Below, one piece after another: positions 1 through 64,000 of a DNA stretch of 64,000 nt; position 1 is the stretch's first letter; every line of letters begins with the position of its first letter. The notes under the pieces were generated by a model, which was not told the origin of the DNA, did no database searches, and saw nothing but the letters and a program-made list of their open reading frames with translations. A program made the translations under genes and the position numbers. The stretch lies in the NCBI RefSeq assembly GCF_036785885.1, contig NC_092323.1, positions 19,786,501 through 19,850,500 of the forward strand. The letters run 5' to 3'. The stretch comes from Coffea arabica. Lineage: Eukaryota; Streptophyta; Magnoliopsida; Gentianales; Rubiaceae.

Positions 1-1
1 A

Positions 2-772
2 GTTGGCCACAGGTGTAAGAACAGACAATTTTTTCGATTGGAGGTATGTGCAGAAGACGACTGTGAGGAACTGGAAGTAGAATCGGAGGGGGAGGGAGAA
101 GCAGTACAGGGTAACTTAACTCACATTTCTTTAAATGCTATGACTCTTACTGCTGTCCCTAAGTTTAGGACAATGAGAGTGACTGGTCACGTAGGCAAGA
201 CCTCAATAAATATTTTTATTGATTGTGGAAGCTCTCACAACTTTGTTCATCCAGATTTAATTAGCAAACTGGGGTTGAGGGTGCAAGAGGTACCATCTCT
301 AGCAGTGGAGGTAGCGGACGGTAACAAAATCAACACTAACAGGTTGTGCCCTAACTTCACTTGGAAAATGCACAATCAAATGTTTAAGGTCGATGCCATG
401 GTGTTGCCTATGGGAGGTTGTGATTTAGTACTGGGGGTGCAGTGGCTGTCAACCTTGGGGGATATTAAGTGGAACTTTGGCGAGCTGACAATGGAATTTC
501 TGAAGGGGAAAAGGAAGATAGTGCTACGAGGGAAGGGTCAACAGGCCATTCAACTTGTGAAAAGAAGAACCATGCAGAGAATACTCCATAAGCCTGAGCA
601 GATTGCTTCTGCGCAACTATGCTTTATTGTACCTGTACAGTCAGCATCAAATGAGCAAGCAGGCAGCTGTTGTAGTCTGGAGGGGAATTCTCAGGTAGCA
701 GACTCTAGCTATGGTCCTGAAGCAAATGACCTGCATGAGCTGTTAACGAAGTTTGAGGACATTTTCAAATAG
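2..772 (+). pseudogene. Ty3/gypsy gag end and aspartic protease domain (broken)
   Basis: The reading frame is already open at the window edge. Its first codons give G-H-R-C-K-N-R-Q, the second half of a CCHC zinc knuckle, so this is the gag/protease junction of the polyprotein. About 65 residues later comes the retropepsin-like active-site region FIDCGSSHNF. The usual D-T/S-G triad reads D-C-G here, followed by the family-typical SSHNF and, further on, the flap and LGVQWL region. The frame ends at a TAG at 770-772 inside the protease-RT linker, and the same frame continues beyond it into RT. Protease would cleave the Gag-Pol polyprotein inside the virus-like particle. The Cys in the triad and the stop make activity doubtful. 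Confidence 0.85.
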
Positions 773-1705
773 CCTTCTGAGCTCCCTCTACACCAAAGTC
801 ACGACCACCAAATCATACTCAAGGAAGGGACAACACCAGTGAATGTGAGGCCTTACAGGTACCCTGTTTTCCAAAAAAATGAAATTGAAAAACTGATTCA
901 GGAAATGCTACAATCTGGAGTCATCAGGCACAGTACAAGCCCTTTCTCTTCCCCAGTAGTTTTGGTCAAGAAGAAGGATGGCACGTGGAGGATATGTATT
1001 GACTATAGGGAGTTAAATACAGCTACTGTGAAGGATAAGTTTCCCATACCAGTGGTTGAGGAGCTGATTGATGAGTTGTTTGGGTCGCATTTCTTCACTA
1101 AATTGGATCTCAGATCGGGTTATCATCAAATAAGGATGTGTACTGAGGATATTGCCAAAACTGCCTTCAGGACTCATGAAGGGCATTATGAGTTTGTAGT
1201 AATGCCATTTGGCCTGACCAATGCACCCTCTACTTTTCAAAGCTTGATGAATACTGTATTTAGGCCTTATCTGCGGAAGTTCATATTGATTTTTTTTGAT
1301 GATATTCTTGTGTTTAGTTCAACATGGTCTGACCACATGAGACACCTGCAGATCACTTTCGACACCTTAAGGCAACATAGTTTAAAGGTAAAGCAAAGCA
1401 AGTGCTCCTTTGCTCAAACACAGGTGGCTTATTTGGGACATGTAATATCAGGAGAGGGGGTACAGGCAGATCCTCAGAAGGTACGGGCTATTCAACAATG
1501 GCCTCTACCCTCTAACCTGAAGGAATTAAGGGGGTTTTTGGGATTGGCAGGATACTACAGGAGGTTTATACGAGACTTTGGGAAATTGGCCAAACCTTTG
1601 ACGGATTTGCTAAAAAAGAATAGCTTTGTGTGGACAGATCAGGCCACAACAGCATTTTTAGCATTAAAAATGGCCATGAGTTCACCCCCTGCTGGCTCTA
1701 CCTGA
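773..1705 (+). pseudogene. Ty3/gypsy reverse transcriptase domain
   Basis: Same frame as the protease, after the stop at 770-772. RT landmarks run in order: V-R-P-Y-R-Y-P at the start, the fingers motif SPVVLVKKKDGTWRICIDYR, LDLRSGYHQIRM, KTAFRTHEGHYEFVVMPFGL, the catalytic FFDDILVFS (plant gypsy variant of YVDD, both aspartates kept), and YLGHVIS. The connection region leads towards RNase H. The frame ends at a TGA at 1703-1705. One base too many in the C-rich stretch around 1684-1690 explains this, because the next frame continues directly with the family-typical LPDFSQTFEVETDASG. RT would copy element RNA into cDNA in the particle. Confidence 0.93.
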
Positions 1706-2729
1706 CTTCTCCCAGACATTTGAAGTAGAGACGGATGCCTCAGGTGAGGGTATTGGAGCAGTTATGACCCAGAAGGGAAGGCCCCTGGCTTACTATAGTC
1801 AGGCTCTGGCCACCAAGCATAAGGGTCTATCCGTGTATGAAAGGGAAATGCTAGCTATCGTGAGTGTAGTTCAAAAGTGGAGGCCTTATCTGTTGGGCAG
1901 GCTCTTTGTTATTAGGACTGACCACCAGAGTCTTAAATACATGATTGAGCAGAGGGTATCTACACCTATGCAACAGAAATGGGTAGCTAAACTTATAGGG
2001 TATGACTACGAGCTTCACTACAGGAAGAGGGTTGATAATGTGGTGGCTGATGCATTATCTAGGCAGCCTCCTACCAATACAGCAATATTGCTTACTGAGA
2101 TTCAACAGAGTTGTAGTCAGGACCCTTTGTTGCAGGGCATTATCCAGCAGCTGCAGGACCCGACCCGTAGTGCTCAGCTGGTGCATTATTCTTATCAACA
2201 TCAGCAACTGAGGAGGAAGAGGAAGTTGGTAGTAGGAAATGATCCTGTTTTAAGGAAGAAACTCATTCAGTTGTGGCACGACACCCCTATTGGAGGGCAT
2301 TCAGGTGTGCAGGTGACCTACAAGAAACTTAAAGGGTTGGTGTATTGGAGGAACATGCAAAAGGATGTCGAACACTATGTGGCCTCTTATGATGTGTGTC
2401 AGCGGCATAAGAGGGAGAATGTGGCATATCCAGGCCTGCTACAACCATTAGGCATTCCCGACCATGTGTGGTCTGACATATCCATGGATTTTGTAGAAGG
2501 ACTGCCTCAGTCGCATGGGAAGGATACTGTACTTGTGGTGGTGGATCGGCTCAGCAAGTACGCTCATTTCATTGCACTCAAGCACCCCTACACTGCACTC
2601 TCAGTGGCACAAGCATTTTTGGATAACATCTATAGGCTCCATGGCCTTCCTAACACGATAGTTAGTGATAGAGACGCAACTTTCACCAGTCACTTTTGGA
2701 AGGAATTGTTTCATCTGTTGAAGGTATAG
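1706..2729 (+). pseudogene. Ty3/gypsy RNase H and integrase N-terminal/core domain
   Basis: This stretch continues the polyprotein in the +1 frame after the indel. RNase H starts with the FEVETDASGEGIGAV motif, followed by YEREMLAIV, the TDHQSLKY motif and VVADALSR. The integrase zinc-binding region follows (H-DTPIGGH, then Y-DVCQRHK). The first Cys of the HHCC signature, normally C-x2-C, is Tyr here, so zinc binding is probably lost. Core Asp residues sit in WSDISMDFVEGLP and VSDRDATF. The frame is cut by TAG at 2727-2729. Because family members have Gln there, a CAG-to-TAG change is the simplest explanation. Confidence 0.9.
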
Positions 2730-3518
2730 CTGTGTTTGTCGACTGCTTATCATCCTCAGTCAGATGGCCAGATTGAGGTTGTTAATCGCTGTTTGGAAAA
2801 CTATCTGCGATGTATGAGTAGTGATCACCCCAAGCAATAGTGTTTTTGGTTACCACTGGCAGAGTTCTGGTACAATACAAACTTTCACTCGGCTATCCAG
2901 ACCACACCATATGAGGTTCTCTATGGTCAGCCACCTCCCTTACACATCCCTTACATGCCGAGCACCTCTTCTGTTGATAGTGTGGACAAGAGCTTGGCTG
3001 TAAGAGAGGCCACTCTACACTTGCTGAAACACAACTTGCAAAAAGCTCAACATCGCATGAAGCAGCAGGCTGACCATCACAGGTCCGAGAGGGTCTTTGA
3101 GCCAGGAGATTGGGTCTATGTTAAGCTCCAACCGTATAGGCAGCATTCACTCAGGAATCACTCTTGTCAGAAGCTGTCTCCACGGTATTTTGGTCCCTTC
3201 CAGGTTCTGGCCAAGGTTGGTTCAGTTGCCTACACACTCCAACTCCCTCCGAATGTCAAGATACACTCTACCTTTCATGTTTCCCTTCTGAAGAAACATG
3301 TAGGGGATCCCCCTGTACAGCAACACATTCCTACCCGTGTCACTGATCAGGGTCATCTACTCATGGAGCCAATTGCTATTTTGGATAGAAGATTGGTACG
3401 CAGGGGGCGAACTGCTGCTACACAGGTCTTGGTGCAATGGAGCAACAGTTTTCCAGAGGACGCAACGTGGGAGTATTGGTTTGACCTTCACCAGCAATAT
3501 CCTCATTTCAGTTCTTGA
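2730..3518 (+). pseudogene. Ty3/gypsy integrase C-terminal part with chromodomain-like tail
   Basis: The frame is the same as before the stop at 2727-2729. It gives [14 protein letters not shown], which carries the catalytic Glu of the integrase D,D-35-E. A second stop, TAG at 2838-2840, lies where relatives have Trp. The open part from 2955 holds the GPF/Y-like region PRYFGPFQVL, a phenylalanine-rich HSTFHVSLLKK segment, then a chromodomain-type end (AILDRRLVRRG, VLVQWSN, FPEDATWEYW) of about 50 residues before the stop at 3516-3518. Such tails direct insertion to particular chromatin in chromoviruses. The polypurine tract and LTR follow within 40 bp. Confidence 0.88.
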
Positions 3519-3547
3519 GGACAAGAACTGTTTGGGGAGGGGAGTAT

Positions 3548-3949
3548 TGTTACATCTGAAAGAAATGATGCCAGCTGGAATCGTAGTGCCAGGAGTTGTT
3601 ATGCCACATCAGACGGGTGGTTGAGTTAGTTACGCCATGTCAGCTGTTCTGTTAGGTAGTTAGGAGTCGAAAATAGAAGGGGTGCGCAGGAAGGGAAAGT
3701 TTGGGCAGGAAGTCTGTTATGAAAATGGAAAGGTTACTGAATTAGAAGGCGGTTAGCTGAAGTAGTATAAAAGGAGCTGTGGGGATGCGAGGAAGGGTAG
3801 TCAGAAGTATTTATTCTCCCAATTGTATTCATTCCAATTCTCTGTTCTTTTCTCTGTAATAACATCTGCTCTCTCACTCGAGTTGTCTTCTCCAAATTGC
3901 AATTCCTGTTTGAGAGTATTTCCCAGTGATCTCACTATCCTCCGTAACA
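3548..3949 (+). repeat. 3' LTR of the Ty3/gypsy element (402 bp)
   Basis: It begins TGTTAC and ends GTAACA, a perfect 6-bp inverted end. It is preceded by the purine-rich tract GGGGAGGGGAG (3534-3544). A TATA box, TATAAAA, lies at 3766-3772, so the promoter is inside the LTR as expected. The 5' LTR is outside the window, so neither the TSD nor the age can be read. The five bases after the LTR are AGTAG. Confidence 0.85.
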
Positions 3950-5495
3950 AGTAGCGGCGGCTTCCTTGAAGAATTTTGAACTTCCAAGTTCCAATTGCTT
4001 GCCTCAAACTCTCAGAGCAACTAGCAAAGCAAGGGAAAGAAAAATTGATCAAAGCTGCCAGTGCCGACAAAACAATGGCCGAATGCCTAAATGCTCAAAA
4101 AGTTCTCAATTTGTTCTCACTTCTCAGAGAAACAAAGAAGAAAACAATCCCTAAATGCCTAAATCCCCAATGACGGCCAAATGCCCGATTGCCTTTTCAT
4201 TCTTCAATTTTTCTGATTATCTCTTCTATTTGGCTAAAAAGACGATAATGCCCATGTAGTATGAACGGTCAAAATAAAAAAATTGGATAAAACGGTAACT
4301 TCAAAAAAATTGCCAAAACCCACCGGGTTTATCAATAACTGCCGGTTCTAGCGGTTCTCTGGTTAAACCGTCCGGGTCGAACAGGTCCAGGCGGGTTCTT
4401 TACAACTCCGATCTAACTAGGAAACCAGTCCGGTTTCATGACCGAGCCACTGGTTTGACAGGTCCGACCGTCGGGCCAGGCCGGGTTTAATAACTATGGT
4501 CACATGGGTTATTTTCTATTAAGTTTTCACTTTACATAAAAGTATAAGAGGGTGAAATGGACATTTTAAGATGATAGGGGGCCATATGGCAATAGATAAA
4601 ATCATAGGGGGATTATATGTAATTTACATTAAATTATTGGCAGAACCAAGAGCACTCATGACCTTAGTGAGAAAATTCCATTCTACCCTATCAAAGGTTT
4701 TATAGTGCAGTTTTAATTGCTTTTTTAGTTGTGATCACTTAAGTAATAAAGGAATTTAAATAGCATCGAAAATTGATTCATTTTCCTTATGAGATCAACA
4801 CTCGAATATGCCCTATACTTGTACTCATGTATGATCTACGTACTTGCAGTAATGGAAGTTTGAGTATAATTAAAACTTTATATTAATTATCATCTCATGT
4901 TTGTCAACTTTAGTCCCCTTTAATTAAAATTGATTCATTTTCCCTATGAGAACGACACTCGAATATGGCCTATACTCATACTCATATATGATATATATAC
5001 TTGCAGTAATGGAAGTTTGAGTATAATTAAAACTTTATATTAATTATCATCTCATGTTTTGTCAACTTTAGTCCCGTTTAATTATACACTAAACTAACTA
5101 AAGTTGCATTTGGATTGAACGACAAATTTGAAATCCTCTCATATCCTTCTAAGTTGTATGGATGACTTGAGAGGTATTTGAATTTATCCATCAATTATTT
5201 TAAATAAATAGTGGTGTTACAAATTCAAATATGTTGAAGCAAACTAAAAGAATTTGAGAGAATTTAAATTTTTTTTGGTCAAATCTCTCAATCCAATCGC
5301 AACCTAAGAGAAAACCTACTAAAAAAGAATACCACATTTTATGACTTATCCCAAAAACCTTCCCATTTGTAGGCTTTTAATTATCTATCTATCAACGCAT
5401 AACCAATAACAATAATCAACTGACTAAAAAGTAAGAAAAGGAGAAAAAAAGAAAGACGCTTGAAGGTTAGCAATTGTAACCACAAGTTTTCTGGA
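3950..5495. other. Intergenic, no gene; GC-rich relic and tandem duplication
   Basis: No convincing coding region. Positions 4310-4500 are unusually GC-rich for the surroundings, with many CCGG/GGGTTT motifs. This resembles a dispersed plant DNA-transposon relic, but no termini were found. The sequence beyond 5090 is AT-rich and featureless up to the MITE. Confidence 0.5.
4769..5087. repeat. Two-copy tandem duplication, 157-bp period
   Basis: Units 4769-4925 and 4926-5087 are nearly identical. Each carries AAAATTGATTCATTTTCC, a GA(T/A)CAACACTCGAATATG-like stretch, CTTGCAGTAATGGAAGTTTG and TCATCTCATGTTT. A more distant relative of the same segment lies at 36625-36730, so this is a dispersed repeat, possibly retrotransposon leader or LTR sequence. 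Confidence 0.8.
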
Positions 5496-5503
5496 ACTGC
5501 AGG

Positions 5504-5569
5504 CAGTGACGGAGCCAGGATTTTTTTTTTTGGGGGGCCAAAATTGAAATTCCATTCAAAGATGACTAA

Positions 5570-5600
<31 letters not shown>

Positions 5601-5746
5601 CAACTCTCATAATATAAACTAAAATTGAAAAAATTTAGGGGGGGGCCAATTTTATTTTACACACATATTTACATATTATGAATTAAAATTCTCAAAACTT
5701 AGGGGGGGCCATGGCCCCCCTCTGCCCCCCCTTGGCTCCGTCATTG
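5504..5746. mobile_element. hAT-like MITE, 243 bp, 8-bp TSD
   Basis: Terminal inverted repeats are CAGTGACGGAGCC at the left and the reverse complement of CAATGACGGAGCC at the right (12 of 13 match). The element is flanked by a perfect 8-bp direct repeat ACTGCAGG at 5496-5503 and 5747-5754. An 8-bp duplication and CARTG-type ends point to hAT transposase. The interior has G-runs, C-runs and an (AT)n microsatellite at 5573-5600. There is no coding capacity. Confidence 0.9.
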
Positions 5747-5754
5747 ACTGCAGG

Positions 5755-6824
5755 CGAGTGCAAATATGGAGAGAAACGAACAAATGTGTGGATTGACTAA
5801 TGGAAAGTGATCGTGCATAAATTGACCAAAGGTTTACTTAAGACACACATGAAAAAATCAAGCAATTACTTGGTATCGATATTATAGGTGAACACCCTTT
5901 TTTGTTGCTTGTTAAGAGACCTTACGTCTCTCCCTTGTAACCAAAAAAAAAACAAAGAAAAGAAAAAAAAGAACCATTCCAGTTGATATTAAAGGAGTCT
6001 CCAAACACGGCTTTTCTAACCCAAGAAAGACCTACTAGACCTGGGTTAAGTTTATCGGGTTCAACGGAGGCGGTTGCAATTTGGCCAATTCATAAGGGTA
6101 CAAATTGGTTTGTTTCTTTAATTTCAGTGGTCTATAAACAACTTCATGGTCCAACACTTCTTCCCCACCATGTCAAGTGTCAACTGCCTGACAAAGAGTT
6201 TCATCATGCTACATTTTGTCTAAACCGCTTAGGCGGTTTTATTTTCTTCATTTGCGTCCTGCATTGGGTCATACAGATTAAAGTTTAAACTTATGGTACA
6301 AAATTATACAACATGATACATCAATTCATATTAATCAATCAGAGAAGGGCTCTTAAAGTTCTCTCCACTGCCAGATTCAAGATTCAAATCTTGAATTTGA
6401 CAATTGAGTGCGAAAAAGGTGTTGAGAGGGGAGGGGAGAGGATTAAAAAAAATGATACATTGATTGATGCGAAATGTTGGCCTTAGTCATTTTACCCGCA
6501 AAACTAATGGTCAAACATAACGAAATTAATTAATTCAAGTGAAAAAAATATGTTTAGCGCTTAAAATTATTATCACTTTATCCCCATAGACTGTAGCCTC
6601 ATTATCACTTTACTCCTTAGAGTTATGTTTTTGGGAATTTATCTCACAATTAAACCAATTTAGCAAGTTAAAAAAATTTTTAGAAAAAAGTACCCTCCTC
6701 TTTGTATAATAAAGCAATAAAAAATTTAGAATGGCTTTACTCCTTATTAGTATCAAGAAAAAAAGTCAAAACATTAATCTCTTTCTTCTTGACAATCTTA
6801 TTAATATTGAAAAAAAAGAAATAT

Positions 6825-6861
<37 letters not shown>

Positions 6862-7246
6862 AATTCTAATTCCGATGACGTTAAAATAATACAATTAGGA
6901 TTCTTCCTTATTTTTCTTATTTTTTTCTTTGCAAAATCTAATTTTTTTGTCTCCTTCGCTCTTATCTCTTTTTCTTTTCATAGTATTAATAAGTGTGAAA
7001 AAAGAAATTTGTGAAAATCTTTTTATTTTTATGTTTTTAGAACTCTTAGAGTAATAAAGGAGAAAAATAACCATTCAATTTTTTTTTTATTTTTAGTTAT
7101 ACATAAAAACGGTAAATATATTTAAAAATTTTTGAACATACTAGTTAGATTAACGATGGGATAAAATGCCTAAAAAATAATGTTAGAGAGTACAATGATT
7201 GTATCACTACAATTTAAAGGGATAAAGTGATAATAATTATATAATA
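5755..7246. other. Intergenic, AT-rich; (GA)n microsatellite
   Basis: No gene is supported. A 101-codon open frame at 5983-6288 has no recognisable motif. A (GA)n run lies at 6828-6857. The rest is A/T homopolymer-rich sequence. Confidence 0.5.
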
Positions 7247-7399
7247 AGTGTAAATTTTATATACACTAACAGTGTATATACTATCACCTTTAGATTCATG
7301 ATACACATGCAAAAATTGGATTTCAAATTCAAATTTTACATATTTGTTATTCATCTAAGACTGGTAATGTATACACTGTCAGTGTAAGAAAGATTAATC
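7247..7399. mobile_element. 153-bp palindromic Mutator-like MITE, copy 1
   Basis: The left end GTAAATTTTATATACACT and the right end, read on the other strand (GATTAATCTTTCTTACACT), are imperfect inverted repeats that converge on the shared CACTRRCAGTGTATA block. The flanks TATATAATA and TATATATTA match at 8 of 9 positions. Length and sequence match the copy at 57897-58049, whose TSD is perfect, so the boundaries are set by analogy. Confidence 0.7.
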
Positions 7400-7626
7400 T
7401 ATATATTAATGCTATAAAATAGAAGGGTATTTTTGTTCAAAATTTGTTAACATGTTGAATTGAATTATTTTTTAGGATGAAATGACTAAAAGATAACGTT
7501 ACAGGATAAATTGATAGTAATAATATAATTTAAGGGGATAATGTGATAATAACTTATTTAGTTGTGAAGTACAAATTCGTTTAACATGCCACGTCATTCA
7601 ATTGCTGACTATTCTTTACCTTATTA

Positions 7627-7885
7627 GGACAAGGGGCAGGAATGGTTGCAAGTGTAACTGTTCCTGGCGGTTTTGGTCATTTTCAATATTGCATAATTTT
7701 GGTTGCACACAGCGTAACTTTGTTTGTACAACATGTAACTTTAGTACAAAATTTTGCGGGTCACACACATGTTGTGAAAATCGATGTACAACTAGTGATC
7801 TGGACCGCACATTTTTTTTTGGCCAAAATCTGGTCGTTAACAGTTCAGGAGCGGTCATCAGAATGACCGCTTCTGCGCCTCTTCC
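7627..7885. mobile_element. Mutator-like MITE, 259 bp, perfect 9-bp TSD
   Basis: The element starts GGACAAGGGGCAGG and ends with the inverted, diverged counterpart (…CTGCGCCTCTTCC). It is flanked by ACCTTATTA at 7618-7626 and 7886-7894. A 9-bp TSD with a long degenerate inverted terminus is the Mutator signature. The ends are clearly related to those of the 6-kb element at 50900-56861. The right terminus holds a hairpin, GCGGTCA/TGACCGC, near 7851-7870. No coding capacity: open frames across it are chance. Confidence 0.88.
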
Positions 7886-7894
7886 ACCTTATTA

Positions 7895-8858
7895 TTTGTG
7901 CGTAGACTAGTAGAGTGTACCTAGGAATATTCTTTAATACCTGGTTTAGATGCACGCACATGTGTTTCACGCATCTAAGAATTTCCATTCCTTTTTATAA
8001 TAAACAAAATGAAACATCAATCTATCACCTCAATTATGCATGTCAAGCCTATTAAATTTTGTTAAATCCAATGTTAGACCTAAATTCTTATGGGTTCGAA
8101 AAAGTGAACTCAAACCCAAATCCTCATAGGTTTGGATATCTAATAATATCCCTAGACATTTTTCTAAACATGCAGAATTAAGTAAAAATATTTTTAAAAT
8201 ACATAAAATTTAAAATAACATAAATGCCATTCAACTTTTTGTTTATAGAGGGAAACCAAAAAAAAGGACACGTAATCAATAGGCGGGTTATGTGGCTTTT
8301 TTTAGAATATGAACATATCCTTTAATCTAATAGTCATTAAGTTTTACTATATTCGATCCAATGGTCATATAATATTAGATTATTTTATAAATTTATTGGT
8401 ACGTACATGCATACATATTATTATTTATACATGGATTGGGATAAGGTATGATTGATTTGAGCATGGATTATAAAAAATCGAACTCTACCGAGACGCGTGA
8501 CTCTCTTACAAAGTTTGGATTTATGTAGGATATGGATCATGTGCATACATATATGTATGACTCTTTTAGGTTTTGAATGTATCCTTTATTCTAACAATTA
8601 TGAAAATAGATAGATAGAATACAACAAATATGCCTACTACTTGCACTTTAACAAGTTAGATTACTAAAAAACTTTATAAAATTTAAATATAAAAACTTAT
8701 TTTTAAAAAAAACTCATTCAAGCGCCGGTCAAAATGAATCCTGATGGTGCCTTCAACAAGACAAGGCAGAAGTAATTCGCACAAGAAAAGCATTAAGTGA
8801 GAAATCATGGCAGCCATAGCGGAGAAATTATGTCGTAACCATGATCTAGGGACTTGTC
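7895..8858. other. Intergenic, no gene recognised
   Basis: AT-rich sequence. At 8733-8800 a short translated stretch (K-M-N-P-D-G-A-F-N-K) resembles the start of a LINE-type RNase H domain. It is far too short to call an element. Confidence 0.4.
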
Positions 8859-8877
8859 CGAAACTATGATTTTAGAT

Positions 8878-9170
8878 TTAGGGTACGTTTGATAAAACTA
8901 AAATATGAAAACTAAAATCTGAAATTTAAAATCTAAATTCATTGAATTATTAAATTGTTAAGTATTAAATCTAATATATTTGAATGTATATCACATTCAG
9001 TGTTAAATGAATAACTTATCACTTAATTTTGAGAACAAATTTTGCCTAGAAAATTCAGTGGCACTTGATTAATTCAAATGTTCAATTTTTTATTATCAAA
9101 CGATCTAAATATATTAAGATCTGAATCCATTAAATTTAAATGCTGAGCTGAATTATCAAACAAGGCCTTA
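8878..9170. mobile_element. Possible hAT-like MITE, about 293 bp
   Basis: The left end TTAGGGTACGTTTGATAA and the reverse complement of the right end, CTAAGGCCTTGTTTGATAA, form an imperfect inverted repeat around an AT-rich non-coding body. This is the usual shape of a plant MITE. No clean 8-bp TSD abuts the repeats. A 9-bp direct repeat GGACTTGTC sits further out at 8850-8858 and 9176-9184, so the true boundary is uncertain. Confidence 0.55.
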
Positions 9171-9837
9171 GTGTAGGACTTGTCTTAAAAAAAAAGTTCT
9201 CTTCCTTCTTTTTTCTTTTTTAGCGTAAAAGGTAAATTTTATTAATCAATAATAAAGCAACAAATACTGCTCAATCATTGTAGAGTTATGATTTCAACAA
9301 GTAAACTAGCAAAGAATCCCTCTCCAACTTGACCGCATCAACCCTGTACCGGTTTGAACTGCCAAATAAATTGCATGATGTAAGAAATATATTACAATGA
9401 GTAGAAAATACTTGTTTGGCCCTCAAAATGTAGAAATAGTATAAAATGCGGAGTTGGCTTAGGCTTATATAATTAACGAATGACATAAGATCCAGTAACT
9501 TAAGGAACCTAGAATCTAAATATAATCACCAGAGTGGATGTACATACAGTTAAAAAAGACTTACATCGTGTGACTAACATATTACAGTCCGTATAACTTA
9601 GTGTACATGGAGTTGTATTTGTACATAGATAATGCCGTTGTCTTAAAGTCAAAGTAAAGTGATGTGAATCATTAATCATATTCATAAGCGTAATAATAGG
9701 ATTTGGTGTACGAGTAATGTGTGATTTATAACACATTATGAATGGTAATATACATTTATGTTGTTATTTATGTACATACTATTCATGAAGTATTGCAAAT
9801 TAAGGTATTTGATGCATAATTGGTAGGAGCAGAAGTA

Positions 9838-10413
9838 ATGGATTGCAACAAATTGGCAGAAGATGGGATCCCTGAGTTAGGAATAGAGTTCAACGGTGAA
9901 GAGGATGCGTACAAGTTTTATAATAAATATGCCTCTAAAATGGATTTTAGTATACGCAAAGACTATTTAAATAAAGATAAAGACGGCGTGACCACGTCTA
10001 AGAGATATAGTTGCTGCAAGAAAGGTGTGAAGCGCAAGTACGAAGGTGATGTGATGCCAAAGAGGGCACGAGTGCCGACGAAAACAGGGTGTGGAACTAA
10101 AATGATTATCGTGTTGTTTAGAGGGACCATGAAGTACCGTGTGCATAACCTTGTCTTAGAGTATAACCATGAGTTGCACATTAAAACTGGCGAGTCAACA
10201 ACTATGATTATATTAAGACAACAAGATGTGGAGTTTGTGGTCATGAGGTATAATGGAGGACCTGAAAGAATAGTGGTATTCAATCGGAATGATCTAAATG
10301 TACGCTGTAGTTGCAAAAAATATGAGAATGAAGAAATTTTGTGTAGGCACGCGTTGAAAGTATTTAATACCATGGGCATAAAGACAATTCCTCCTGAATA
10401 TGTTAAGAGGTGA
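9838..10413 (+). pseudogene. FAR1-like ORF: FAR1 DNA-binding domain joined to SWIM finger, transposase core missing
   Basis: The first ATG after an in-frame stop gives 191 aa. Residues about 13-110 match the FAR1/FHY3 DNA-binding domain (GIEFNGEEDAYKFYNKYAS, later SKRYSCCKKG, then TGCGTKMII). Residues 157-171 form a SWIM zinc finger (C-x-C … C-x-H in VRCSCKKYENEEILCRH). In complete FAR1-type Mutator transposases several hundred residues of MULE transposase with a DDE core lie between the two. Here they are absent and the two domains are about 30 residues apart. The frame ends at AGG-TGA, where relatives read R-W. It lies upstream of a Mutator-type terminus at 15571-15609, so I read it as a deleted Mutator transposase gene rather than a working FAR1 host gene. 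A short FRF-like binding protein remains possible. Confidence 0.75.
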
Positions 10414-12479
10414 TGGCCATGGCTTTAGCTTTTATTTAGATGTTTCTAACGGCATAATTAGTTACATGGATGTTACATTATGTGATAATTTTGTTACGCC
10501 TGACATACCTATTTGGTCTATCTTATACAATGTAGGAGCCATTCAAAACACATAGACGCATTCAAGGAGCCAGTCAATGAATGGTCCTCCAAACGCCGTT
10601 GCTCCCGAAATCGAGAAAAGTGAAATGGTATGCATACATTTAGTTAAAAAAATAAAGACGTTGTTGTTCGTATCATAAAACTACTTTTTGATTATTGTAA
10701 TGGTGGACACCTGAACGCTTCAACGCATGTATATTATGTAGTTAACGTATGTTCGCTTCTATGACATATTATTTTGTATTATCTAAAGGTCCACCATTTG
10801 GTTAATCAGGAGCCTCCTGCAACAGTCCCTACAGAATGGATGCACCCAAATTTTCTATTTTTTCCAAACATAACTCCGTCAGAGATATCTTAATGGTTTG
10901 ATATATAATTCTTTTTTATAATGTCTAGTCCAATTTAACTTTTGAAGTGAGCAATATAGGCACTGGTAATGATTTATTGATAGTTGAATAGTTATATTAT
11001 ATAATGTAGGAGGAGTGTGCGACAATTTCAACACACTGTGATATTGATGCATATCATGTATTTTCACCATCACCGCAAGTGACAAACTTTTATCGTTACA
11101 TCATATATTTATGTAGTATTGTTAATTGGATATCTTGGACATTGTATATTATTAACCGTATGTTCCATTACGTGTATTTAGTTCCGATTATCCATTCACC
11201 AAGTTGACCTCATTTATTGATGTTAGTACTTCTTTATTGAAGATATTATTCAGTTTCAATCGCTTCCCTATTATCAGTTTCTTTTAATCTACAATGTTGA
11301 AATGAATTAGTGGATGTTGACTGTAACTGATTAGATTTTTTTTTATTTTCATACATTAGTTATCTTGAACGAGATTTGCGGTGTTTTTCGAAGAACATTT
11401 GTTATTGGACCTCCATGTCGGCCTGGTTGGAAATGCTGCATATCTACATTACAAGCAGTTAATAAGCTAGTACAAGTTATTCATGTGCCTGGACAGGCAT
11501 CTTCAATGTTTTACTCTGTTGAAACTTAGACAAGTGGGTTACAATTGTAATCATGTCCAGTGTTAGTAGTCATCAATTATTCTGTAATGGGTTGTATAAA
11601 GTTGTTAAGAAATTATAAAGTTGACTGAAAATTAACATTTTTACAATACCATTGAACGTGCTTCTTTATGATTATGATATTTTTCATAGAATACCAAAAC
11701 AAATGACTGTCGTGATATATACATTCGTGATATGTCGTGATATATGCGCTCGTGATATACCACAAAATGGTCCTGCTTGCTTCAACAAAAAAGGGTATGC
11801 GTTCGTAATAAAAGTAATATTTAGAAGCAAATATTATGTAAAGAAAGTTGTTGTATTAAAAGAGTAGGTGTCCTAAAATCTAAACTTAAATTTTAGACAG
11901 AGTTACCACGTAATTGTAACATTCACAAACATTCAACTTAATTGGCTTCAACGTTTAGGGTAAAGTGGTCATGGTAAAAGGTCAATTTAGAAACAAATAA
12001 CAACTATAATTACTTAGTTTGCATTAAAAAGTAGTCATGGACTTTTTTATACCAAATCATGGCCATTCATTCATGACCACTCTATCTTCTTCAGTGGTAA
12101 TATGCGGTGTTAGAAGATGTAAACTAGCAACTAATATTGGCTGTGAAAATGAGTACGTATGAAATCCCAGTCGATTTTGTTGTTAAAGATACAGAAATGC
12201 CTATGTAACTAAGGCCGCATATGTTTTGATCTCTACTATGATAATAATGCAAACAAATTTTATACAGCTATGTTTGTTAGTCGACATGTTCGAGTCGATA
12301 TTGTATAACAATGCACGTGTACTAACTTTATATGTGCTCTATGTAACAAATTTTGAACTACGAAAGCTATTCTTGGGTCCAAACGTGACATGTATGGACC
12401 CATACTGGGTCCAAATTTATATGTGGTCTGCTGTACGGACCTCATACTTTATATGTGCTCTGTTGTATGGATCACACTG
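10414..12479 (+). other. Downstream part of the Mutator/FAR1 region, no intact gene
   Basis: AT-rich. Short coding-like islands at about 10790-10880 and 11390-11528 could be former 3' exons of the transposase gene, for example a frame ending in a stop at 11526-11528. I cannot identify them. The hexamer TGTAAC is noticeably frequent from here to about 15000. Confidence 0.35.
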
Positions 12480-13012
12480 TAACTGCTAAAATAACTATTT
12501 TGTAACAGTTTTCAAACACACTGTGACTTTTCAATAACTATTTTGTAACAACCTACAAACGCACTGTAACATGCTATCATCAAATATGCAGTTTTGTATT
12601 AATTTTCAATCTCTAACTTCCCAATTAAGTATTTTGTAGCAGTCTTCAATAACATTCAACTTTCCAATTACTATTTTATAACAACTTACAAACACTTCGT
12701 AACTAACAATTTTCAAATATGGAGTTTTGTATTAATTTTCAAACTGTAACATCCCAGATAACTATTTTGTAATAGTTTTCGAACACACTGTAACTTTCTA
12801 ATAACTATTTTGTAACAACCTATAAACACACTGTCAACAAATAGTCAAATACGGAGTTTTGTATTAATTTTCAATTTGTAACTTTCCAAATAATTTTTTT
12901 GGTAACAGTTTTCAAATACACTGTAACTTTTCAATAACTATTTTATAACAGTTTTTAAACACAATGTAACTAACAATTTTTCAAACACACTGTAACTTTC
13001 CAATTGACTTAA
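12480..13012. repeat. Tandem array, about 132-bp period, four partial or full units
   Basis: The marker GTTTTGTATTAATTTTCAA recurs at 12588, 12721 and 12853 (spacing 133 and 132). Within each unit the shorter block AACTATTTTGTAACA…AAACACACTGTAAC is repeated one to two times. The array is non-coding and lies inside the Mutator-derived region, where subterminal tandem repeats are common. Confidence 0.8.
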
Positions 13013-15570
13013 CATGACATTAGGCTTATCTAGATGTAACTTGAATAAAGTCACACTTAATTATTATGCTCAATTCAGTTTGTCAGGTCCGCTTCGTATG
13101 TAGCTGATATTGGTGTGTTATGACAGTATGCCTACTAACAGCAATGTTATACAGCTTATTTAGCTCAGCCTGCAGTTACATGACAACATTACCAATCCAT
13201 AAATGAGTCACATGCTCTCCAAAATGGAATACAATACACGCATATACAATGGTACATCTAAGTGAAAGTTATAAAGTTAACATTTGTACTGTTGGCATAG
13301 GTTCTATAACTGTAAGTTCTATGGTAATAAATAAAATGGTCACCGCGAAAATTGAATTTTCATTTATTTATAATATGATTATCCAAAAAATCACTACATT
13401 TATGTATTTACATGCATGTGACATAATTCAAGATAACTTATTTATTCAATGTAATATTGGGATTGGTTTCATATATTAACTGTAACTGTATGTAGTTACA
13501 AGTTGATAGGCCTATCAATAACCAATAATGTTGACAATAATACGCAGTAATTACGTCAAACCAAACAATAAATTTCGTTAACCATGGAACAGGTCCATTT
13601 ACAACGATATCGGCATGCCCGCTGTTCATCATCATCCCTACTAAATCAGGGGGTAGTTCAGTACGCCACGCACCATATTATTCTCTTCCGGATCATGTTG
13701 TCCAACCTTTAATATCAAATTAAACCAACCATTTCAATAGTAAAGCCACATAATACATGCACCAATACTTTTTATATGAAATGAGGTAAATAATAAATAA
13801 CATGTTACCAGCTTTCCTTTTCCATAAGCCCCAAGATTCTTAATCACCAATGCATCCCTTTCAGAGATCAGAGCATCTGTCCATTTAAACTGGAGTTTTA
13901 CACAGACAATTGCACTTCAGTTCCATTATGCTTTCCCCACTTATTCTTAATGTATTACAAAGTACTAACATAAATAATATATCACTTTCAATTCTTAGTA
14001 ACAATAGTTATGAAAACTTGTAACTTATTTTTCACACTCTGTTTGTCAAAATTAACAGTAGGTTAATTATTCTGTCTCGCCAATTCCACTTACAATCTAC
14101 TCTCACTTATTTATCAAGTTTGATGGGATTAACTTCTTCTTCTATTTCTTGTCCTACTCTATAAATATGAGTTAATGTAACAATCAGGAGGTACCAATTT
14201 CATAGTTATATTCACAAAATTTTACAGAGCAGTTCTTATATTGTAATTGCTAACTCACTGCATGTTACAGTTATTCACCTTCATGTCCACGCACACTAGC
14301 AAAGTAAAACTTGTAATCTTTTTTCACATTGAGCGTGCCAAGTTAAAAACTATGTTATTCATTCTGCCTACCCTATTTAGATTGTCGTCTGCTGCCCTAA
14401 CTATCAAGTTTCAAACAATTAACCTCTTCTTCTATTTATCCTGTGATTATGCAAATACGAGTTAACTAATAAATAATAGGTAGCAATTTTACAGTATGCT
14501 TACGCAATATTACATATCAGTTCTTCTACTGTAACTGTTGACTAACTGCATGTAACAGTTATTAACATGGTGTCCAACCCCATTAGCTAAAAAAACTTGT
14601 AACTTTTTCTCTGCAATACGTCTACCAATCTGAGTGTCATGTTATTTTACTCCGCATAATAATTTTACTCCACGTCATTATTTATTCATGTGAAATGTCT
14701 CTTATATAACATGCTGTAAGAGGCATTTTTAAGGGAATTATCTTTGTAATACTTTTTCTTTCGCTTTGTATGTTGCCATGAATAGTATGTACAAACCACA
14801 CATAAAATATAATCTGCATGCAGGCACTGCTAATCAACAAAATCTATAATAAATTCATAGAAACAACCAGTACCCTTGTTATATTATTACCCAAGCAATT
14901 TCCCATCCCATTCACACGATTTTACAAACACTTGGCGCACTAAGTTTTCCTCACCTATCCTCCCCTATGTTGGCCTCCAAAATACCTACCTTCTTCTACT
15001 CGAAACTAATGAACAGTCTGTTCCACCAAAACTATTAAAAATCAATTGACCTATTGATTCACAACATTGTCCAACAATGACAACTACTCATATCGCTCCA
15101 CGACCTTGTCAAATTTCGAAAGTTATGTAATACCATTGTTGTTTTGTTACCTGGGTGTTTCCTGCTTTATCACTTCTCCGGATGCGAAACTCTGCTCTTC
15201 TGTCGCTACTTCTTCCTTTTTCTTGTTGTAATATACCTTAGTGCAATTGTATTTTCCCTGCTTTCCCTTATATCTAGTCTGCCTCCAACCACTTTCTTGT
15301 TTTGCCTCCAAGCACTTTCTTATATTCTCTGTTTGCTTCCATTTTCTGGTGTTATGGATGAATGAAAATTGGCAATTATTGTGGAGGGAAAGCAAATGAA
15401 CTTTTTGTTTGACGATTCATTTGCGCAGGATTTTGTGGAACGGAGCTAATGCTTCATGACGAGGTCCGTCAGAAGCGTCAATTTTTTTTTTCATTACTAA
15501 TTTATGTGACGTCATTTTTTTATCTTCCCAAAATTAGTCGACGTAGTTATTTCTAGTTCTCATGGTTGTG
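13013..15570. other. Non-coding interior of the Mutator/FAR1 region
   Basis: AT-rich, with recurrent TGTAAC motifs and no recognisable gene. The 73-codon frame at 15144-15365 is hydrophobic by composition (TTC/CTT-rich) and has no homology that I recognise. Confidence 0.4.
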
Positions 15571-15609
15571 TTTGTGAGGGGACCGTTCAGGACGGTCATC
15601 CCCGTATCC
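15571..15609. repeat. Mutator-type 3' terminus (TIR relic)
   Basis: TTTGTGAGGGGACCGTTCAG matches the inner part of the 3' TIR of the element ending at 56861. It then runs GACGGTCATC-CCCGTATCC, a shortened version of the family end …CCCCAAATCC. About 25 bp of the usual TIR are missing. No matching 5' TIR or TSD was found, so the extent of this element is unknown. It may have mobilised the FAR1-like ORF upstream. Confidence 0.65.
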
Positions 15610-16900
15610 GTTAGTAGAGCTTAAAAGGCGGCCGAATGTTTCCTTTCAGTTTAGTGACGGGCCATCGGGTCCAAATTCAACCAAGTGGTAGTAGTCCTTT
15701 GAGGTGGGCTGATATCATATATTCGTGGGCCCTTACGGATTGAAATTAGCTTGACATTAATCTTTTAGACATCCGGTAGCCGTAGATCTTTGACCCATCC
15801 TAAGTCAAGCTAACCTAACGGCCAACATCTATTCCAGGGAGACTCAATTGGCAGGACGGCTATTTAGTTATTGCTTTAGTTAAGGTCCTTAAGGATATGA
15901 TTTTGGTTGCCTGGCTCCCTCTCCCACATTATTTATTATTAGTTATTGCTCCTTATTAGAGTTCATAATTGCACTACGCCTCCCTTTAAAGTCAATTATT
16001 TCTGTATGTAATCCTAAATACCAATTATCTTACCTCGGTTTTTTATCTTTAACAATTTATTATTTATGGTAAATTACTCAAGGAATTTGGCTCCTCTCCA
16101 ATGGATTCTCTCTCCATTTCTTACAATGCATATTTGGTGGATGTATAACACGTGTTTTTATTTATTGATAGAGGTTAGGATTAGTTAAATTTAAAATGAT
16201 CAAGTCCCTTCCTAATAAATGAAGATACATGTCATACATTTATATGTGTATTGTAAAAAATGAAAAGAGAATTCACAATAAATGAATCAAATCCCATTTC
16301 TTAATATCAGCTAGAAAAAAAAAAGAGAATGACTTTAGTACCTATCAACTAGATTTGTCTACTATAATTTTCCATTCATTTAGGGGTAAGCAAACTTTTC
16401 AACATGAAAGTATTTGACTTGAACAATTTGTCAAAAATAGTGGTATGTGGTACTAAATGCTATTTTGTCCATCTTAATTATGTGTCACCCTTGATCAACA
16501 AGATTTTTTTTTTTAAGTAATCAAAACTTCAAATTAAGACACTAGTTTTACCAACTTTTCCAACAAAATTTTAAATTAATAATGTCTTAAATTAAATCTT
16601 GCAAATGAAAAGTAAAAAAAGTACAAAAGTTTTAAGCTTCAAAAATTTGTCAAACAATTTTTTTTTTGTTTTTGTTTTATGTAATTGTTTAAGATGAATG
16701 GAAGGTTGTTTGATTCCAAGGTCAGGGCAGCACTTGATGCATTTGAGTGACTAAAGTTCTTCTTGATTGTTTTCTACTTGATTGCTTACCAACAAGTGAC
16801 TATTGGAAGTGAAATTTGAATCCGAGCTTCTATTAGCCTTACCAATTGAACCAAGTGTCATATTGCTTTTACATAATACGTATAGAATTAAGATTTCGTG
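15610..16900. other. Intergenic, 5' flank of the RING gene
   Basis: AT-rich, no coding region supported. A TATA-like TATAAAAT at 16902-16909 may belong to the gene downstream. Confidence 0.4.
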
Positions 16901-16901
16901 G

Positions 16902-18962
16902 TATAAAATACAAGCCTGTGATATTTCAAGGGGTATATTACAATTAACTCATACTATAGCTACGGCTTCTTTCTTCTCGTTCTCTTGTTAGAAGTAGTAG
17001 TAGCCTTCCTCCAGCCTCGGACATCGGATCGTTCCATGCTCAACACGTTTCTTTCCTATCTTTGTTCCCTTGCTTTCTCTCTAATTAAACGATACAAAAA
17101 GGCCTTCTCCTCCTTCCATATAGCGTTCACTGATCACAACAAGAAAGGTAGAGAACGAAAAGTTTGTTATTCTTTATTCAGATGATTAACCAGTAAAGAC
17201 ATGGTACCATTTTTTGGCAGCTACAATTGGGTTTTTATTGGGTGTTCTGATATGGGTTTGCTCCGTTTGTCTTTGTTCGTATGTGAAATTTTGTATTGTA
17301 TTTGGGTTTCTGATGACAAAACGGGAAAAGGGGAACAGAATCTAGTCCTTAGTCGATATTGTTAATTTATTCTTTTCCACCAAATAAAGTCGGAATGGAT
17401 TGATCGTTATGAGCTAGTTCTGTTAATTGATTTGTTTGTAATGTTTACTTGCAGATTGGCCTATGAAGATATGAATTTTTCGTTTGTTTGAATTTTTTTG
17501 TTTGGTTTTTGTCTTGATTGTTATTTGATGGTTGATGTTTTTATGCAATATATGTGGGTTTCTTGGTTTTCTGTCGAATAAGTTGGTTATGGGATGATTT
17601 TGGAGAAGCCAATTTTATTTGCTTTGGTTAAGGATTAAATTGGTGGGAACCTTTTTCCGTTTATAATCAAGAGCTTTTGATGCCATATTTTGCGGAAAGT
17701 TTGTCCTTTGACCATCCTTTTTTTTTTTTTTTTCTTTTCGTTTTTATTCCTGTCCTTTACTGGTTTCGTCATTCTATTGAACAGTATTTGTGGTATGCTG
17801 ATTCTTATATGACTTGCTTTTGTATTTGAGTATCTATAATCATATGATCATTAATCATAATGGTGGTATTCTGTAATAAGCCACTTTTGTTTGTGTATTA
17901 TGTGATATTTGACTGCAACTCTCTTTTTCCAGAAACTGCATGTATGTATTTGTATGAGGAAATTGAAGGTTGCTGTATGATTTCGATATCTGTGTGTTCT
18001 ACAGGAATTTCTTGTGTTTAAGCTCTTCAATTAGTTTAGAGGAGCTCTTGCGTTTTGTATGTAAGTACTGTTAGTTGCTGTGTCGTTTTAATATGTGCCT
18101 GTTGCTATAGTAAGGACAGATCTCCAGTGAGCCATTATGGTACCTGAACTCTGGCTTACCTTAATGGAAGATGGATTGCCTTGTTGTTTACGTACCTCAT
18201 TTACATGCTGTGCCCTACTATCTGATCCTAGTGATGTGGAATGGCCTTCCCTCCCCATAGTTATTAGGCAGTAAAACCACAGCTAGGATGCAGTTTATGA
18301 GTTGAGTTTTCCTGCTCCTTTATGGTAATTTTATTGTTATTAATGTAGGAAAAGAATTTAGCTAATTAATGATAATTATCATTTCATGTCTGATTGCGGT
18401 CTTTATCTAGAACTTTCCTCTAGGTGCATATGAATACCGAAGAATGTTATGCGACCTACAATAAATCATTGACTGAGCTGATTTCTTGGGCAAAAATGCT
18501 ATGTGGATTTTTCCCTCCACTGGCATTTCTGCCTGTCTTTTTTGTTTCAATGTTGCTTCCCTCTTGAAGATGGGTCACGCTTATTATTCTGTTTTCCCTT
18601 CTATTGAATATGACTTCTCGTGTTTATTATAACAGGAATTTCTGAGTGTACGCAATTACTCCCAGTTTGTTATATGAGATGCTTGCTTCCTGAATTTAAT
18701 CTGGAATCTACTTGTATAGTACATTAGTTCTTGTTACTCGGTAATTTGAAGCTTAACTTTGCTGGAATTAATTGCTGCTATATTTTTCATTGGTAAACCA
18801 CGATTAATTGTTTTAATACTTGTCTAAATGCTGTTCAACTACAACTTTTTTTTTTGGAAAATAATCTCTTTTCGCTTGTAAGGGAGAGCTGGTTTTATGT
18901 TGATTTAGATGTCAAACCTATATGAAGGTCTTGACTGCTTCAATATGTTATTGCTCATACAG
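16902..18962 (+). promoter_or_regulatory. Putative promoter, 5' leader exon and leader intron of the RING-H2 gene
   Basis: TATAAAAT at 16902-16909 is followed by a pyrimidine-rich leader (CTTCTTTCTTCTCGTTCTC) typical of plant 5' UTRs. A good donor, AAG|GTAGAG, lies at 17147/17148, and an acceptor, CATACAG|GAATA, at 18962/18963, just 25 bp before the start codon. The enclosed 1.8 kb is T-rich and non-coding, as expected for a plant leader intron. The transcription start is a guess. Confidence 0.5.
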
Positions 18963-18987
18963 GAATAAGGGTAGATAGTAAAGTAAG

Positions 18988-21911
18988 ATGGATGAGTTTT
19001 CTGGTAAGAGACACAGAGTTGGGGTGGTTGTCCCCAGAAAAGGATCTAGACTTGTTTCCAGGGATACCATTGATAAAAGAGATCAAAATGCTGAATTTTG
19101 CAATCGTCTTGGATGCAATGGAAGACTTAAATATGGAAAGAGTAATCAAAGTGATTGTGCTGACAAATCCAAAAATATAAGGCCTTCTGGTCATTCTTCA
19201 AATGGCAAGCAGATTACTAGGAGCTCCCCAGAGACTTGTTTTCCAATTAATAATGGAAGAAAATCACGACGTGATTCTGATTCTTTTAGGAAATCTTTGT
19301 CTAACTTAGACAATGATTCTGCAGAATCTTGTGGTGTTCGGTGTGAGCCAGATGTTACGGAACACATCCCTTTAGTAAATAGGAATAACATGGTACTTCA
19401 GCCTGATTTACAAGATTCAAGTGCTGGTAAAGTCACACTGACAGAAGTAGGGAGTTCAAGCACAAGATCAAGTAATAAATCTCATATAGTATTTCGTCAC
19501 AAGCCTCCGTCTGGCTGTCAAAATCCTCTTCCTGGTCCCTCTGTTACATCTGTTATTTCTACCTCAAATAGCATGGCTTCAGGGTCTAGGAACTACAATG
19601 GGAGTCGGTATGGTTTAAGAAATTTAAGATGCAACTCAATATCTGATGTTAACCCACGAGGTGGTTCAGCCTCAGAATCTAAGGTTAAGAGGGATGTTTT
19701 AAGAAAAAGAGGTCCTGAAGCACAAAGTAGTGCATCTTCTTCAGGAAGAAGAGGTAGCATGGCTCGTTCTGAAGATGGACATGTCTCCACCTTCAATACA
19801 GGAATCTCTGTCGCTGGCTCAAGACATGGTAGAAGCTGGGTTTCAAATAGTGATTCTCACACTGCACCTCTGAGGACTCGGAAGGCATTGAACTCAAATA
19901 CTAGGATTGGGCTTTCAAATCTTGACAACAGAAATGCTTTATTAACCAGTGAATCCAGTAGCGGTATTGCACAATTATCTAGACCTGAAACTCCTAATAG
20001 TGCTAATTTACATAGTTTATCTTATCAATCTTCCATGGAAGGTTCTTCAAATGCTTCAAGCTCCTGTAGACTATCTGCGAGAACTGGTATAATGTCCTTG
20101 ACGCCCACAGAACATGGTATTACTCATGCTTTGCGGCGACATAACCTGAATGGAGTTGCTGAGGTACTTCTCTGGTTCATCCGAAGAAGCACACTCCTTT
20201 GTTTCTTTTGTGCTTAACAGAGAACTCAATATTCCAGTTCTGTTTTCTTGATCTTGCCTTGGCAATTTTTAGTAAATTGTATTATTTCATTCTGGCGCAG
20301 GTACTACTAGCTCTTGAGAGAATTGGACAAGATGAAGAGTATGAGGTACTCAATCTTTGGCAACTTTATGATTTGTGCAGATTGGCACTTGTATGTTGAC
20401 TTTACTTCTTATCCATTTTGACTCAGCACTTACTTGCTTTGGAGAACGATTTATTTCTTGGCCACCTTAACTTCTACGACCAGCACAGAGATATGAGATT
20501 AGACATTGATAACATGTCGTACGAGGTAGGTTATCATAAGATGCAATAGATTGGAATCACTAAGTACAATATTGTTCTAACTACTTTTTATTCCTTTTCT
20601 GGCTAACCAGATTGTACTAACTTGAATTTATAACAATTGTCTTTTAAATCAGCATTTTTTTGTTAATCACGAAAGTTTTCTTATTTGTTTCTTGGCTATA
20701 AATTGGTGCCACTGATGTACAATGCCCTCTTTTCGTACTTCTTGACTGTTTCTGTACTCCTTTTTGACAGGAATTACTTGCTTTAGAGGAGAGGATGGGT
20801 ACTGTGAGCACAGCATTCTCAGAAGAGGCATTTGCTAAATGCATCACGAAAAGCATATACCAGACTGCTACGGCAGATGTTGGGGCTGCTGGATGTAGTG
20901 AGGATGAAGCTGATATTAGATGCAGTATTTGCCAGGTGGTGTCCTCATTACCAAATATATGCTCTTGAAATAATGCTTTTTGTTTGGATGCGCTTTGAGT
21001 AGTTACTGTTAAAAAAGTTTTTGGCCCTCAAGATAGAAGCAGCCTAACTGTAGCATAGAATTACCATCAGTGGTCATCCTAGATGAGAGATTTTGAGGTA
21101 AGCTTGGATTAAGTTAGCAATGTTGGCCAGTATTTCTAAAAGAGCTCCAGTGGGAGTAGGTTATCTTCTTCTCTTTTTTTTTTTTTTTGAAAAATGAATT
21201 CCCTAAGAAACGGACCAGAATATAAATCTGATGTATGCAGAACCCCCATCCCTCCCCCCAACCCCCCCCCCCCCCCTCTTGAAAAAAAAAGGAAGAAAAG
21301 AAAGGAAGGCCGAAGATGAATAAAGAGAACGTTTATTGTGAAGACTTAAATGTGTGTGCATGTTTGCCTGTTTCTCTTCTGGCTGAACCTCAGTCGGTTT
21401 TGCTTCAAATTCAACTTAGCTGATGATGATGATGAGCCTTTTGTTTCAGCTGCATCAATTTGCTTGTGCAAAATTATGTATAATTAATTGAGATTGGAAC
21501 TGCGGGAAACCAGTTGACTCTGATGCATGATTCTCGTTTGTTCCAACAATGATGCATTAGTAGCTTGCAACAAATTTGATAATGCTACAAGGTTCCCTGG
21601 TTTAGAATTAGCCCTATTTGAATGTTTGCAGAATTTCTGACACCTCATCCATGTTTTCCTATGGTGGATGATTTTCTCTGATTGGAGAAACTGATTTGCC
21701 AGTTATACTCGAATTCTTTCCATGCACACTCAAACATTGATGAAAAGCACCTACATTGCAGGAAGAGTATGTAGCAGGCGATGAAATTGGGAAGCTGGGA
21801 TGTGAACATGGTTATCACTTGGTATGTATACACCAGTGGTTACGGTTGAAGAATTGGTGTCCCATTTGCAAGGCTTCAGCTGCACCATCCCAGTCTTCGT
21901 TGTCGTCCTAA
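18988..21911 (+). CDS. RING-H2 E3 ubiquitin ligase, MBR/JUL1-like, five coding exons
   Basis: Predicted exons: 18988-20163, 20301-20345, 20427-20525, 20771-20935 and 21762-21911. All junctions are GT-AG in phase 0 and the total is 544 aa. In-frame TAG-TAA lies just upstream of the ATG, which fixes the start. The first 392 residues are Ser/Asn/Arg-rich and probably disordered. The conserved helical block spans exons 2-4 (ALERIGQDEEYE, FYDQHRDMRLDIDNMSYE, ELLALEERMGTVSTAFSEEA), a hallmark of the plant MBR1/2 and JUL1-type ligases. The C-terminus is a C3H2C3 RING-H2 domain split between exons 4 and 5 (CSIC, CEHGYHLVC, CPIC), with all eight zinc ligands present. Such proteins recruit an E2 and ubiquitinate nuclear or cytosolic targets, and the MBR members act on a Mediator subunit. 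Retention of intron 1 would give a 409-aa protein without RING. This is the only gene in the window that looks intact and host-derived. Confidence 0.93.
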
Positions 21912-23927
21912 GCTCAACTGCCAAGCTATACAAGGACACTAAATAACATACCCATGTACAAATTACAGAGTCTGGTCATGCTTTTGCACCGCCTTCCTTT
22001 TCTCATTGTAAATAGTTTCTTAGCTACATTCAGTTTAGTAAGCAATAACTGATTTCTAAGTGGAAATTTAGATGGCAGGGTAAAAGATAGGATAGGAGAG
22101 TTAAGATGTTGGTGCTCCTTGGAAAATTGTTTACATCTAAAATAATGTAACATTTGTATCTTTCTAAAACTCTGTAAAGTAAAACGTGATTTCTGTTCCA
22201 CTGAACAAATTTTACACGTTCGAAAGTTTTCAAGGCATGTAAGATGTTACCGGTTGACTGTATATTTCACTTGTATTGATAAAACAAATTGGTAACAAGA
22301 TTATAAGCATCTCGAAAACTAAAAAGTCTTCTACATAAAAAGAAATAAATAATTTACACTTCAATCCCTTTGTCTAGTTGGAAAGAATTTTGAACGAAAT
22401 GGAGTTCAAGTATTTGTTCACTTCATCTATTTATTTTTTATGATTCACATGCTGTTAAATAATTTCTTTTAGATCGTTTAGAAATCTTTTTACCATTCTT
22501 TTTTATTTTTGACCGAACCCGGGTTGGTACGAATGCTTAAATTCTTTTGCAATATTAACCAAAATTTGGTTGGCAGTACAATACTAATCATAACAACAGC
22601 CCTGTCATCTAGTTGCCAAGACTTAGGCCCCAGAATAAGGAACTGCTGATGTTAGTTTGCTTCATCCTTTCTATTCTTCCCGCGTTTAATGTGGTTTCCA
22701 TCTAGGATTTGTTTGTAAAGGCCCTCTATGTTTCCATGCAAAGAACCTTTAATGAAGTGAAAAAAATATTACCAAGACAACCAAAACCAACAACTTATGA
22801 TGGATAGTTCAACCAATAATTGAGCAACCCCACCTATAAGAGTTCAAGATAAATCTTCAGTACTTCAGCTCAAACACAGAAAGCTACTCATTTGCTGTTG
22901 AAGTACGACAAATTTTTCACTGCAATTGACCCATTTCTATGAGATTTCCTTATCCGTCCAAAATAAATAAAAAAAAACAAGTCTACGCCTAAAATCACTA
23001 GCCACCCAAAAGGCCAAAACAAACAAGACTGCCTGGACCAACTCAAAATCTCCAAGCATTTGAGTTGGAGCTGATAAACATAGAATTTAACTAAAATCAG
23101 TACAATCAATGCATTCAAAGATCGACACGGTCACAATAGCCAACCTTCTCGTGGTTTTGCCTAAACAAGCCCTTTTTACGAAGCTTCCCCTACTTGTCCA
23201 ACGAGGGGGGATTTTTTTTTTTTTGGGGGGTTTTTTGGTTGGAAGACGTGGGTGTTGGGGGGGTAGGGGGGGAGGATAAAACAACATTTCTACACGACAA
23301 AAAGGACTGCCAGCACCAAGCTGAAAATCTCCAAAACTTGCATTGGAGCTGATAAATAACCAATGTGGATACACAATTTGAAAACTCAATATCTCATACC
23401 TAACCTGAGCTGGAGATCTAATAAGACCTAAGCTCACAGATCCTCACAGGAAGCTACACTTTTAACTTGTTCTTAACCTGAAACTAAAACCTATTTACCC
23501 AGTAGGACAACATTTCTCTCACAAGAAAAATCTTCTGCGACTAGTATCCATTTCCGGCTGGTATTCAAAAGATAAACAAAGCAGAGCAGAAAAATGAATT
23601 AGCTCAATGCAGGCAAAAAAGATAAATATCTGTATAAGTAATGAAGACCTATAGCTAAATCAAGCATTATTGCAGAATAAAAAATAAGCGGGAATCACCT
23701 TGTGAACCCACTCATATTCTCCACCCTTTGAATCAAATGTTCCATGTTGCAGACTGATTAACGGAGATGAAAAAACTCTTGAAGAAATCACAAAGAAGCA
23801 AAAATGGCACAATAATGATGAAATTTTTAGAAGCCATATCCTTAATGCAATAAATGATAGACTTAGATGTCTACCACACCATACCAACTATAAAGGAACT
23901 TTTTTGACAAAAAAAAAAAGAACTACA
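21912..23927. other. 3' flank and intergenic sequence
   Basis: It contains the presumed 3' UTR of the RING gene (about the first 300 bp), then AT-rich sequence. A G-rich/T-rich low-complexity patch lies at 23205-23275. Two similar short blocks (AAAATCTCCAA…TTGGAGCTGATAAA) occur at about 23042 and 23322. No gene is supported. Confidence 0.45.
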
Positions 23928-24223
23928 AAGGAACTTTATGAGAGATTCGAATTGAAATACATGCTAGAAGATGCTATAAGTAAGAAGCTCCTTATTTCTT
24001 TTTTCAATAATTATAAAATAGTAGATTCAAGGCCTATTATGAAACAATTTTCAAAAATTTGAGATAACTTTTGAACTATTTCACTCAACATAATATGCAT
24101 ATGGATGAAACCATTTTTGTAAGCTCCATAATAGACAAACTGTGTCCAACATGGAAAGATTTCAAGAGAATTTTGAAGCATAATAAATAAGAAATCTCTC
24201 TTGAAAGTCTTGCCAAGTCCTTT
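23928..24223 (+). pseudogene. Copia-type gag relic, part 1
   Basis: Translation with a few frame breaks gives K-E-L-Y-E-R-F-E-L-K-Y, KKLLIS-FNNYK, DSRPIMKQF, SSIIDKLCPTWKDFKRIL and EISLESLAKS. This is the UBN2-type Gag core of plant copia elements. An in-frame stop follows HNK, and at least one further stop is present. The relic is cut at CCTTT by the insertion at 24224-26003 and resumes at 26004. Its upstream end fades at about 23928 next to an A-run, so gag's N-terminus is missing. Confidence 0.75.
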
Positions 24224-24726
24224 TGTTAGGAAATTGGCTTAAATTCTTTTAGGTAGATTTCTTATCTTGTGTGGAAGTAACTAGTTTCCTAATTAGTTTT
24301 AGTTACTTGAAGTAGTAGCCAAGAAATTTTATTTAGTTTAGGTAATAGTATTGGTTTCCAATTGTTGTTTGGTTTTTTGGCAGTAATGTTCCCTATAAAT
24401 AGATGGGTTGGTATACCACACAAGGAGAAACACAAGGAGACACAAGGGGCATCATGTAGCCTTATACATGGGGTGTGAGAGAGGGTTCTTGGGAGATGAG
24501 AGATGGTATACAAGAGTTGGGTTTGGGTTTAAGTTGTATTCTTGTATAGGGTTTTCCCCTCATAATAAAGAACGAATTTCTCTCCGTGGACGTAGGCTCA
24601 ATGGTGGAGTTGAACCACGTTAAATATTGTGTGTTGTCTATCTTTCATACTTGTGGCTTGTTCCTCATTAAATTGTTATGCACTTGATATCTCAATAGTT
24701 GTTTGTTCCGCGTTTGGATCCTAACA
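24224..24726 (+). repeat. 5' LTR of the non-autonomous element
   Basis: 503 bp, TGTTAGGA…TCCTAACA, with TATA box TATAAATA at 24394-24401. Open frames in both strands of this LTR recur in the other copy and are not genes. Confidence 0.95.
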
Positions 24727-24728
24727 AG

Positions 24729-24739
24729 TGGTATCAGAG
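24729..24739 (+). other. Primer-binding site, tRNA-iMet type
   Basis: TGGTATCAGAG, complementary to the 3' end of initiator tRNA-Met, lies two bases after the 5' LTR. Confidence 0.9.
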
Positions 24740-25500
24740 TTTCAGGTTGCGAGACTGGGCAATAGAGCAAAGTTCATGGTTGGATCCTAGTTAATTATTG
24801 AGATGAAGTGGATTGGTAGCTGTCACCAATTGAACAATTTAATGGGTAGTATCCTTGTTTCAATAGCTTGACAAAAAGCATTGATGGTGAAGGATGAAAA
24901 GTCGAAAAGCATGAAGATGCTTGACGGTGAATCTAGGCAGGTGATTCAAGGGTCAAGGAAAAGGTGGAGTCCAATGTTGATTTTGGACGTGAATCGGTGG
25001 AGACTTTCTCACACCTCCAACGGTTGATACTTCATCTCGATGGATTTTAGATTTTGGTTATGTTTTTTGGGTGGTATGGCACGTGTCCCAAAGAAACAAG
25101 GAGGTCTAATTTCTATGCGCCAGAAAACTCTGACAGGTACGAGTTTTTCGTTTTAGGTGGAGCCTTGGAAACCACACGTGGCGAGACAGTCTTGAGGATG
25201 AGAAGAAGTATGGTAACTTTACCACTTGATTGCCTCAATGGTTAGGGTTAGAGCTCACAGAAGGGAATCCCAGATTGCAAGTGGTGGTGAGAAGACATCC
25301 TACAAAGGGAGATGGTGAATTGAGGCACCTTCTCACCAGTTAACTGGAGGTTAGACTCGGGGCAACTACACATGTTCATTTGCCGATTGAATCAATTTGG
25401 TGTCAGGACTATATTAATTCGGGTGTGTAGTTTGGTACCATATTATTTGGTAGTTGAAGGCAAATGGTTGCTAAAAGAAATTTTCGCCAAGGTGGAGATT

Positions 25501-26003
25501 TGTTAGGAAATTGGCTTAAATTCTTTTAGATAGATTTCTTATCTTGTGTGGAAGTAACTAGTTTCCTAATTAGTTTTAGTTACTTAAAATAGTAGCCAAG
25601 AAATTCTATTTAGTTTAGGTAATAGTATTGGTTTCCAATTGTTATTTGGTTTTTTGGCAGTAATGTTCCCTATAAATAGATGGGTTGGTATACCACACAA
25701 GGAGAAACACAAGGAGACACAAGGGGCATCATGTAGCCTTATACATGGGGTGTGAGAGAGGGTTCTTGGGAGATGAGAGATGGTATACAAGAGTTGGGTT
25801 TGGGTTTAAGTTATTTTCTTGTATAGGGTTTTCCCCTCATAATAAAAAACGGATTTCTCTCCGTGGACGTAGGCTCAATGGTGGAGTTGAACCACGTTAA
25901 ATATTGTGTGTCGTCTATCTTTCATACTTGTGGCTTGTTCCTCATTAAATTGTTGTGCACTTGATATCTCAATAGTTGTTTGTTCCGCGTTTGGATCCTA
26001 ACA
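25501..26003 (+). repeat. 3' LTR of the non-autonomous element
   Basis: 503 bp and nearly identical to the 5' LTR. TATA box TATAAATA at 25671-25678. The polypurine tract lies immediately upstream. Confidence 0.95.
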
Positions 26004-26008
26004 CCTTT

Positions 26009-26241
26009 AGAGTTAAGAAGGAATTTAGCATGTAAGAGAAGAAGGATTCTCAAACACAAAAAGATAACAAAGATTTGTCTACCAAAGTACACGTGATTGA
26101 AGAGGGACATTCAATGAAGTCATAAAGCAAAAAGATAATCGGTCTAAGAATCATCGAAAGAACAAGAAAAGGAAGAAAAAATGCAAGTGCTTCTGCTTCT
26201 GTTGAAACAAACTTGGATATTAGAAGTCCGAATTTAGACCT
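26009..26241 (+). pseudogene. Copia-type gag relic, part 2
   Basis: Continues part 1 after the TSD with a Lys/Glu-rich stretch (V-K-K-E-F-S-M, KDSQTQKDNKDLST, VIEEGHS) and the beginning of a CCHC zinc knuckle (K-C-F-C-F-C, then N-K-L-G-Y). It carries several stops. It is interrupted at GACCT by the SIRE-like element and resumes at 36102. Confidence 0.7.
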
Positions 26242-27446
26242 TGTAAGGCCCAAAGACAACCTAAGAGGGGGGTGAATTAGGTTGATTAAAATCTTAATCA
26301 AATTTATGCAATTTTTGCTTAATAAAAATTTACCTTCTTTTATAGTAATGATCAATCAAGTAGATTAGAAGAAGAGAGCAATATTGATTCGAAAAACAAG
26401 TATAGATAAGCAATGAGAATTTTATTAAACAAAAAGGAATAAGATAGAATATCAAACCGATTGTCTACCAAGCTTTCCTCAAACTTGAAGACCAATCACT
26501 AGGTTGAGCAACTTCTCTTTGATGAAAGATGATCAACTAGATGTACAATGGAGGGAGCACTTCCTCCTTACCCTAAGCCTCACTTAGTCAAGTTAAGAAG
26601 TTTTACAATCACTCAGATAACCCTCAACAAAGCTACACTAATGAAATTTTCAACCACAAGAGAAATGCTCACAAGAAATTCACACCACTTGGAGAACAAA
26701 TCTAGCTTTGGAGACTATTTTCTAACTTAAAATATCTCTTGAGATCTTGTAAACAAAGTGTGCAAAAGTCCTTATCTGATTCAGAATCGTTTGTATTTAA
26801 AGGGAACCAAAAATGGGATTCATTAATACTTCCAACGGATAGAAGGCAGATGAAGAGTCAGCTAGTTGTTGGGGCTGTCGGACGTCCGACGGCTTAGTCA
26901 TCGTCCGATCCCATCATCCGAAAATCAGTCAAGTTGTTGTTCGGACGTCCGATGGGATTTTATCGTTCGAGCTTCTGTGTCCGAACGTCGTCCAGAGAGT
27001 TATCAAATTTTCGTGAAATTTTTAGGATGTCCGATGAGATTGATGTGCGTCCGAAGCATGCGTCCGATCCTTCAGGACGTCCGATGCTTCCTTACGAGCG
27101 TCCGACAGAGTCTTGGCAGAGAGTCATCAACACTTTGTGAAATTTTTAGGACGTCCGACACGTTCGATGTGCGTCCGAGGAGTACGTCCGATCCATCCGG
27201 ACGTCCGATGCTTCCTCACGAGCGTCCGACAGAATCTTCTTCTTAATTATCTTCATCCTTTCGGACGTCCGATAGATTCCTTCGGACGTCCGATATGAGT
27301 GTCCTGTTTTTGCTTCTTCTTTTGGTTGATTTTCATTTCTTGACATATTCGTACCTGATTCTTTGATAGGCAAAAAACACTTGTATTTGAAGAGAGTTAG
27401 ATAAACATTTCAAAGTATTTTGTGATCATCAAAACCAAGAATAACA
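26242..27446 (-). repeat. 3' LTR (element orientation) of the SIRE-like copia element
   Basis: About 1,205 bp; on the minus strand it begins TGTTATTC and ends GGCCTTACA. It holds seven or more CGGACGTCCG-type palindromes between 26876 and 27295, upstream (minus strand) of a TATA-like TTTAAATAC at 26793-26801. Short open frames full of R-P-M-L-P / S-D-V-R repeats in this region are products of the palindrome array, not genes. Confidence 0.93.
26876..27295. promoter_or_regulatory. U3 array of CGGACGTCCG palindromes
   Basis: TCGGACGTCCGA or a one-base variant occurs repeatedly, for example at about 26879, 26941, 27074, 27150, 27198, 27261 and 27282, with further half-sites TCCGA between. GACGTC is the C-box core bound by plant bZIP factors (known). 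Its placement upstream of the LTR TATA suggests enhancer function (inference). Confidence 0.65.
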
Positions 27447-27740
27447 TTCTCCCCCTTTTTGATGATGACAAAACAATGGTTTGAAATGAGATTTGATGAT
27501 TACAATATAATCTCCCCCTTTCACAATTGACAAAAACTCCCCCTTACTTAGTGGATGATAGAGCAAAAATTTGAAAAACTCCCCCTCACTTGGCTACCTT
27601 ACCGAATTAATCAATTATCTAAAAACATAACAGTTAAACAGCCAACATGATACCATCCAACATTTTACCAATTCAATCCAACAATCCATCAAGCCAATTC
27701 AATTAAATCATCAATCCAATCCAGTTCTCTCCCCCTTTTT
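27447..27740 (-). other. Polypurine tract and reiterated PPT-like boxes
   Basis: On the minus strand an AAAAAGGGGGAGAA tract abuts the LTR. Four more near-copies of GGGGGAG lie at about 27510, 27538, 27580 and 27728 within 300 bp, two of them in the same TGATGATGACAAA-like context. The first is the functional PPT by position. The rest may be former or auxiliary tracts. Confidence 0.7.
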
Positions 27741-28014
27741 GTCATCACAAAAGGCCAATCAATCACATATATCATAGAGAACCAATAACAAAAACATTCA
27801 TCACATCCACACATTTATCATTTAAAATACTCAAACATCCATCCAGATATCCATAACCATTACAGCCATAATCATCCATTAAAAAGTACTAAACGAACAC
27901 AACATTAACAAAAACATTACATCTACATATTCATTGTTGAACACCACAAACACTAGAAACATATGAAATAGCCAAACAAAATGCAAATGACCCTATGTGA
28001 TCCTAAATGGTGAA

Positions 28015-29481
28015 CTAGGTGGATCCCGGTGTCCTTCGAGAAAGCTGATATTGGGAGAGGTCTTCCTCTTCAGTTTCTTCATCATCTGCAGCAGCTTCTT
28101 CAACAGGTGCCTTGCCTTTATCTGATGTGGAAGGGTCATGAGGAGTCACTGGAGTTGATGAGCTCGGGTCTGAAATTGATGAACTTGGATCAGTGGGGCG
28201 TGGCTCTTTGCCATGTGAAACTTCCTCAACCACAGGTGGGGGAAAAAGAAGGTTCTTTTTGTCTAGAAAGGCTGTTTGATGTTCAGAGGACATGGTGAGC
28301 ATTAGACCATGTTCTAGAAGAAGAACATGCTGTTTGAGTTCACGAAGGAGCTCAATCACTTCATCATTGGAGGAGGAAGATGCCTTAGTGGCAGACTTCC
28401 TGGGATGAATGGGAGTGAGTGAAACAGATGAATGATCATGTGCAGTGTTAGACCTCTGTTCACTAGAGGATGCCCCCTTATAAGCCCACAGATTATCTTT
28501 AAAAACAAGATTTTTCCTTTCAAAATATCCTTTGGTAAAGGCATAAGAAGATGCTTCTTTGGGACAAACACCTAGAATTGGAACTTTGTAAAACTCAAAA
28601 ATCTTTTGAAGAAACTTTCCATAAGATAATTTTCTGCGAGAATCAGTGGCATAGCGAAGTAAAAACTTGCACATGACAAAACCAAAATCAATACGAATTT
28701 TTTCTCGAAAACAGTAAAAGAGATACAACTCCATTTTGTTTGCATCAGTTTTATGGCCATCAGTGGGTACAAGCAGGTTTGAAATGATTGAAAAGGCAAT
28801 TAGATTCACAGGAGCAAGATCATTCAGTTTAGCATCAGCAGGGGAGAAAAAACTTCTTTTAAAATAAGTCAACATTTTAGCCCCATCAAAATGATTATCA
28901 GCAGTAGGGTGCTCTTCATAGGAAAAGAAATCTGTAATTTTATCCTTGCATCCACGTTCAATGGTAGTATTTAAAATGGAATTCACAGTTTCAGAATCAA
29001 AGACTAAGTCTACCCCATTAACCCTGGACATGATCTCAGTTTGGTCAGTGCCTTTCCTAAGATTGGCAAAAAATTGATGCAGCATTTCAGGATAATAGAC
29101 ATTGGGCATAGAAATGAGATGTGACCATTTCTGGAAAGCAAATAGACTCAGAATGGATTCTAAACCTATGTGGCGAAATTCAGAAGAGTTTACAGTTCGT
29201 TGAGGGATGACACCTTTCTGGGATATCCAGGAGTGTTTGTCTTTTGCAGCATCATCAAAGAATGTAGGGAGTGTGGCTGATTTTGGAGGCGGTTGAGAAG
29301 AGATTCCCTGTCCAGATTCAGGCTGAGAGGTGGGTTGTGGAGTAGGCCGTGACATTTGACCCTTTACGGCTCCTCTCTTGAAGCGTTTGGATGAACGTTT
29401 GACCGTAGGAAGATCCTCATCCTCATCCCTGAGTGGATGCTTGCGTCCGGCAGTAACCTTTTCTCCTCTTAGATTCACCAT
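28015..29481 (-). CDS. 3' ORF of the SIRE-like element (env-position, putative plant transposon protein)
   Basis: 488 aa from ATG at 29481-29479. Translation of the same frame from the non-ATG codon further upstream would add 13 residues. It lies 3' of pol in element orientation, the place occupied by the env-like gene of SIRE elements, and is uninterrupted. The first 90 residues are basic and Pro/Gln-rich (KRSSKRFKRG, a possible nuclear localisation signal). Residues about 90-330 form a folded block (LFAFQKWSHLISMPNVYYPE, MSRVNGVDLVFDSETVN, DFGFVMCKFLLRYA). This resembles the putative plant transposon protein domain found in Athila/SIRE extra ORFs. The C-terminal 150 residues are Ser/Pro/Glu-rich. 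I see no clear signal peptide or fusion peptide, so env function is not supported. A palindrome array and a TATA-like box lie just upstream. Confidence 0.7.
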   Translation of the reverse strand: MVNLRGEKVTAGRKHPLRDEDEDLPTVKRSSKRFKRGAVKGQMSRPTPQPTSQPESGQGISSQPPPKSATLPTFFDDAAKDKHSWISQKGVIPQRTVNSSEFRHIGLESILSLFAFQKWSHLISMPNVYYPEMLHQFFANLRKGTDQTEIMSRVNGVDLVFDSETVNSILNTTIERGCKDKITDFFSYEEHPTADNHFDGAKMLTYFKRSFFSPADAKLNDLAPVNLIAFSIISNLLVPTDGHKTDANKMELYLFYCFREKIRIDFGFVMCKFLLRYATDSRRKLSYGKFLQKIFEFYKVPILGVCPKEASSYAFTKGYFERKNLVFKDNLWAYKGASSSEQRSNTAHDHSSVSLTPIHPRKSATKASSSSNDEVIELLRELKQHVLLLEHGLMLTMSSEHQTAFLDKKNLLFPPPVVEEVSHGKEPRPTDPSSSISDPSSSTPVTPHDPSTSDKGKAPVEEAAADDEETEEEDLSQYQLSRRTPGST

Positions 29482-29813
29482 TGTGCGAAATGTGTGGAAT
29501 GAAGGATGCAAATGATGCACACAGTAGTAGGGAAGTGAATCGCATAGAAATTTTGGGACAAAAAGGCCTTGAACAAGATTTGACAGAGCGGTTATGAGAA
29601 AGTAGGGTTTTGAGGGAAAATTGGGAATTTACGAATTGTTATGCGATTCGATGAAATGATCAGGAGAAATGAATCGCAATCAACCAGGAAAAGTTTTGTT
29701 TGAGTCAATTTGGGAATGAGAGCTTCAGAATGGTATGAATTTGAGAGTGAGAAATGAGAGAGTTTTCGTCCGAGAGGAAATAGAAAAAAAATTTGAAGCA
29801 AATGAGGGAGAAA

Positions 29814-29972
29814 GTTATTTTAAAAAGTGAGCCGTTGCACTGTCGGACGGCCGAACGAAGTCGTGTGTCCGACAGCTTCGTCCGAACAGGTGTTTTCTGG
29901 AAAAAAATAGCTGAAGAACATTATCGGACGTCCGTTCATCTTCTTTCGGATGTCCGAAGACTTTGAAAAATT
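29814..29972 (-). promoter_or_regulatory. Possible internal promoter before the 3' ORF, U3-like
   Basis: Three palindromes of the LTR type (CGGACGGCCG, CGGACGTCCG, CGGATGTCCG) and several half-sites lie between pol and the 3' ORF. On the minus strand they are followed by GTCCGACAGTGCAACGGCT and the TATA-like TTTTTAAAATAAC (29814-29826). LTR-B has GTCCGACAGCCCCAACGGCT in the same position relative to its array. This suggests duplication of a U3 module to drive the 3' ORF. Confidence 0.5.
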
Positions 29973-32900
29973 TTAAGATGATTTTTCGATTATTCCTAAT
30001 TTTGATCTTAGATGAATGAACTGATCTAATGGCAAAGCTTTGGTAAAAGTATCAGCAAATTGATCTTTAGAACAAACATAATTTACACAAATTTCACCTT
30101 TTTGAACAAGATCTCGAATAAAGTGGTGCTTTATATCTATATGCTTTGTCCTAGAATGTTGAATTGGATTTTTGGTCAAATTAATAGCACTAGTATTATC
30201 ACAGAATATAGGCATGCAGTCATATAACAATCCAAAATCATTCAAGGTATGCTTCATCCATAAAAGTTGAGCACAACATGCACTAGCGGCAATATATTCC
30301 GCTTCGGTTGTAGACAGAGATATTGCATTTTGCTTTTTGCTAAACCAAGAAACTAAGCAATTACCAAAAAAGTGACAAGTTTCACTAGTACTTTTTCTGT
30401 CCACACGACAACCACCAAAATCCGCATCCGAATATCCATATAAAGCAAATTCACAAGATCTAGCATACCAAAGACCATAGTCTAATGTACCTTTCAAATA
30501 CCTAAAAATTCTTTTAACAGCATTTAAATGTGATTCTTTTGGACAAGATTGAAATCTAGCACACAAGCAAACAGCAAACATAATATCAGGTCTGCTTGCG
30601 GTTAAATAGAGTAAGCTTCCGATCATACCTCTATAGTGCTTTTCATCCACATGATTACCTTCTTCATCTTTGTCAAATTTTGTAGAAGTGCACATAGGAG
30701 TTCCAACTTGCTTTGAGTCCTCCATGCCAAACTTTTTCAGCAATTCCTTGGTATATTTTGCTTGATTTATAAAAATTCCCTCAAGGGCTTGATGTATTTG
30801 AAGTCTAAGGAAGAAATTTAATTCTCCCATCATACTCATTTCAAATTCACTTTGCATAGTGGTGGAAAAATCCTTGCATAGATACTCATTAGTAGCACCA
30901 AAAATAATATCATCAACATATATTTGTACAATAAGAAGGTCATTTAACACTTGCTTAGTAAAAAGTGTGGTGTCCACAATACCTCTTTTGAAACCATTTT
31001 CAATCAAGAAACCACTTAACCTTTCATACCAAGCTCTTGGAGCCTGTTTTAAACCATATAATGCTTTAGATAGTTTAAACACATGACTTGGAAATTTTGT
31101 ATTTTCAAAACCGGGGGGTTGATCCACATATACTTCTTGATCAATAAAACCATTTAAAAAGGCACTTTTAACATCCATTTGAAACAATTTGAAACCTTTG
31201 AAACAAGCAAAAACAAGAAGCATTCTAATAGATTCTAATCTCGCTACGGGAGCAAATGTTTCATCAAAATCAATTCCTTCTTCTTGTGCATATCCTTTAG
31301 CAACTAATCTGGCTTTATTTCTTACAACAACACCTTTATCATCCAATTTATTTCTGAATATCCACTTTGTGCCAATGATAGGTTGATTTTGAGGTCTATC
31401 AACAAGTGTCCAAACCTTATTTCTCTCAAATTGATTAAGTTCCTCTTGCATAGCCAAAATCCAGTTATCATCCTTTAAAGCATCATTGATATTTTTTGGT
31501 TCAAAAAGAGAAACTAAAGCAAAATTGTCTATCAATTTTCTAGATGAAGAACGAGTCTTTACCTTTTCGGATGGATCACCAATTATAAGCTCTCTTGGAT
31601 GATTTTGGCTAAATTTCCAAGCATTGGGAAGGTCTTTGACTGAATCATCATTCTCATCTTCATCACCCTTTTCTTGATCATTATGAGCTTCATCCATCAT
31701 TTCCATTGCTGCTGGTTTAGAAATTTCTTCATCACCAATTTTCAGCTTTTCCATTCCTTCACGAACACCTACATCATCATCCTCACACGACCTTTTGGAA
31801 TTATTATCATTAGTTTCATCAAATGTTATGTGAATGGCTTCTTCTATCACAAGAGTCCTTCTATTAAAGACTCTATATCCTCTTTTGTTCTCACAATAAC
31901 CCAAAAATATTCCTTCATCAGATTTTTTCTCAAACTTACCAAGATGTTCCTTTAAATTTAAAATAAAACATTTACAACCAAAGACTTTGAAATATCCAAC
32001 CGTAGGTTTTTTTTTATCAAAAATCAGTTCATAAGATGTCTTATTCAAAATGGGTCTCAAAAGGATTCTGTTCATCACATAACATGCAGTGTTTACCGCT
32101 TCAACCCAAAGGTATTTTGGCAAACTACATTCACTTAACATAGTTCTAGCAGCCTCTTGTAGTATCCTATTTTTCCTTTCTACAACACCATTTTGTTGTG
32201 GAGTTCTTGCAATTGAAAACTCATGTGTTATGCCATTATGATCACAGAAATCTGGAAAATCACAATACTTGAATTCCGTTCCATTATCACTTCTAATCCT
32301 AACAATTTTTAAGCCAAGCAGATTTTGCACTTTAGCAAACAATGAAGTGAAATTCTTGAACGCATCATCCTTATGAGCAAGAAATATCACCCAAGTATAT
32401 CTAGAATAATCATCCACAATCACAAAGCAGTATTTCTTACCTCCCAAGCTAGTGATTTGAGTAGGACCAAATAAGTCAAGATGCAAGAGTTCTAAAGGTT
32501 TAGAAGTTGAAACACACTTCTTTGGTTTAAAAGAAACTTTTGTTTGCTTTCCAAATTGATATGCATCACAAATTTTATCCTTTTCAAAACAGATTTTTGG
32601 CAAGCCTCTAACCAGCTCCTTTTTCGAAATTTTCTTTAGTAAATCCATGTTAAAATGACAAAGTCTCCTATGCCACAACCAAAGATCTTCATTTGAAGCT
32701 TTAAGACATTTGAAACTAGAAGAATCAATTTTATCAAGAACCACAATATATATGTCGTTAAACCTCTTACCTTTGAACACAACATTATATTTGGAATCAA
32801 GCACAATGCATTCATGCTTTTTAAACAACACATTCAAGTCTTTATCACACAATTGACTAACACTAAGCAAGTTATAACCTAAATTATCAACTAAGAGCAC

Positions 32901-33137
32901 ATTATGAACAAAAGCTTCACTATCCTTACCAACATCACCTATTCCAATTGTCTTAGCTTTCACATCATCACCGAATGTTACCTTTTCACTTGATTTTGAT
33001 TTTAGCTTTATGAACAAAGAGGGATCACCGGTCATATGCCTTGAGCAGCCACTATCAATAAACCATTTGGACTTGTTTGAGCCTTTTTCCTGAAAAGAGA
33101 AAATGTTTGGTACCCTTTTTAATTTTTGGGTCCACAA
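29973..33137 (-). CDS. Copia pol polyprotein: protease, integrase, RT, RNase H
   Basis: One open frame of 1,054 codons; it has no ATG of its own and would be read from gag. Domains in order: copia protease (WFIDSGCSRHMTGD, active site D-S-G, residues about 25-40); gag-pre-integrase (LWHRRLCHFN … CDAYQFGKQ) and integrase core (LDLFGPTQ, IRSDNGTEFK, PQQNGVVERKN), about 155-400; RT (catalytic YVDDIIFGAT), about 560-810; RNase H (YSDADFGG, STTEAEYIA, CDNTSAI, KHIDIKHHF) at the C-terminus. The copia order (integrase before RT) is clear. Oddities: the second Cys of the integrase zinc site is Tyr (CDAY for CDAC), LGH reads LCH, and FFLGLQI reads FFLRLQI. It would make and integrate cDNA. These substitutions may have crippled it despite the open frame. 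Confidence 0.95.
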   Translation of the reverse strand: MWTQKLKRVPNIFSFQEKGSNKSKWFIDSGCSRHMTGDPSLFIKLKSKSSEKVTFGDDVKAKTIGIGDVGKDSEAFVHNVLLVDNLGYNLLSVSQLCDKDLNVLFKKHECIVLDSKYNVVFKGKRFNDIYIVVLDKIDSSSFKCLKASNEDLWLWHRRLCHFNMDLLKKISKKELVRGLPKICFEKDKICDAYQFGKQTKVSFKPKKCVSTSKPLELLHLDLFGPTQITSLGGKKYCFVIVDDYSRYTWVIFLAHKDDAFKNFTSLFAKVQNLLGLKIVRIRSDNGTEFKYCDFPDFCDHNGITHEFSIARTPQQNGVVERKNRILQEAARTMLSECSLPKYLWVEAVNTACYVMNRILLRPILNKTSYELIFDKKKPTVGYFKVFGCKCFILNLKEHLGKFEKKSDEGIFLGYCENKRGYRVFNRRTLVIEEAIHITFDETNDNNSKRSCEDDDVGVREGMEKLKIGDEEISKPAAMEMMDEAHNDQEKGDEDENDDSVKDLPNAWKFSQNHPRELIIGDPSEKVKTRSSSRKLIDNFALVSLFEPKNINDALKDDNWILAMQEELNQFERNKVWTLVDRPQNQPIIGTKWIFRNKLDDKGVVVRNKARLVAKGYAQEEGIDFDETFAPVARLESIRMLLVFACFKGFKLFQMDVKSAFLNGFIDQEVYVDQPPGFENTKFPSHVFKLSKALYGLKQAPRAWYERLSGFLIENGFKRGIVDTTLFTKQVLNDLLIVQIYVDDIIFGATNEYLCKDFSTTMQSEFEMSMMGELNFFLRLQIHQALEGIFINQAKYTKELLKKFGMEDSKQVGTPMCTSTKFDKDEEGNHVDEKHYRGMIGSLLYLTASRPDIMFAVCLCARFQSCPKESHLNAVKRIFRYLKGTLDYGLWYARSCEFALYGYSDADFGGCRVDRKSTSETCHFFGNCLVSWFSKKQNAISLSTTEAEYIAASACCAQLLWMKHTLNDFGLLYDCMPIFCDNTSAINLTKNPIQHSRTKHIDIKHHFIRDLVQKGEICVNYVCSKDQFADTFTKALPLDQFIHLRSKLGIIEKSS

Positions 33138-34822
33138 TAGTTAGCATTGTATCTCACTAACCATATGCATTTCATTCCTTTGTTCAGATTTCTTTTCACA
33201 TAGCAATCTCCTTTCAAATGCCCTTTTTGACAACAAAAATCACACATAATGGAAGAGTCCTTAACATGTACTGGTTTGACATATCTCAATCCATTTCTTC
33301 TATATGTTGTGAAATCATGTGCATTTTTGTTGCGTGCTAATGTTCTTTGATGAGCAGTAAGAAAGGTAGATGACATGTTCTTTTTAAGAAAATCTTGTTT
33401 TCTTGCTTTCAAAGTCTCATCCAAGTTGTCCATTCTTTTCTTCAAATCACCATGTCTTTCCTTCAGCATTTTACAAATATTTGTCCTTCTATCAAGCTCA
33501 TTTTGAACATTAAATCCGGCTCTTACAAGACAATCATTGTCAGTCTTTAGTTGTTTATTTTGTTGAAGAAGACTTGTATTTTCATGAATGAGAAAAGCAA
33601 TTTTCTGTTTTAGCTGCTTGTTTTTATCATAAGATTCCTTCAAGGCATTATGCAGTTTTTCAACAAAGGATTCAAGATCATCATCTTCTTCATCATCACT
33701 TTCAAATTGAGAGTGTATGGAAGTTACCTCATTATCTCCAATAGCCATGAAGGCCATTTGAGCTGATTCTTCCTCTTCTTCAACTTCCCCTTCAGAGTTG
33801 CATTCATTCCAAGTAATTTGGAAGTTGTTGAATCTTGGCTTTCGATCAGCTTTCCCATCTTTCATTTTCTTCATGGGGCATTCGTTTGCATAGAGTCCAG
33901 GCTGTCCACATTCATAGCATTTATCCACTAGCTTCTTGTTGAATTCTTGTTTTCCTTTGTTCCTTGCATTTGATGAATAATTTTGAAATTGATTGCTAGG
34001 TCCTCCCTTTCTAAACTTCCTTTTATTCACGATTCTCTTGAAGCCTCTTGTGATGAGAGCAAGATCATTATCATCACCATCCGAGTCTTCATCATCCAAG
34101 TGAGCTGGATCATCTTCACTTTGAGTAGTCTTTAGAGCAATATTTCTCTTTGCTCTAGCATCCTCTTCCTCCTGCACTTTAGATTTCAGTTTCAACTCAT
34201 AAGAGGTTAGTGAGTTAATGAGAGATTCAATAGGCACAGAATTTAAATCCTTAGCCTCCTCTATTACAGTCACTTTATTTTCTCATTCTTTGCCCAATGC
34301 ATTGAGAATTTTCCTGTTCTTCTCTCCCAAGGTGTACTCTTTGCCCAACATCTCGAAATCTTTGATCAAGTCATTGAACCTGCAATACATTTTGTCAATA
34401 TCCTCAAGAGGTTCAATTTTAAATGATTCATACTTTGTGACCAAGATAGTCTTTTTCTGTTCTCTCACGTTGTCACCACTCTCATGGATTTCTCTTAGCT
34501 TATCCCACATTTCTTTGGCCGATTTACAGCCTTTTACTCTAATTGATTCATTTGAATCTAAGGCACTATAAAGAACATTCATGACTTTGGCATTCAATGT
34601 GAGATTAGTCCTATCTTGAGCATTCATTTCAGCTCTTCTTTTTGGCCGAAGCAACCCTGTATCTGCGTCAAGAAAGTTAGCTTCATGCGGTCCTTCACTC
34701 ACAATAAACCATAGCTCAATATCAATAGATTGCAAAAAGATAATCATCCTTTCTTTCCAGCTAACATAATTGGAGCCACTGAACATGGGAGGTCTAGTAA
34801 CAGATTGCCCCTCAACAAACAT
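33119..34822 (-). pseudogene. Copia gag with one nonsense codon
   Basis: The likely start is the ATG at 34822-34820 (MFVEGQSVTRPPMFSG), since the upstream part of the frame overlaps the primer site. Gag core motifs are YVSWKERMIIFLQS, NALYSALD-like and MWDKLREIHES. A TGA at 34285-34283 interrupts the frame. The related relic at 62 kb has Trp there (S-K-D-W-E-S), so this is a Trp-to-stop mutation. The rest contains a first zinc knuckle in which the His is Leu (CYECGQPGLYANEC), an acidic coiled-coil stretch (residues about 380-470) and an intact second knuckle (CDFCCQKGHLKGDC). Gag ends 19 bp into the pol frame. The relic's sequence at the same point is continuous, so a single-base insertion in an A-run probably broke gag-pol fusion here. 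Confidence 0.85.
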
Positions 34823-34880
34823 AGCATGACTGGTTGTTATCTTTACTCCAAGCCGTTTGAGCTTAATCTCTAGGAGACCA

Positions 34881-34893
34881 AGCTCTGATACCA
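34881..34893 (-). other. Primer-binding site of the SIRE-like element
   Basis: On the minus strand TGGTATCAGAGCT, two bases after the LTR end (TTACA), matches initiator tRNA-Met. Confidence 0.93.
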
Positions 34894-34895
34894 AT

Positions 34896-36101
34896 TGTAA
34901 GGCCCAAAGACAACCTAAGAGGGGGGGTGAACTAGGTTGATTAAAATCTTAATCAAATTTATACAATTTTTGCTTAATAAAAATTTACCTTCTTTTCTAG
35001 TAATGATCAATCAAGTAGATTAGAAGAAGAGAGCAATATTGATTCGAAAAACAAGTATAGATAAGCAATGAGAATTTTATTAAACAAAAAGGAATAAGAT
35101 AGAATATCAAACCGATTGTCTACCAAGCTTTCCTCAAACTTGAAGACCAATCACTAGGTTGAGCAACTTCTCTTTGATGAAAGATGATCAACTAGATGTA
35201 CAATGGAGGGAGCACTTCCTCCTTGCCCTAAGTCTCACTTAGTCAAGCTAAGAAGTTTTACAATCACTCAGATAACCCTCAACAAAGCTACACTAATGAA
35301 ACTTTCAACCACAAGAGAAATGCTCACAAGAAATTCACACCACTTGGAGAACAAATCTAGGTTTGGAGACTATTTTCTAGCTTAAAATATCTCTTGAGAT
35401 CTTGTAAACAAAGTGTGCAAAAGTCCTTATCTGATTCAGAATCGTTTGTATTTAAAGGGAACCAAAAATGGGCTTCATTAATACTTCCAACGGATAGAAG
35501 GCAGATGAAGAGTCAGCTAGCCGTTGGGGCTGTCGGACGTCCGATGGCTTAGTCATCGTCCGATCCCATAGTCCGAAAATCAGTCAAGTTGTTGTTCGGA
35601 CGTCCGATGGGATTTTATCGTCCGAGCTTCTGTGTCCGAACGTTGTCCAGAGAGTTATCAAATCTTCGTGGAATTTTTAGGACGTCCGATGAAATTGATG
35701 TGCGACCGAAGCATGCGTCCGATCCTTCAGGACGTCCGATGCTTCCTTACGAGCGTCCGACAGAGTCTTGGCAGAGAGTCATCAACACTTTGTGGAATTT
35801 TTAGGACGTTCGACACGTTCGATGTGCGTCCGAGGAGTACGTCCGATCCATCCGGACGTCCGATGCTTCCTCACGAGCGTCCGACAGAATCTTCTTCTTA
35901 ATTATCTTCATCCTTTCGGACGTCCGACAGATTCCTTCGGACGTCCGATATGAGTGTCCTGTTTTTGCTTCTTCTTTTGATTGATTTTCATTTCTTGACA
36001 TATTCGTACCTGATTCTTTGATAGGCAAAAAACACTTGTATTTGAAGAGAGTTAGATAAACATTTCAAAGTATTTTGTGATCATCAAAACCAAGAATAAC
36101 A
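34896..36101 (-). repeat. 5' LTR (element orientation) of the SIRE-like copia element
   Basis: About 1,206 bp, partner of 26242-27446. It has the same palindrome array (about 35533-35955) and a TATA-like element at 35448-35456. Its outer end is followed by the TSD GACCT. Confidence 0.93.
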
Positions 36102-36106
36102 GACCT

Positions 36107-36185
36107 CTTAACAATCATAAGAATGACAAGCAAGAGACTTTCAATAGTGCAAGCGAAAAAAAAATTGCAATGATCTCGGTGGGTT
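36107..36185 (+). pseudogene. Copia-type gag relic, part 3 (zinc knuckle end)
   Basis: Reads on from 26241 across the SIRE-like insertion: K-S-E-F-R-P, then NNHKNDKQETFNSA and I-A-M-I-S. This completes a degraded CCHC knuckle (last Cys replaced by Phe). Both insertions therefore hit one older copia fragment. Confidence 0.7.
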
Positions 36186-38480
36186 GATTCTAGGGTTAAA
36201 AAAAAATCATGCAAAAACAAGAAATTCTTCAAATCTATGAAATCAGTTGAAGTTGGAACTTAATTTACATGGAACATTCAGCCACCGCTCCTATTGTAGA
36301 AATAGGTGAAGTAGAATTGAGATACGCCTTTGTGGTTTTTACTAAATAATTTCATAAATCCTAATGAACTTGTAGCTGGATTTATACCATGAAAATAGGT
36401 GTGAATTAGTTATAAGTATGACAGATATGTTGAAGAAAGCTGATATCCTATATATTAGAAAATTGCATCATTACTTAACCTAAGAGATAAAACTCAATCA
36501 TTTGGGTCATTTCACTAGCAGAGGTAAGGACGATAACTAAAACCCTAGGAACTTTAGTTTGTCATTTTCTTTGTCTTTTGTAGTGTAGTTGTATTTAGTC
36601 ACACTTTAAATGTTGATAAGTTGATTAATTTTTCTTGTGAGATCAACACTTAATTTCTCCTTGTACTTATCTATGACTATACACTTATAGAAAGAGAAGT
36701 TTGAGTTTGAATAAAATTTTACATCAGTGGACTTAATTACAATTGGAGTCATCATTGTAATCTTCATAAAATCTAGTCAAATTTTCAGTGACCCTTTGAC
36801 AAAAAGATAATCAAAAACCTTGGTGTATAAGGCATTAAGAGGAGTATGATTAAAGTCCAAAAATATTAATCACTCATAATGGAACGTCAATTCAATACTA
36901 GGTACAACATCTAATCCTAAATTCAATTGGTCAAATACATTCAAGTGATTGTAACACTATGTCAAAGATCATCCCTTGGAAAGATAGTGCAAAGTTGATC
37001 CACTAGAATAAGGGATTGCTGAGTTTAGAACTCTTGAGTATTTTATTAAATGCATGAAATGGCCGGAGCACGAAAGAATTCACCTATACGAATGTAGAAC
37101 TTAGGCAATTCACAAACTTAAGCGTTTGCCTTTGAGACATTCATGAAGAGGATAACGATACAAGGCGTTAAAATGTATCGTTTATGAAACATGCAATGGT
37201 GCATAAAATCTATATGTGATGTATTCATGTAGCTTGTCATATATTTGAGTAGGTCGAAGTTTGTCTACCATTTCTTATGGACTTATCACAAAGAGCTTTA
37301 GCGAAGGTAATATAATCGAAAGACATCATTATTTATGTATATAATTTTTGAAATAAGCTAAGAGCTTAAAATTTTCAAAATTATTGACAATTGCGGGGGG
37401 CTTTAGTATTTTCAATGATTTTTTAATCGGATGCATGCAAGCAAGCTTCATGAAGACATCTGCTTGGCGAGTCCACATGGCCAATGTTTTGTTCATGCGA
37501 ATGAGGTAGTGAACGTCTGCATCATTGAAAAGTTGCGATTTTTGCAGAATTCTTGAGTTTGAACAAAATGAAATATCACTAAAAACGAGAAAACCAATGG
37601 ATTTTAACGAAGAGACTCAAGAATTCAAGTTGCAACCACCAAGATATGTTGCAACTCTTCAATAACAAGTTCCTAAACTCTATATAAAGACCAAATGGGT
37701 CTTGTTCTGTTGCAGAAAACTATTATCTCATATTTAGTTTATTTTGTAGAAAGTGAACTTATTTTTTGTTCTAAACCTTAAGAAACAAGTACAAGTTCTC
37801 TTAAATATTGTTGCTACGTTTTAACCTCAAGGGTATTACTCCTTCTATTACACTAAGCAATAGACAAATATAATCTGAAGTAAAGAAAGTGTATATAATA
37901 TACGATTTCTTTTCAATTTTCTTCTACGTTCCTTTCTTTTTAGTGGGAGGTTTCGAATTTGAAACCGCTCGCTCACACTCCTTCTTCTTGTACCACCCAA
38001 TCCATCTCTCCTCCCTTTTACATTCTTATATATCCAAAAGTCTTTGTTTTTATTTTCTCACAACATCTTCATTTTTTAGTTTTTATGATTTGGTTGGCAT
38101 ATTCAATGTATCTGAACTCTGCAAATGCAAAATTTCTCTGCATGTTAGATCGTATCCAAAATTGGACTTCGAACTATCTATACTTATTTTATGGAAAAAC
38201 ATGGTAGAGCACTAGGGCTATAAGTAAATTAAATAAGTTTTAATACACAAAAGTATATCAATTATCCTTTAGCTTGGCAACAATAAGACAGTGCATTTTA
38301 TAAGCAAGATCTTATGTTTTCCCCATTTTTTTAATGTGAGTTTAATTCCTTATTGCAATGGGGCCCAAGAAAGAACTATCCAGGAATAGTAAGTTCACTT
38401 CTTCTTTTTTTCTTTTTTTGGTTGTCAAAAAGAATACTTTCACAACTATAGGTAGTAAACCAACTCATTTAACTAAATTT
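36186..38480. other. Intergenic, retrotransposon-like relic sequence
   Basis: 36625-36730 is a diverged relative of the 157-bp unit at 4769 (shared GAGATCAACACT and GAAGTTTGAGT). A TATA box in CTCTATATAAAGACC at about 37679 followed by a leader-like stretch suggests an old LTR, but no ends could be fixed. The 108-codon frame at 37889-38215 is Phe/Ser-rich and unrecognised. Confidence 0.4.
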
Positions 38481-38499
38481 ACCCATAGCCGTCCATGAA

Positions 38500-39168
38500 T
38501 AGATGGGTATGGGTATCTTAAATTTTGTATATGGGTATAAATGAGTTATCCATTAAATGGGTATTATTGGGTAACCCATCAAACCCAATTAACTCATTTA
38601 GAATTTTCTTTCCCCAAGTCTCCTCTCTTCCCCCACCTATTTTTCTTTTAAATTTTTTATTTTGTCATGATGTTAACTACTTTTTATTATTATTATTATT
38701 ATTTGTTGGTTTTATCTTATCATTTTATTTTCTCTTAGTTTGTTAACTTGCTCATTTTTCAGCATTACCAATTTATGATAAGTTTTAGCCTCTTTTCTTA
38801 TCTTTCTAAAATGAAATTTTAAATTTATATATGAAAAAAATGTTAGGGGTTCAAAATTTTTGGATTAAATTTTTATATTAACTTTTATAGTACTTAGTTC
38901 AAATTTTTATATTCTTATTATTCAATTATTAAATAATATGTAATTTTGCGACATAGAGTATAGATGGGAAAAAATTGGTAATTAGGCTTATTGAACATTA
39001 TAAGTAAATATTTAAAACGAATAATGGGTGCAAAAAGCAGTATAAATTGATAACTTAGTTTGTAAAAATGAATTTAAATGAGTTTACAAAAATTTAAAAT
39101 AAATGGGTTATAAATGGGTAATTGGGTTACCCAATTCATTTTTTGACTTATCCATTTATACACATCTA
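38500..39168. mobile_element. Possible hAT-like MITE next to the pararetrovirus-like unit
   Basis: The left part TAGATGGGTATGGGTA … GGGTAACCC and the right part, read inward (TAGATGTGTATAAATG … GGGTAACCC), form an imperfect inverted repeat with an AT-rich core containing (TTA)n at about 38683. No TSD was found. Its right end lies only 4 bp from the unit at 39173. Confidence 0.45.
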
Positions 39169-39184
39169 ATATACTTCCCCCTCT

Positions 39185-39197
39185 GGCTCTGATACCA
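39185..39197 (-). other. Primer-binding site, 3' copy
   Basis: TGGTATCAGAGCC on the minus strand. It is followed inward by a GGGGCTAACCCC palindrome at about 39208-39219 that could form a hairpin beside the primer site. Confidence 0.85.
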
Positions 39198-39676
39198 GAC
39201 GGGACGAGGGGTTAGCCCCTTAAACCAGGAACAAGTAAAGAATAGAGGAGGAAAGCATAAAAGTTAGGAAGTTGGTCGCAGCCGGACTGCCACTAGTTAG
39301 TATAGGCGGTTAGACCAGCCATGTATAAACAAAATATAAAGAATATTTAAAGACAAGTTAGAATGTTAGTTCAGGCGGTATAACCAGCCATATATGGTTA
39401 GTATAATCAAAAGAAATAAGAACAAGTAAACGAATATGAATGTAGATGGCTCAGCCAACCATTTGATTGAATATAAGAATTACAGAATGTAAAGAAGACT
39501 TACAAGGATATGAAGCTTCAAGCTCCTTTGTTTGATCTAAAAACTAAAATATAAAAACTAAGAACTTGTTTGTAGAGAGAGGGAGGAGGATTCTTCAAAC
39601 TAGAGAGAGAAGTAGCTTTGAAGAATTGGTGTAAGAATGGTGTAAGAATGGTGTGTGGAATGTGTTGGGTTTGAGG

Positions 39677-39796
39677 GGTATTTATAGCAAAATTTCCGTA
39701 GTGCTACAGTACCCGCTACAGAGTTTTGTTTGTCTTTTGCTGCCGTGCATGCACAGTAACACGCCGGACTGCTACAGTACTTCCGGTGCTACAGTA
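39677..39796 (-). promoter_or_regulatory. Putative pregenomic promoter of the pararetrovirus-like unit
   Basis: On the minus strand GCTATAAATACC (TATA, 39677-39688) is preceded by three exact copies of TACTGTAGCA (39702-39711, 39770-39779, 39787-39796) and a near-copy around 39752. Transcription would run through 39640-39201, the primer site, and in a circular or tandem template into the ORFs at 43953. The CT-rich, AC-rich sequence after the TATA looks like a leader. Confidence 0.6.
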
Positions 39797-39859
39797 AAAC
39801 GATTTTTTCTGAATTTTTGTCCCGATTGAGCCAGCTTGAATATTTCTAGAAGCATTTGT

Positions 39860-40549
39860 TCAGCAAATCATTGCTGATAATTCTTCTAATGCTTCTTTGA
39901 TCCATTGTTTGTAATGTCGTGCATTTACTCCTCGTTTCTCAAGTAAATACTTGTTGAGAACCATTCTTTGTATGTATCTTCTCTGCATGAAGCATTGTTC
40001 CTTCAAAGTTTGTATGGAATAATTTGATTCTCTTACCCCAACGTGATTGTATTTGTGTATATGATAGATCGGAATCCTTTCACCGGTGTCTTGGTTAAAG
40101 AATACACTATCAAAGTTTCTGATTCTGGACACTTTGTGCTCGTTTTCCAAGTAGTGATATTCTGTCCAGAGGCGCGAGAATGCATCATCTCTGAGTTTGA
40201 CTTGGAAGGATTGAGTAATAGTGTCTTCAGGAATTAAAAATGGATTTTCATCCCTTTTCGTTTCCTGAATCCAGTTTATTGTTGAAAGCTCGTCAATTGC
40301 ATGGAATTGATTTGAGATTGTTTCATTGGGCATCCAATTTGAAGTGGATTCCGCAGGCATCCAGTTTGAGGATGATTCCTCAGGGATCCATTCCCAATCA
40401 GCTTGATTCTGATTGGATGATGTTTGGCACTCATTAGTTTGAATGTCGGATATTTCTCCGTGAGAGGTTTGTTGCCAAGTAGAATATCCATCGAAGAGAC
40501 AGTTTTTCTCTTCTGGATTATATGATGATGAACTTCCTTCACCTGCCAT
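39860..40549 (-). CDS. Possible separately spliced 229-aa protein (nested in the protease ORF)
   Basis: On the minus strand CTAAC and CTAAT branch-point-like motifs, a T-rich tract and TTTTTGCAG end four bases before the ATG at 40549-40547. A near-consensus donor CCAG|GTAAGA lies in the leader at 44372/44371. Joining them would remove a 3.8-kb intron with the capsid-like ORF and protease, and put this Met first on the mRNA. Splicing from leader to a downstream ORF is known in caulimovirids such as RTBV. Here it is inferred from sequence only. The protein is acidic at the start and Trp-rich in the middle, with no family recognised. Confidence 0.5.
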   Translation of the reverse strand: MAGEGSSSSYNPEEKNCLFDGYSTWQQTSHGEISDIQTNECQTSSNQNQADWEWIPEESSSNWMPAESTSNWMPNETISNQFHAIDELSTINWIQETKRDENPFLIPEDTITQSFQVKLRDDAFSRLWTEYHYLENEHKVSRIRNFDSVFFNQDTGERIPIYHIHKYNHVGVRESNYSIQTLKEQCFMQRRYIQRMVLNKYLLEKRGVNARHYKQWIKEALEELSAMIC

Positions 40550-40948
40550 GTTTCTGCAAAAAGAATTAGTTAGTTTAAAAAGTTGGGATATTATCTCTTT
40601 ATAGATAATTTGGAAAGGAGCCAGTTGATTGAGAAATGATGCGCCTAAGATGATATGGTTAGTCAAATACTCAGTCAAGAAGAAAGTATCTGAGAATTGG
40701 TTTTGTATTTTTAAAAATTTGAATTCAATATCAAGTATAGGATTTTTGGTCTTTCTAAGGAATTCTAAAAATTGGGTTGGGATAAGGTTTTTAGGAATAT
40801 AGTTTTGGTCTAACCCTGTATCGACTAAGGCTTTTGTTTCGATTACATAATTATCAATAATTAGTAATCGTATACAAATCAAGTCTTCCTGAAATAACTG
40901 AGAATTGTTATTCAGGTTCCAAGGTTTAATTGTTTTTTGTAGGGACAT
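39860..40948 (-). CDS. Aspartic protease ORF with unrelated C-terminal protein
   Basis: 362 aa from a true ATG, 38 bp after the upstream ORF and in a different frame. Residues about 20-125 form a retropepsin-like domain: active site KALVDTGLDQNYIP (D43-T44-G45) and the second signature HIILGASFLNQLAPF. In reverse-transcribing elements RT follows directly. Here, at residue 134, a new Met begins a 229-aa region (MAGEGSSSSYNPEE, repeated NWMP/SNWMPxE units, then FFNQDTGERIPIYHIHKYN and a basic, helix-like end with KQWIKEALEEL). A strong splice acceptor sits just before that Met, so the region may be made separately. Protease would process the capsid-like precursor. The function of the C-terminal part is unknown. 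Confidence 0.75.
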   Translation of the reverse strand: MSLQKTIKPWNLNNNSQLFQEDLICIRLLIIDNYVIETKALVDTGLDQNYIPKNLIPTQFLEFLRKTKNPILDIEFKFLKIQNQFSDTFFLTEYLTNHIILGASFLNQLAPFQIIYKEIISQLFKLTNSFCRNMAGEGSSSSYNPEEKNCLFDGYSTWQQTSHGEISDIQTNECQTSSNQNQADWEWIPEESSSNWMPAESTSNWMPNETISNQFHAIDELSTINWIQETKRDENPFLIPEDTITQSFQVKLRDDAFSRLWTEYHYLENEHKVSRIRNFDSVFFNQDTGERIPIYHIHKYNHVGVRESNYSIQTLKEQCFMQRRYIQRMVLNKYLLEKRGVNARHYKQWIKEALEELSAMIC

Positions 40949-40986
40949 AGGTTGAATAAGAAATCTGTCAAGAATTTCCTGGAAAC

Positions 40987-43953
40987 CTAAGTTTTTGGTT
41001 TACAAGAATTTTGTCTAGGAATTTTTTCTGGAATGTCAAAGAAAAGATTCGAAATTTGGTTCGAGTATGGTTGTCTTATTTCAAGAATATCTTCAATGAT
41101 GCTGAAAAGAAGGTTATGATTTTTGGTTATCATATATCCTTCTTTTTCATCTTCATCACTGTTTGGGAAAGAAGATGTTGAAATGTATTTGTCATAATCT
41201 TCCTTTCGTTCAGATTTGAAACTATCTGATTCGATTAGAAGATTTGACAATTGGGCTGCTAGTCTTAAAATATTGAATTTTTGGAAATGTTGGCTTGTGT
41301 ATTTGAATAGATGGGTTTTGAAAATGGATAAGGCTAGCTGTTTTGTAGAAGGAAAAAGGGTTTTGAAACCCATAGGTTGGGGTTGTTTATTGGGCCTTGT
41401 ATGGTAATTCAATGGCCCAAACTGTTTGTAAAAAGATCCAAGATTTCTTCCTTGGGACTGATCTTCCGTCGGATTGGGAAACCAGTCAGCTTGTTGGTTC
41501 TGTTCACCAGTTGTTTCTTTCCAGGACTTAATCTTCTTGTATTGGATTTCAAGAAGGCCTTTGAAGAAATCTTTGTTGTGAACTTTGTCTCTGTCTGATT
41601 TCATCAAGAATATGTATTGATATCTTCTGGAGCTTGGGAATAGTTTTGATGAATCCCCTTGGACAACTCCAGAATCATCATCAGAATTGATATTGAATAA
41701 CATTGTTTCTGGCAGGATGTTCCCATCTTGTAGATCAGATTCATCCCTGTTGGTTGTGACTAGAATATCGTGAATAATATTTTTGTCTTCAATGATGAGA
41801 TGTTCTTCCCACCATCTTTTGGATTGCCCAATAAATCCTATGAATAGGACATGAGCAATTAGTTGATTGCAGCCATGTAATGTTTGATTAAACATAGCTG
41901 TAGTTGTCATCTGTTGAGATGTCATAGGAGGATTGCATCTGATCATTTCATCTATGCTCCATTCATAGATGTCTTCCTTATTGTATGAATGTTGAAGGAT
42001 ATTAGACTTTATTCTGAAAGTATCAGAATGAATCATTTGAGGGTGGTATAGTTTTTGGGTGTTTTTTCGGTTGAAAGTATAATTTTTTAAAAAAGGGTTT
42101 GAATATGATTTATTCAGGGTAGAAGACCCTTGGAAGTTTTGTATGGTATTGATCAAAGAAGTTCTTCGAATTTCGAACTCTTGTTTGGGTAAAGGAATTG
42201 GAAAGTATTGTTCAATCCAAAGTTTTTGGTCTTCTAAAGGTTTGAAAAGTAAGTTTGAGAAATAGGTTTTTGGAGTAGGAGTTTTTGGGATGAATTGGGT
42301 AAAAAGTTTGAAAAGGTATTTTTCTGGATAGATTGTAAGAATCTTCTTGGCATGGATATAGGATGCTTTTTGGTCAATCCTGATTTCAATTTCATGAATG
42401 ACCAATTTTGTTGAAGCAGATTCTGCCTGAATCTCTTGTTTGGTGACTGATTTGTTCGGAGAAGATCTTGTCTGAGTTTTTTCCCCGATGCGTCTATTTT
42501 TCCACCGGATGTGTCTGATAGCTTGCCATTTATTTCTTGTTTGAATAGAAGGATGATCAATTCTATTCTTCCAAGAATATAAAGGCTGGATGTATTTCTT
42601 CTTGAATTTCTGGATTTTCTGACTCCATTTGCTGGATCTGATAGATCTTAGAATATTGATTCGAGATCTTGCCAGATTTGTCAGATTTGATTTTCCAGAT
42701 ACTCCTTGTATATGAGGTTGTCCCTTTAATTTGTTGAAGATCCATGTCTCCTTAGTTTGTCCCTTGTATTTGCTGGATAACCATGTTTCCTCTGTACATG
42801 ATTCCACCTTGAGGTTTGGGTACTCGATATTAAGTACCTTTAGCTTATCAAGCTGCAACTGTTTGTAAGTTATGAAAGAATATATAGAAAATTTAGGAAT
42901 TTTCCCCTGATTATTGTTTGCAGGAATTTCTTTTAAATTTTTTTGAGAAATATGTTCATTATCGGAAGGGATATTAAAATCACGGAATAAGTTTGAAATA
43001 AATATTTGTAAAGAATTTTGAATTATATCCTTAGTTGACTGGATTTCAACTAACTGGTCTTCTTGTTTAAAAGAAATAATATTTGTTGGTAAATTTCTAA
43101 TAACTATTGTTTTGGAGGAATCACTATTTGTTTGAACATTTCTATCAGATATAGGTTTGATACTAGGTTGAGTTTTAGACAAGACATTTATTGAGGAATA
43201 TCCTAGAACTAAGGAATTTCCTATGTCTTTCTTAACATCAAAACTAGAGGTATTGACAGAATTAACTATAGTTTGACAAGAAACAAAAAGTTTTGTAATT
43301 TCAGTAGACTCTTGGTTTGGTAAATCTACTGGGTTTGATAGATCTTCGGGAGAATCTGGTAGATCTATATCTATTGGGTTTGATTTTGATGGATCTATGG
43401 ATTCTGAGAGTTTATGAGAGGATTGTAGTGTCTGGGTTGTTTGAAACAGATCTATGGATAGATCTAAAGGTTTTTGTGTAGAATCTGTTTGAGATAGATC
43501 TATGACTTTTGGCTTAGTTTGAATTGGATTTACGGGATCTAAAGTAGAACCCTGAGGTTTTGACATAGAGGATGCAGGTTTTGAAATGTTTTGAACTGGA
43601 TTTTTGAGTTCTGGTGCAAACTCTTTAGTTGTTTGAGACTCATACCAGTCAAAGAAATGAATATTTTGTTTTGTTTTTGTTAAAAAGTCATAAAAGTTTT
43701 CTTGAATATTTTTTCGGGCTTCTCCCTTATATTTGTCAAAAAATTGTTTTCTTTTAAAATGGTTGTGGTTTGCAAAGAATTCAGATCTAATGTGTTGTTC
43801 ATTAATCTGGAATTCAGAATGGTTGTTTTCTAGTTTTCTTTGTATAAGAATTGACTGCTCAATTTGAGCAATTCTAGTTTGAAGTTTATTCAAAGATTTA
43901 TTGTTTGAAGAAGAACTAGAATTTATGAAATATGCTTTAACTGGAGAAGTCAT
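40987..43953 (-). CDS. Capsid/gag-like large ORF of the pararetrovirus-like unit
   Basis: 988 aa from the first ATG (MTSPVKAYF). The open frame extends 12 codons further upstream, but without an ATG. Residues 25-50 may form a short coiled coil (NKLQTRIAQIEQSI). Residues about 110-260 are Ser/Pro/Asp-rich with repeats of D-L-P/D-P-S type. A very basic Trp-containing segment lies near 440-500 (KWSQKIQKFKKKY, RHIRWKNRR), possibly nucleic-acid binding. Residues about 660-725 (W-S-I-D-E-M … HGCNQLIAHVLFIGFIGQ-x-K-R-WW) resemble the capsid domain of plant Gag-like polyproteins, whose core usually reads GFxGQLxGWW. I see no CCHC knuckle and no clear movement-protein signature. The frame is uninterrupted, unlike most old pararetroviral inserts. 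Confidence 0.65.
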   Translation of the reverse strand: MTSPVKAYFINSSSSSNNKSLNKLQTRIAQIEQSILIQRKLENNHSEFQINEQHIRSEFFANHNHFKRKQFFDKYKGEARKNIQENFYDFLTKTKQNIHFFDWYESQTTKEFAPELKNPVQNISKPASSMSKPQGSTLDPVNPIQTKPKVIDLSQTDSTQKPLDLSIDLFQTTQTLQSSHKLSESIDPSKSNPIDIDLPDSPEDLSNPVDLPNQESTEITKLFVSCQTIVNSVNTSSFDVKKDIGNSLVLGYSSINVLSKTQPSIKPISDRNVQTNSDSSKTIVIRNLPTNIISFKQEDQLVEIQSTKDIIQNSLQIFISNLFRDFNIPSDNEHISQKNLKEIPANNNQGKIPKFSIYSFITYKQLQLDKLKVLNIEYPNLKVESCTEETWLSSKYKGQTKETWIFNKLKGQPHIQGVSGKSNLTNLARSRINILRSIRSSKWSQKIQKFKKKYIQPLYSWKNRIDHPSIQTRNKWQAIRHIRWKNRRIGEKTQTRSSPNKSVTKQEIQAESASTKLVIHEIEIRIDQKASYIHAKKILTIYPEKYLFKLFTQFIPKTPTPKTYFSNLLFKPLEDQKLWIEQYFPIPLPKQEFEIRRTSLINTIQNFQGSSTLNKSYSNPFLKNYTFNRKNTQKLYHPQMIHSDTFRIKSNILQHSYNKEDIYEWSIDEMIRCNPPMTSQQMTTTAMFNQTLHGCNQLIAHVLFIGFIGQSKRWWEEHLIIEDKNIIHDILVTTNRDESDLQDGNILPETMLFNINSDDDSGVVQGDSSKLFPSSRRYQYIFLMKSDRDKVHNKDFFKGLLEIQYKKIKSWKETTGEQNQQADWFPNPTEDQSQGRNLGSFYKQFGPLNYHTRPNKQPQPMGFKTLFPSTKQLALSIFKTHLFKYTSQHFQKFNILRLAAQLSNLLIESDSFKSERKEDYDKYISTSSFPNSDEDEKEGYMITKNHNLLFSIIEDILEIRQPYSNQISNLFFDIPEKIPRQNSCKPKT

Positions 43954-44098
43954 TTGAAAATTAAAACAAGAAAATAAATAAACAAACACTTAAATGATTT
44001 TGAAGACTTATAATCCTCTTCCCTTTGGCACAGAATCCTTCGGGATCCATGGAGGATAAACCATTTTTCTTAATCAGATTATAAAGGATAGTGTGAAA

Positions 44099-44640
44099 CC
44101 TACAAGAAAAGATCTAGCCTTTTGAAAAGAATTAACTATGCATGACGACCATATTTCCATCATATTAAAGATAGTAAAAATAAACCTACGAGAAAAGATC
44201 TAAATCTTTTGAGAAAGATTAACTATACATGACGACCATATTTCCAAACAAAATCATAAGATTGATAGTAAAAACCCATTTTCCCTGGATCTGATCTTGT
44301 GACACTTCCCCGTCTTGGAGTACGTCCCAAGAACCTCAACGCCCCTACAGAGCCAAATCCCATGGTCTTACCTGGACCGGACGTTGGCACTTACTGGATC
44401 CATGTCATTCAATCAGATCCAAAGTCATGAAATCAGAACTATCAAAATTATAACAAGCTTGAATATATTAGATGGTAATCACGAAGTTAACCAGTCTCAT
44501 CTAATAAGATCTAAACTTGTAGATCTACACTATCAGTAGCATAAATAAAAAAGATGGTAATCACGAAGTTAATAAATTTCATCAGGAAGATATAAACTTG
44601 TAGATCTACACTACCAACATCATAATAAGTAAAGAAAGAT
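44099..44640 (-). repeat. Leader with two separate tandem duplications
   Basis: One pair (44099 and 44185, period 86) shares GAAAAGATCTA…ATTAACTAT…CATGACGACCATATTTCC. A second pair (44471 and 44553, period 82) shares GATGGTAATCACGAAGTTAA and AACTTGTAGATCTACACTA. Both lie in the untranslated leader between primer site and the large ORF. Duplicated leader blocks can hold RNA structure or packaging signals, but nothing shows that here. Confidence 0.8.
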
Positions 44641-44664
44641 AGCCATCTCCCCACTTCCCCCTCT

Positions 44665-44677
44665 GGCTCTGATACCA
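44665..44677 (-). other. Primer-binding site, 5' copy
   Basis: TGGTATCAGAGCC on the minus strand, same 29-bp context as at 39173-39201. Confidence 0.85.
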
Positions 44678-44681
44678 GACG

Positions 44682-47027
44682 TGTAATTACATGGGTATAA
44701 ATGGATTGACTCACTTATACTCATTACCCATTTTACCCAACCCAAAACCGCCCAAATCACCCATTTTGACACCTCTATTCACAACTTACCAGCTTTCCTC
44801 GTCTTCGTTATACATTGAGGGGTGGTACAATCTAAGGCTCAATTGAGGTTGTGGTAACTTATTAAAAACTATTTGACCTAATGCAGTTTTTAACCTAATG
44901 CAGTTTTTAATAAAAACACTTATTAAGTACTTAAGTGCTTTTAAATATAGCATTTAGTTATATAGTTCAATAAATATTTATTATATTGAATAATGTGTAA
45001 TTTGAATATTCTTAAATGTATTTATCTCTTTATTTAGTTCATAATAAAGGATGAAATAATTAAATTTAATGTGTTATTTTTTAAAACATAAAAGCTATTT
45101 TAAAAGTATCAAATTTTAGTTTTTGTTAAAAGTGCTTTTAGCACAAAAACTTCCATTTCTAATTTTATGGAATAATGTCTACCAAACGCCTCACAAGTAC
45201 TTTTAACACTTAAAAATGCATATTTACTAAAAACACCACAACCCCAAACAAGCCCTAAGTTTGTTTCTATCCTAACGAAGCCTTCAAGAAAGAATACAAC
45301 TAAAGTCAACTTCTATCTACAGTACTTTTGTATGTGCCAAAGATTAAGTATTGGAAAATCTAGTTGTTAGCAAAAACAAACTACAATGGAACTGAAAGAG
45401 CATTAGTTGAGAGAATTTTACACTGAATCCATAATTTCCACTTTCTACATGCTTCAAAGAATCTTGAGTGAAATATAAGCCAACAAAAATGAGATTTAGA
45501 CACCATGGTTTTTTTTTTTTTTTTTTTTTTTTTGTCCAATATCACATATAAAGCACTATTTAGCTCATTACAGTACCGGAGCAGGGAGAATTTTCAAATG
45601 GGGCACTAACAGAATTTTTTTTTTTTTTTTTTTTTTTTTGGGGTTAAACAAGGGCTCTACAACAGTGCCGAATTTGAAAATACAGAAATTTTCTCACCAT
45701 TTGCCACATGAGCTCTCACTATTATGAAATATCAATTATGCCCTTATGAAAGACTAATTTTACATTTTGGGTACTCATCCCTTGGCTTTCGATACCAATC
45801 TCTTTAATTTTCGGTACAATCAATACTACTCTGCAGTATCTCTAATTCTTGGTGTCTTAACCCTGAGTACTAGGCCAAAACAAAAGGTTTCGTCGATCGG
45901 CAAATAATTACGAAGATGAGAGACTGCAAGAAATGCACAGAAATTGATCAAAATAAGAACTTTTTTATGAACTGATGCATCAATGGATAAAACTCCTTCA
46001 AGCATTGAGTTTTTTTTACTTGTACTCATCATTAAAGTGATATCTATATCTATAGCTTGTATTCTTTACAAATAATTGTTATCAAGTTACTTACATGCAA
46101 CTGTGTATCAAATTTATTGCAATTACTAAGTGTAAAATTACTTGCTCGTTGCACAGTGCAATTCGTAGTGCAGATCTAGCCTCAACTTGATCTGGCCTTC
46201 ATTTCGAATCCTTAATTTTCTTTATTTTCGAAATTGAAAGCTTAGATCTGGACCACATTAGCTCGACTTGATTTGAACCGCGAACAATTCTCTGCAGTAG
46301 CACTGGCAATTGTGGAGAAACCTTGTCCATGATAGTTATGAGTTTTCGGTACGTCTGTATTTAATTGCAAAACAAACCTCCTAGTTGAAAAATTAATTCA
46401 GCCATCATATTAGGAGGCTTCTTTTATTCATTGTGGAAGTGTTAAGAAATTAGAGTTGACAAGAACGGTTGCACTAAACAGCGTATTTAATTTTTTTTGT
46501 ATAGTTTACAAAAAAAAAAAAATTTTATATTCCATTATCATAGTTAGCTGATTAATATTTGACAAATTGACGAATCATACTTTTGAATTCTATATCATTT
46601 TTTAAATTTTGGACCACGGACACCCATGTACAGGTGGCCTGTACCATTATTGAGCAAGTCAAAATCCCATAACATTAACATCAATAGCCTAACGAATTAG
46701 TTATGATGTCACTTCATTTCCACCATTCAAGACGTGTTAAATGGAAAGTACCAATTAGCGCAATGAGTAGCTGGATGCAGTAATTGAAGCTGTCATGACA
46801 TTTGATTTAGATCTTTCATTCTTTTTTTTTTTTATGGTAACGATAATATTTTTATAATCTACACTATCCTATTATAAGGGGGAAGGAGAGCCTAACCGAT
46901 GGAAAATAACATCAGAGGAAACTACTAAAAGTGACAAGTCACATGTAGTGATAAGTTTTTTTTAATAAGAAGTAAGATTTGAACCATTAACCTTCAATTC
47001 CTGCCAATCCCAAATGGCCGTTGGCAG
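44682..47027. other. Intergenic; hAT-like end and homopolymers
   Basis: 44685-44785 reads inward (minus strand) as a hAT-type end (GAGGTGTCAAAATGGGT … GGGTTGGG … CCATTTATACCCAT) and is similar in inverted orientation to the sequence left of 39173. Long T runs lie at about 45511-45533 and 45617-45639. No gene recognised. Confidence 0.4.
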
Positions 47028-50000
47028 ATCTCCATTCATGATCCGTTAAAATGTTACTTTCAGCGTCAGAAGAAAATCAACTCCAACCAATAATAATAAA
47101 GAAAGATCCTTAGTCATGGTGCAGCATCCAATGTATCATTAGTAATCTATAAGAAAAATACAGAGAAGGACCATCTACATGTGACATTTTTCAATTGTGT
47201 GGAAGGTTTCGTTTATACCCCCTTATGATCAAGTATTAATGAGCCCACGGCCATCAATTTTTCTCCTTTTCTTTTCTTGGGCCATATATTTTCTGCCTTT
47301 TCTTTTTTTTTTTTTTGGTGTTTTTGGGAGGGGGGGGGGTGTCTATGGCTTCCAAAAAGGAAAATTAAAACCTAAAATCGATTTCAATTAGCTCTTAAAA
47401 TCTATTTAGGACAATGGAGAAATACATTGGTGGAACCATAGGTTGCGATTTGGGAGAGAGTGGGGCAAGACTAGTGAAGATGCATACTTAAGGACTTTTA
47501 TATTTTTGAAAAAATACTTGAAGGGTGATATAAAATTCATTTATCTTGCTTTTCCGTGTCGTAGCCTGTGAGTGCCCAGGCTGTATGCCAATACGAGTAT
47601 CCAGGTGTCAAATCTTACAGAGAAGATTAATTATGCACCAATGTTTATCAAACCCCTTTATTAATCAAATTACGAACTGTCACAAAATTTAATAAAACAA
47701 ATGATACTAGCAATAACAATTAGAATCAAATAATGCAAAAAATTGTCAAAAGAAACTATTATTAGGGTTTAGATTTTTGTAATTATCCTGGTCAAAAACT
47801 TATTTTGGTTAATCAATTTACTCTTGTGCAAAACCATGACGAACCTCTTAATGTCATAAACCCTCTTTAGCCAATGTATTATCTATATCAAAAACAAAAT
47901 TTAGTCTACTTTCGTGATTTGAAGCTAATTAAAGACTCATTAGGATCTTGAGATTATACAAATCATCCTTTAAGTACTTCCCTACTTTCGTGAGATACAA
48001 TTAAAAGTTTATGTCTGTGACAACAACTATTAATCAATAACAATTGTCTATCAATTAACAACTTATATGCTTTACCATTAAGGACCCTTTTAATTGTAAA
48101 GATGAAAACAAAGACATAAAAAAGCCCACATTAGATTCACCAATCAATCGAGATAAATCATATATGTCAAGATAGATCACACACACAATATATATATATA
48201 CACTCACACACACACATTATATATACATAAATATACATAATACATATATACATACAAACACAAAATATGTATGTATACATATACATAAATATAATTATTT
48301 ATTCATTTACTTATGTATATGTTTGTGTTTATACATGTGTCGTGATATTTGATTTAGATCCTCCATTCATGATCTGTTAAAATGTTACTTTCAGTATCAG
48401 AAGAAAATCATCTTGTACCAATAATAATGAGGAAAGATCCTTGGCAATATGCATCCTTAGTACTTTAGAAGAAAACTACATAGAAGGACCATCGATGAGT
48501 GACATTTTTCAATTGTATGAAAGGTCACGAAACTTCAATTTTATACCCCTTATAATCAAGCATTAATGAGAGCATGGCCATCAATTTTTTTTCCTTTTCC
48601 TTTCTTGGGCCATTCCTTTTCTTTTCTTTCTTTTTTCCTTTTGGTGTTAGGGGGGGGGGGGGGGGGGGGTTCTGTGGCCATCTTCTTCTGAAAAAAAGAC
48701 AATTAAAACCTAAAATAGATTACAATTAGCTCTTAAAATCTATTTGGGACGTTAGAGAAATATATTGGTGGAACCACAGGTTGGGATTTGGGAGAAAGTG
48801 GGGCAAGACTAGTGAAGATGCATACATGAGGAGTTACTTTTATATTTTTGTAAAAATACTTGAAGGGTGATGTAAAATTCATTAATCTTGCTTTTCCGTG
48901 CTGTAGCCTGTAAGTGCACAGGCTGTATGCTAATACAAGGTGTACCAGGTGTCAAATCTTACGAGAAGATTAATCAAGTACCAATATTTATCGAACTCCT
49001 TTATTAATCAAATTACGAACTGTCATAAAATTTAAGAAAACAAATAATACTAGCAATAACGATTAAAATCAAATAATGCAAAAATTGTCAAAAGAAACTA
49101 TTATTAGGTTTTAGATGTTCGTAATTATCCTAGTCAAAAACTTATTTTGGTTAATCAATTTACTCTTTTGCAAAACCATGACGAACCTCTTAATGTCATA
49201 TACCCTCTTTAGCCAATGTATTATCTATATCGAAAACAAAAATTAGTCTACTTTCGTGATTTGAACCTAATTAAAGACTCACTAGGATCTTGAAATTATA
49301 CAAATCATCCTTTAAGTACTTCCCTCATGAGATACAATTAAAAGTTTATGTCTCTACCAACAACTATTAGTCAACAACAATTGTCTATCAATTAACACCT
49401 TAAATGCTTTACCACTAAGGACCCTTTTAATTGTAAAGATGAAAGCAAAGACATAAAATAGCACACATTAGACTCACTAGTAAATCGAGATAAATCATAT
49501 ATGTCAAGATAGATCACACACACAATACACACACACAAAATATGTGTGTATATATACATAAATATATACATCCCATATAGATACATACATACACACATAC
49601 AAACACAAAATATGTATATATACATGTATATTATTTATTTATTTACTTGTGTATATGTTTGTGTTTATACATGTGTCGTGATATTTGATTTAGATCCTCC
49701 ATTCTTTTTTTTTTTTTTTGCTGACGGAGTGGGTGTCCTCCATTCATTCATTCATTCATTTTTTTTTATTTGTTTTAGATCCTCCATTCATGGTCTGTTA
49801 AAATGTTACTCTCAGTATTAGAAGAAAATCATCTTGTACTTTAGAACGAGGAAAGATCGTTGGCAATAAGCATCATTAGTACTTTAGAAGAAACTACATA
49901 GAAGGACCATCGACAAGTGACATTTTTCAATTGTATGGAAGGTCTCGAAACTACAATTTTATACCCCTTATAATCAAGCATTAATGAGCCCACGGCCATC

Positions 50001-50779
50001 AATTTTTTTCCTTTTCCTTTCTTGGGCCATTTCTTTTCTTTCTTTTCCTTTTTTTTTTTTGGAGTGAGGCCCCGCGGCGGGGGGGGGGGGGGGGGAAAGG
50101 TTGGTATTAAAACCTAAAATAGATTTCAATTAGCTCTTAAAATCTATTTGGGACAATAGAGAAATACACTGGTGGAACCACGGGTTGGGATTTTGGAGAG
50201 AGTGGGCCAAGACTAGTGAAGATGCATACATAAGGGGGTACTTTTATATTTTTGTAAATACTTCAAGGGTAATGTAAAATTCATTAATCTTTCTTCTCCT
50301 TGCTATAGCCTGTAAGTGCACAGGCTATATGCTAATACAAGGAGTATTCAGGTGTCAAATCTTACAGTGAAGATTAATCAAGTATCAATATTTATCAAAC
50401 TTGTTTATTAATCAAATTACAAATTATCACAAAATTTATGAAAACAAATAATACTAGCAATAACGATTAAAATCAAATAATGCAAAATTTGTCAAAAGAA
50501 ACTATTATTAGGGTTTAGATGTTCTTAATTATCCTAGTCTAAAATTTATTTTGGTTAATCAATTTACTCCTGTGCAAAACCATAACCTCTTAATGTCATG
50601 TACCCGCTTTAATCAATGTATTATCTATATCAAAAACAAAAATTAGTCTATTTTCGTGATTTGAACCTAATAAAGACTCATTAGGATCTTGAGATTATAC
50701 AATCATCCTTTAAGTACTTCCCTACTTTCGTGAGCTACAATTAAAAGTTTGTCTTTACCAACAACTATTAATCAACAAC
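47028..50779. repeat. Tandem repeat, 2.7 units of about 1.33-1.42 kb
   Basis: The marker GTTAAAATGTTACT recurs at 47045, 48376 and 49797. Long collinear matches include CAAGACTAGTGAAGATGCATAC, GTCAAATCTTAC and CTTTAAGTACTTCCCT. The third unit stops at 50779. Each unit holds a T-run plus G-run (47325-47339, 48650-48669, 50077-50094). Units 1 and 2 also carry a CA/TA microsatellite (48176-48340, 49510-49680). No coding region was recognised. It may be a tandemly duplicated retrotransposon fragment. Confidence 0.85.
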
Positions 50780-50899
50780 CGTATCCGTGGACGGTTGTCA
50801 GGCCTACTATCCTGAACCCACCACTCTCCACCGTGGCCTTCTACTCAACCTTTTTTACTAAATGTCTCGTAGCAGCATAGCAAGTTCTCTCTTCTCATC

Positions 50900-50975
50900 G
50901 GATTTGGGGCAGGGACGGTCATCAGAAAGACCGTCCCTGAACGGTCCCCTCACAAAACTGAATAAGTGGCCAACA
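50900..50975 (+). repeat. 5' TIR of the Mutator-like element
   Basis: It contains an internal inverted repeat, AGGGACGGTC (50911-50920) and GACCGTCCCT (50929-50938), with an 8-nt loop, followed by GAACGGTCCCCTCACAAAA. Confidence 0.9.
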
Positions 50976-52979
50976 TCAATCCACGTTGACAAGGTTCAAA
51001 ACAGAGTCGTTTTGATTAGTGAGTAGGGAAAAAATTACTAAAAAACATGTGTGAGCCTAACGCCTCCGTTACCAACCATTGAAACTCTATTCCACAAAAT
51101 CCCACCCAAATTGACTCGTTATGACTATTCATTTCAATTCTTCAAACAAAAAACTCTTTTTAGTCTCCCTCCAAAAAGTTGTCAATATTCATCCACAACT
51201 TTAGAACTGAAGCAAAATACAATCAGTGAGTAGGAAAGTGGTAGACAAGGGAAGGAAGAAGAGAAGTCAAAATATACTTAGGAAAAGGAAGAACTACCTA
51301 TTGAAGGAGAAAGTCTTGGAGGCCTAATATCTATAAAGACTTGAGGAAAGTTAGGACCAAACAATGAAGCTAAAGATGATGGAGTCCGAAGCAATGACAC
51401 CCAATCGCATCTACGTAAACCCTACAGGTAACAATATTGCAAGCCAATGACATAATTTTCATTGTTTGGTGAATGGCATCCCATGATTTTATATCATGAT
51501 TGTGGAAACCCTATGTATGTTAGAAATCAGATCTGTTCATGGCCCATATGGGAGAGTAAAGTAGAGATAAATTTTGCACACCAAGTGTTTGCAAAAAAGA
51601 AAAAGAGAACTTCCAAACCAATTAGTAGAAGGAGTTGTTAGGAGGGGATAAACAGGGGTCGTAACTCTTGCATTAATAGCAATAGTGTAATCATTATATG
51701 AACTAAATAGGTACGGGAGATTTTAGGTTGATAAAATAACAAGGAAATTTTGAAGTCAAATTTTTTTTTTGCTCTGTATGGGTGGATAAGCAGGAACGCC
51801 TTATGATGTGCATAGTATTATTGGGTGTTTATGACCGATTACGTTGAAGTAGTACGAGGTATACATTAAGAGTAAAGGTAAAAAAAGTGAAAAAATTATG
51901 ATAGATTACAAGATGGCCTACCAACTATGCATAAAAGCTAAAAGAGGGAGGAAAGTGCATACACTATTAGACATCAATGGGTAATACCTCATGTTTGAAA
52001 ATTAATAGTCAATCATACTATAGCAGTGTAGTAGGTGAAATAAATTATTTCAAACTTGATTGGTATGAATATAAATGTCAATTTGTATGTGTTAGGTCGA
52101 ATGTACATATTGTTGAATGTGACCCACTTAGTGTAATAAAACAGTTACGAGATGTTTTATTAGTAGTGTGTCCGTACATTATGTTGGACACCTGTTACTT
52201 TTTGTGAATACATAGTGATAGTGAAAAATATATTCATGTAATTGTAAATTAGTAATCAATTAACATAATAATGTTAAAGAAAGGTCACATTGAAGGAAAA
52301 AAAATAAAAGGAAGGCAGGGAGGAAACTGGACATATTGAACATTAATAGTGGTTGTTATCTTGTGTTTGAAAGTTGGTACCTGTTCATACAATAGCAGTC
52401 TAGTAGTTGAAGTGGATTGTTTAAAAGTCAATTGGTACAAGTATAGATTTTAATTTATATGTGTTAGACTAAGTGTGCATAGTGTTTATTGTGCCTTACT
52501 TAGTTGTAGAAAATGGTTGCAAGATCTGTACATCATGTTGGATAATTATTATTATTGTGAATAAATAGTGACACTAGACAAACACTTTCATTCAATTGTA
52601 ACTTAATAATCAATTAACATAATCATGTTAAAGCAAGGTCGGCGGGATTTACAGTGGAAGGGAAATAAATAAAAGAAAGAGAAAAGTGCACACACTATTA
52701 AATTGATAATTTGTTATCCCATGTTTGTAAAGTAGTACGTATTTCTATAGTACCAATCTATGGGATTAAAATTGATTGGATAAATGTAGGTTCTAATATG
52801 TATGTATTAGGTTAAATGTACTTATCATGATTTTATAGTGTATTATGAATGCTGGGTAAAAATCTTAAGCAATTAAACAAATTTTTTTTTTGGTCCAAAA
52901 TTGTTACAGATGACATGAAGGAGATCGAGATTGGAGAAATGCTAGCTTAGGAGTTGTTTAATTTGGCTACCAAATGTCA
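50976..52979. other. Left interior of the Mutator-like element, no gene recognised
   Basis: AT-rich. Two similar blocks around 51960-52210 and 52330-52560 (GTTTGAAA…AGTAGTTGAA/GGTGAAAT…GATTGG, then TAGGT/ACTAA…GTGCATA) suggest an internal duplication of about 360 bp. No transposase domain is detectable. Confidence 0.4.
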
Positions 52980-53249
52980 TAGAGGATTCTAAAGATTGAA
53001 GATACTTTGCATACCAAGGCCAAAGCATCATCCAGCAAGCCCAAATCAACGAACAAAGGGAAAAAATCACTACAGGAAACAAAGGTTGCAAATCTAAAAT
53101 CAAACGACAAAAATTCTGAATATGAATGTGAAAAAGAAAGGGATGACGACAAAGATGCCGAAGAAGATGTTTCCGATGAAAACGATGATGAAGGCATAGA
53201 TGAGGGAGCATCTGGAGTCAAGCAATTTAGGATTCCTAATTTAAAATGA
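52980..53249 (+). pseudogene. FAR1-type transposase C-terminal exon remnant
   Basis: The frame reads K-I-E-D-T-L-H-T-K-A-K-A, then KPKSTNKGKKSLQ and an acidic tail rich in Asp/Glu (KERDDDKDAEEDVSDENDDE), ending at 53249. Such a helix plus basic and acidic tail is the usual C-terminus downstream of the SWIM finger in FAR1-related and FAR1-type Mutator proteins. The upstream sequence (52906-52980) has traces of L-A-T-K-C-H with stops. No MULE transposase core remains. With the FAR1-like ORF at 9838 it shows which transposase type serves this family. Confidence 0.6.
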
Positions 53250-56200
53250 AATAAATTGTTTCTGATCATTGTAACATTACCTAAACAAGTTGTAACTCCT
53301 TATTAATTGCTTGTACAAATTCACAATATAAGTGTGATAAATTTAGCAGCTGTTTCTGTGGGTTTCATGCATAATAATCACGTATCTATTATGTACTTAT
53401 ACAAATAGTTGACATTATCTTACAATCAGTTCAGACAATGTTACATTCATTCCTTGTCCACTTTCTACAATTTGCAAATTCAATCAACATGAATATGAAT
53501 AATATTTAATAATTTGTAACAATTTTATAATTCTCTCTAAATTCTATACGGTTGATTTACCGATGCCTCAAACAACAACTTTGGCCAACATATACATAGT
53601 GGTCGAACTCCATTCTCATCAGATTGTTATCGATGAGTCGATTTCTAGTTCATCATGCTAACTCATGGTTATATCTTATGCATATTTTCTACTACTATAA
53701 ATATGGTTAGACTCAACATTTCTTAAATTCTATTGGAAGATGAGGACTGACAGCCATCTTTGATGGGGATCTTGGGCACCAACAGTTGTTAGTAACAACT
53801 ATTCTGAATGATATAATATTTTTTGAACAAGGTATAGCTTTATATAAACTATTTGTAAAATTTAACAACAGAGACACAAATATTATATATGAGACTCATA
53901 TGAATAGTAACAAAATATCACATCTCTGTTATAAAGATGTACAAGTAGTTAAGGAGGACTTACAATTTGTGCAGAGAGAGTTATGCCGTTCACGGACAAT
54001 TGATTTGACAACTATCCCTGCCCCAAATCTCTTTAGAGGGTGTTCTAATTTTGTAACAGGTAGTAACTCAATTTCAATTGCTTGTATGTTTGAGTGACAT
54101 AGATGTTATATACAACTATTACTTGTACGTCTCAATTATTATTGACTCATAGTCATGTGGCACTTTCTGATTCTTACATATCTTATGAAAATCATTACTG
54201 GCAAAGGTTGTATGCCATTGATTACAATCATTCCTCAAAGGTGTAATGGCTTACCAATAAGTTATAATACATAGGTAACTATTTGTAATTTCTCATAACA
54301 GTGATGCAATTACCATGTCTGTGACCCATATCAACACTGGATAGAATATCACATAGTTATTGTTTAGTTGTACATGTCATGCACTGTATCTAACAACTTA
54401 TTGAAATAGCATTATACTATCCATGACATGATTCGCTAATTTAATCAACAATCCGAAAAATAAACAGTGGACAGGAAAGTGAATAATAGCAATATTGCCC
54501 AACATTCACATAGTTTACTCTGTAATTTATATGGTTACAGCAAACATGCTGAATAGTAATTGACCTCTACCAATTGGCACTGTCCAATTTTTTTTATATA
54601 TTATAACAATTTGTGAAATTTTTGAATATAGATGTAACAATGCTAAAATCAACTAAATTCTAAGAATGCAGGAAATGGTCTCAATTTTGAAATCAACTAG
54701 TACATTTGTCCGAAGAATTACAAATGCCTGGAGCACTGCCTTTAAAGTTTTGAACTTAACACCCGAACTCCATACAACTTGTTTTGTTCTCTTTCGCCCA
54801 AGATGGTGCCGGCAATAGAGAGCCATCTTAGCAACAGATAGTTATGCTCCAACTTTAGCTCCAACATGTGGTAACTCCATCCTTGTCTTTGTTTAAGTAG
54901 TCCTATCGAACACTAAATTTCGTGGCAAATCCATTTTTATTGTCGAAATTATACGCTTTGTCTTCTATATCAAACTCCATTCCAATTTGTGAAGGCTCAT
55001 CTTCTGTCCATTTCAAGCATTCCACTACATGAATTTCTTTTGTTTAGAGTGTATAAATTCATCAATATTATGTAAACATTCCATAACAGAGTGTATAATT
55101 GCATGCATACCTTGTACATGCTATCTTAGACCATGTAGAATCAAAACTCTAACATAAGTTATAGTACATTGCAGTTAAGGACTCATGACAACTGAATCCA
55201 AACTATCAATTAAGAAATTGAGCATCCTAAGAACCTAAATCCGACCAGAATCAAAAGAGATAAGCCCAAATAAACCAACATAGGATGCAGAAGAAATGAG
55301 GACTATAATTCATTCCTCAAAAACTGCTTTACTCTAAAGCTACTAGTGTATGCTACATTTTCAGCCATCAAGAAGAATAAGCGAAAAAAAAACTATTGCT
55401 TTCTGTTCAGATCTACTTTTCTCGTACCTAATTAATATGCCAAATCATGCAGGGGAAAATTCTAACAATTAGAGTTTAATTTTGTACCCATAATATTAAA
55501 TATATATAATTGGAAGAATCTTTCCAAAAGATAAGCAAACTTGCATAAAGGCAACTAAAGATGATTGTTATGCATTACAAAAGAAACTATCTAGCAAAGA
55601 ATATCCAAACATGTGGCATATATAGGAACAAAGAGATAATAGAATCACAAAAAAACTGTTGAATAATAAAATTTTTTCATAGAATGCACAAGTAAGAGAA
55701 GAGGCAACTATAATGTACAAATTATGGTGTCTCTCAATCCGATTATGCAACAGAATATCCTAGTATGTACAACATAACCATTATTATAATAATTCTAACC
55801 ACGTGTGTTACTCTTAAAATTATCATATAGCAACATGATGACTAAACAGTGCTCTAACAAGACATACTTGTACATATACCAAAACTCAATGTAATACTCA
55901 TGAAACACATTGTGAATATTTTCTAACGTTGTGTATAAACACCACGTGTATATATTTGCTATTTTTGATCTTACATCTACATATCCAAGATTTAATCCCA
56001 TTAACAACACTTAAATATTAACATTATGATAGCAATGATTTTTCACTTGTACAAGCAAATGAACGCACTGTTCTTCTTGGGTAACAATGTGTACAATCAA
56101 ACAGACACGCTGGACAAATAGAGCATAACTTCTTTTTCATTTAAATATTAGTTTATACTAACATTGCTACCCCTACAATTTCTATCCAATTCATATGATA

Positions 56201-56786
56201 ATCAGCATCATTACCTTCATCAATGTCCGCCGCATTGTTGTAACTATTTGTTCACCCTGTTATAATGTCAACTGTCTTGGCCATTATTGTATGCTACAAC
56301 TGCAATAGTCTTTTCCAGTTTAGATCACTTCTTGGAAGCGATGTCGATGCAAATACTATGATTGCTTTGGTGTTTATATTTGCTCGTACCCTTGCCGTTC
56401 TAGATATGGGTGGAGGTCCAAATTATCAACATTTAAAACCCACCACAGCAAGACTTTCTAACCCTAATTTGGTACACAAATCTGCATTTGCTATTTTTAC
56501 CCTCTCTTCTCTGGAGATAGATTGGTATTTCTCACCATTCTTCTCTTTCCACTATACCTTCAAAGAACTAAAATGAAAACCTTCTTTTTTGTCAAGGTTT
56601 TCCCGAGTTTGTTTTCAAAATCAGTTTTGAATTCAAATTTTTAGTTCAAATTTCATATTTTAACAATTCTGTTCCCATATAACACCGTTTATGTTGGTGT
56701 TTTTGAAATTAATATTTTTTTTTGAAACTTGGTAATTAAATGGTGTCGTTTTGATGCCTTTTTTCTACCTGTCGATGTGGATGCAT
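53250..56786. other. Right interior of the Mutator-like element
   Basis: AT-rich and non-coding. The 103-codon frame at 53786-54097 runs through a TIR relic and is chance. Another 103-codon frame at 56265-56576 has no motif. Confidence 0.4.
53984..54030. repeat. Internal extra copy of the Mutator 3' terminus
   Basis: GCCGTTCACGGACAAT…ACTATCCCTGCCCCAAATC aligns with the real 3' terminus at 56815-56860 in the same orientation. It may mark a nested, older family member or a former end of this one. Confidence 0.65.
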
Positions 56787-56861
56787 AATAACCACTTCTT
56801 CAATTTTGTGAGGGGACCGTTCAGGGACAGTCTTTCTGATGACCATCCCTGCCCCAAATCC
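56787..56861 (-). repeat. 3' TIR of the Mutator-like element
   Basis: Inverted counterpart of 50900-50975. On the minus strand it has the same hairpin AGGGATGGTC/GACTGTCCCT, where the two differing positions would still pair as G-U in RNA. Confidence 0.9.
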
Positions 56862-56870
56862 CTTCTCATC

Positions 56871-57896
56871 ACTCATGGTACATCCCCATCTCCAGAATCT
56901 CCATTTCTTCCTTTTCTTTCTAGCCCCCACATTCCTTCATCCTAATCCCAGTTCTTTACTACAATAATTTTTGTTTTCTGCCCTCCTCTGCTCAGCAAAT
57001 CTCACAAGTCTCTCACATTTGTAATGCCATATTGGTTCAAGTCCCTGCTACAATGGTGGCTTTTGTTTTGTGAAATTGTATGGCTGATCAGAAATTTTAT
57101 TTCCCTTTGATTTAGACCATATGTACTAAATTGAATAGATCATTACAGCAGAATGACTTGTTGAACTGGAGTCGGTGATAGTTGGATTATTGCTATGGTA
57201 ATTTTATTTCAGCCTACAAATTGTTGATTATAGATTAGGTTAAAGGGCATAAATTTTTGAACCCATCACCAAATTAGTTAGAGCCCTTTTGGTGGTTGGT
57301 CACGTTTTATTTGTGGGTCCACAAACAAAGTTCCACGATATATAGTGAAAAGTTTTAGTACTTTCACAATGATAAAATTGAAATTTGAAAACAAGTTGAT
57401 CTCATAGAAAACTAGAGCTCTAGTAATATCACCAGCCTCTTGTAAAAGAGCCTATCCACCATTAGCATGTGAAAGAGTAAATGGATAGGAGCCGTAAATA
57501 GATGACATTTTCGTGTGTATAGTAGCTATAGTAGAGGTACTTCATCTATTTAAATCCCAGTGACAGCATTATCCCGCAACTCTAGAATCTAAATAGCCAG
57601 ATTAGATAAACATATGAATTGCTATATTTTCAGAACTACATATACAAATTAGAACCGAACAATTGCAAAAATATCTTTCTAATCAAAATTGAATTTTCTA
57701 ACAATTTTTTGTCAAGTCACACTCCAGGTTGAAAGCCTCAATTCTGACTTCCACCACCAACTCCAATCCTTGTATGCCAACCCGATTGATACTATAGCAC
57801 TTGAGTAATTAAAAAACAAACAGAAATTAACATGAGTTTAAAGATTACAAAATCTTATTGGATCCTTCAATTGAATTGAATAGATCATAAAGTAAT
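56871..57896. other. Intergenic, no gene recognised
   Basis: AT-rich, no supported feature. Confidence 0.4.
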
Positions 57897-58049
57897 GGAT
57901 TAATCTTATATATACTGTCAGTGAATATACTATCACCAATAGATATATGACACATATACAAAATTTAAATTTGAAATTCAAAATTTGCTTATGTGTCATC
58001 TATTCAATTGTGATAGTGTATACACTAACAGTGTATATAAAATTTACTT
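57897..58049. mobile_element. 153-bp palindromic Mutator-like MITE, copy 2, perfect 9-bp TSD
   Basis: The left GGATTAATCTTATATATACT and the right end, read on the other strand (AAGTAAATTTTATATACACT), converge on CTGTYAGTG. The flanks are TAAAGTAAT at 57888-57896 and 58050-58058. Same length and organisation as 7247-7399. Confidence 0.88.
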
Positions 58050-58058
58050 TAAAGTAAT

Positions 58059-59219
58059 TCCAAAAAGGGAAAAAAAAAGAAACAGAGAAAAACAGAGGTA
58101 GAAAAATGCCTAGTTAGAATTATTTTGGTGGAAACATCACATGATATATCTTTTCTCCTAAAAAATTACACAAAAATTGTAGATAATCACAAAATGGAAC
58201 CAAAAAACAAAGAAAAGGAAAAAGAATGTGAAGTAAGAAATCAAATCCTGGGAAGAGAAAAGAAAAGAATGAATTTTTGTTTGATTCTTCATAGAAGATG
58301 ATCACTGGTATAAAATGAATTCTAATACTTTTTTTAACATATTTTAATATTTCACCTTTTATCCATGAAGAAATACCAAATAACAATATCAGGTGACTAT
58401 AACATTATGATCAAAGAATAAAGCAAACATGAGAGATTAGAGATGAAAAAAAAGGAAGAAAAGAAAATGTAAAACGGGATCAAAAAAATAATAAAGACTT
58501 CTCTTTACTAAGTAGCTAATCATCTCGGGGAAAATGAAAAATGGATAATTTCAGAAACCTCCTTTGAGGTTTCTGATAATTTCACTCAGCTCCTTCCAAT
58601 TTTAGAAAATTACACTGACCTCCCTTGCTTTTGCTGTTTAAGTAATAGTATAGACCCATCAGGCTAGAATTATACTTAAGTATCCTAAAATACCCTTATG
58701 CAATGTCATAGATCAAATGAAAATGAAAAAAAGGTTTAGTGATCAATTTAACCAAAAAAAAAAGTAACAAACACTTTCATCCAAACTTACTATACTTCTG
58801 CGATAATTGTAAACCCAAAAGCTCATCAACATGTTCAAGCAAACTCCAACTTAATCCCCAAATTCTATCAATTTTGGCATCACTACAATCCCAAATTTTA
58901 CCAGAATCGCACTCCAACTTAATCCCAAAATTCTATCAACTTCGACATCATCAAAATTCCAAACCTACCTGAATCACTTCCTCTACAAATTGACCATAAC
59001 CACCACCACCAACTAAAATACCCTCAAAAGTTTCGCACCCCAAATTAACACTTTATTTTGTCTATTGACTAATTTCACATCTCAAATTATGAACCTAAAA
59101 CCTATCGCCTATCATCTTCCTTGAACAAAAAAATACCTAGTCAACCATTATTGATACCTATGCCAAGAGCAACCTCATACTCTAATGGCATTAGGAACAA
59201 AGAAACTAATTTTTGTGAC
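58059..59219. other. Intergenic; short dispersed-repeat-like segment
   Basis: 58545-58640 contains a local palindrome (AAACCTCCTTTGAGGTTT) followed by ATTTCACTCAGCTCC and TTACACTGACCTCCC. I recognise this as a dispersed plant repeat style but cannot give ends. No gene supported. Confidence 0.4.
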
Positions 59220-60230
59220 TGTTAGACCCGAAGACAACCTAAGAGGGGGTGAATTAGGTTTATTAAAAAACTAATCAAGTTATGGGCACTTTTTGTTCAA
59301 TATGAAATTTTTCCTCTTTTCTAAGTGATCACACAATAAATCAATCAATGAATGAACAATATCACTTGAGAGAAGTAGAAGAAATAAGCAATTTAAAGAT
59401 CACAACATAATAACAAGTAAATGAGAAGAAAGGAATTGCAAACTAATTGAATACCTAGCTCCTCTTGAACTTGAAGATTAATTCAAACAAACTTTTTCAA
59501 GTTGATGAAATACAACCAATGTTGTGTACAAAGGAAGGCTCACTTCCTCCTTACCCCAAACTCCACTCGATCAAGTTAGGAAGTTTTACTATCTCTTAGG
59601 ACAACTCTCACAGAACTACACTATTGAAGTATTCACTCACAAATGAAAAGCTTACAATAAACTTCACACACCAAGACTACAAATCTTCCTTTGAGAGTGT
59701 TTTCTTACTAAACCACTCTATATCTTTTGTATCTTCAATGTGCAAAAGTTATTTGAAGTTTCTGACCATATTCTATTTATATGAAACCAAGAAAGTACTT
59801 CATTAATACTTCTAACGGATAGAAAATAGCTGAAAAATCAACTAGCCGTTGGGAGTATCGGACGTCCGGTACTACCGTTGCTTGTGTCCGAAAGTAGGTA
59901 GAGAGTTTTAAAAATCTTTTTCAATTCTTTCGGACGTCCGGTACCTCTAATGCTTGCGTCCGAAAGCAGACAGTGAGTTAGAAGGAATTTCTTAATTCTT
60001 TCGGATATCCGGTGATGAAATTCTTCATGCGTCTGAAGTTTTGCATTGATTATCAGACGTCCAGTGTTGTCTTTACAAGCGTCCGACAGCTTTCAACTTC
60101 TTTTGTCTCTTTCAATTGCTCTTGTTCGTAGAACCAAATTTCTTTAGAATTGAAAAGATTTCTTATTGAAAAGATATTAGTAATATCCAATTATTTTGTA
60201 AACATCAAAAGACAGGAATCAAGATCATCA
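59220..60230 (-). repeat. LTR of the SIRE-like relic (1,011 bp)
   Basis: Begins TGTTAGAC and ends TCATCA on the plus strand. On the minus strand a clear TATA box, TATAAATAG (59773-59781), lies downstream of the CGGACGTCCG palindromes. The copy is clearly diverged from the LTRs at 26 and 35 kb. Confidence 0.88.
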
Positions 60231-60649
60231 TTCTCCCCCTTTTTGATGATGACAAAACAATGGATGATGATAGAAAAATAAGTACCAATCGCATCCAAAA
60301 CCATTAAGTACTAATCTCATAGCATCTTCCCCTTACACATATCAGAATAATTCCCCCTTACATATTGCATCCCTCAACAAAATTCAAAACAACAAAATAA
60401 CTCTCCAATAACTCCCCCTTACATATTGCATCCCTTACTCAATCAAAGCATATCATATCAACATTCAAAGCATATCAGATCAACATTAGATCATTATTAT
60501 TCTCCCCCTTTTTGTCATCATAAAAATTCAGTAATATTCAAAAAACAGAAATAGCAGAAAATCCAGTAATATCAACTAAAATCCACTGATCAGCCAAGAA
60601 CAGAAAGAGAACACCAAAATCCATTAATATCAAATAAAAGAATATTATG

Positions 60650-60900
60650 AACAAAAATCTGACCATTCTTACCAACATCTCATACTTCAATTGTTTTAGC
60701 TTTCATATCGATTCCAAATGTCACTTTTTCACTTGATTTTGGCTTGAATTTAATGAATTGTGATGGATCACCGGTCATATATCTTGAACATTCACTGTCT
60801 ATGAACCACTTTGATTCCTTAATGATGTTCACCAGGTTCACCTACTCAAGAGTTCAAGAACTAATATTTGGTACCCTTAAATTTTTGGGTTCTTGAGAGT
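60650..60900 (-). pseudogene. Copia protease fragment
   Basis: Minus-strand translation gives S-K-W-F-I-D-S-E-C-S-R-Y-M-T-G-D-P-S, then KVTFGIDMKAKTIE, matching the start of the pol frame at 33137. The active site D-S-G reads D-S-E. At about 60880 the gag-pol junction is continuous (P-K-N-L-R-V-P-N-I). Everything downstream in pol is deleted. Confidence 0.75.
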
Positions 60901-61207
60901 TAGTATCATGTCTAACTATCCACATGCATTTCATGCCTCTTCTCATGTTCTTCCTTATATAATAATTGCTTTTCATGTGACTTTTTTGATAACAAAAATT
61001 ACACATAACCAACGAGTTATTTGCATAAACAGGTTAAATAAATCTTACCTGTCTTCTCTTATAAACGGCAAAATCATTTACACCAGAATTTATCTTCTTC
61101 TCATAAGTGCCAAGATGAAACTTTGTTCCATTTTCTTGAAAGCAGTTTTGTTTCTTATATTGGAGAAATTCATTTAGATTATCCATTCTTCTTTTCAAAT
61201 CACCTTG

Positions 61208-62228
61208 TTACTTTTTAAACATTTCACAAAATCTTGTTTTTCTATCAACCTTATTTTGTAAATCAATCTCATTTTTTTTCAAGAAATCATTTTCAGTTTT
61301 CAGTTTCTTGTTTTCTTGAAAAATGCGTGTATTATCCTGAAGAAGAAAGTCAATTGTATGTTTTAATTTCTTGTTTCTAACATAACATTCTTCCAAACTA
61401 TCATGCAGTTTTTTGATGAAGAATTCAAGATCATCATTAGTTTCATCATCACTTTCAAATTGAGGGTTAAAAGTTGTTACCTCATTCTCCAATGGCCATA
61501 AAAGCCAATTGAGCAGATTCTTCTTCCTCTTTAATTTCACAATCGGAGTTGCACTCATTCCATGTGAATTGAAAGTTATTGAATCTTCGTTTTCTTTCAG
61601 CTTTTCCTTCTTTCTTTTTCTTCATTGGACATTCACTCATGTAGTGTCCAAGTTGACCGCATTCATAGCATTTGTCAGATTATTTTTTGTTGACCTCTTG
61701 CTTTCCTTTGTTTCTTGCATTGTTGAATTGATTTGGAAATGAATTGCTAGGTCCTCCTTTTCTAAATCTCCTTTTGTTGAGGATTCTTTTGAAACTTTTT
61801 GTGATGAGAGCAAAATCATTGTCGTCAACATCCATATTTTCTCCATCCAAAGAAATCGAGTCATTTTCATCCTAAGATGTTTTTAGAACAATGCTCCTTC
61901 TTACCTTTGCATCTTCTTCTTCTTGTACCTTTATCTTAAGTTTCAGCTCATAAGAGGTTAGAAAATTAATAAGAGATTCAATAGACATAAAATTTAAATC
62001 TTTAGCCTCTTCAATAGCAGTCACCTTACTCTCCCAATCTTTGGACAAGGCATTCAAGATTTTTCTATTTTTCCCTCCTACGGAGTATTCCTTTTCAAGA
62101 ACCTCTAAATTCTTAATAAGATCATTGAATTTCCAATATATTTTTATCAATATTTTCATGAGATTCCATTTTAAATGACTCATACTTAGTAATCAAGATA
62201 GACTTCTTTTGTTCTCTAACATTTTCAC
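61208..62228 (-). pseudogene. Copia gag relic (SIRE-like), several frame breaks
   Basis: Minus-strand frames at 62183-61872, 61870-61637 and 61558-61208 align in order with the gag at 34.3-33.4 kb: KNRKILNALSKDWESKVTAIEEAKDLN, LINFLTSYELKLK, then a zinc-knuckle region near 61650-61680, then the coiled coil KKLHDSLEECYVRNKKLKHTI. It shows the ancestral Trp at the site of the nonsense codon in the other copy. The gag N-terminal third is absent: at 62228 it stops at N-V-R-E-Q-K-K preceded by an insertion boundary. Confidence 0.8.
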
Positions 62229-64000
62229 TGTGACGCCCCCACTTCTCCCAAGGGCGATCCCAAGGGTATCCACGGGACGCCTGCCCAACTCTCGCCAGGA
62301 CTCAAGACAATTCCCGTTCAAACTTAATACAATAATAGCTAATACGACGAGACAAGGTAAGAAAGTGAAGTCGCTTTCATATATAAATATCCGATCTTAC
62401 ACCACAAGTTTAAAATACATCAATTTTTCAAAAATATGTAACTGCCAAAAGATGTCTAATCAATTACAGTCGAAACTCTAATACAAAAGTTCATCCCAAT
62501 GGTTTCTCCAAACTGTACTCCATATCCGTTCCTGTTAAGAAAAACAAATCTAAAGAGTGAGCGATTGCTCGTGAGACCAAGAAACACACATGCAAGCACG
62601 TTGTCCAAGTAACAATCCCATTTAACAAGTAAAATAGTAATACTCAAGTAAATAATAATTCGGGCGAGAAAATAAACAGGAACAATTCAATAATAAAAGA
62701 GCTCTCAGGAGTTACGTTCCACTTGCTTTGTCAATACTCGATCAATCACCTCCCCGCAATGACACTCCGTCAACTGGGTCGGTATTTAGTCCGTAAAAAC
62801 TTCACTTACTCGTTCCCCGTTCACCATTGCATACCCTAGTACTGGGCCCATTCTTCTTTTATATAAGGCGATACTACTCGAGTATGCCAAGTAAGACCTC
62901 TTAATAGATCAATCTTATGTTTTTCTCATGGCTCGCCAAGGTTCCTGACCAAATCCATGCCGAATCGAGTCCAAGGTCGGCCAGTGAGATTTGGGCGTCC
63001 CCCATTATTACCGCTAAGAGTCGAGAAGATTCACTCCAAACGACTTATGCAACCATAGCATAATTAATCATTGAAACACTTCACTTAAATATTCACTTCA
63101 AATAATTCATTTCAAGTAATTCAAATACACTTCACTTAAATGAGAACGAGTGCAATAAAGTACACACTCGACTCGGCATTTTCATAATACTCAATCACTA
63201 ATAACAATTAAGCATGTAACACTTTTTCACATACTTGACACTCACCAAGTAATATAAGGAAGTAGTGCACAATTCAAGTGTTTAGGTGTCTGCAGTGAGA
63301 TCCTCTTAAAGGTCTTCTTGAGTGCCTGAGCAAACAATGATTAACTATCACTCACTATCACTTATAAATCTCTTGTTAATAAGAGAGATCGTACACTTGT
63401 ACAATCTAAGAAAATGTCATGAAATAGAGCTTTATTTGCTCAAAATCCAAGGTTCAAAAGTGGTGTTTAACAATACAAGGAAAACTGATTTCCTTCATGA
63501 AAGCAAGTCCAAAATGGTCAATTAATATTGAAGGATAGGGAAGAGTTTCCAAAAACTCAATTCTCATCAAGTTCGAAAATTTCAGATTTGAAGGGTGATT
63601 TTTGAAAAATCGTATCTTACACTTTGTAGGTCCAAAATTGGAAAATTTGGTACCGTTGGAAACTAGTTCAAAGTACTAAAAGTTTCTAGAAGACACTTTT
63701 CTAAGATTTTAAATGGAAGACACTCAAATTTCTGCTTAAAGTGGCTAACTTACATTTCCAAGACAGATTCGGGTTTGGTTTTTGGCAAATTTAAAAATTT
63801 GAAAAAATTCACAGAATGTGAACGAACCTTTGAAATTTGTACCTCAATTAGAATTCCAATCAAGGTTTAAAACACAATAAGCGGAACTAAAATCGAAGTT
63901 TCGAACATTAAGATATAGCAGTCCAAAGTTAGCTAAAAATAATTACAGATTGAACATTTTTCAGATTTGAAAAACGACTTTGGTCCATAATTGGTCTTGG
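62229..64000 (-). mobile_element. Probable Ty3/gypsy (Tekay/Del-like) LTR terminus, runs off window
   Basis: It starts abruptly inside gag with TGTGACGCCCCCAC, the reverse complement of a …GGGGGCGTCACA LTR end that I associate with plant Tekay/Del elements. No coding region up to the window edge, in agreement with a multi-kilobase LTR. The rest of the element lies outside. The lineage call is from memory of the terminus and needs a search. Confidence 0.5.

What the first reader, a model, noticed from the sequence alone, without database searches (positions are those of the whole stretch)
39173..44681. Pararetrovirus-like unit bounded by its own primer-binding sites and lacking reverse transcriptase
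Identical 29-bp blocks with the tRNA-Met primer site lie 5,480 bp apart, and the promoter sits inside the 3' end. This is what a circular reverse-transcribed genome opened at its minus-strand origin would look like, not an LTR element. Both ORFs are uninterrupted, yet no RT or RNase H exists in any frame. The unit could be an undescribed satellite-like element replicated in trans by another retroelement.
Basis: partly seen in the sequence, partly recalled or inferred. Interest (0 to 1): 0.75.

Follow-up and report, generated by a model that had tools for sequence, protein, structure and literature searches.

The report
RT-less third component of endogenous pararetrovirus
This plant-genome insert is a fossil copy of a small circular virus component that lacks its own copying enzyme, shares its control regions with two other components of the same virus group, and was probably copied by them, which hints that this kind of virus once had three cooperating or parasitic pieces.

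Summary
A 5,509-bp unit (39173-44681, sense = minus strand) is bounded by identical 29-bp blocks with a tRNA-Met primer site, has a pararetrovirus-type leader and promoter region, and no reverse transcriptase (RT) was found in it. It is not a lone oddity or a copy-level deletion. The same unnamed plant genome holds dozens of copies with the same RT-less junction ('class C'). It also holds two partner classes with the same leader, intergenic region (IGR) and primer site: class A (DUF7588-protease-RT-RNase H plus ORF2) and class B (movement protein, coat protein with zinc knuckle, protease). IGRs of A, B and C interleave on a tree, as expected if exchanged during co-replication. A paralogous empty site and a 4-bp duplication show a clean insertion. 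Two-component and non-autonomous pararetroviruses with homogenised IGRs are published (Geering 2014; Chen 2017). What I did not find in print is a third RT-less, MP-less class with a knuckle-less coat-like region. Its C-terminal protein shows purifying selection (dN/dS 0.28); the coat-like part is not distinguishable from controls. Best reading: a satellite-like or accessory third component replicated in trans by A and packaged by B. The trans steps are inferred.

The parts
39173..44681 (-). Whole inserted unit (class C component), 5,509 bp, opened at the primer-binding site
39173..39201 (-). 3'-terminal 29-bp block with tRNA-Met primer-binding site (TGGTATCAGAGCCA on the minus strand; identified from memory)
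   Evidence: 33 exact copies in the own genome, 0 for the reversed control
44653..44681 (-). 5'-terminal 29-bp block, identical
43954..44652 (-). Long 5' leader after the PBS: with the 29-bp block 728 nt, 20 ATGs, one long hairpin (z -8.5 against 20 shuffles); one class A and one class B leader fold alike
40987..43953 (-). ORF1, 988 aa
43111..43953 (-). ORF1a (aa 1-281), module shared with class A (73-82% aa in three class A loci), contains DUF7588 (43627-43797)
42097..43110 (-). ORF1b (aa 282-619), no Pfam match; 28-29% aa similarity to a stretch of class B
40987..42096 (-). ORF1c (aa 620-988), diverged coat-protein-like region with DUF7746 (41767-41985); 32-33% aa to class B over the longest alignments, up to 48% over short ones; no CCHC knuckle
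40553..40948 (-). Aspartic-protease-like N-terminal part of ORF2 (VDTG kept; Pfam RVP E 0.01, below cut-off)
39860..40552 (-). C-terminal part of ORF2 (230 aa; internal ATG at 40549); last ~75 aa match a stretch after RT/RNase H in a related family; dN/dS 0.28
39202..39859 (-). Intergenic region with TATA-type sequence (39680-39686), shared with classes A and B
39167..39170 (.). Left copy of 4-bp target duplication TAAT, followed by 2 extra bases
44684..44687 (.). Right copy of TAAT, preceded by 2 extra bases

Best explanation
The unit is an integrated copy of a ~5.5-kb circular, RT-less and MP-less component ('class C') of a multi-component plant pararetrovirus (Caulimoviridae-like). Proposed mechanism: the IGR promoter makes a terminally redundant RNA; tRNA-Met primes at the PBS; RT/RNase H from class A copies it in trans; coat protein from class B packages it and class B MP moves it. 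Template switching between co-packaged RNAs homogenises the leader and IGR among A, B and C. A circle, open at the minus-strand discontinuity in the PBS, was captured at a chromosome break, which gives PBS-to-PBS ends with a short terminal redundancy and a 4-bp duplication. Class C contributes at least one protein that looks conserved (the C-terminal part of ORF2), so it is satellite-like or accessory rather than pure junk. Shown: anatomy, family, partner classes, shared regions, insertion. Inferred: circularity, trans-replication, packaging, template switching, the protein's role.
For: The RT-less layout recurs: of the 49 best protease hits (of 156), 38 have the C-terminal part within 400 nt downstream, 31 of them directly abutting; 2 of 49 have class A RT within 3 kb downstream, both with the C-terminal part in between. 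Class A partners: 16 of 91 RT hits at 88% identity or more; L045 pieces match DUF7588, RVP, RVT_1 and RNase H; leader plus ORF1a 88-92% nt to the window in L044-L046. Class B (L041): MP, DUF7588, DUF7746, Caulimovirus coat domain, RVP, CCHC pattern. IGR tree of 33 distinct IGRs (17 C, 12 B, 4 A): classes interleave, six starred mixed groups, one-clade constraints rejected (AU p 1.6e-29 A, 3e-72 B, 2.6e-4 C). 6 of 16 class A loci have a class C piece within 8 kb and 3 of 16 a class B MP. C-terminal protein dN/dS 0.28 (0.20-0.38; 16 copies) against 0.72 and 1.03 in wrong frames. Best PDB match of class A RT is an 'Enzymatic polyprotein' (8r0s, E 4.7e-105), ahead of the Ty3-G polyprotein (7q5b, 1.4e-67). 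Empty site.
Against: Every copy is a fossil; no episome, RNA or particle was seen. Three of the mixed IGR groups join loci only 10-50 kb apart, so conversion inside arrays or joint capture could contribute, and the class labels cluster more than shuffled labels (10 changes against 13.3; as low in 4 of 200 shuffles). 8 of 16 class A loci have neither B nor C within 8 kb. Class C coat-like part (dN/dS 0.56; wrong frames 0.71, 0.61), its tail (0.64; 0.70, 0.49) and ORF1a (0.53; 0.55, 0.89) are not clearly different from controls. Against the closest copy, L040, the C-terminal ratio is 1.17, from six changes. A plus B already looks nearly complete, so nothing requires C. Only 4 class A IGRs entered the tree.
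Confidence: 0.75

Rival explanations
1. Class C is a needed third segment of a genuinely tripartite pararetrovirus: its zinc-knuckle-less coat-like protein and C-terminal protein do a job that A and B lack. (A narrower form of the best explanation.)
For: C-terminal protein about as constrained as class B's extension (0.28 in both); ORF1b 0.45 against wrong frames 0.71 and 0.69, four copies only; long open frames, such as 1,384 codons in L040; ends shared with both partners; the post-RNase H tail of the related family matches class C directly, but not the class A or class B sequences tested at E 0.01 or better.
Against: A and B carry MP, coat, protease, RT, RNase H and ORF2, that is, the parts tested in the related single-frame family, and B's extension resembles class C's. 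The coat-like part of C is under weak or no detectable constraint, against 0.08 for class A RT-RNase H and 0.23 for class B knuckle-to-protease.
Confidence: 0.2
2. Class C is a defective-interfering or parasitic derivative with no useful product, kept only because its control regions are copied by the helper. (Also trans-replicated, but without a functional protein.)
For: MP, RT/RNase H and the CCHC pattern not found; ORF1a and ORF1c not clearly different from wrong-frame controls; shared leader and IGR.
Against: C-terminal protein dN/dS 0.28 with interval 0.20-0.38.
Confidence: 0.3
3. Copies multiplied mainly in the chromosome, by segmental duplication and conversion in arrays, rather than by viral replication.
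For: Clusters on C2, C4, C8 and C12 and four equal-scoring copies on C11.
Against: The window copy is a single insertion absent from two paralogous segments; the 62 C-terminal hits used lie on many contigs at 71-100% amino-acid identity. Flanks of the other copies were not compared.
Confidence: 0.12
4. LTR retrotransposon relic: a one-LTR circle opened at the PBS.
For: A PBS next to a promoter region also fits a one-LTR circle.
Against: The only exact direct repeat spanning the unit in 37000-47000 is the 29-bp block; class B carries MP and a Caulimovirus coat domain; long ATG-rich leader hairpin; RT nearest to an 'Enzymatic polyprotein' in the PDB. Integrase is not among the Pfam hits of the class A pieces scanned.
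Confidence: 0.03

Closest known systems
Bipartite endogenous florendoviruses, components A and B (Geering et al. 2014, PMC4241990)
   Same: 5.5-6.9 kb units numbered from the tRNA-Met site, a component without RT, C-terminal extension after the protease, near-identical intergenic regions, compound insertions (passages and section 7 read).
   Different: Component B there keeps MP and coat protein, like class B here. Class C is a further RT-less class in which neither MP nor the CCHC pattern was found. The class B and C extensions tested show no similarity to class A ORF2, unlike the published pair.
Non-autonomous pararetroviruses of grasses: eRTBVL2, ePVCVL, ePVCVL2 (Chen, Zheng and Kishima 2017, PMC5491270)
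   Same: RT-less fossils in many copies, IGRs mixed between partners on trees, exchange by recombination; one partner in sorghum and switchgrass lacks MP and has a coat-like region without zinc finger (sections 6, 8, 9 and part 1 of 10 read).
   Different: In the sections read the partnerships are pairs; here three classes share the control regions. Their zinc-finger-less coat-like region sits in the RT-bearing partner; here it sits in an RT-less unit. The SFKTE string is absent from the five C, B and A sequences checked (class A ORF2, not its ORF1).
Related family with long single frames in the same genome
   Same: A stretch of the MP-DUF7588 frame (24%), coat-protease (33%), RT 68-70% to class A, ORF2 37% to class A ORF2, post-RNase H tail 32% to class C.
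   Different: Seems monopartite: the coat-protease piece sampled (one array unit) is open throughout 1,200 codons and adjoins an RT hit in a 1,793-aa open frame. No DNA similarity of our unit to the 2.4-kb piece downstream of its RT, which may not hold its whole IGR.

Membership tests
Caulimoviridae (as a component) | tRNA-Met primer-binding site marking the start of the circular genome | tested here: met
   (site recognised from memory; circularity not shown)
Caulimoviridae (as a component) | RT with RNase H | tested here: not met
   Not found in the unit; present in class A partners
Caulimoviridae (as a component) | 30K movement protein and coat protein with zinc knuckle | tested here: not met
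   No MP match and no CCHC pattern in the unit; coat-like homology only; both present in class B L041
Caulimoviridae (as a component) | Long structured leader with many short upstream ORFs | tested here: met
   z -8.5 against 20 shuffles, 20 ATGs
Caulimoviridae (as a component) | Circular double-stranded DNA in virions | not testable with these tools
   Genome sequence only
Florendovirus genus | RT phylogeny inside the florendovirus clade | not tested
   No named caulimovirid reference set was used; the viral-contig scan gave no relative
Bipartite component B (Geering 2014) | MP, coat and protease in one frame, RT missing, C-terminal extension | tested here: not met
   No MP match in the unit; class B L041 has MP, coat and protease domains
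Non-autonomous pararetrovirus (Chen 2017) | RT-less unit in many copies | tested here: met
Non-autonomous pararetrovirus (Chen 2017) | IGR shared and exchanged with an RT-bearing partner | tested here: met
   exchange read from the tree, no formal recombination test
LTR retrotransposon | Paired LTRs with TG..CA ends | tested here: not met
   ends at the PBS blocks

The most novel reading that the evidence does not exclude
A tripartite reverse-transcribing virus genome: three ~5.5-kb circles with one common control region, one for replication (A), one for movement and capsid (B), and one (C) whose knuckle-less coat homologue and conserved C-terminal protein act on the host or on particles.
Probability: 0.3. 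Interest if true: 0.72.

Novelty: new variant of a known kind. Interest (0 to 1): 0.5.

Why it matters
Two-component fossil pararetroviruses are known, but the rows listed by my literature searches and the passages I read show no third component class. Three classes with interleaved control regions in one genome, beside a related family with long single frames, make genome splitting and satellite origin in reverse-transcribing viruses testable from sequence: order of gene loss, exchange of control regions, and which proteins stayed under selection.

Tried and rejected
LTR element: rejected. Copy-level RT deletion of class A: rejected, because class C has its own ORF1b, coat-like region, protease (40-42% to class A) and C-terminal protein, and the layout recurs. 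Copy-level deletion of the related single-frame family: not favoured (33% coat-protease identity between it and class B, 28% between it and class C ORF1c). Structure of the C-terminal protein: single-sequence model has mean pLDDT 38, not used. Protein database: no hit for ORF1 residues 560-980 or 1-619; IMG/VR none for class A RT; phage collection none. IQ-TREE codon runs gave me no omega, so counts by the NG86 method were used. A 3'-splice-site-like stretch (40554-40573) before the internal ATG at 40549 keeps its final AG in 12 of 14 other class C copies, but no donor was tested, so nothing is claimed. Genus placement was not achieved.

Not every site is an end: of the first 8 of 33 exact 29-mer sites fetched (L001-L008), 4 (L002, L003, L005, L006) have IGR on one side and leader on the other, as in head-to-tail copies; 3 (L001, L004, L007) have leader without adjoining IGR; L008 has IGR and a displaced leader piece.

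Full report
Observation. The unit 39173-44681 is bounded by identical 29-bp blocks that hold a tRNA-Met primer site (recognised from memory as the plant pararetrovirus type). Sense is the minus strand: PBS, a ~700-nt leader, ORF1 (988 aa), ORF2 (362 aa), intergenic region (IGR) with a TATA-type sequence, PBS again. Pfam gives DUF7588 and DUF7746 in ORF1 (E 2.7e-14 and 1e-9) and a sub-threshold retroviral-type protease in ORF2 (E 0.01). The leader (728 nt with the block) folds into one long hairpin, z -8.5 against 20 shuffles, and contains 20 ATGs. One class A and one class B leader fold alike (z -9.6 and -8.8).

Insertion. The flanks belong to a repeated element. Joined flanks match 40 places (40 of 1,531 candidates scored). 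In the 12 of 40 fetched the unit is missing and the site reads through a single TAAT, whereas the window has TAAT on both sides plus two extra bases at each junction. Two of them (L047, L048) are paralogous segments, about 97% identical over 1.65 kb on the left and 95% over 1.15 kb on the right. This is a clean insertion with a 4-bp duplication. That the ends reflect a circle opened at the minus-strand discontinuity is inference from pararetrovirus biology. Of 8 exact 29-mer sites sampled elsewhere, 4 are internal to head-to-tail copies, so ends at the PBS are common but not universal.

Family. The 29-mer occurs at 33 exact sites in the own genome, none for the reversed control. Searches with the IGR, C-terminal part, protease, RT, MP and ORF1b gave 49, 151, 156, 91, 92 and 134 matches. 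These are lower bounds, since 40 of 299, 150 of 793, 150 of 833, 91 of 20,814, 80 of 1,721 and 119 of 228 candidates were scored. Three classes share PBS, leader and IGR. Class C (the window type) recurs with the same protease to C-terminal junction. For this count I used the best-listed 49 of 156 protease, 62 of 151 C-terminal, 46 of 92 MP hits and the 16 of 91 RT hits at 88% or more: 38 of 49 protease hits have the C-terminal part within 400 nt (a lower bound, as the C-terminal list was cut), and 0 of 62 C-terminal hits have class A RT within 2.5 kb upstream. Class A (L044-L046) has DUF7588, protease, RT, RNase H and a separate ORF2, in one long frame in L045 and in broken frames in L044 and L046. 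Class B (L041 and others) has MP, DUF7588, DUF7746, a Caulimovirus coat domain, a CCHC pattern and protease; in L041 no room for RT is left before the IGR. Two of 16 class A RT hits have an MP within 6.5 kb upstream on the same strand, both with an exact PBS block in between. The leader of a class B unit beside a class C unit (L040) is 98.4% identical to the window's over 622 bp.

Class C is not class A with RT cut out. It shares leader and ORF1a with class A (88-92% nt), but its coat-like region is 32-33% identical to class B over the longest alignments and up to 48% over short ones, its protease 40-42% to A and 44-47% to B, and its C-terminal part 34-38% to the class B extension. The CCHC pattern of class B is absent in class C. 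The last ~75 residues match (32%, E 4e-6) a stretch after RT/RNase H in a related family whose RT is 68-70% identical to class A (75 of 91 RT hits) and whose sampled coat-protease piece is open throughout and adjoins RT in a long frame. That tail matches class C directly; the class A and class B sequences tested gave no match better than E 0.01, and class B is linked to it only through class C. So class C, and probably class B, look like a full polyprotein that lost its RT/RNase H long ago; class C has also lost MP.

Exchange of control regions. Of 45 IGR rows of at least 440 nt, 12 duplicates of the same place were dropped; 33 remained (17 C, 12 B, 4 A). On the tree the classes interleave: 10 changes (minimum 2; shuffled mean 13.3, as low in 4 of 200 shuffles), six starred mixed groups (one of two C, one B and one A at 100/100), 10 of 30 inner branches starred, and rejection of each class as one clade. 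The labels are thus mixed but not random. Three starred mixed groups join loci 10-50 kb apart, so joint capture of partners or conversion within arrays may contribute. Six of 16 class A loci have a class C piece within 8 kb, 3 of 16 a class B MP, 8 of 16 neither; about 0.0008 per locus is expected for randomly placed C-terminal hits, a naive figure because such copies cluster.

Selection. NG86-type counts with codon bootstrap and wrong-frame controls (16 copies for the ORF2 parts, 4 for ORF1a-c, 15 for the ORF1c tail): C-terminal part 0.28 (0.20-0.38; controls 0.72, 1.03); protease 0.52 (0.37-0.74; 0.69, 0.79); ORF1a 0.53 (0.42-0.68; 0.55, 0.89); ORF1b 0.45 (0.33-0.62; 0.71, 0.69); ORF1c 0.56 (0.44-0.77; 0.71, 0.61); ORF1c tail 0.64 (0.46-0.98; 0.70, 0.49). 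For comparison: class A RT-RNase H 0.08 and ORF2 0.19 (3 copies), class B knuckle-to-protease 0.23 and extension 0.28 (11 copies; for the extension one wrong frame gives 0.46, the upper end of its interval). Against L040 alone the C-terminal ratio is 1.17 from six changes and ORF1 gives 0.54. Constraint on class C is clear only for the C-terminal part and suggestive for ORF1b. Decay after integration dilutes all values.

Kinship. Class A RT matches a PDB chain called 'Enzymatic polyprotein' best (8r0s, E 4.7e-105; that this is the cauliflower mosaic virus enzyme is recalled), ahead of the Ty3-G polyprotein (7q5b, 1.4e-67). Of 2,273 database hits, 120 are listed, and 6 of these bear the name 'Enzymatic polyprotein' (from Cucumis melo and Cajanus cajan). 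No hit was found for class C ORF1 in that database, whose sensitivity is limited.

Literature. Geering 2014 (PMC4241990; passages and section 7) describes bipartite florendoviruses. Chen 2017 (PMC5491270; outline, passages, sections 6, 8, 9 and part 1 of 10) describes non-autonomous grass pararetroviruses with concerted IGR evolution. A review (PMC10377300, passages), the CAULIFINDER paper (PMC9719215, passages) and a 2026 survey (PMC13308828, abstract and passages) mention no third component in what I saw. The rows listed by searches (20, 15, 12, 10 and 10 rows) show none by title or start of abstract; most subscription papers are not held.

Verdict. The new part is a third RT-less class.

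Noticed in passing
26267-35893: Copia-like LTR element with 96-99% identical direct repeats 8,655 bp apart, and an extra 488-aa ORF (28015-29481) between pol and the end.
   Followed up: no
47030-50674: Three tandem copies of a ~1.33-1.42-kb repeat.
   Followed up: no
140-3518: Ty3/Gypsy-type pol fragments: protease, RT, integrase and chromodomain-like ORFs judged by eye from the translations.
   Followed up: no
L059, L060 and G000:C22:45597540-45696497: Related pararetrovirus family in tandem arrays, with many RT hits 7,592 bp apart and repeated 1,793-aa open frames.
   Followed up: partly
40554-40573: A CTAACTAATTCTTTTTGCAG stretch just before the internal ATG (40549) looks like a 3' splice site; its final AG is kept in 12 of 14 other class C copies.
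   Followed up: partly
38500-39172 and 44682-44790: The target is a repeated element with subterminal inverted repeats, hAT-MITE-like by eye, in many copies.
   Followed up: partly
G000:C11:60118233-60676107: Four equal-scoring class C copies in 0.56 Mb, possibly a recent segmental duplication or an assembly effect.
   Followed up: no
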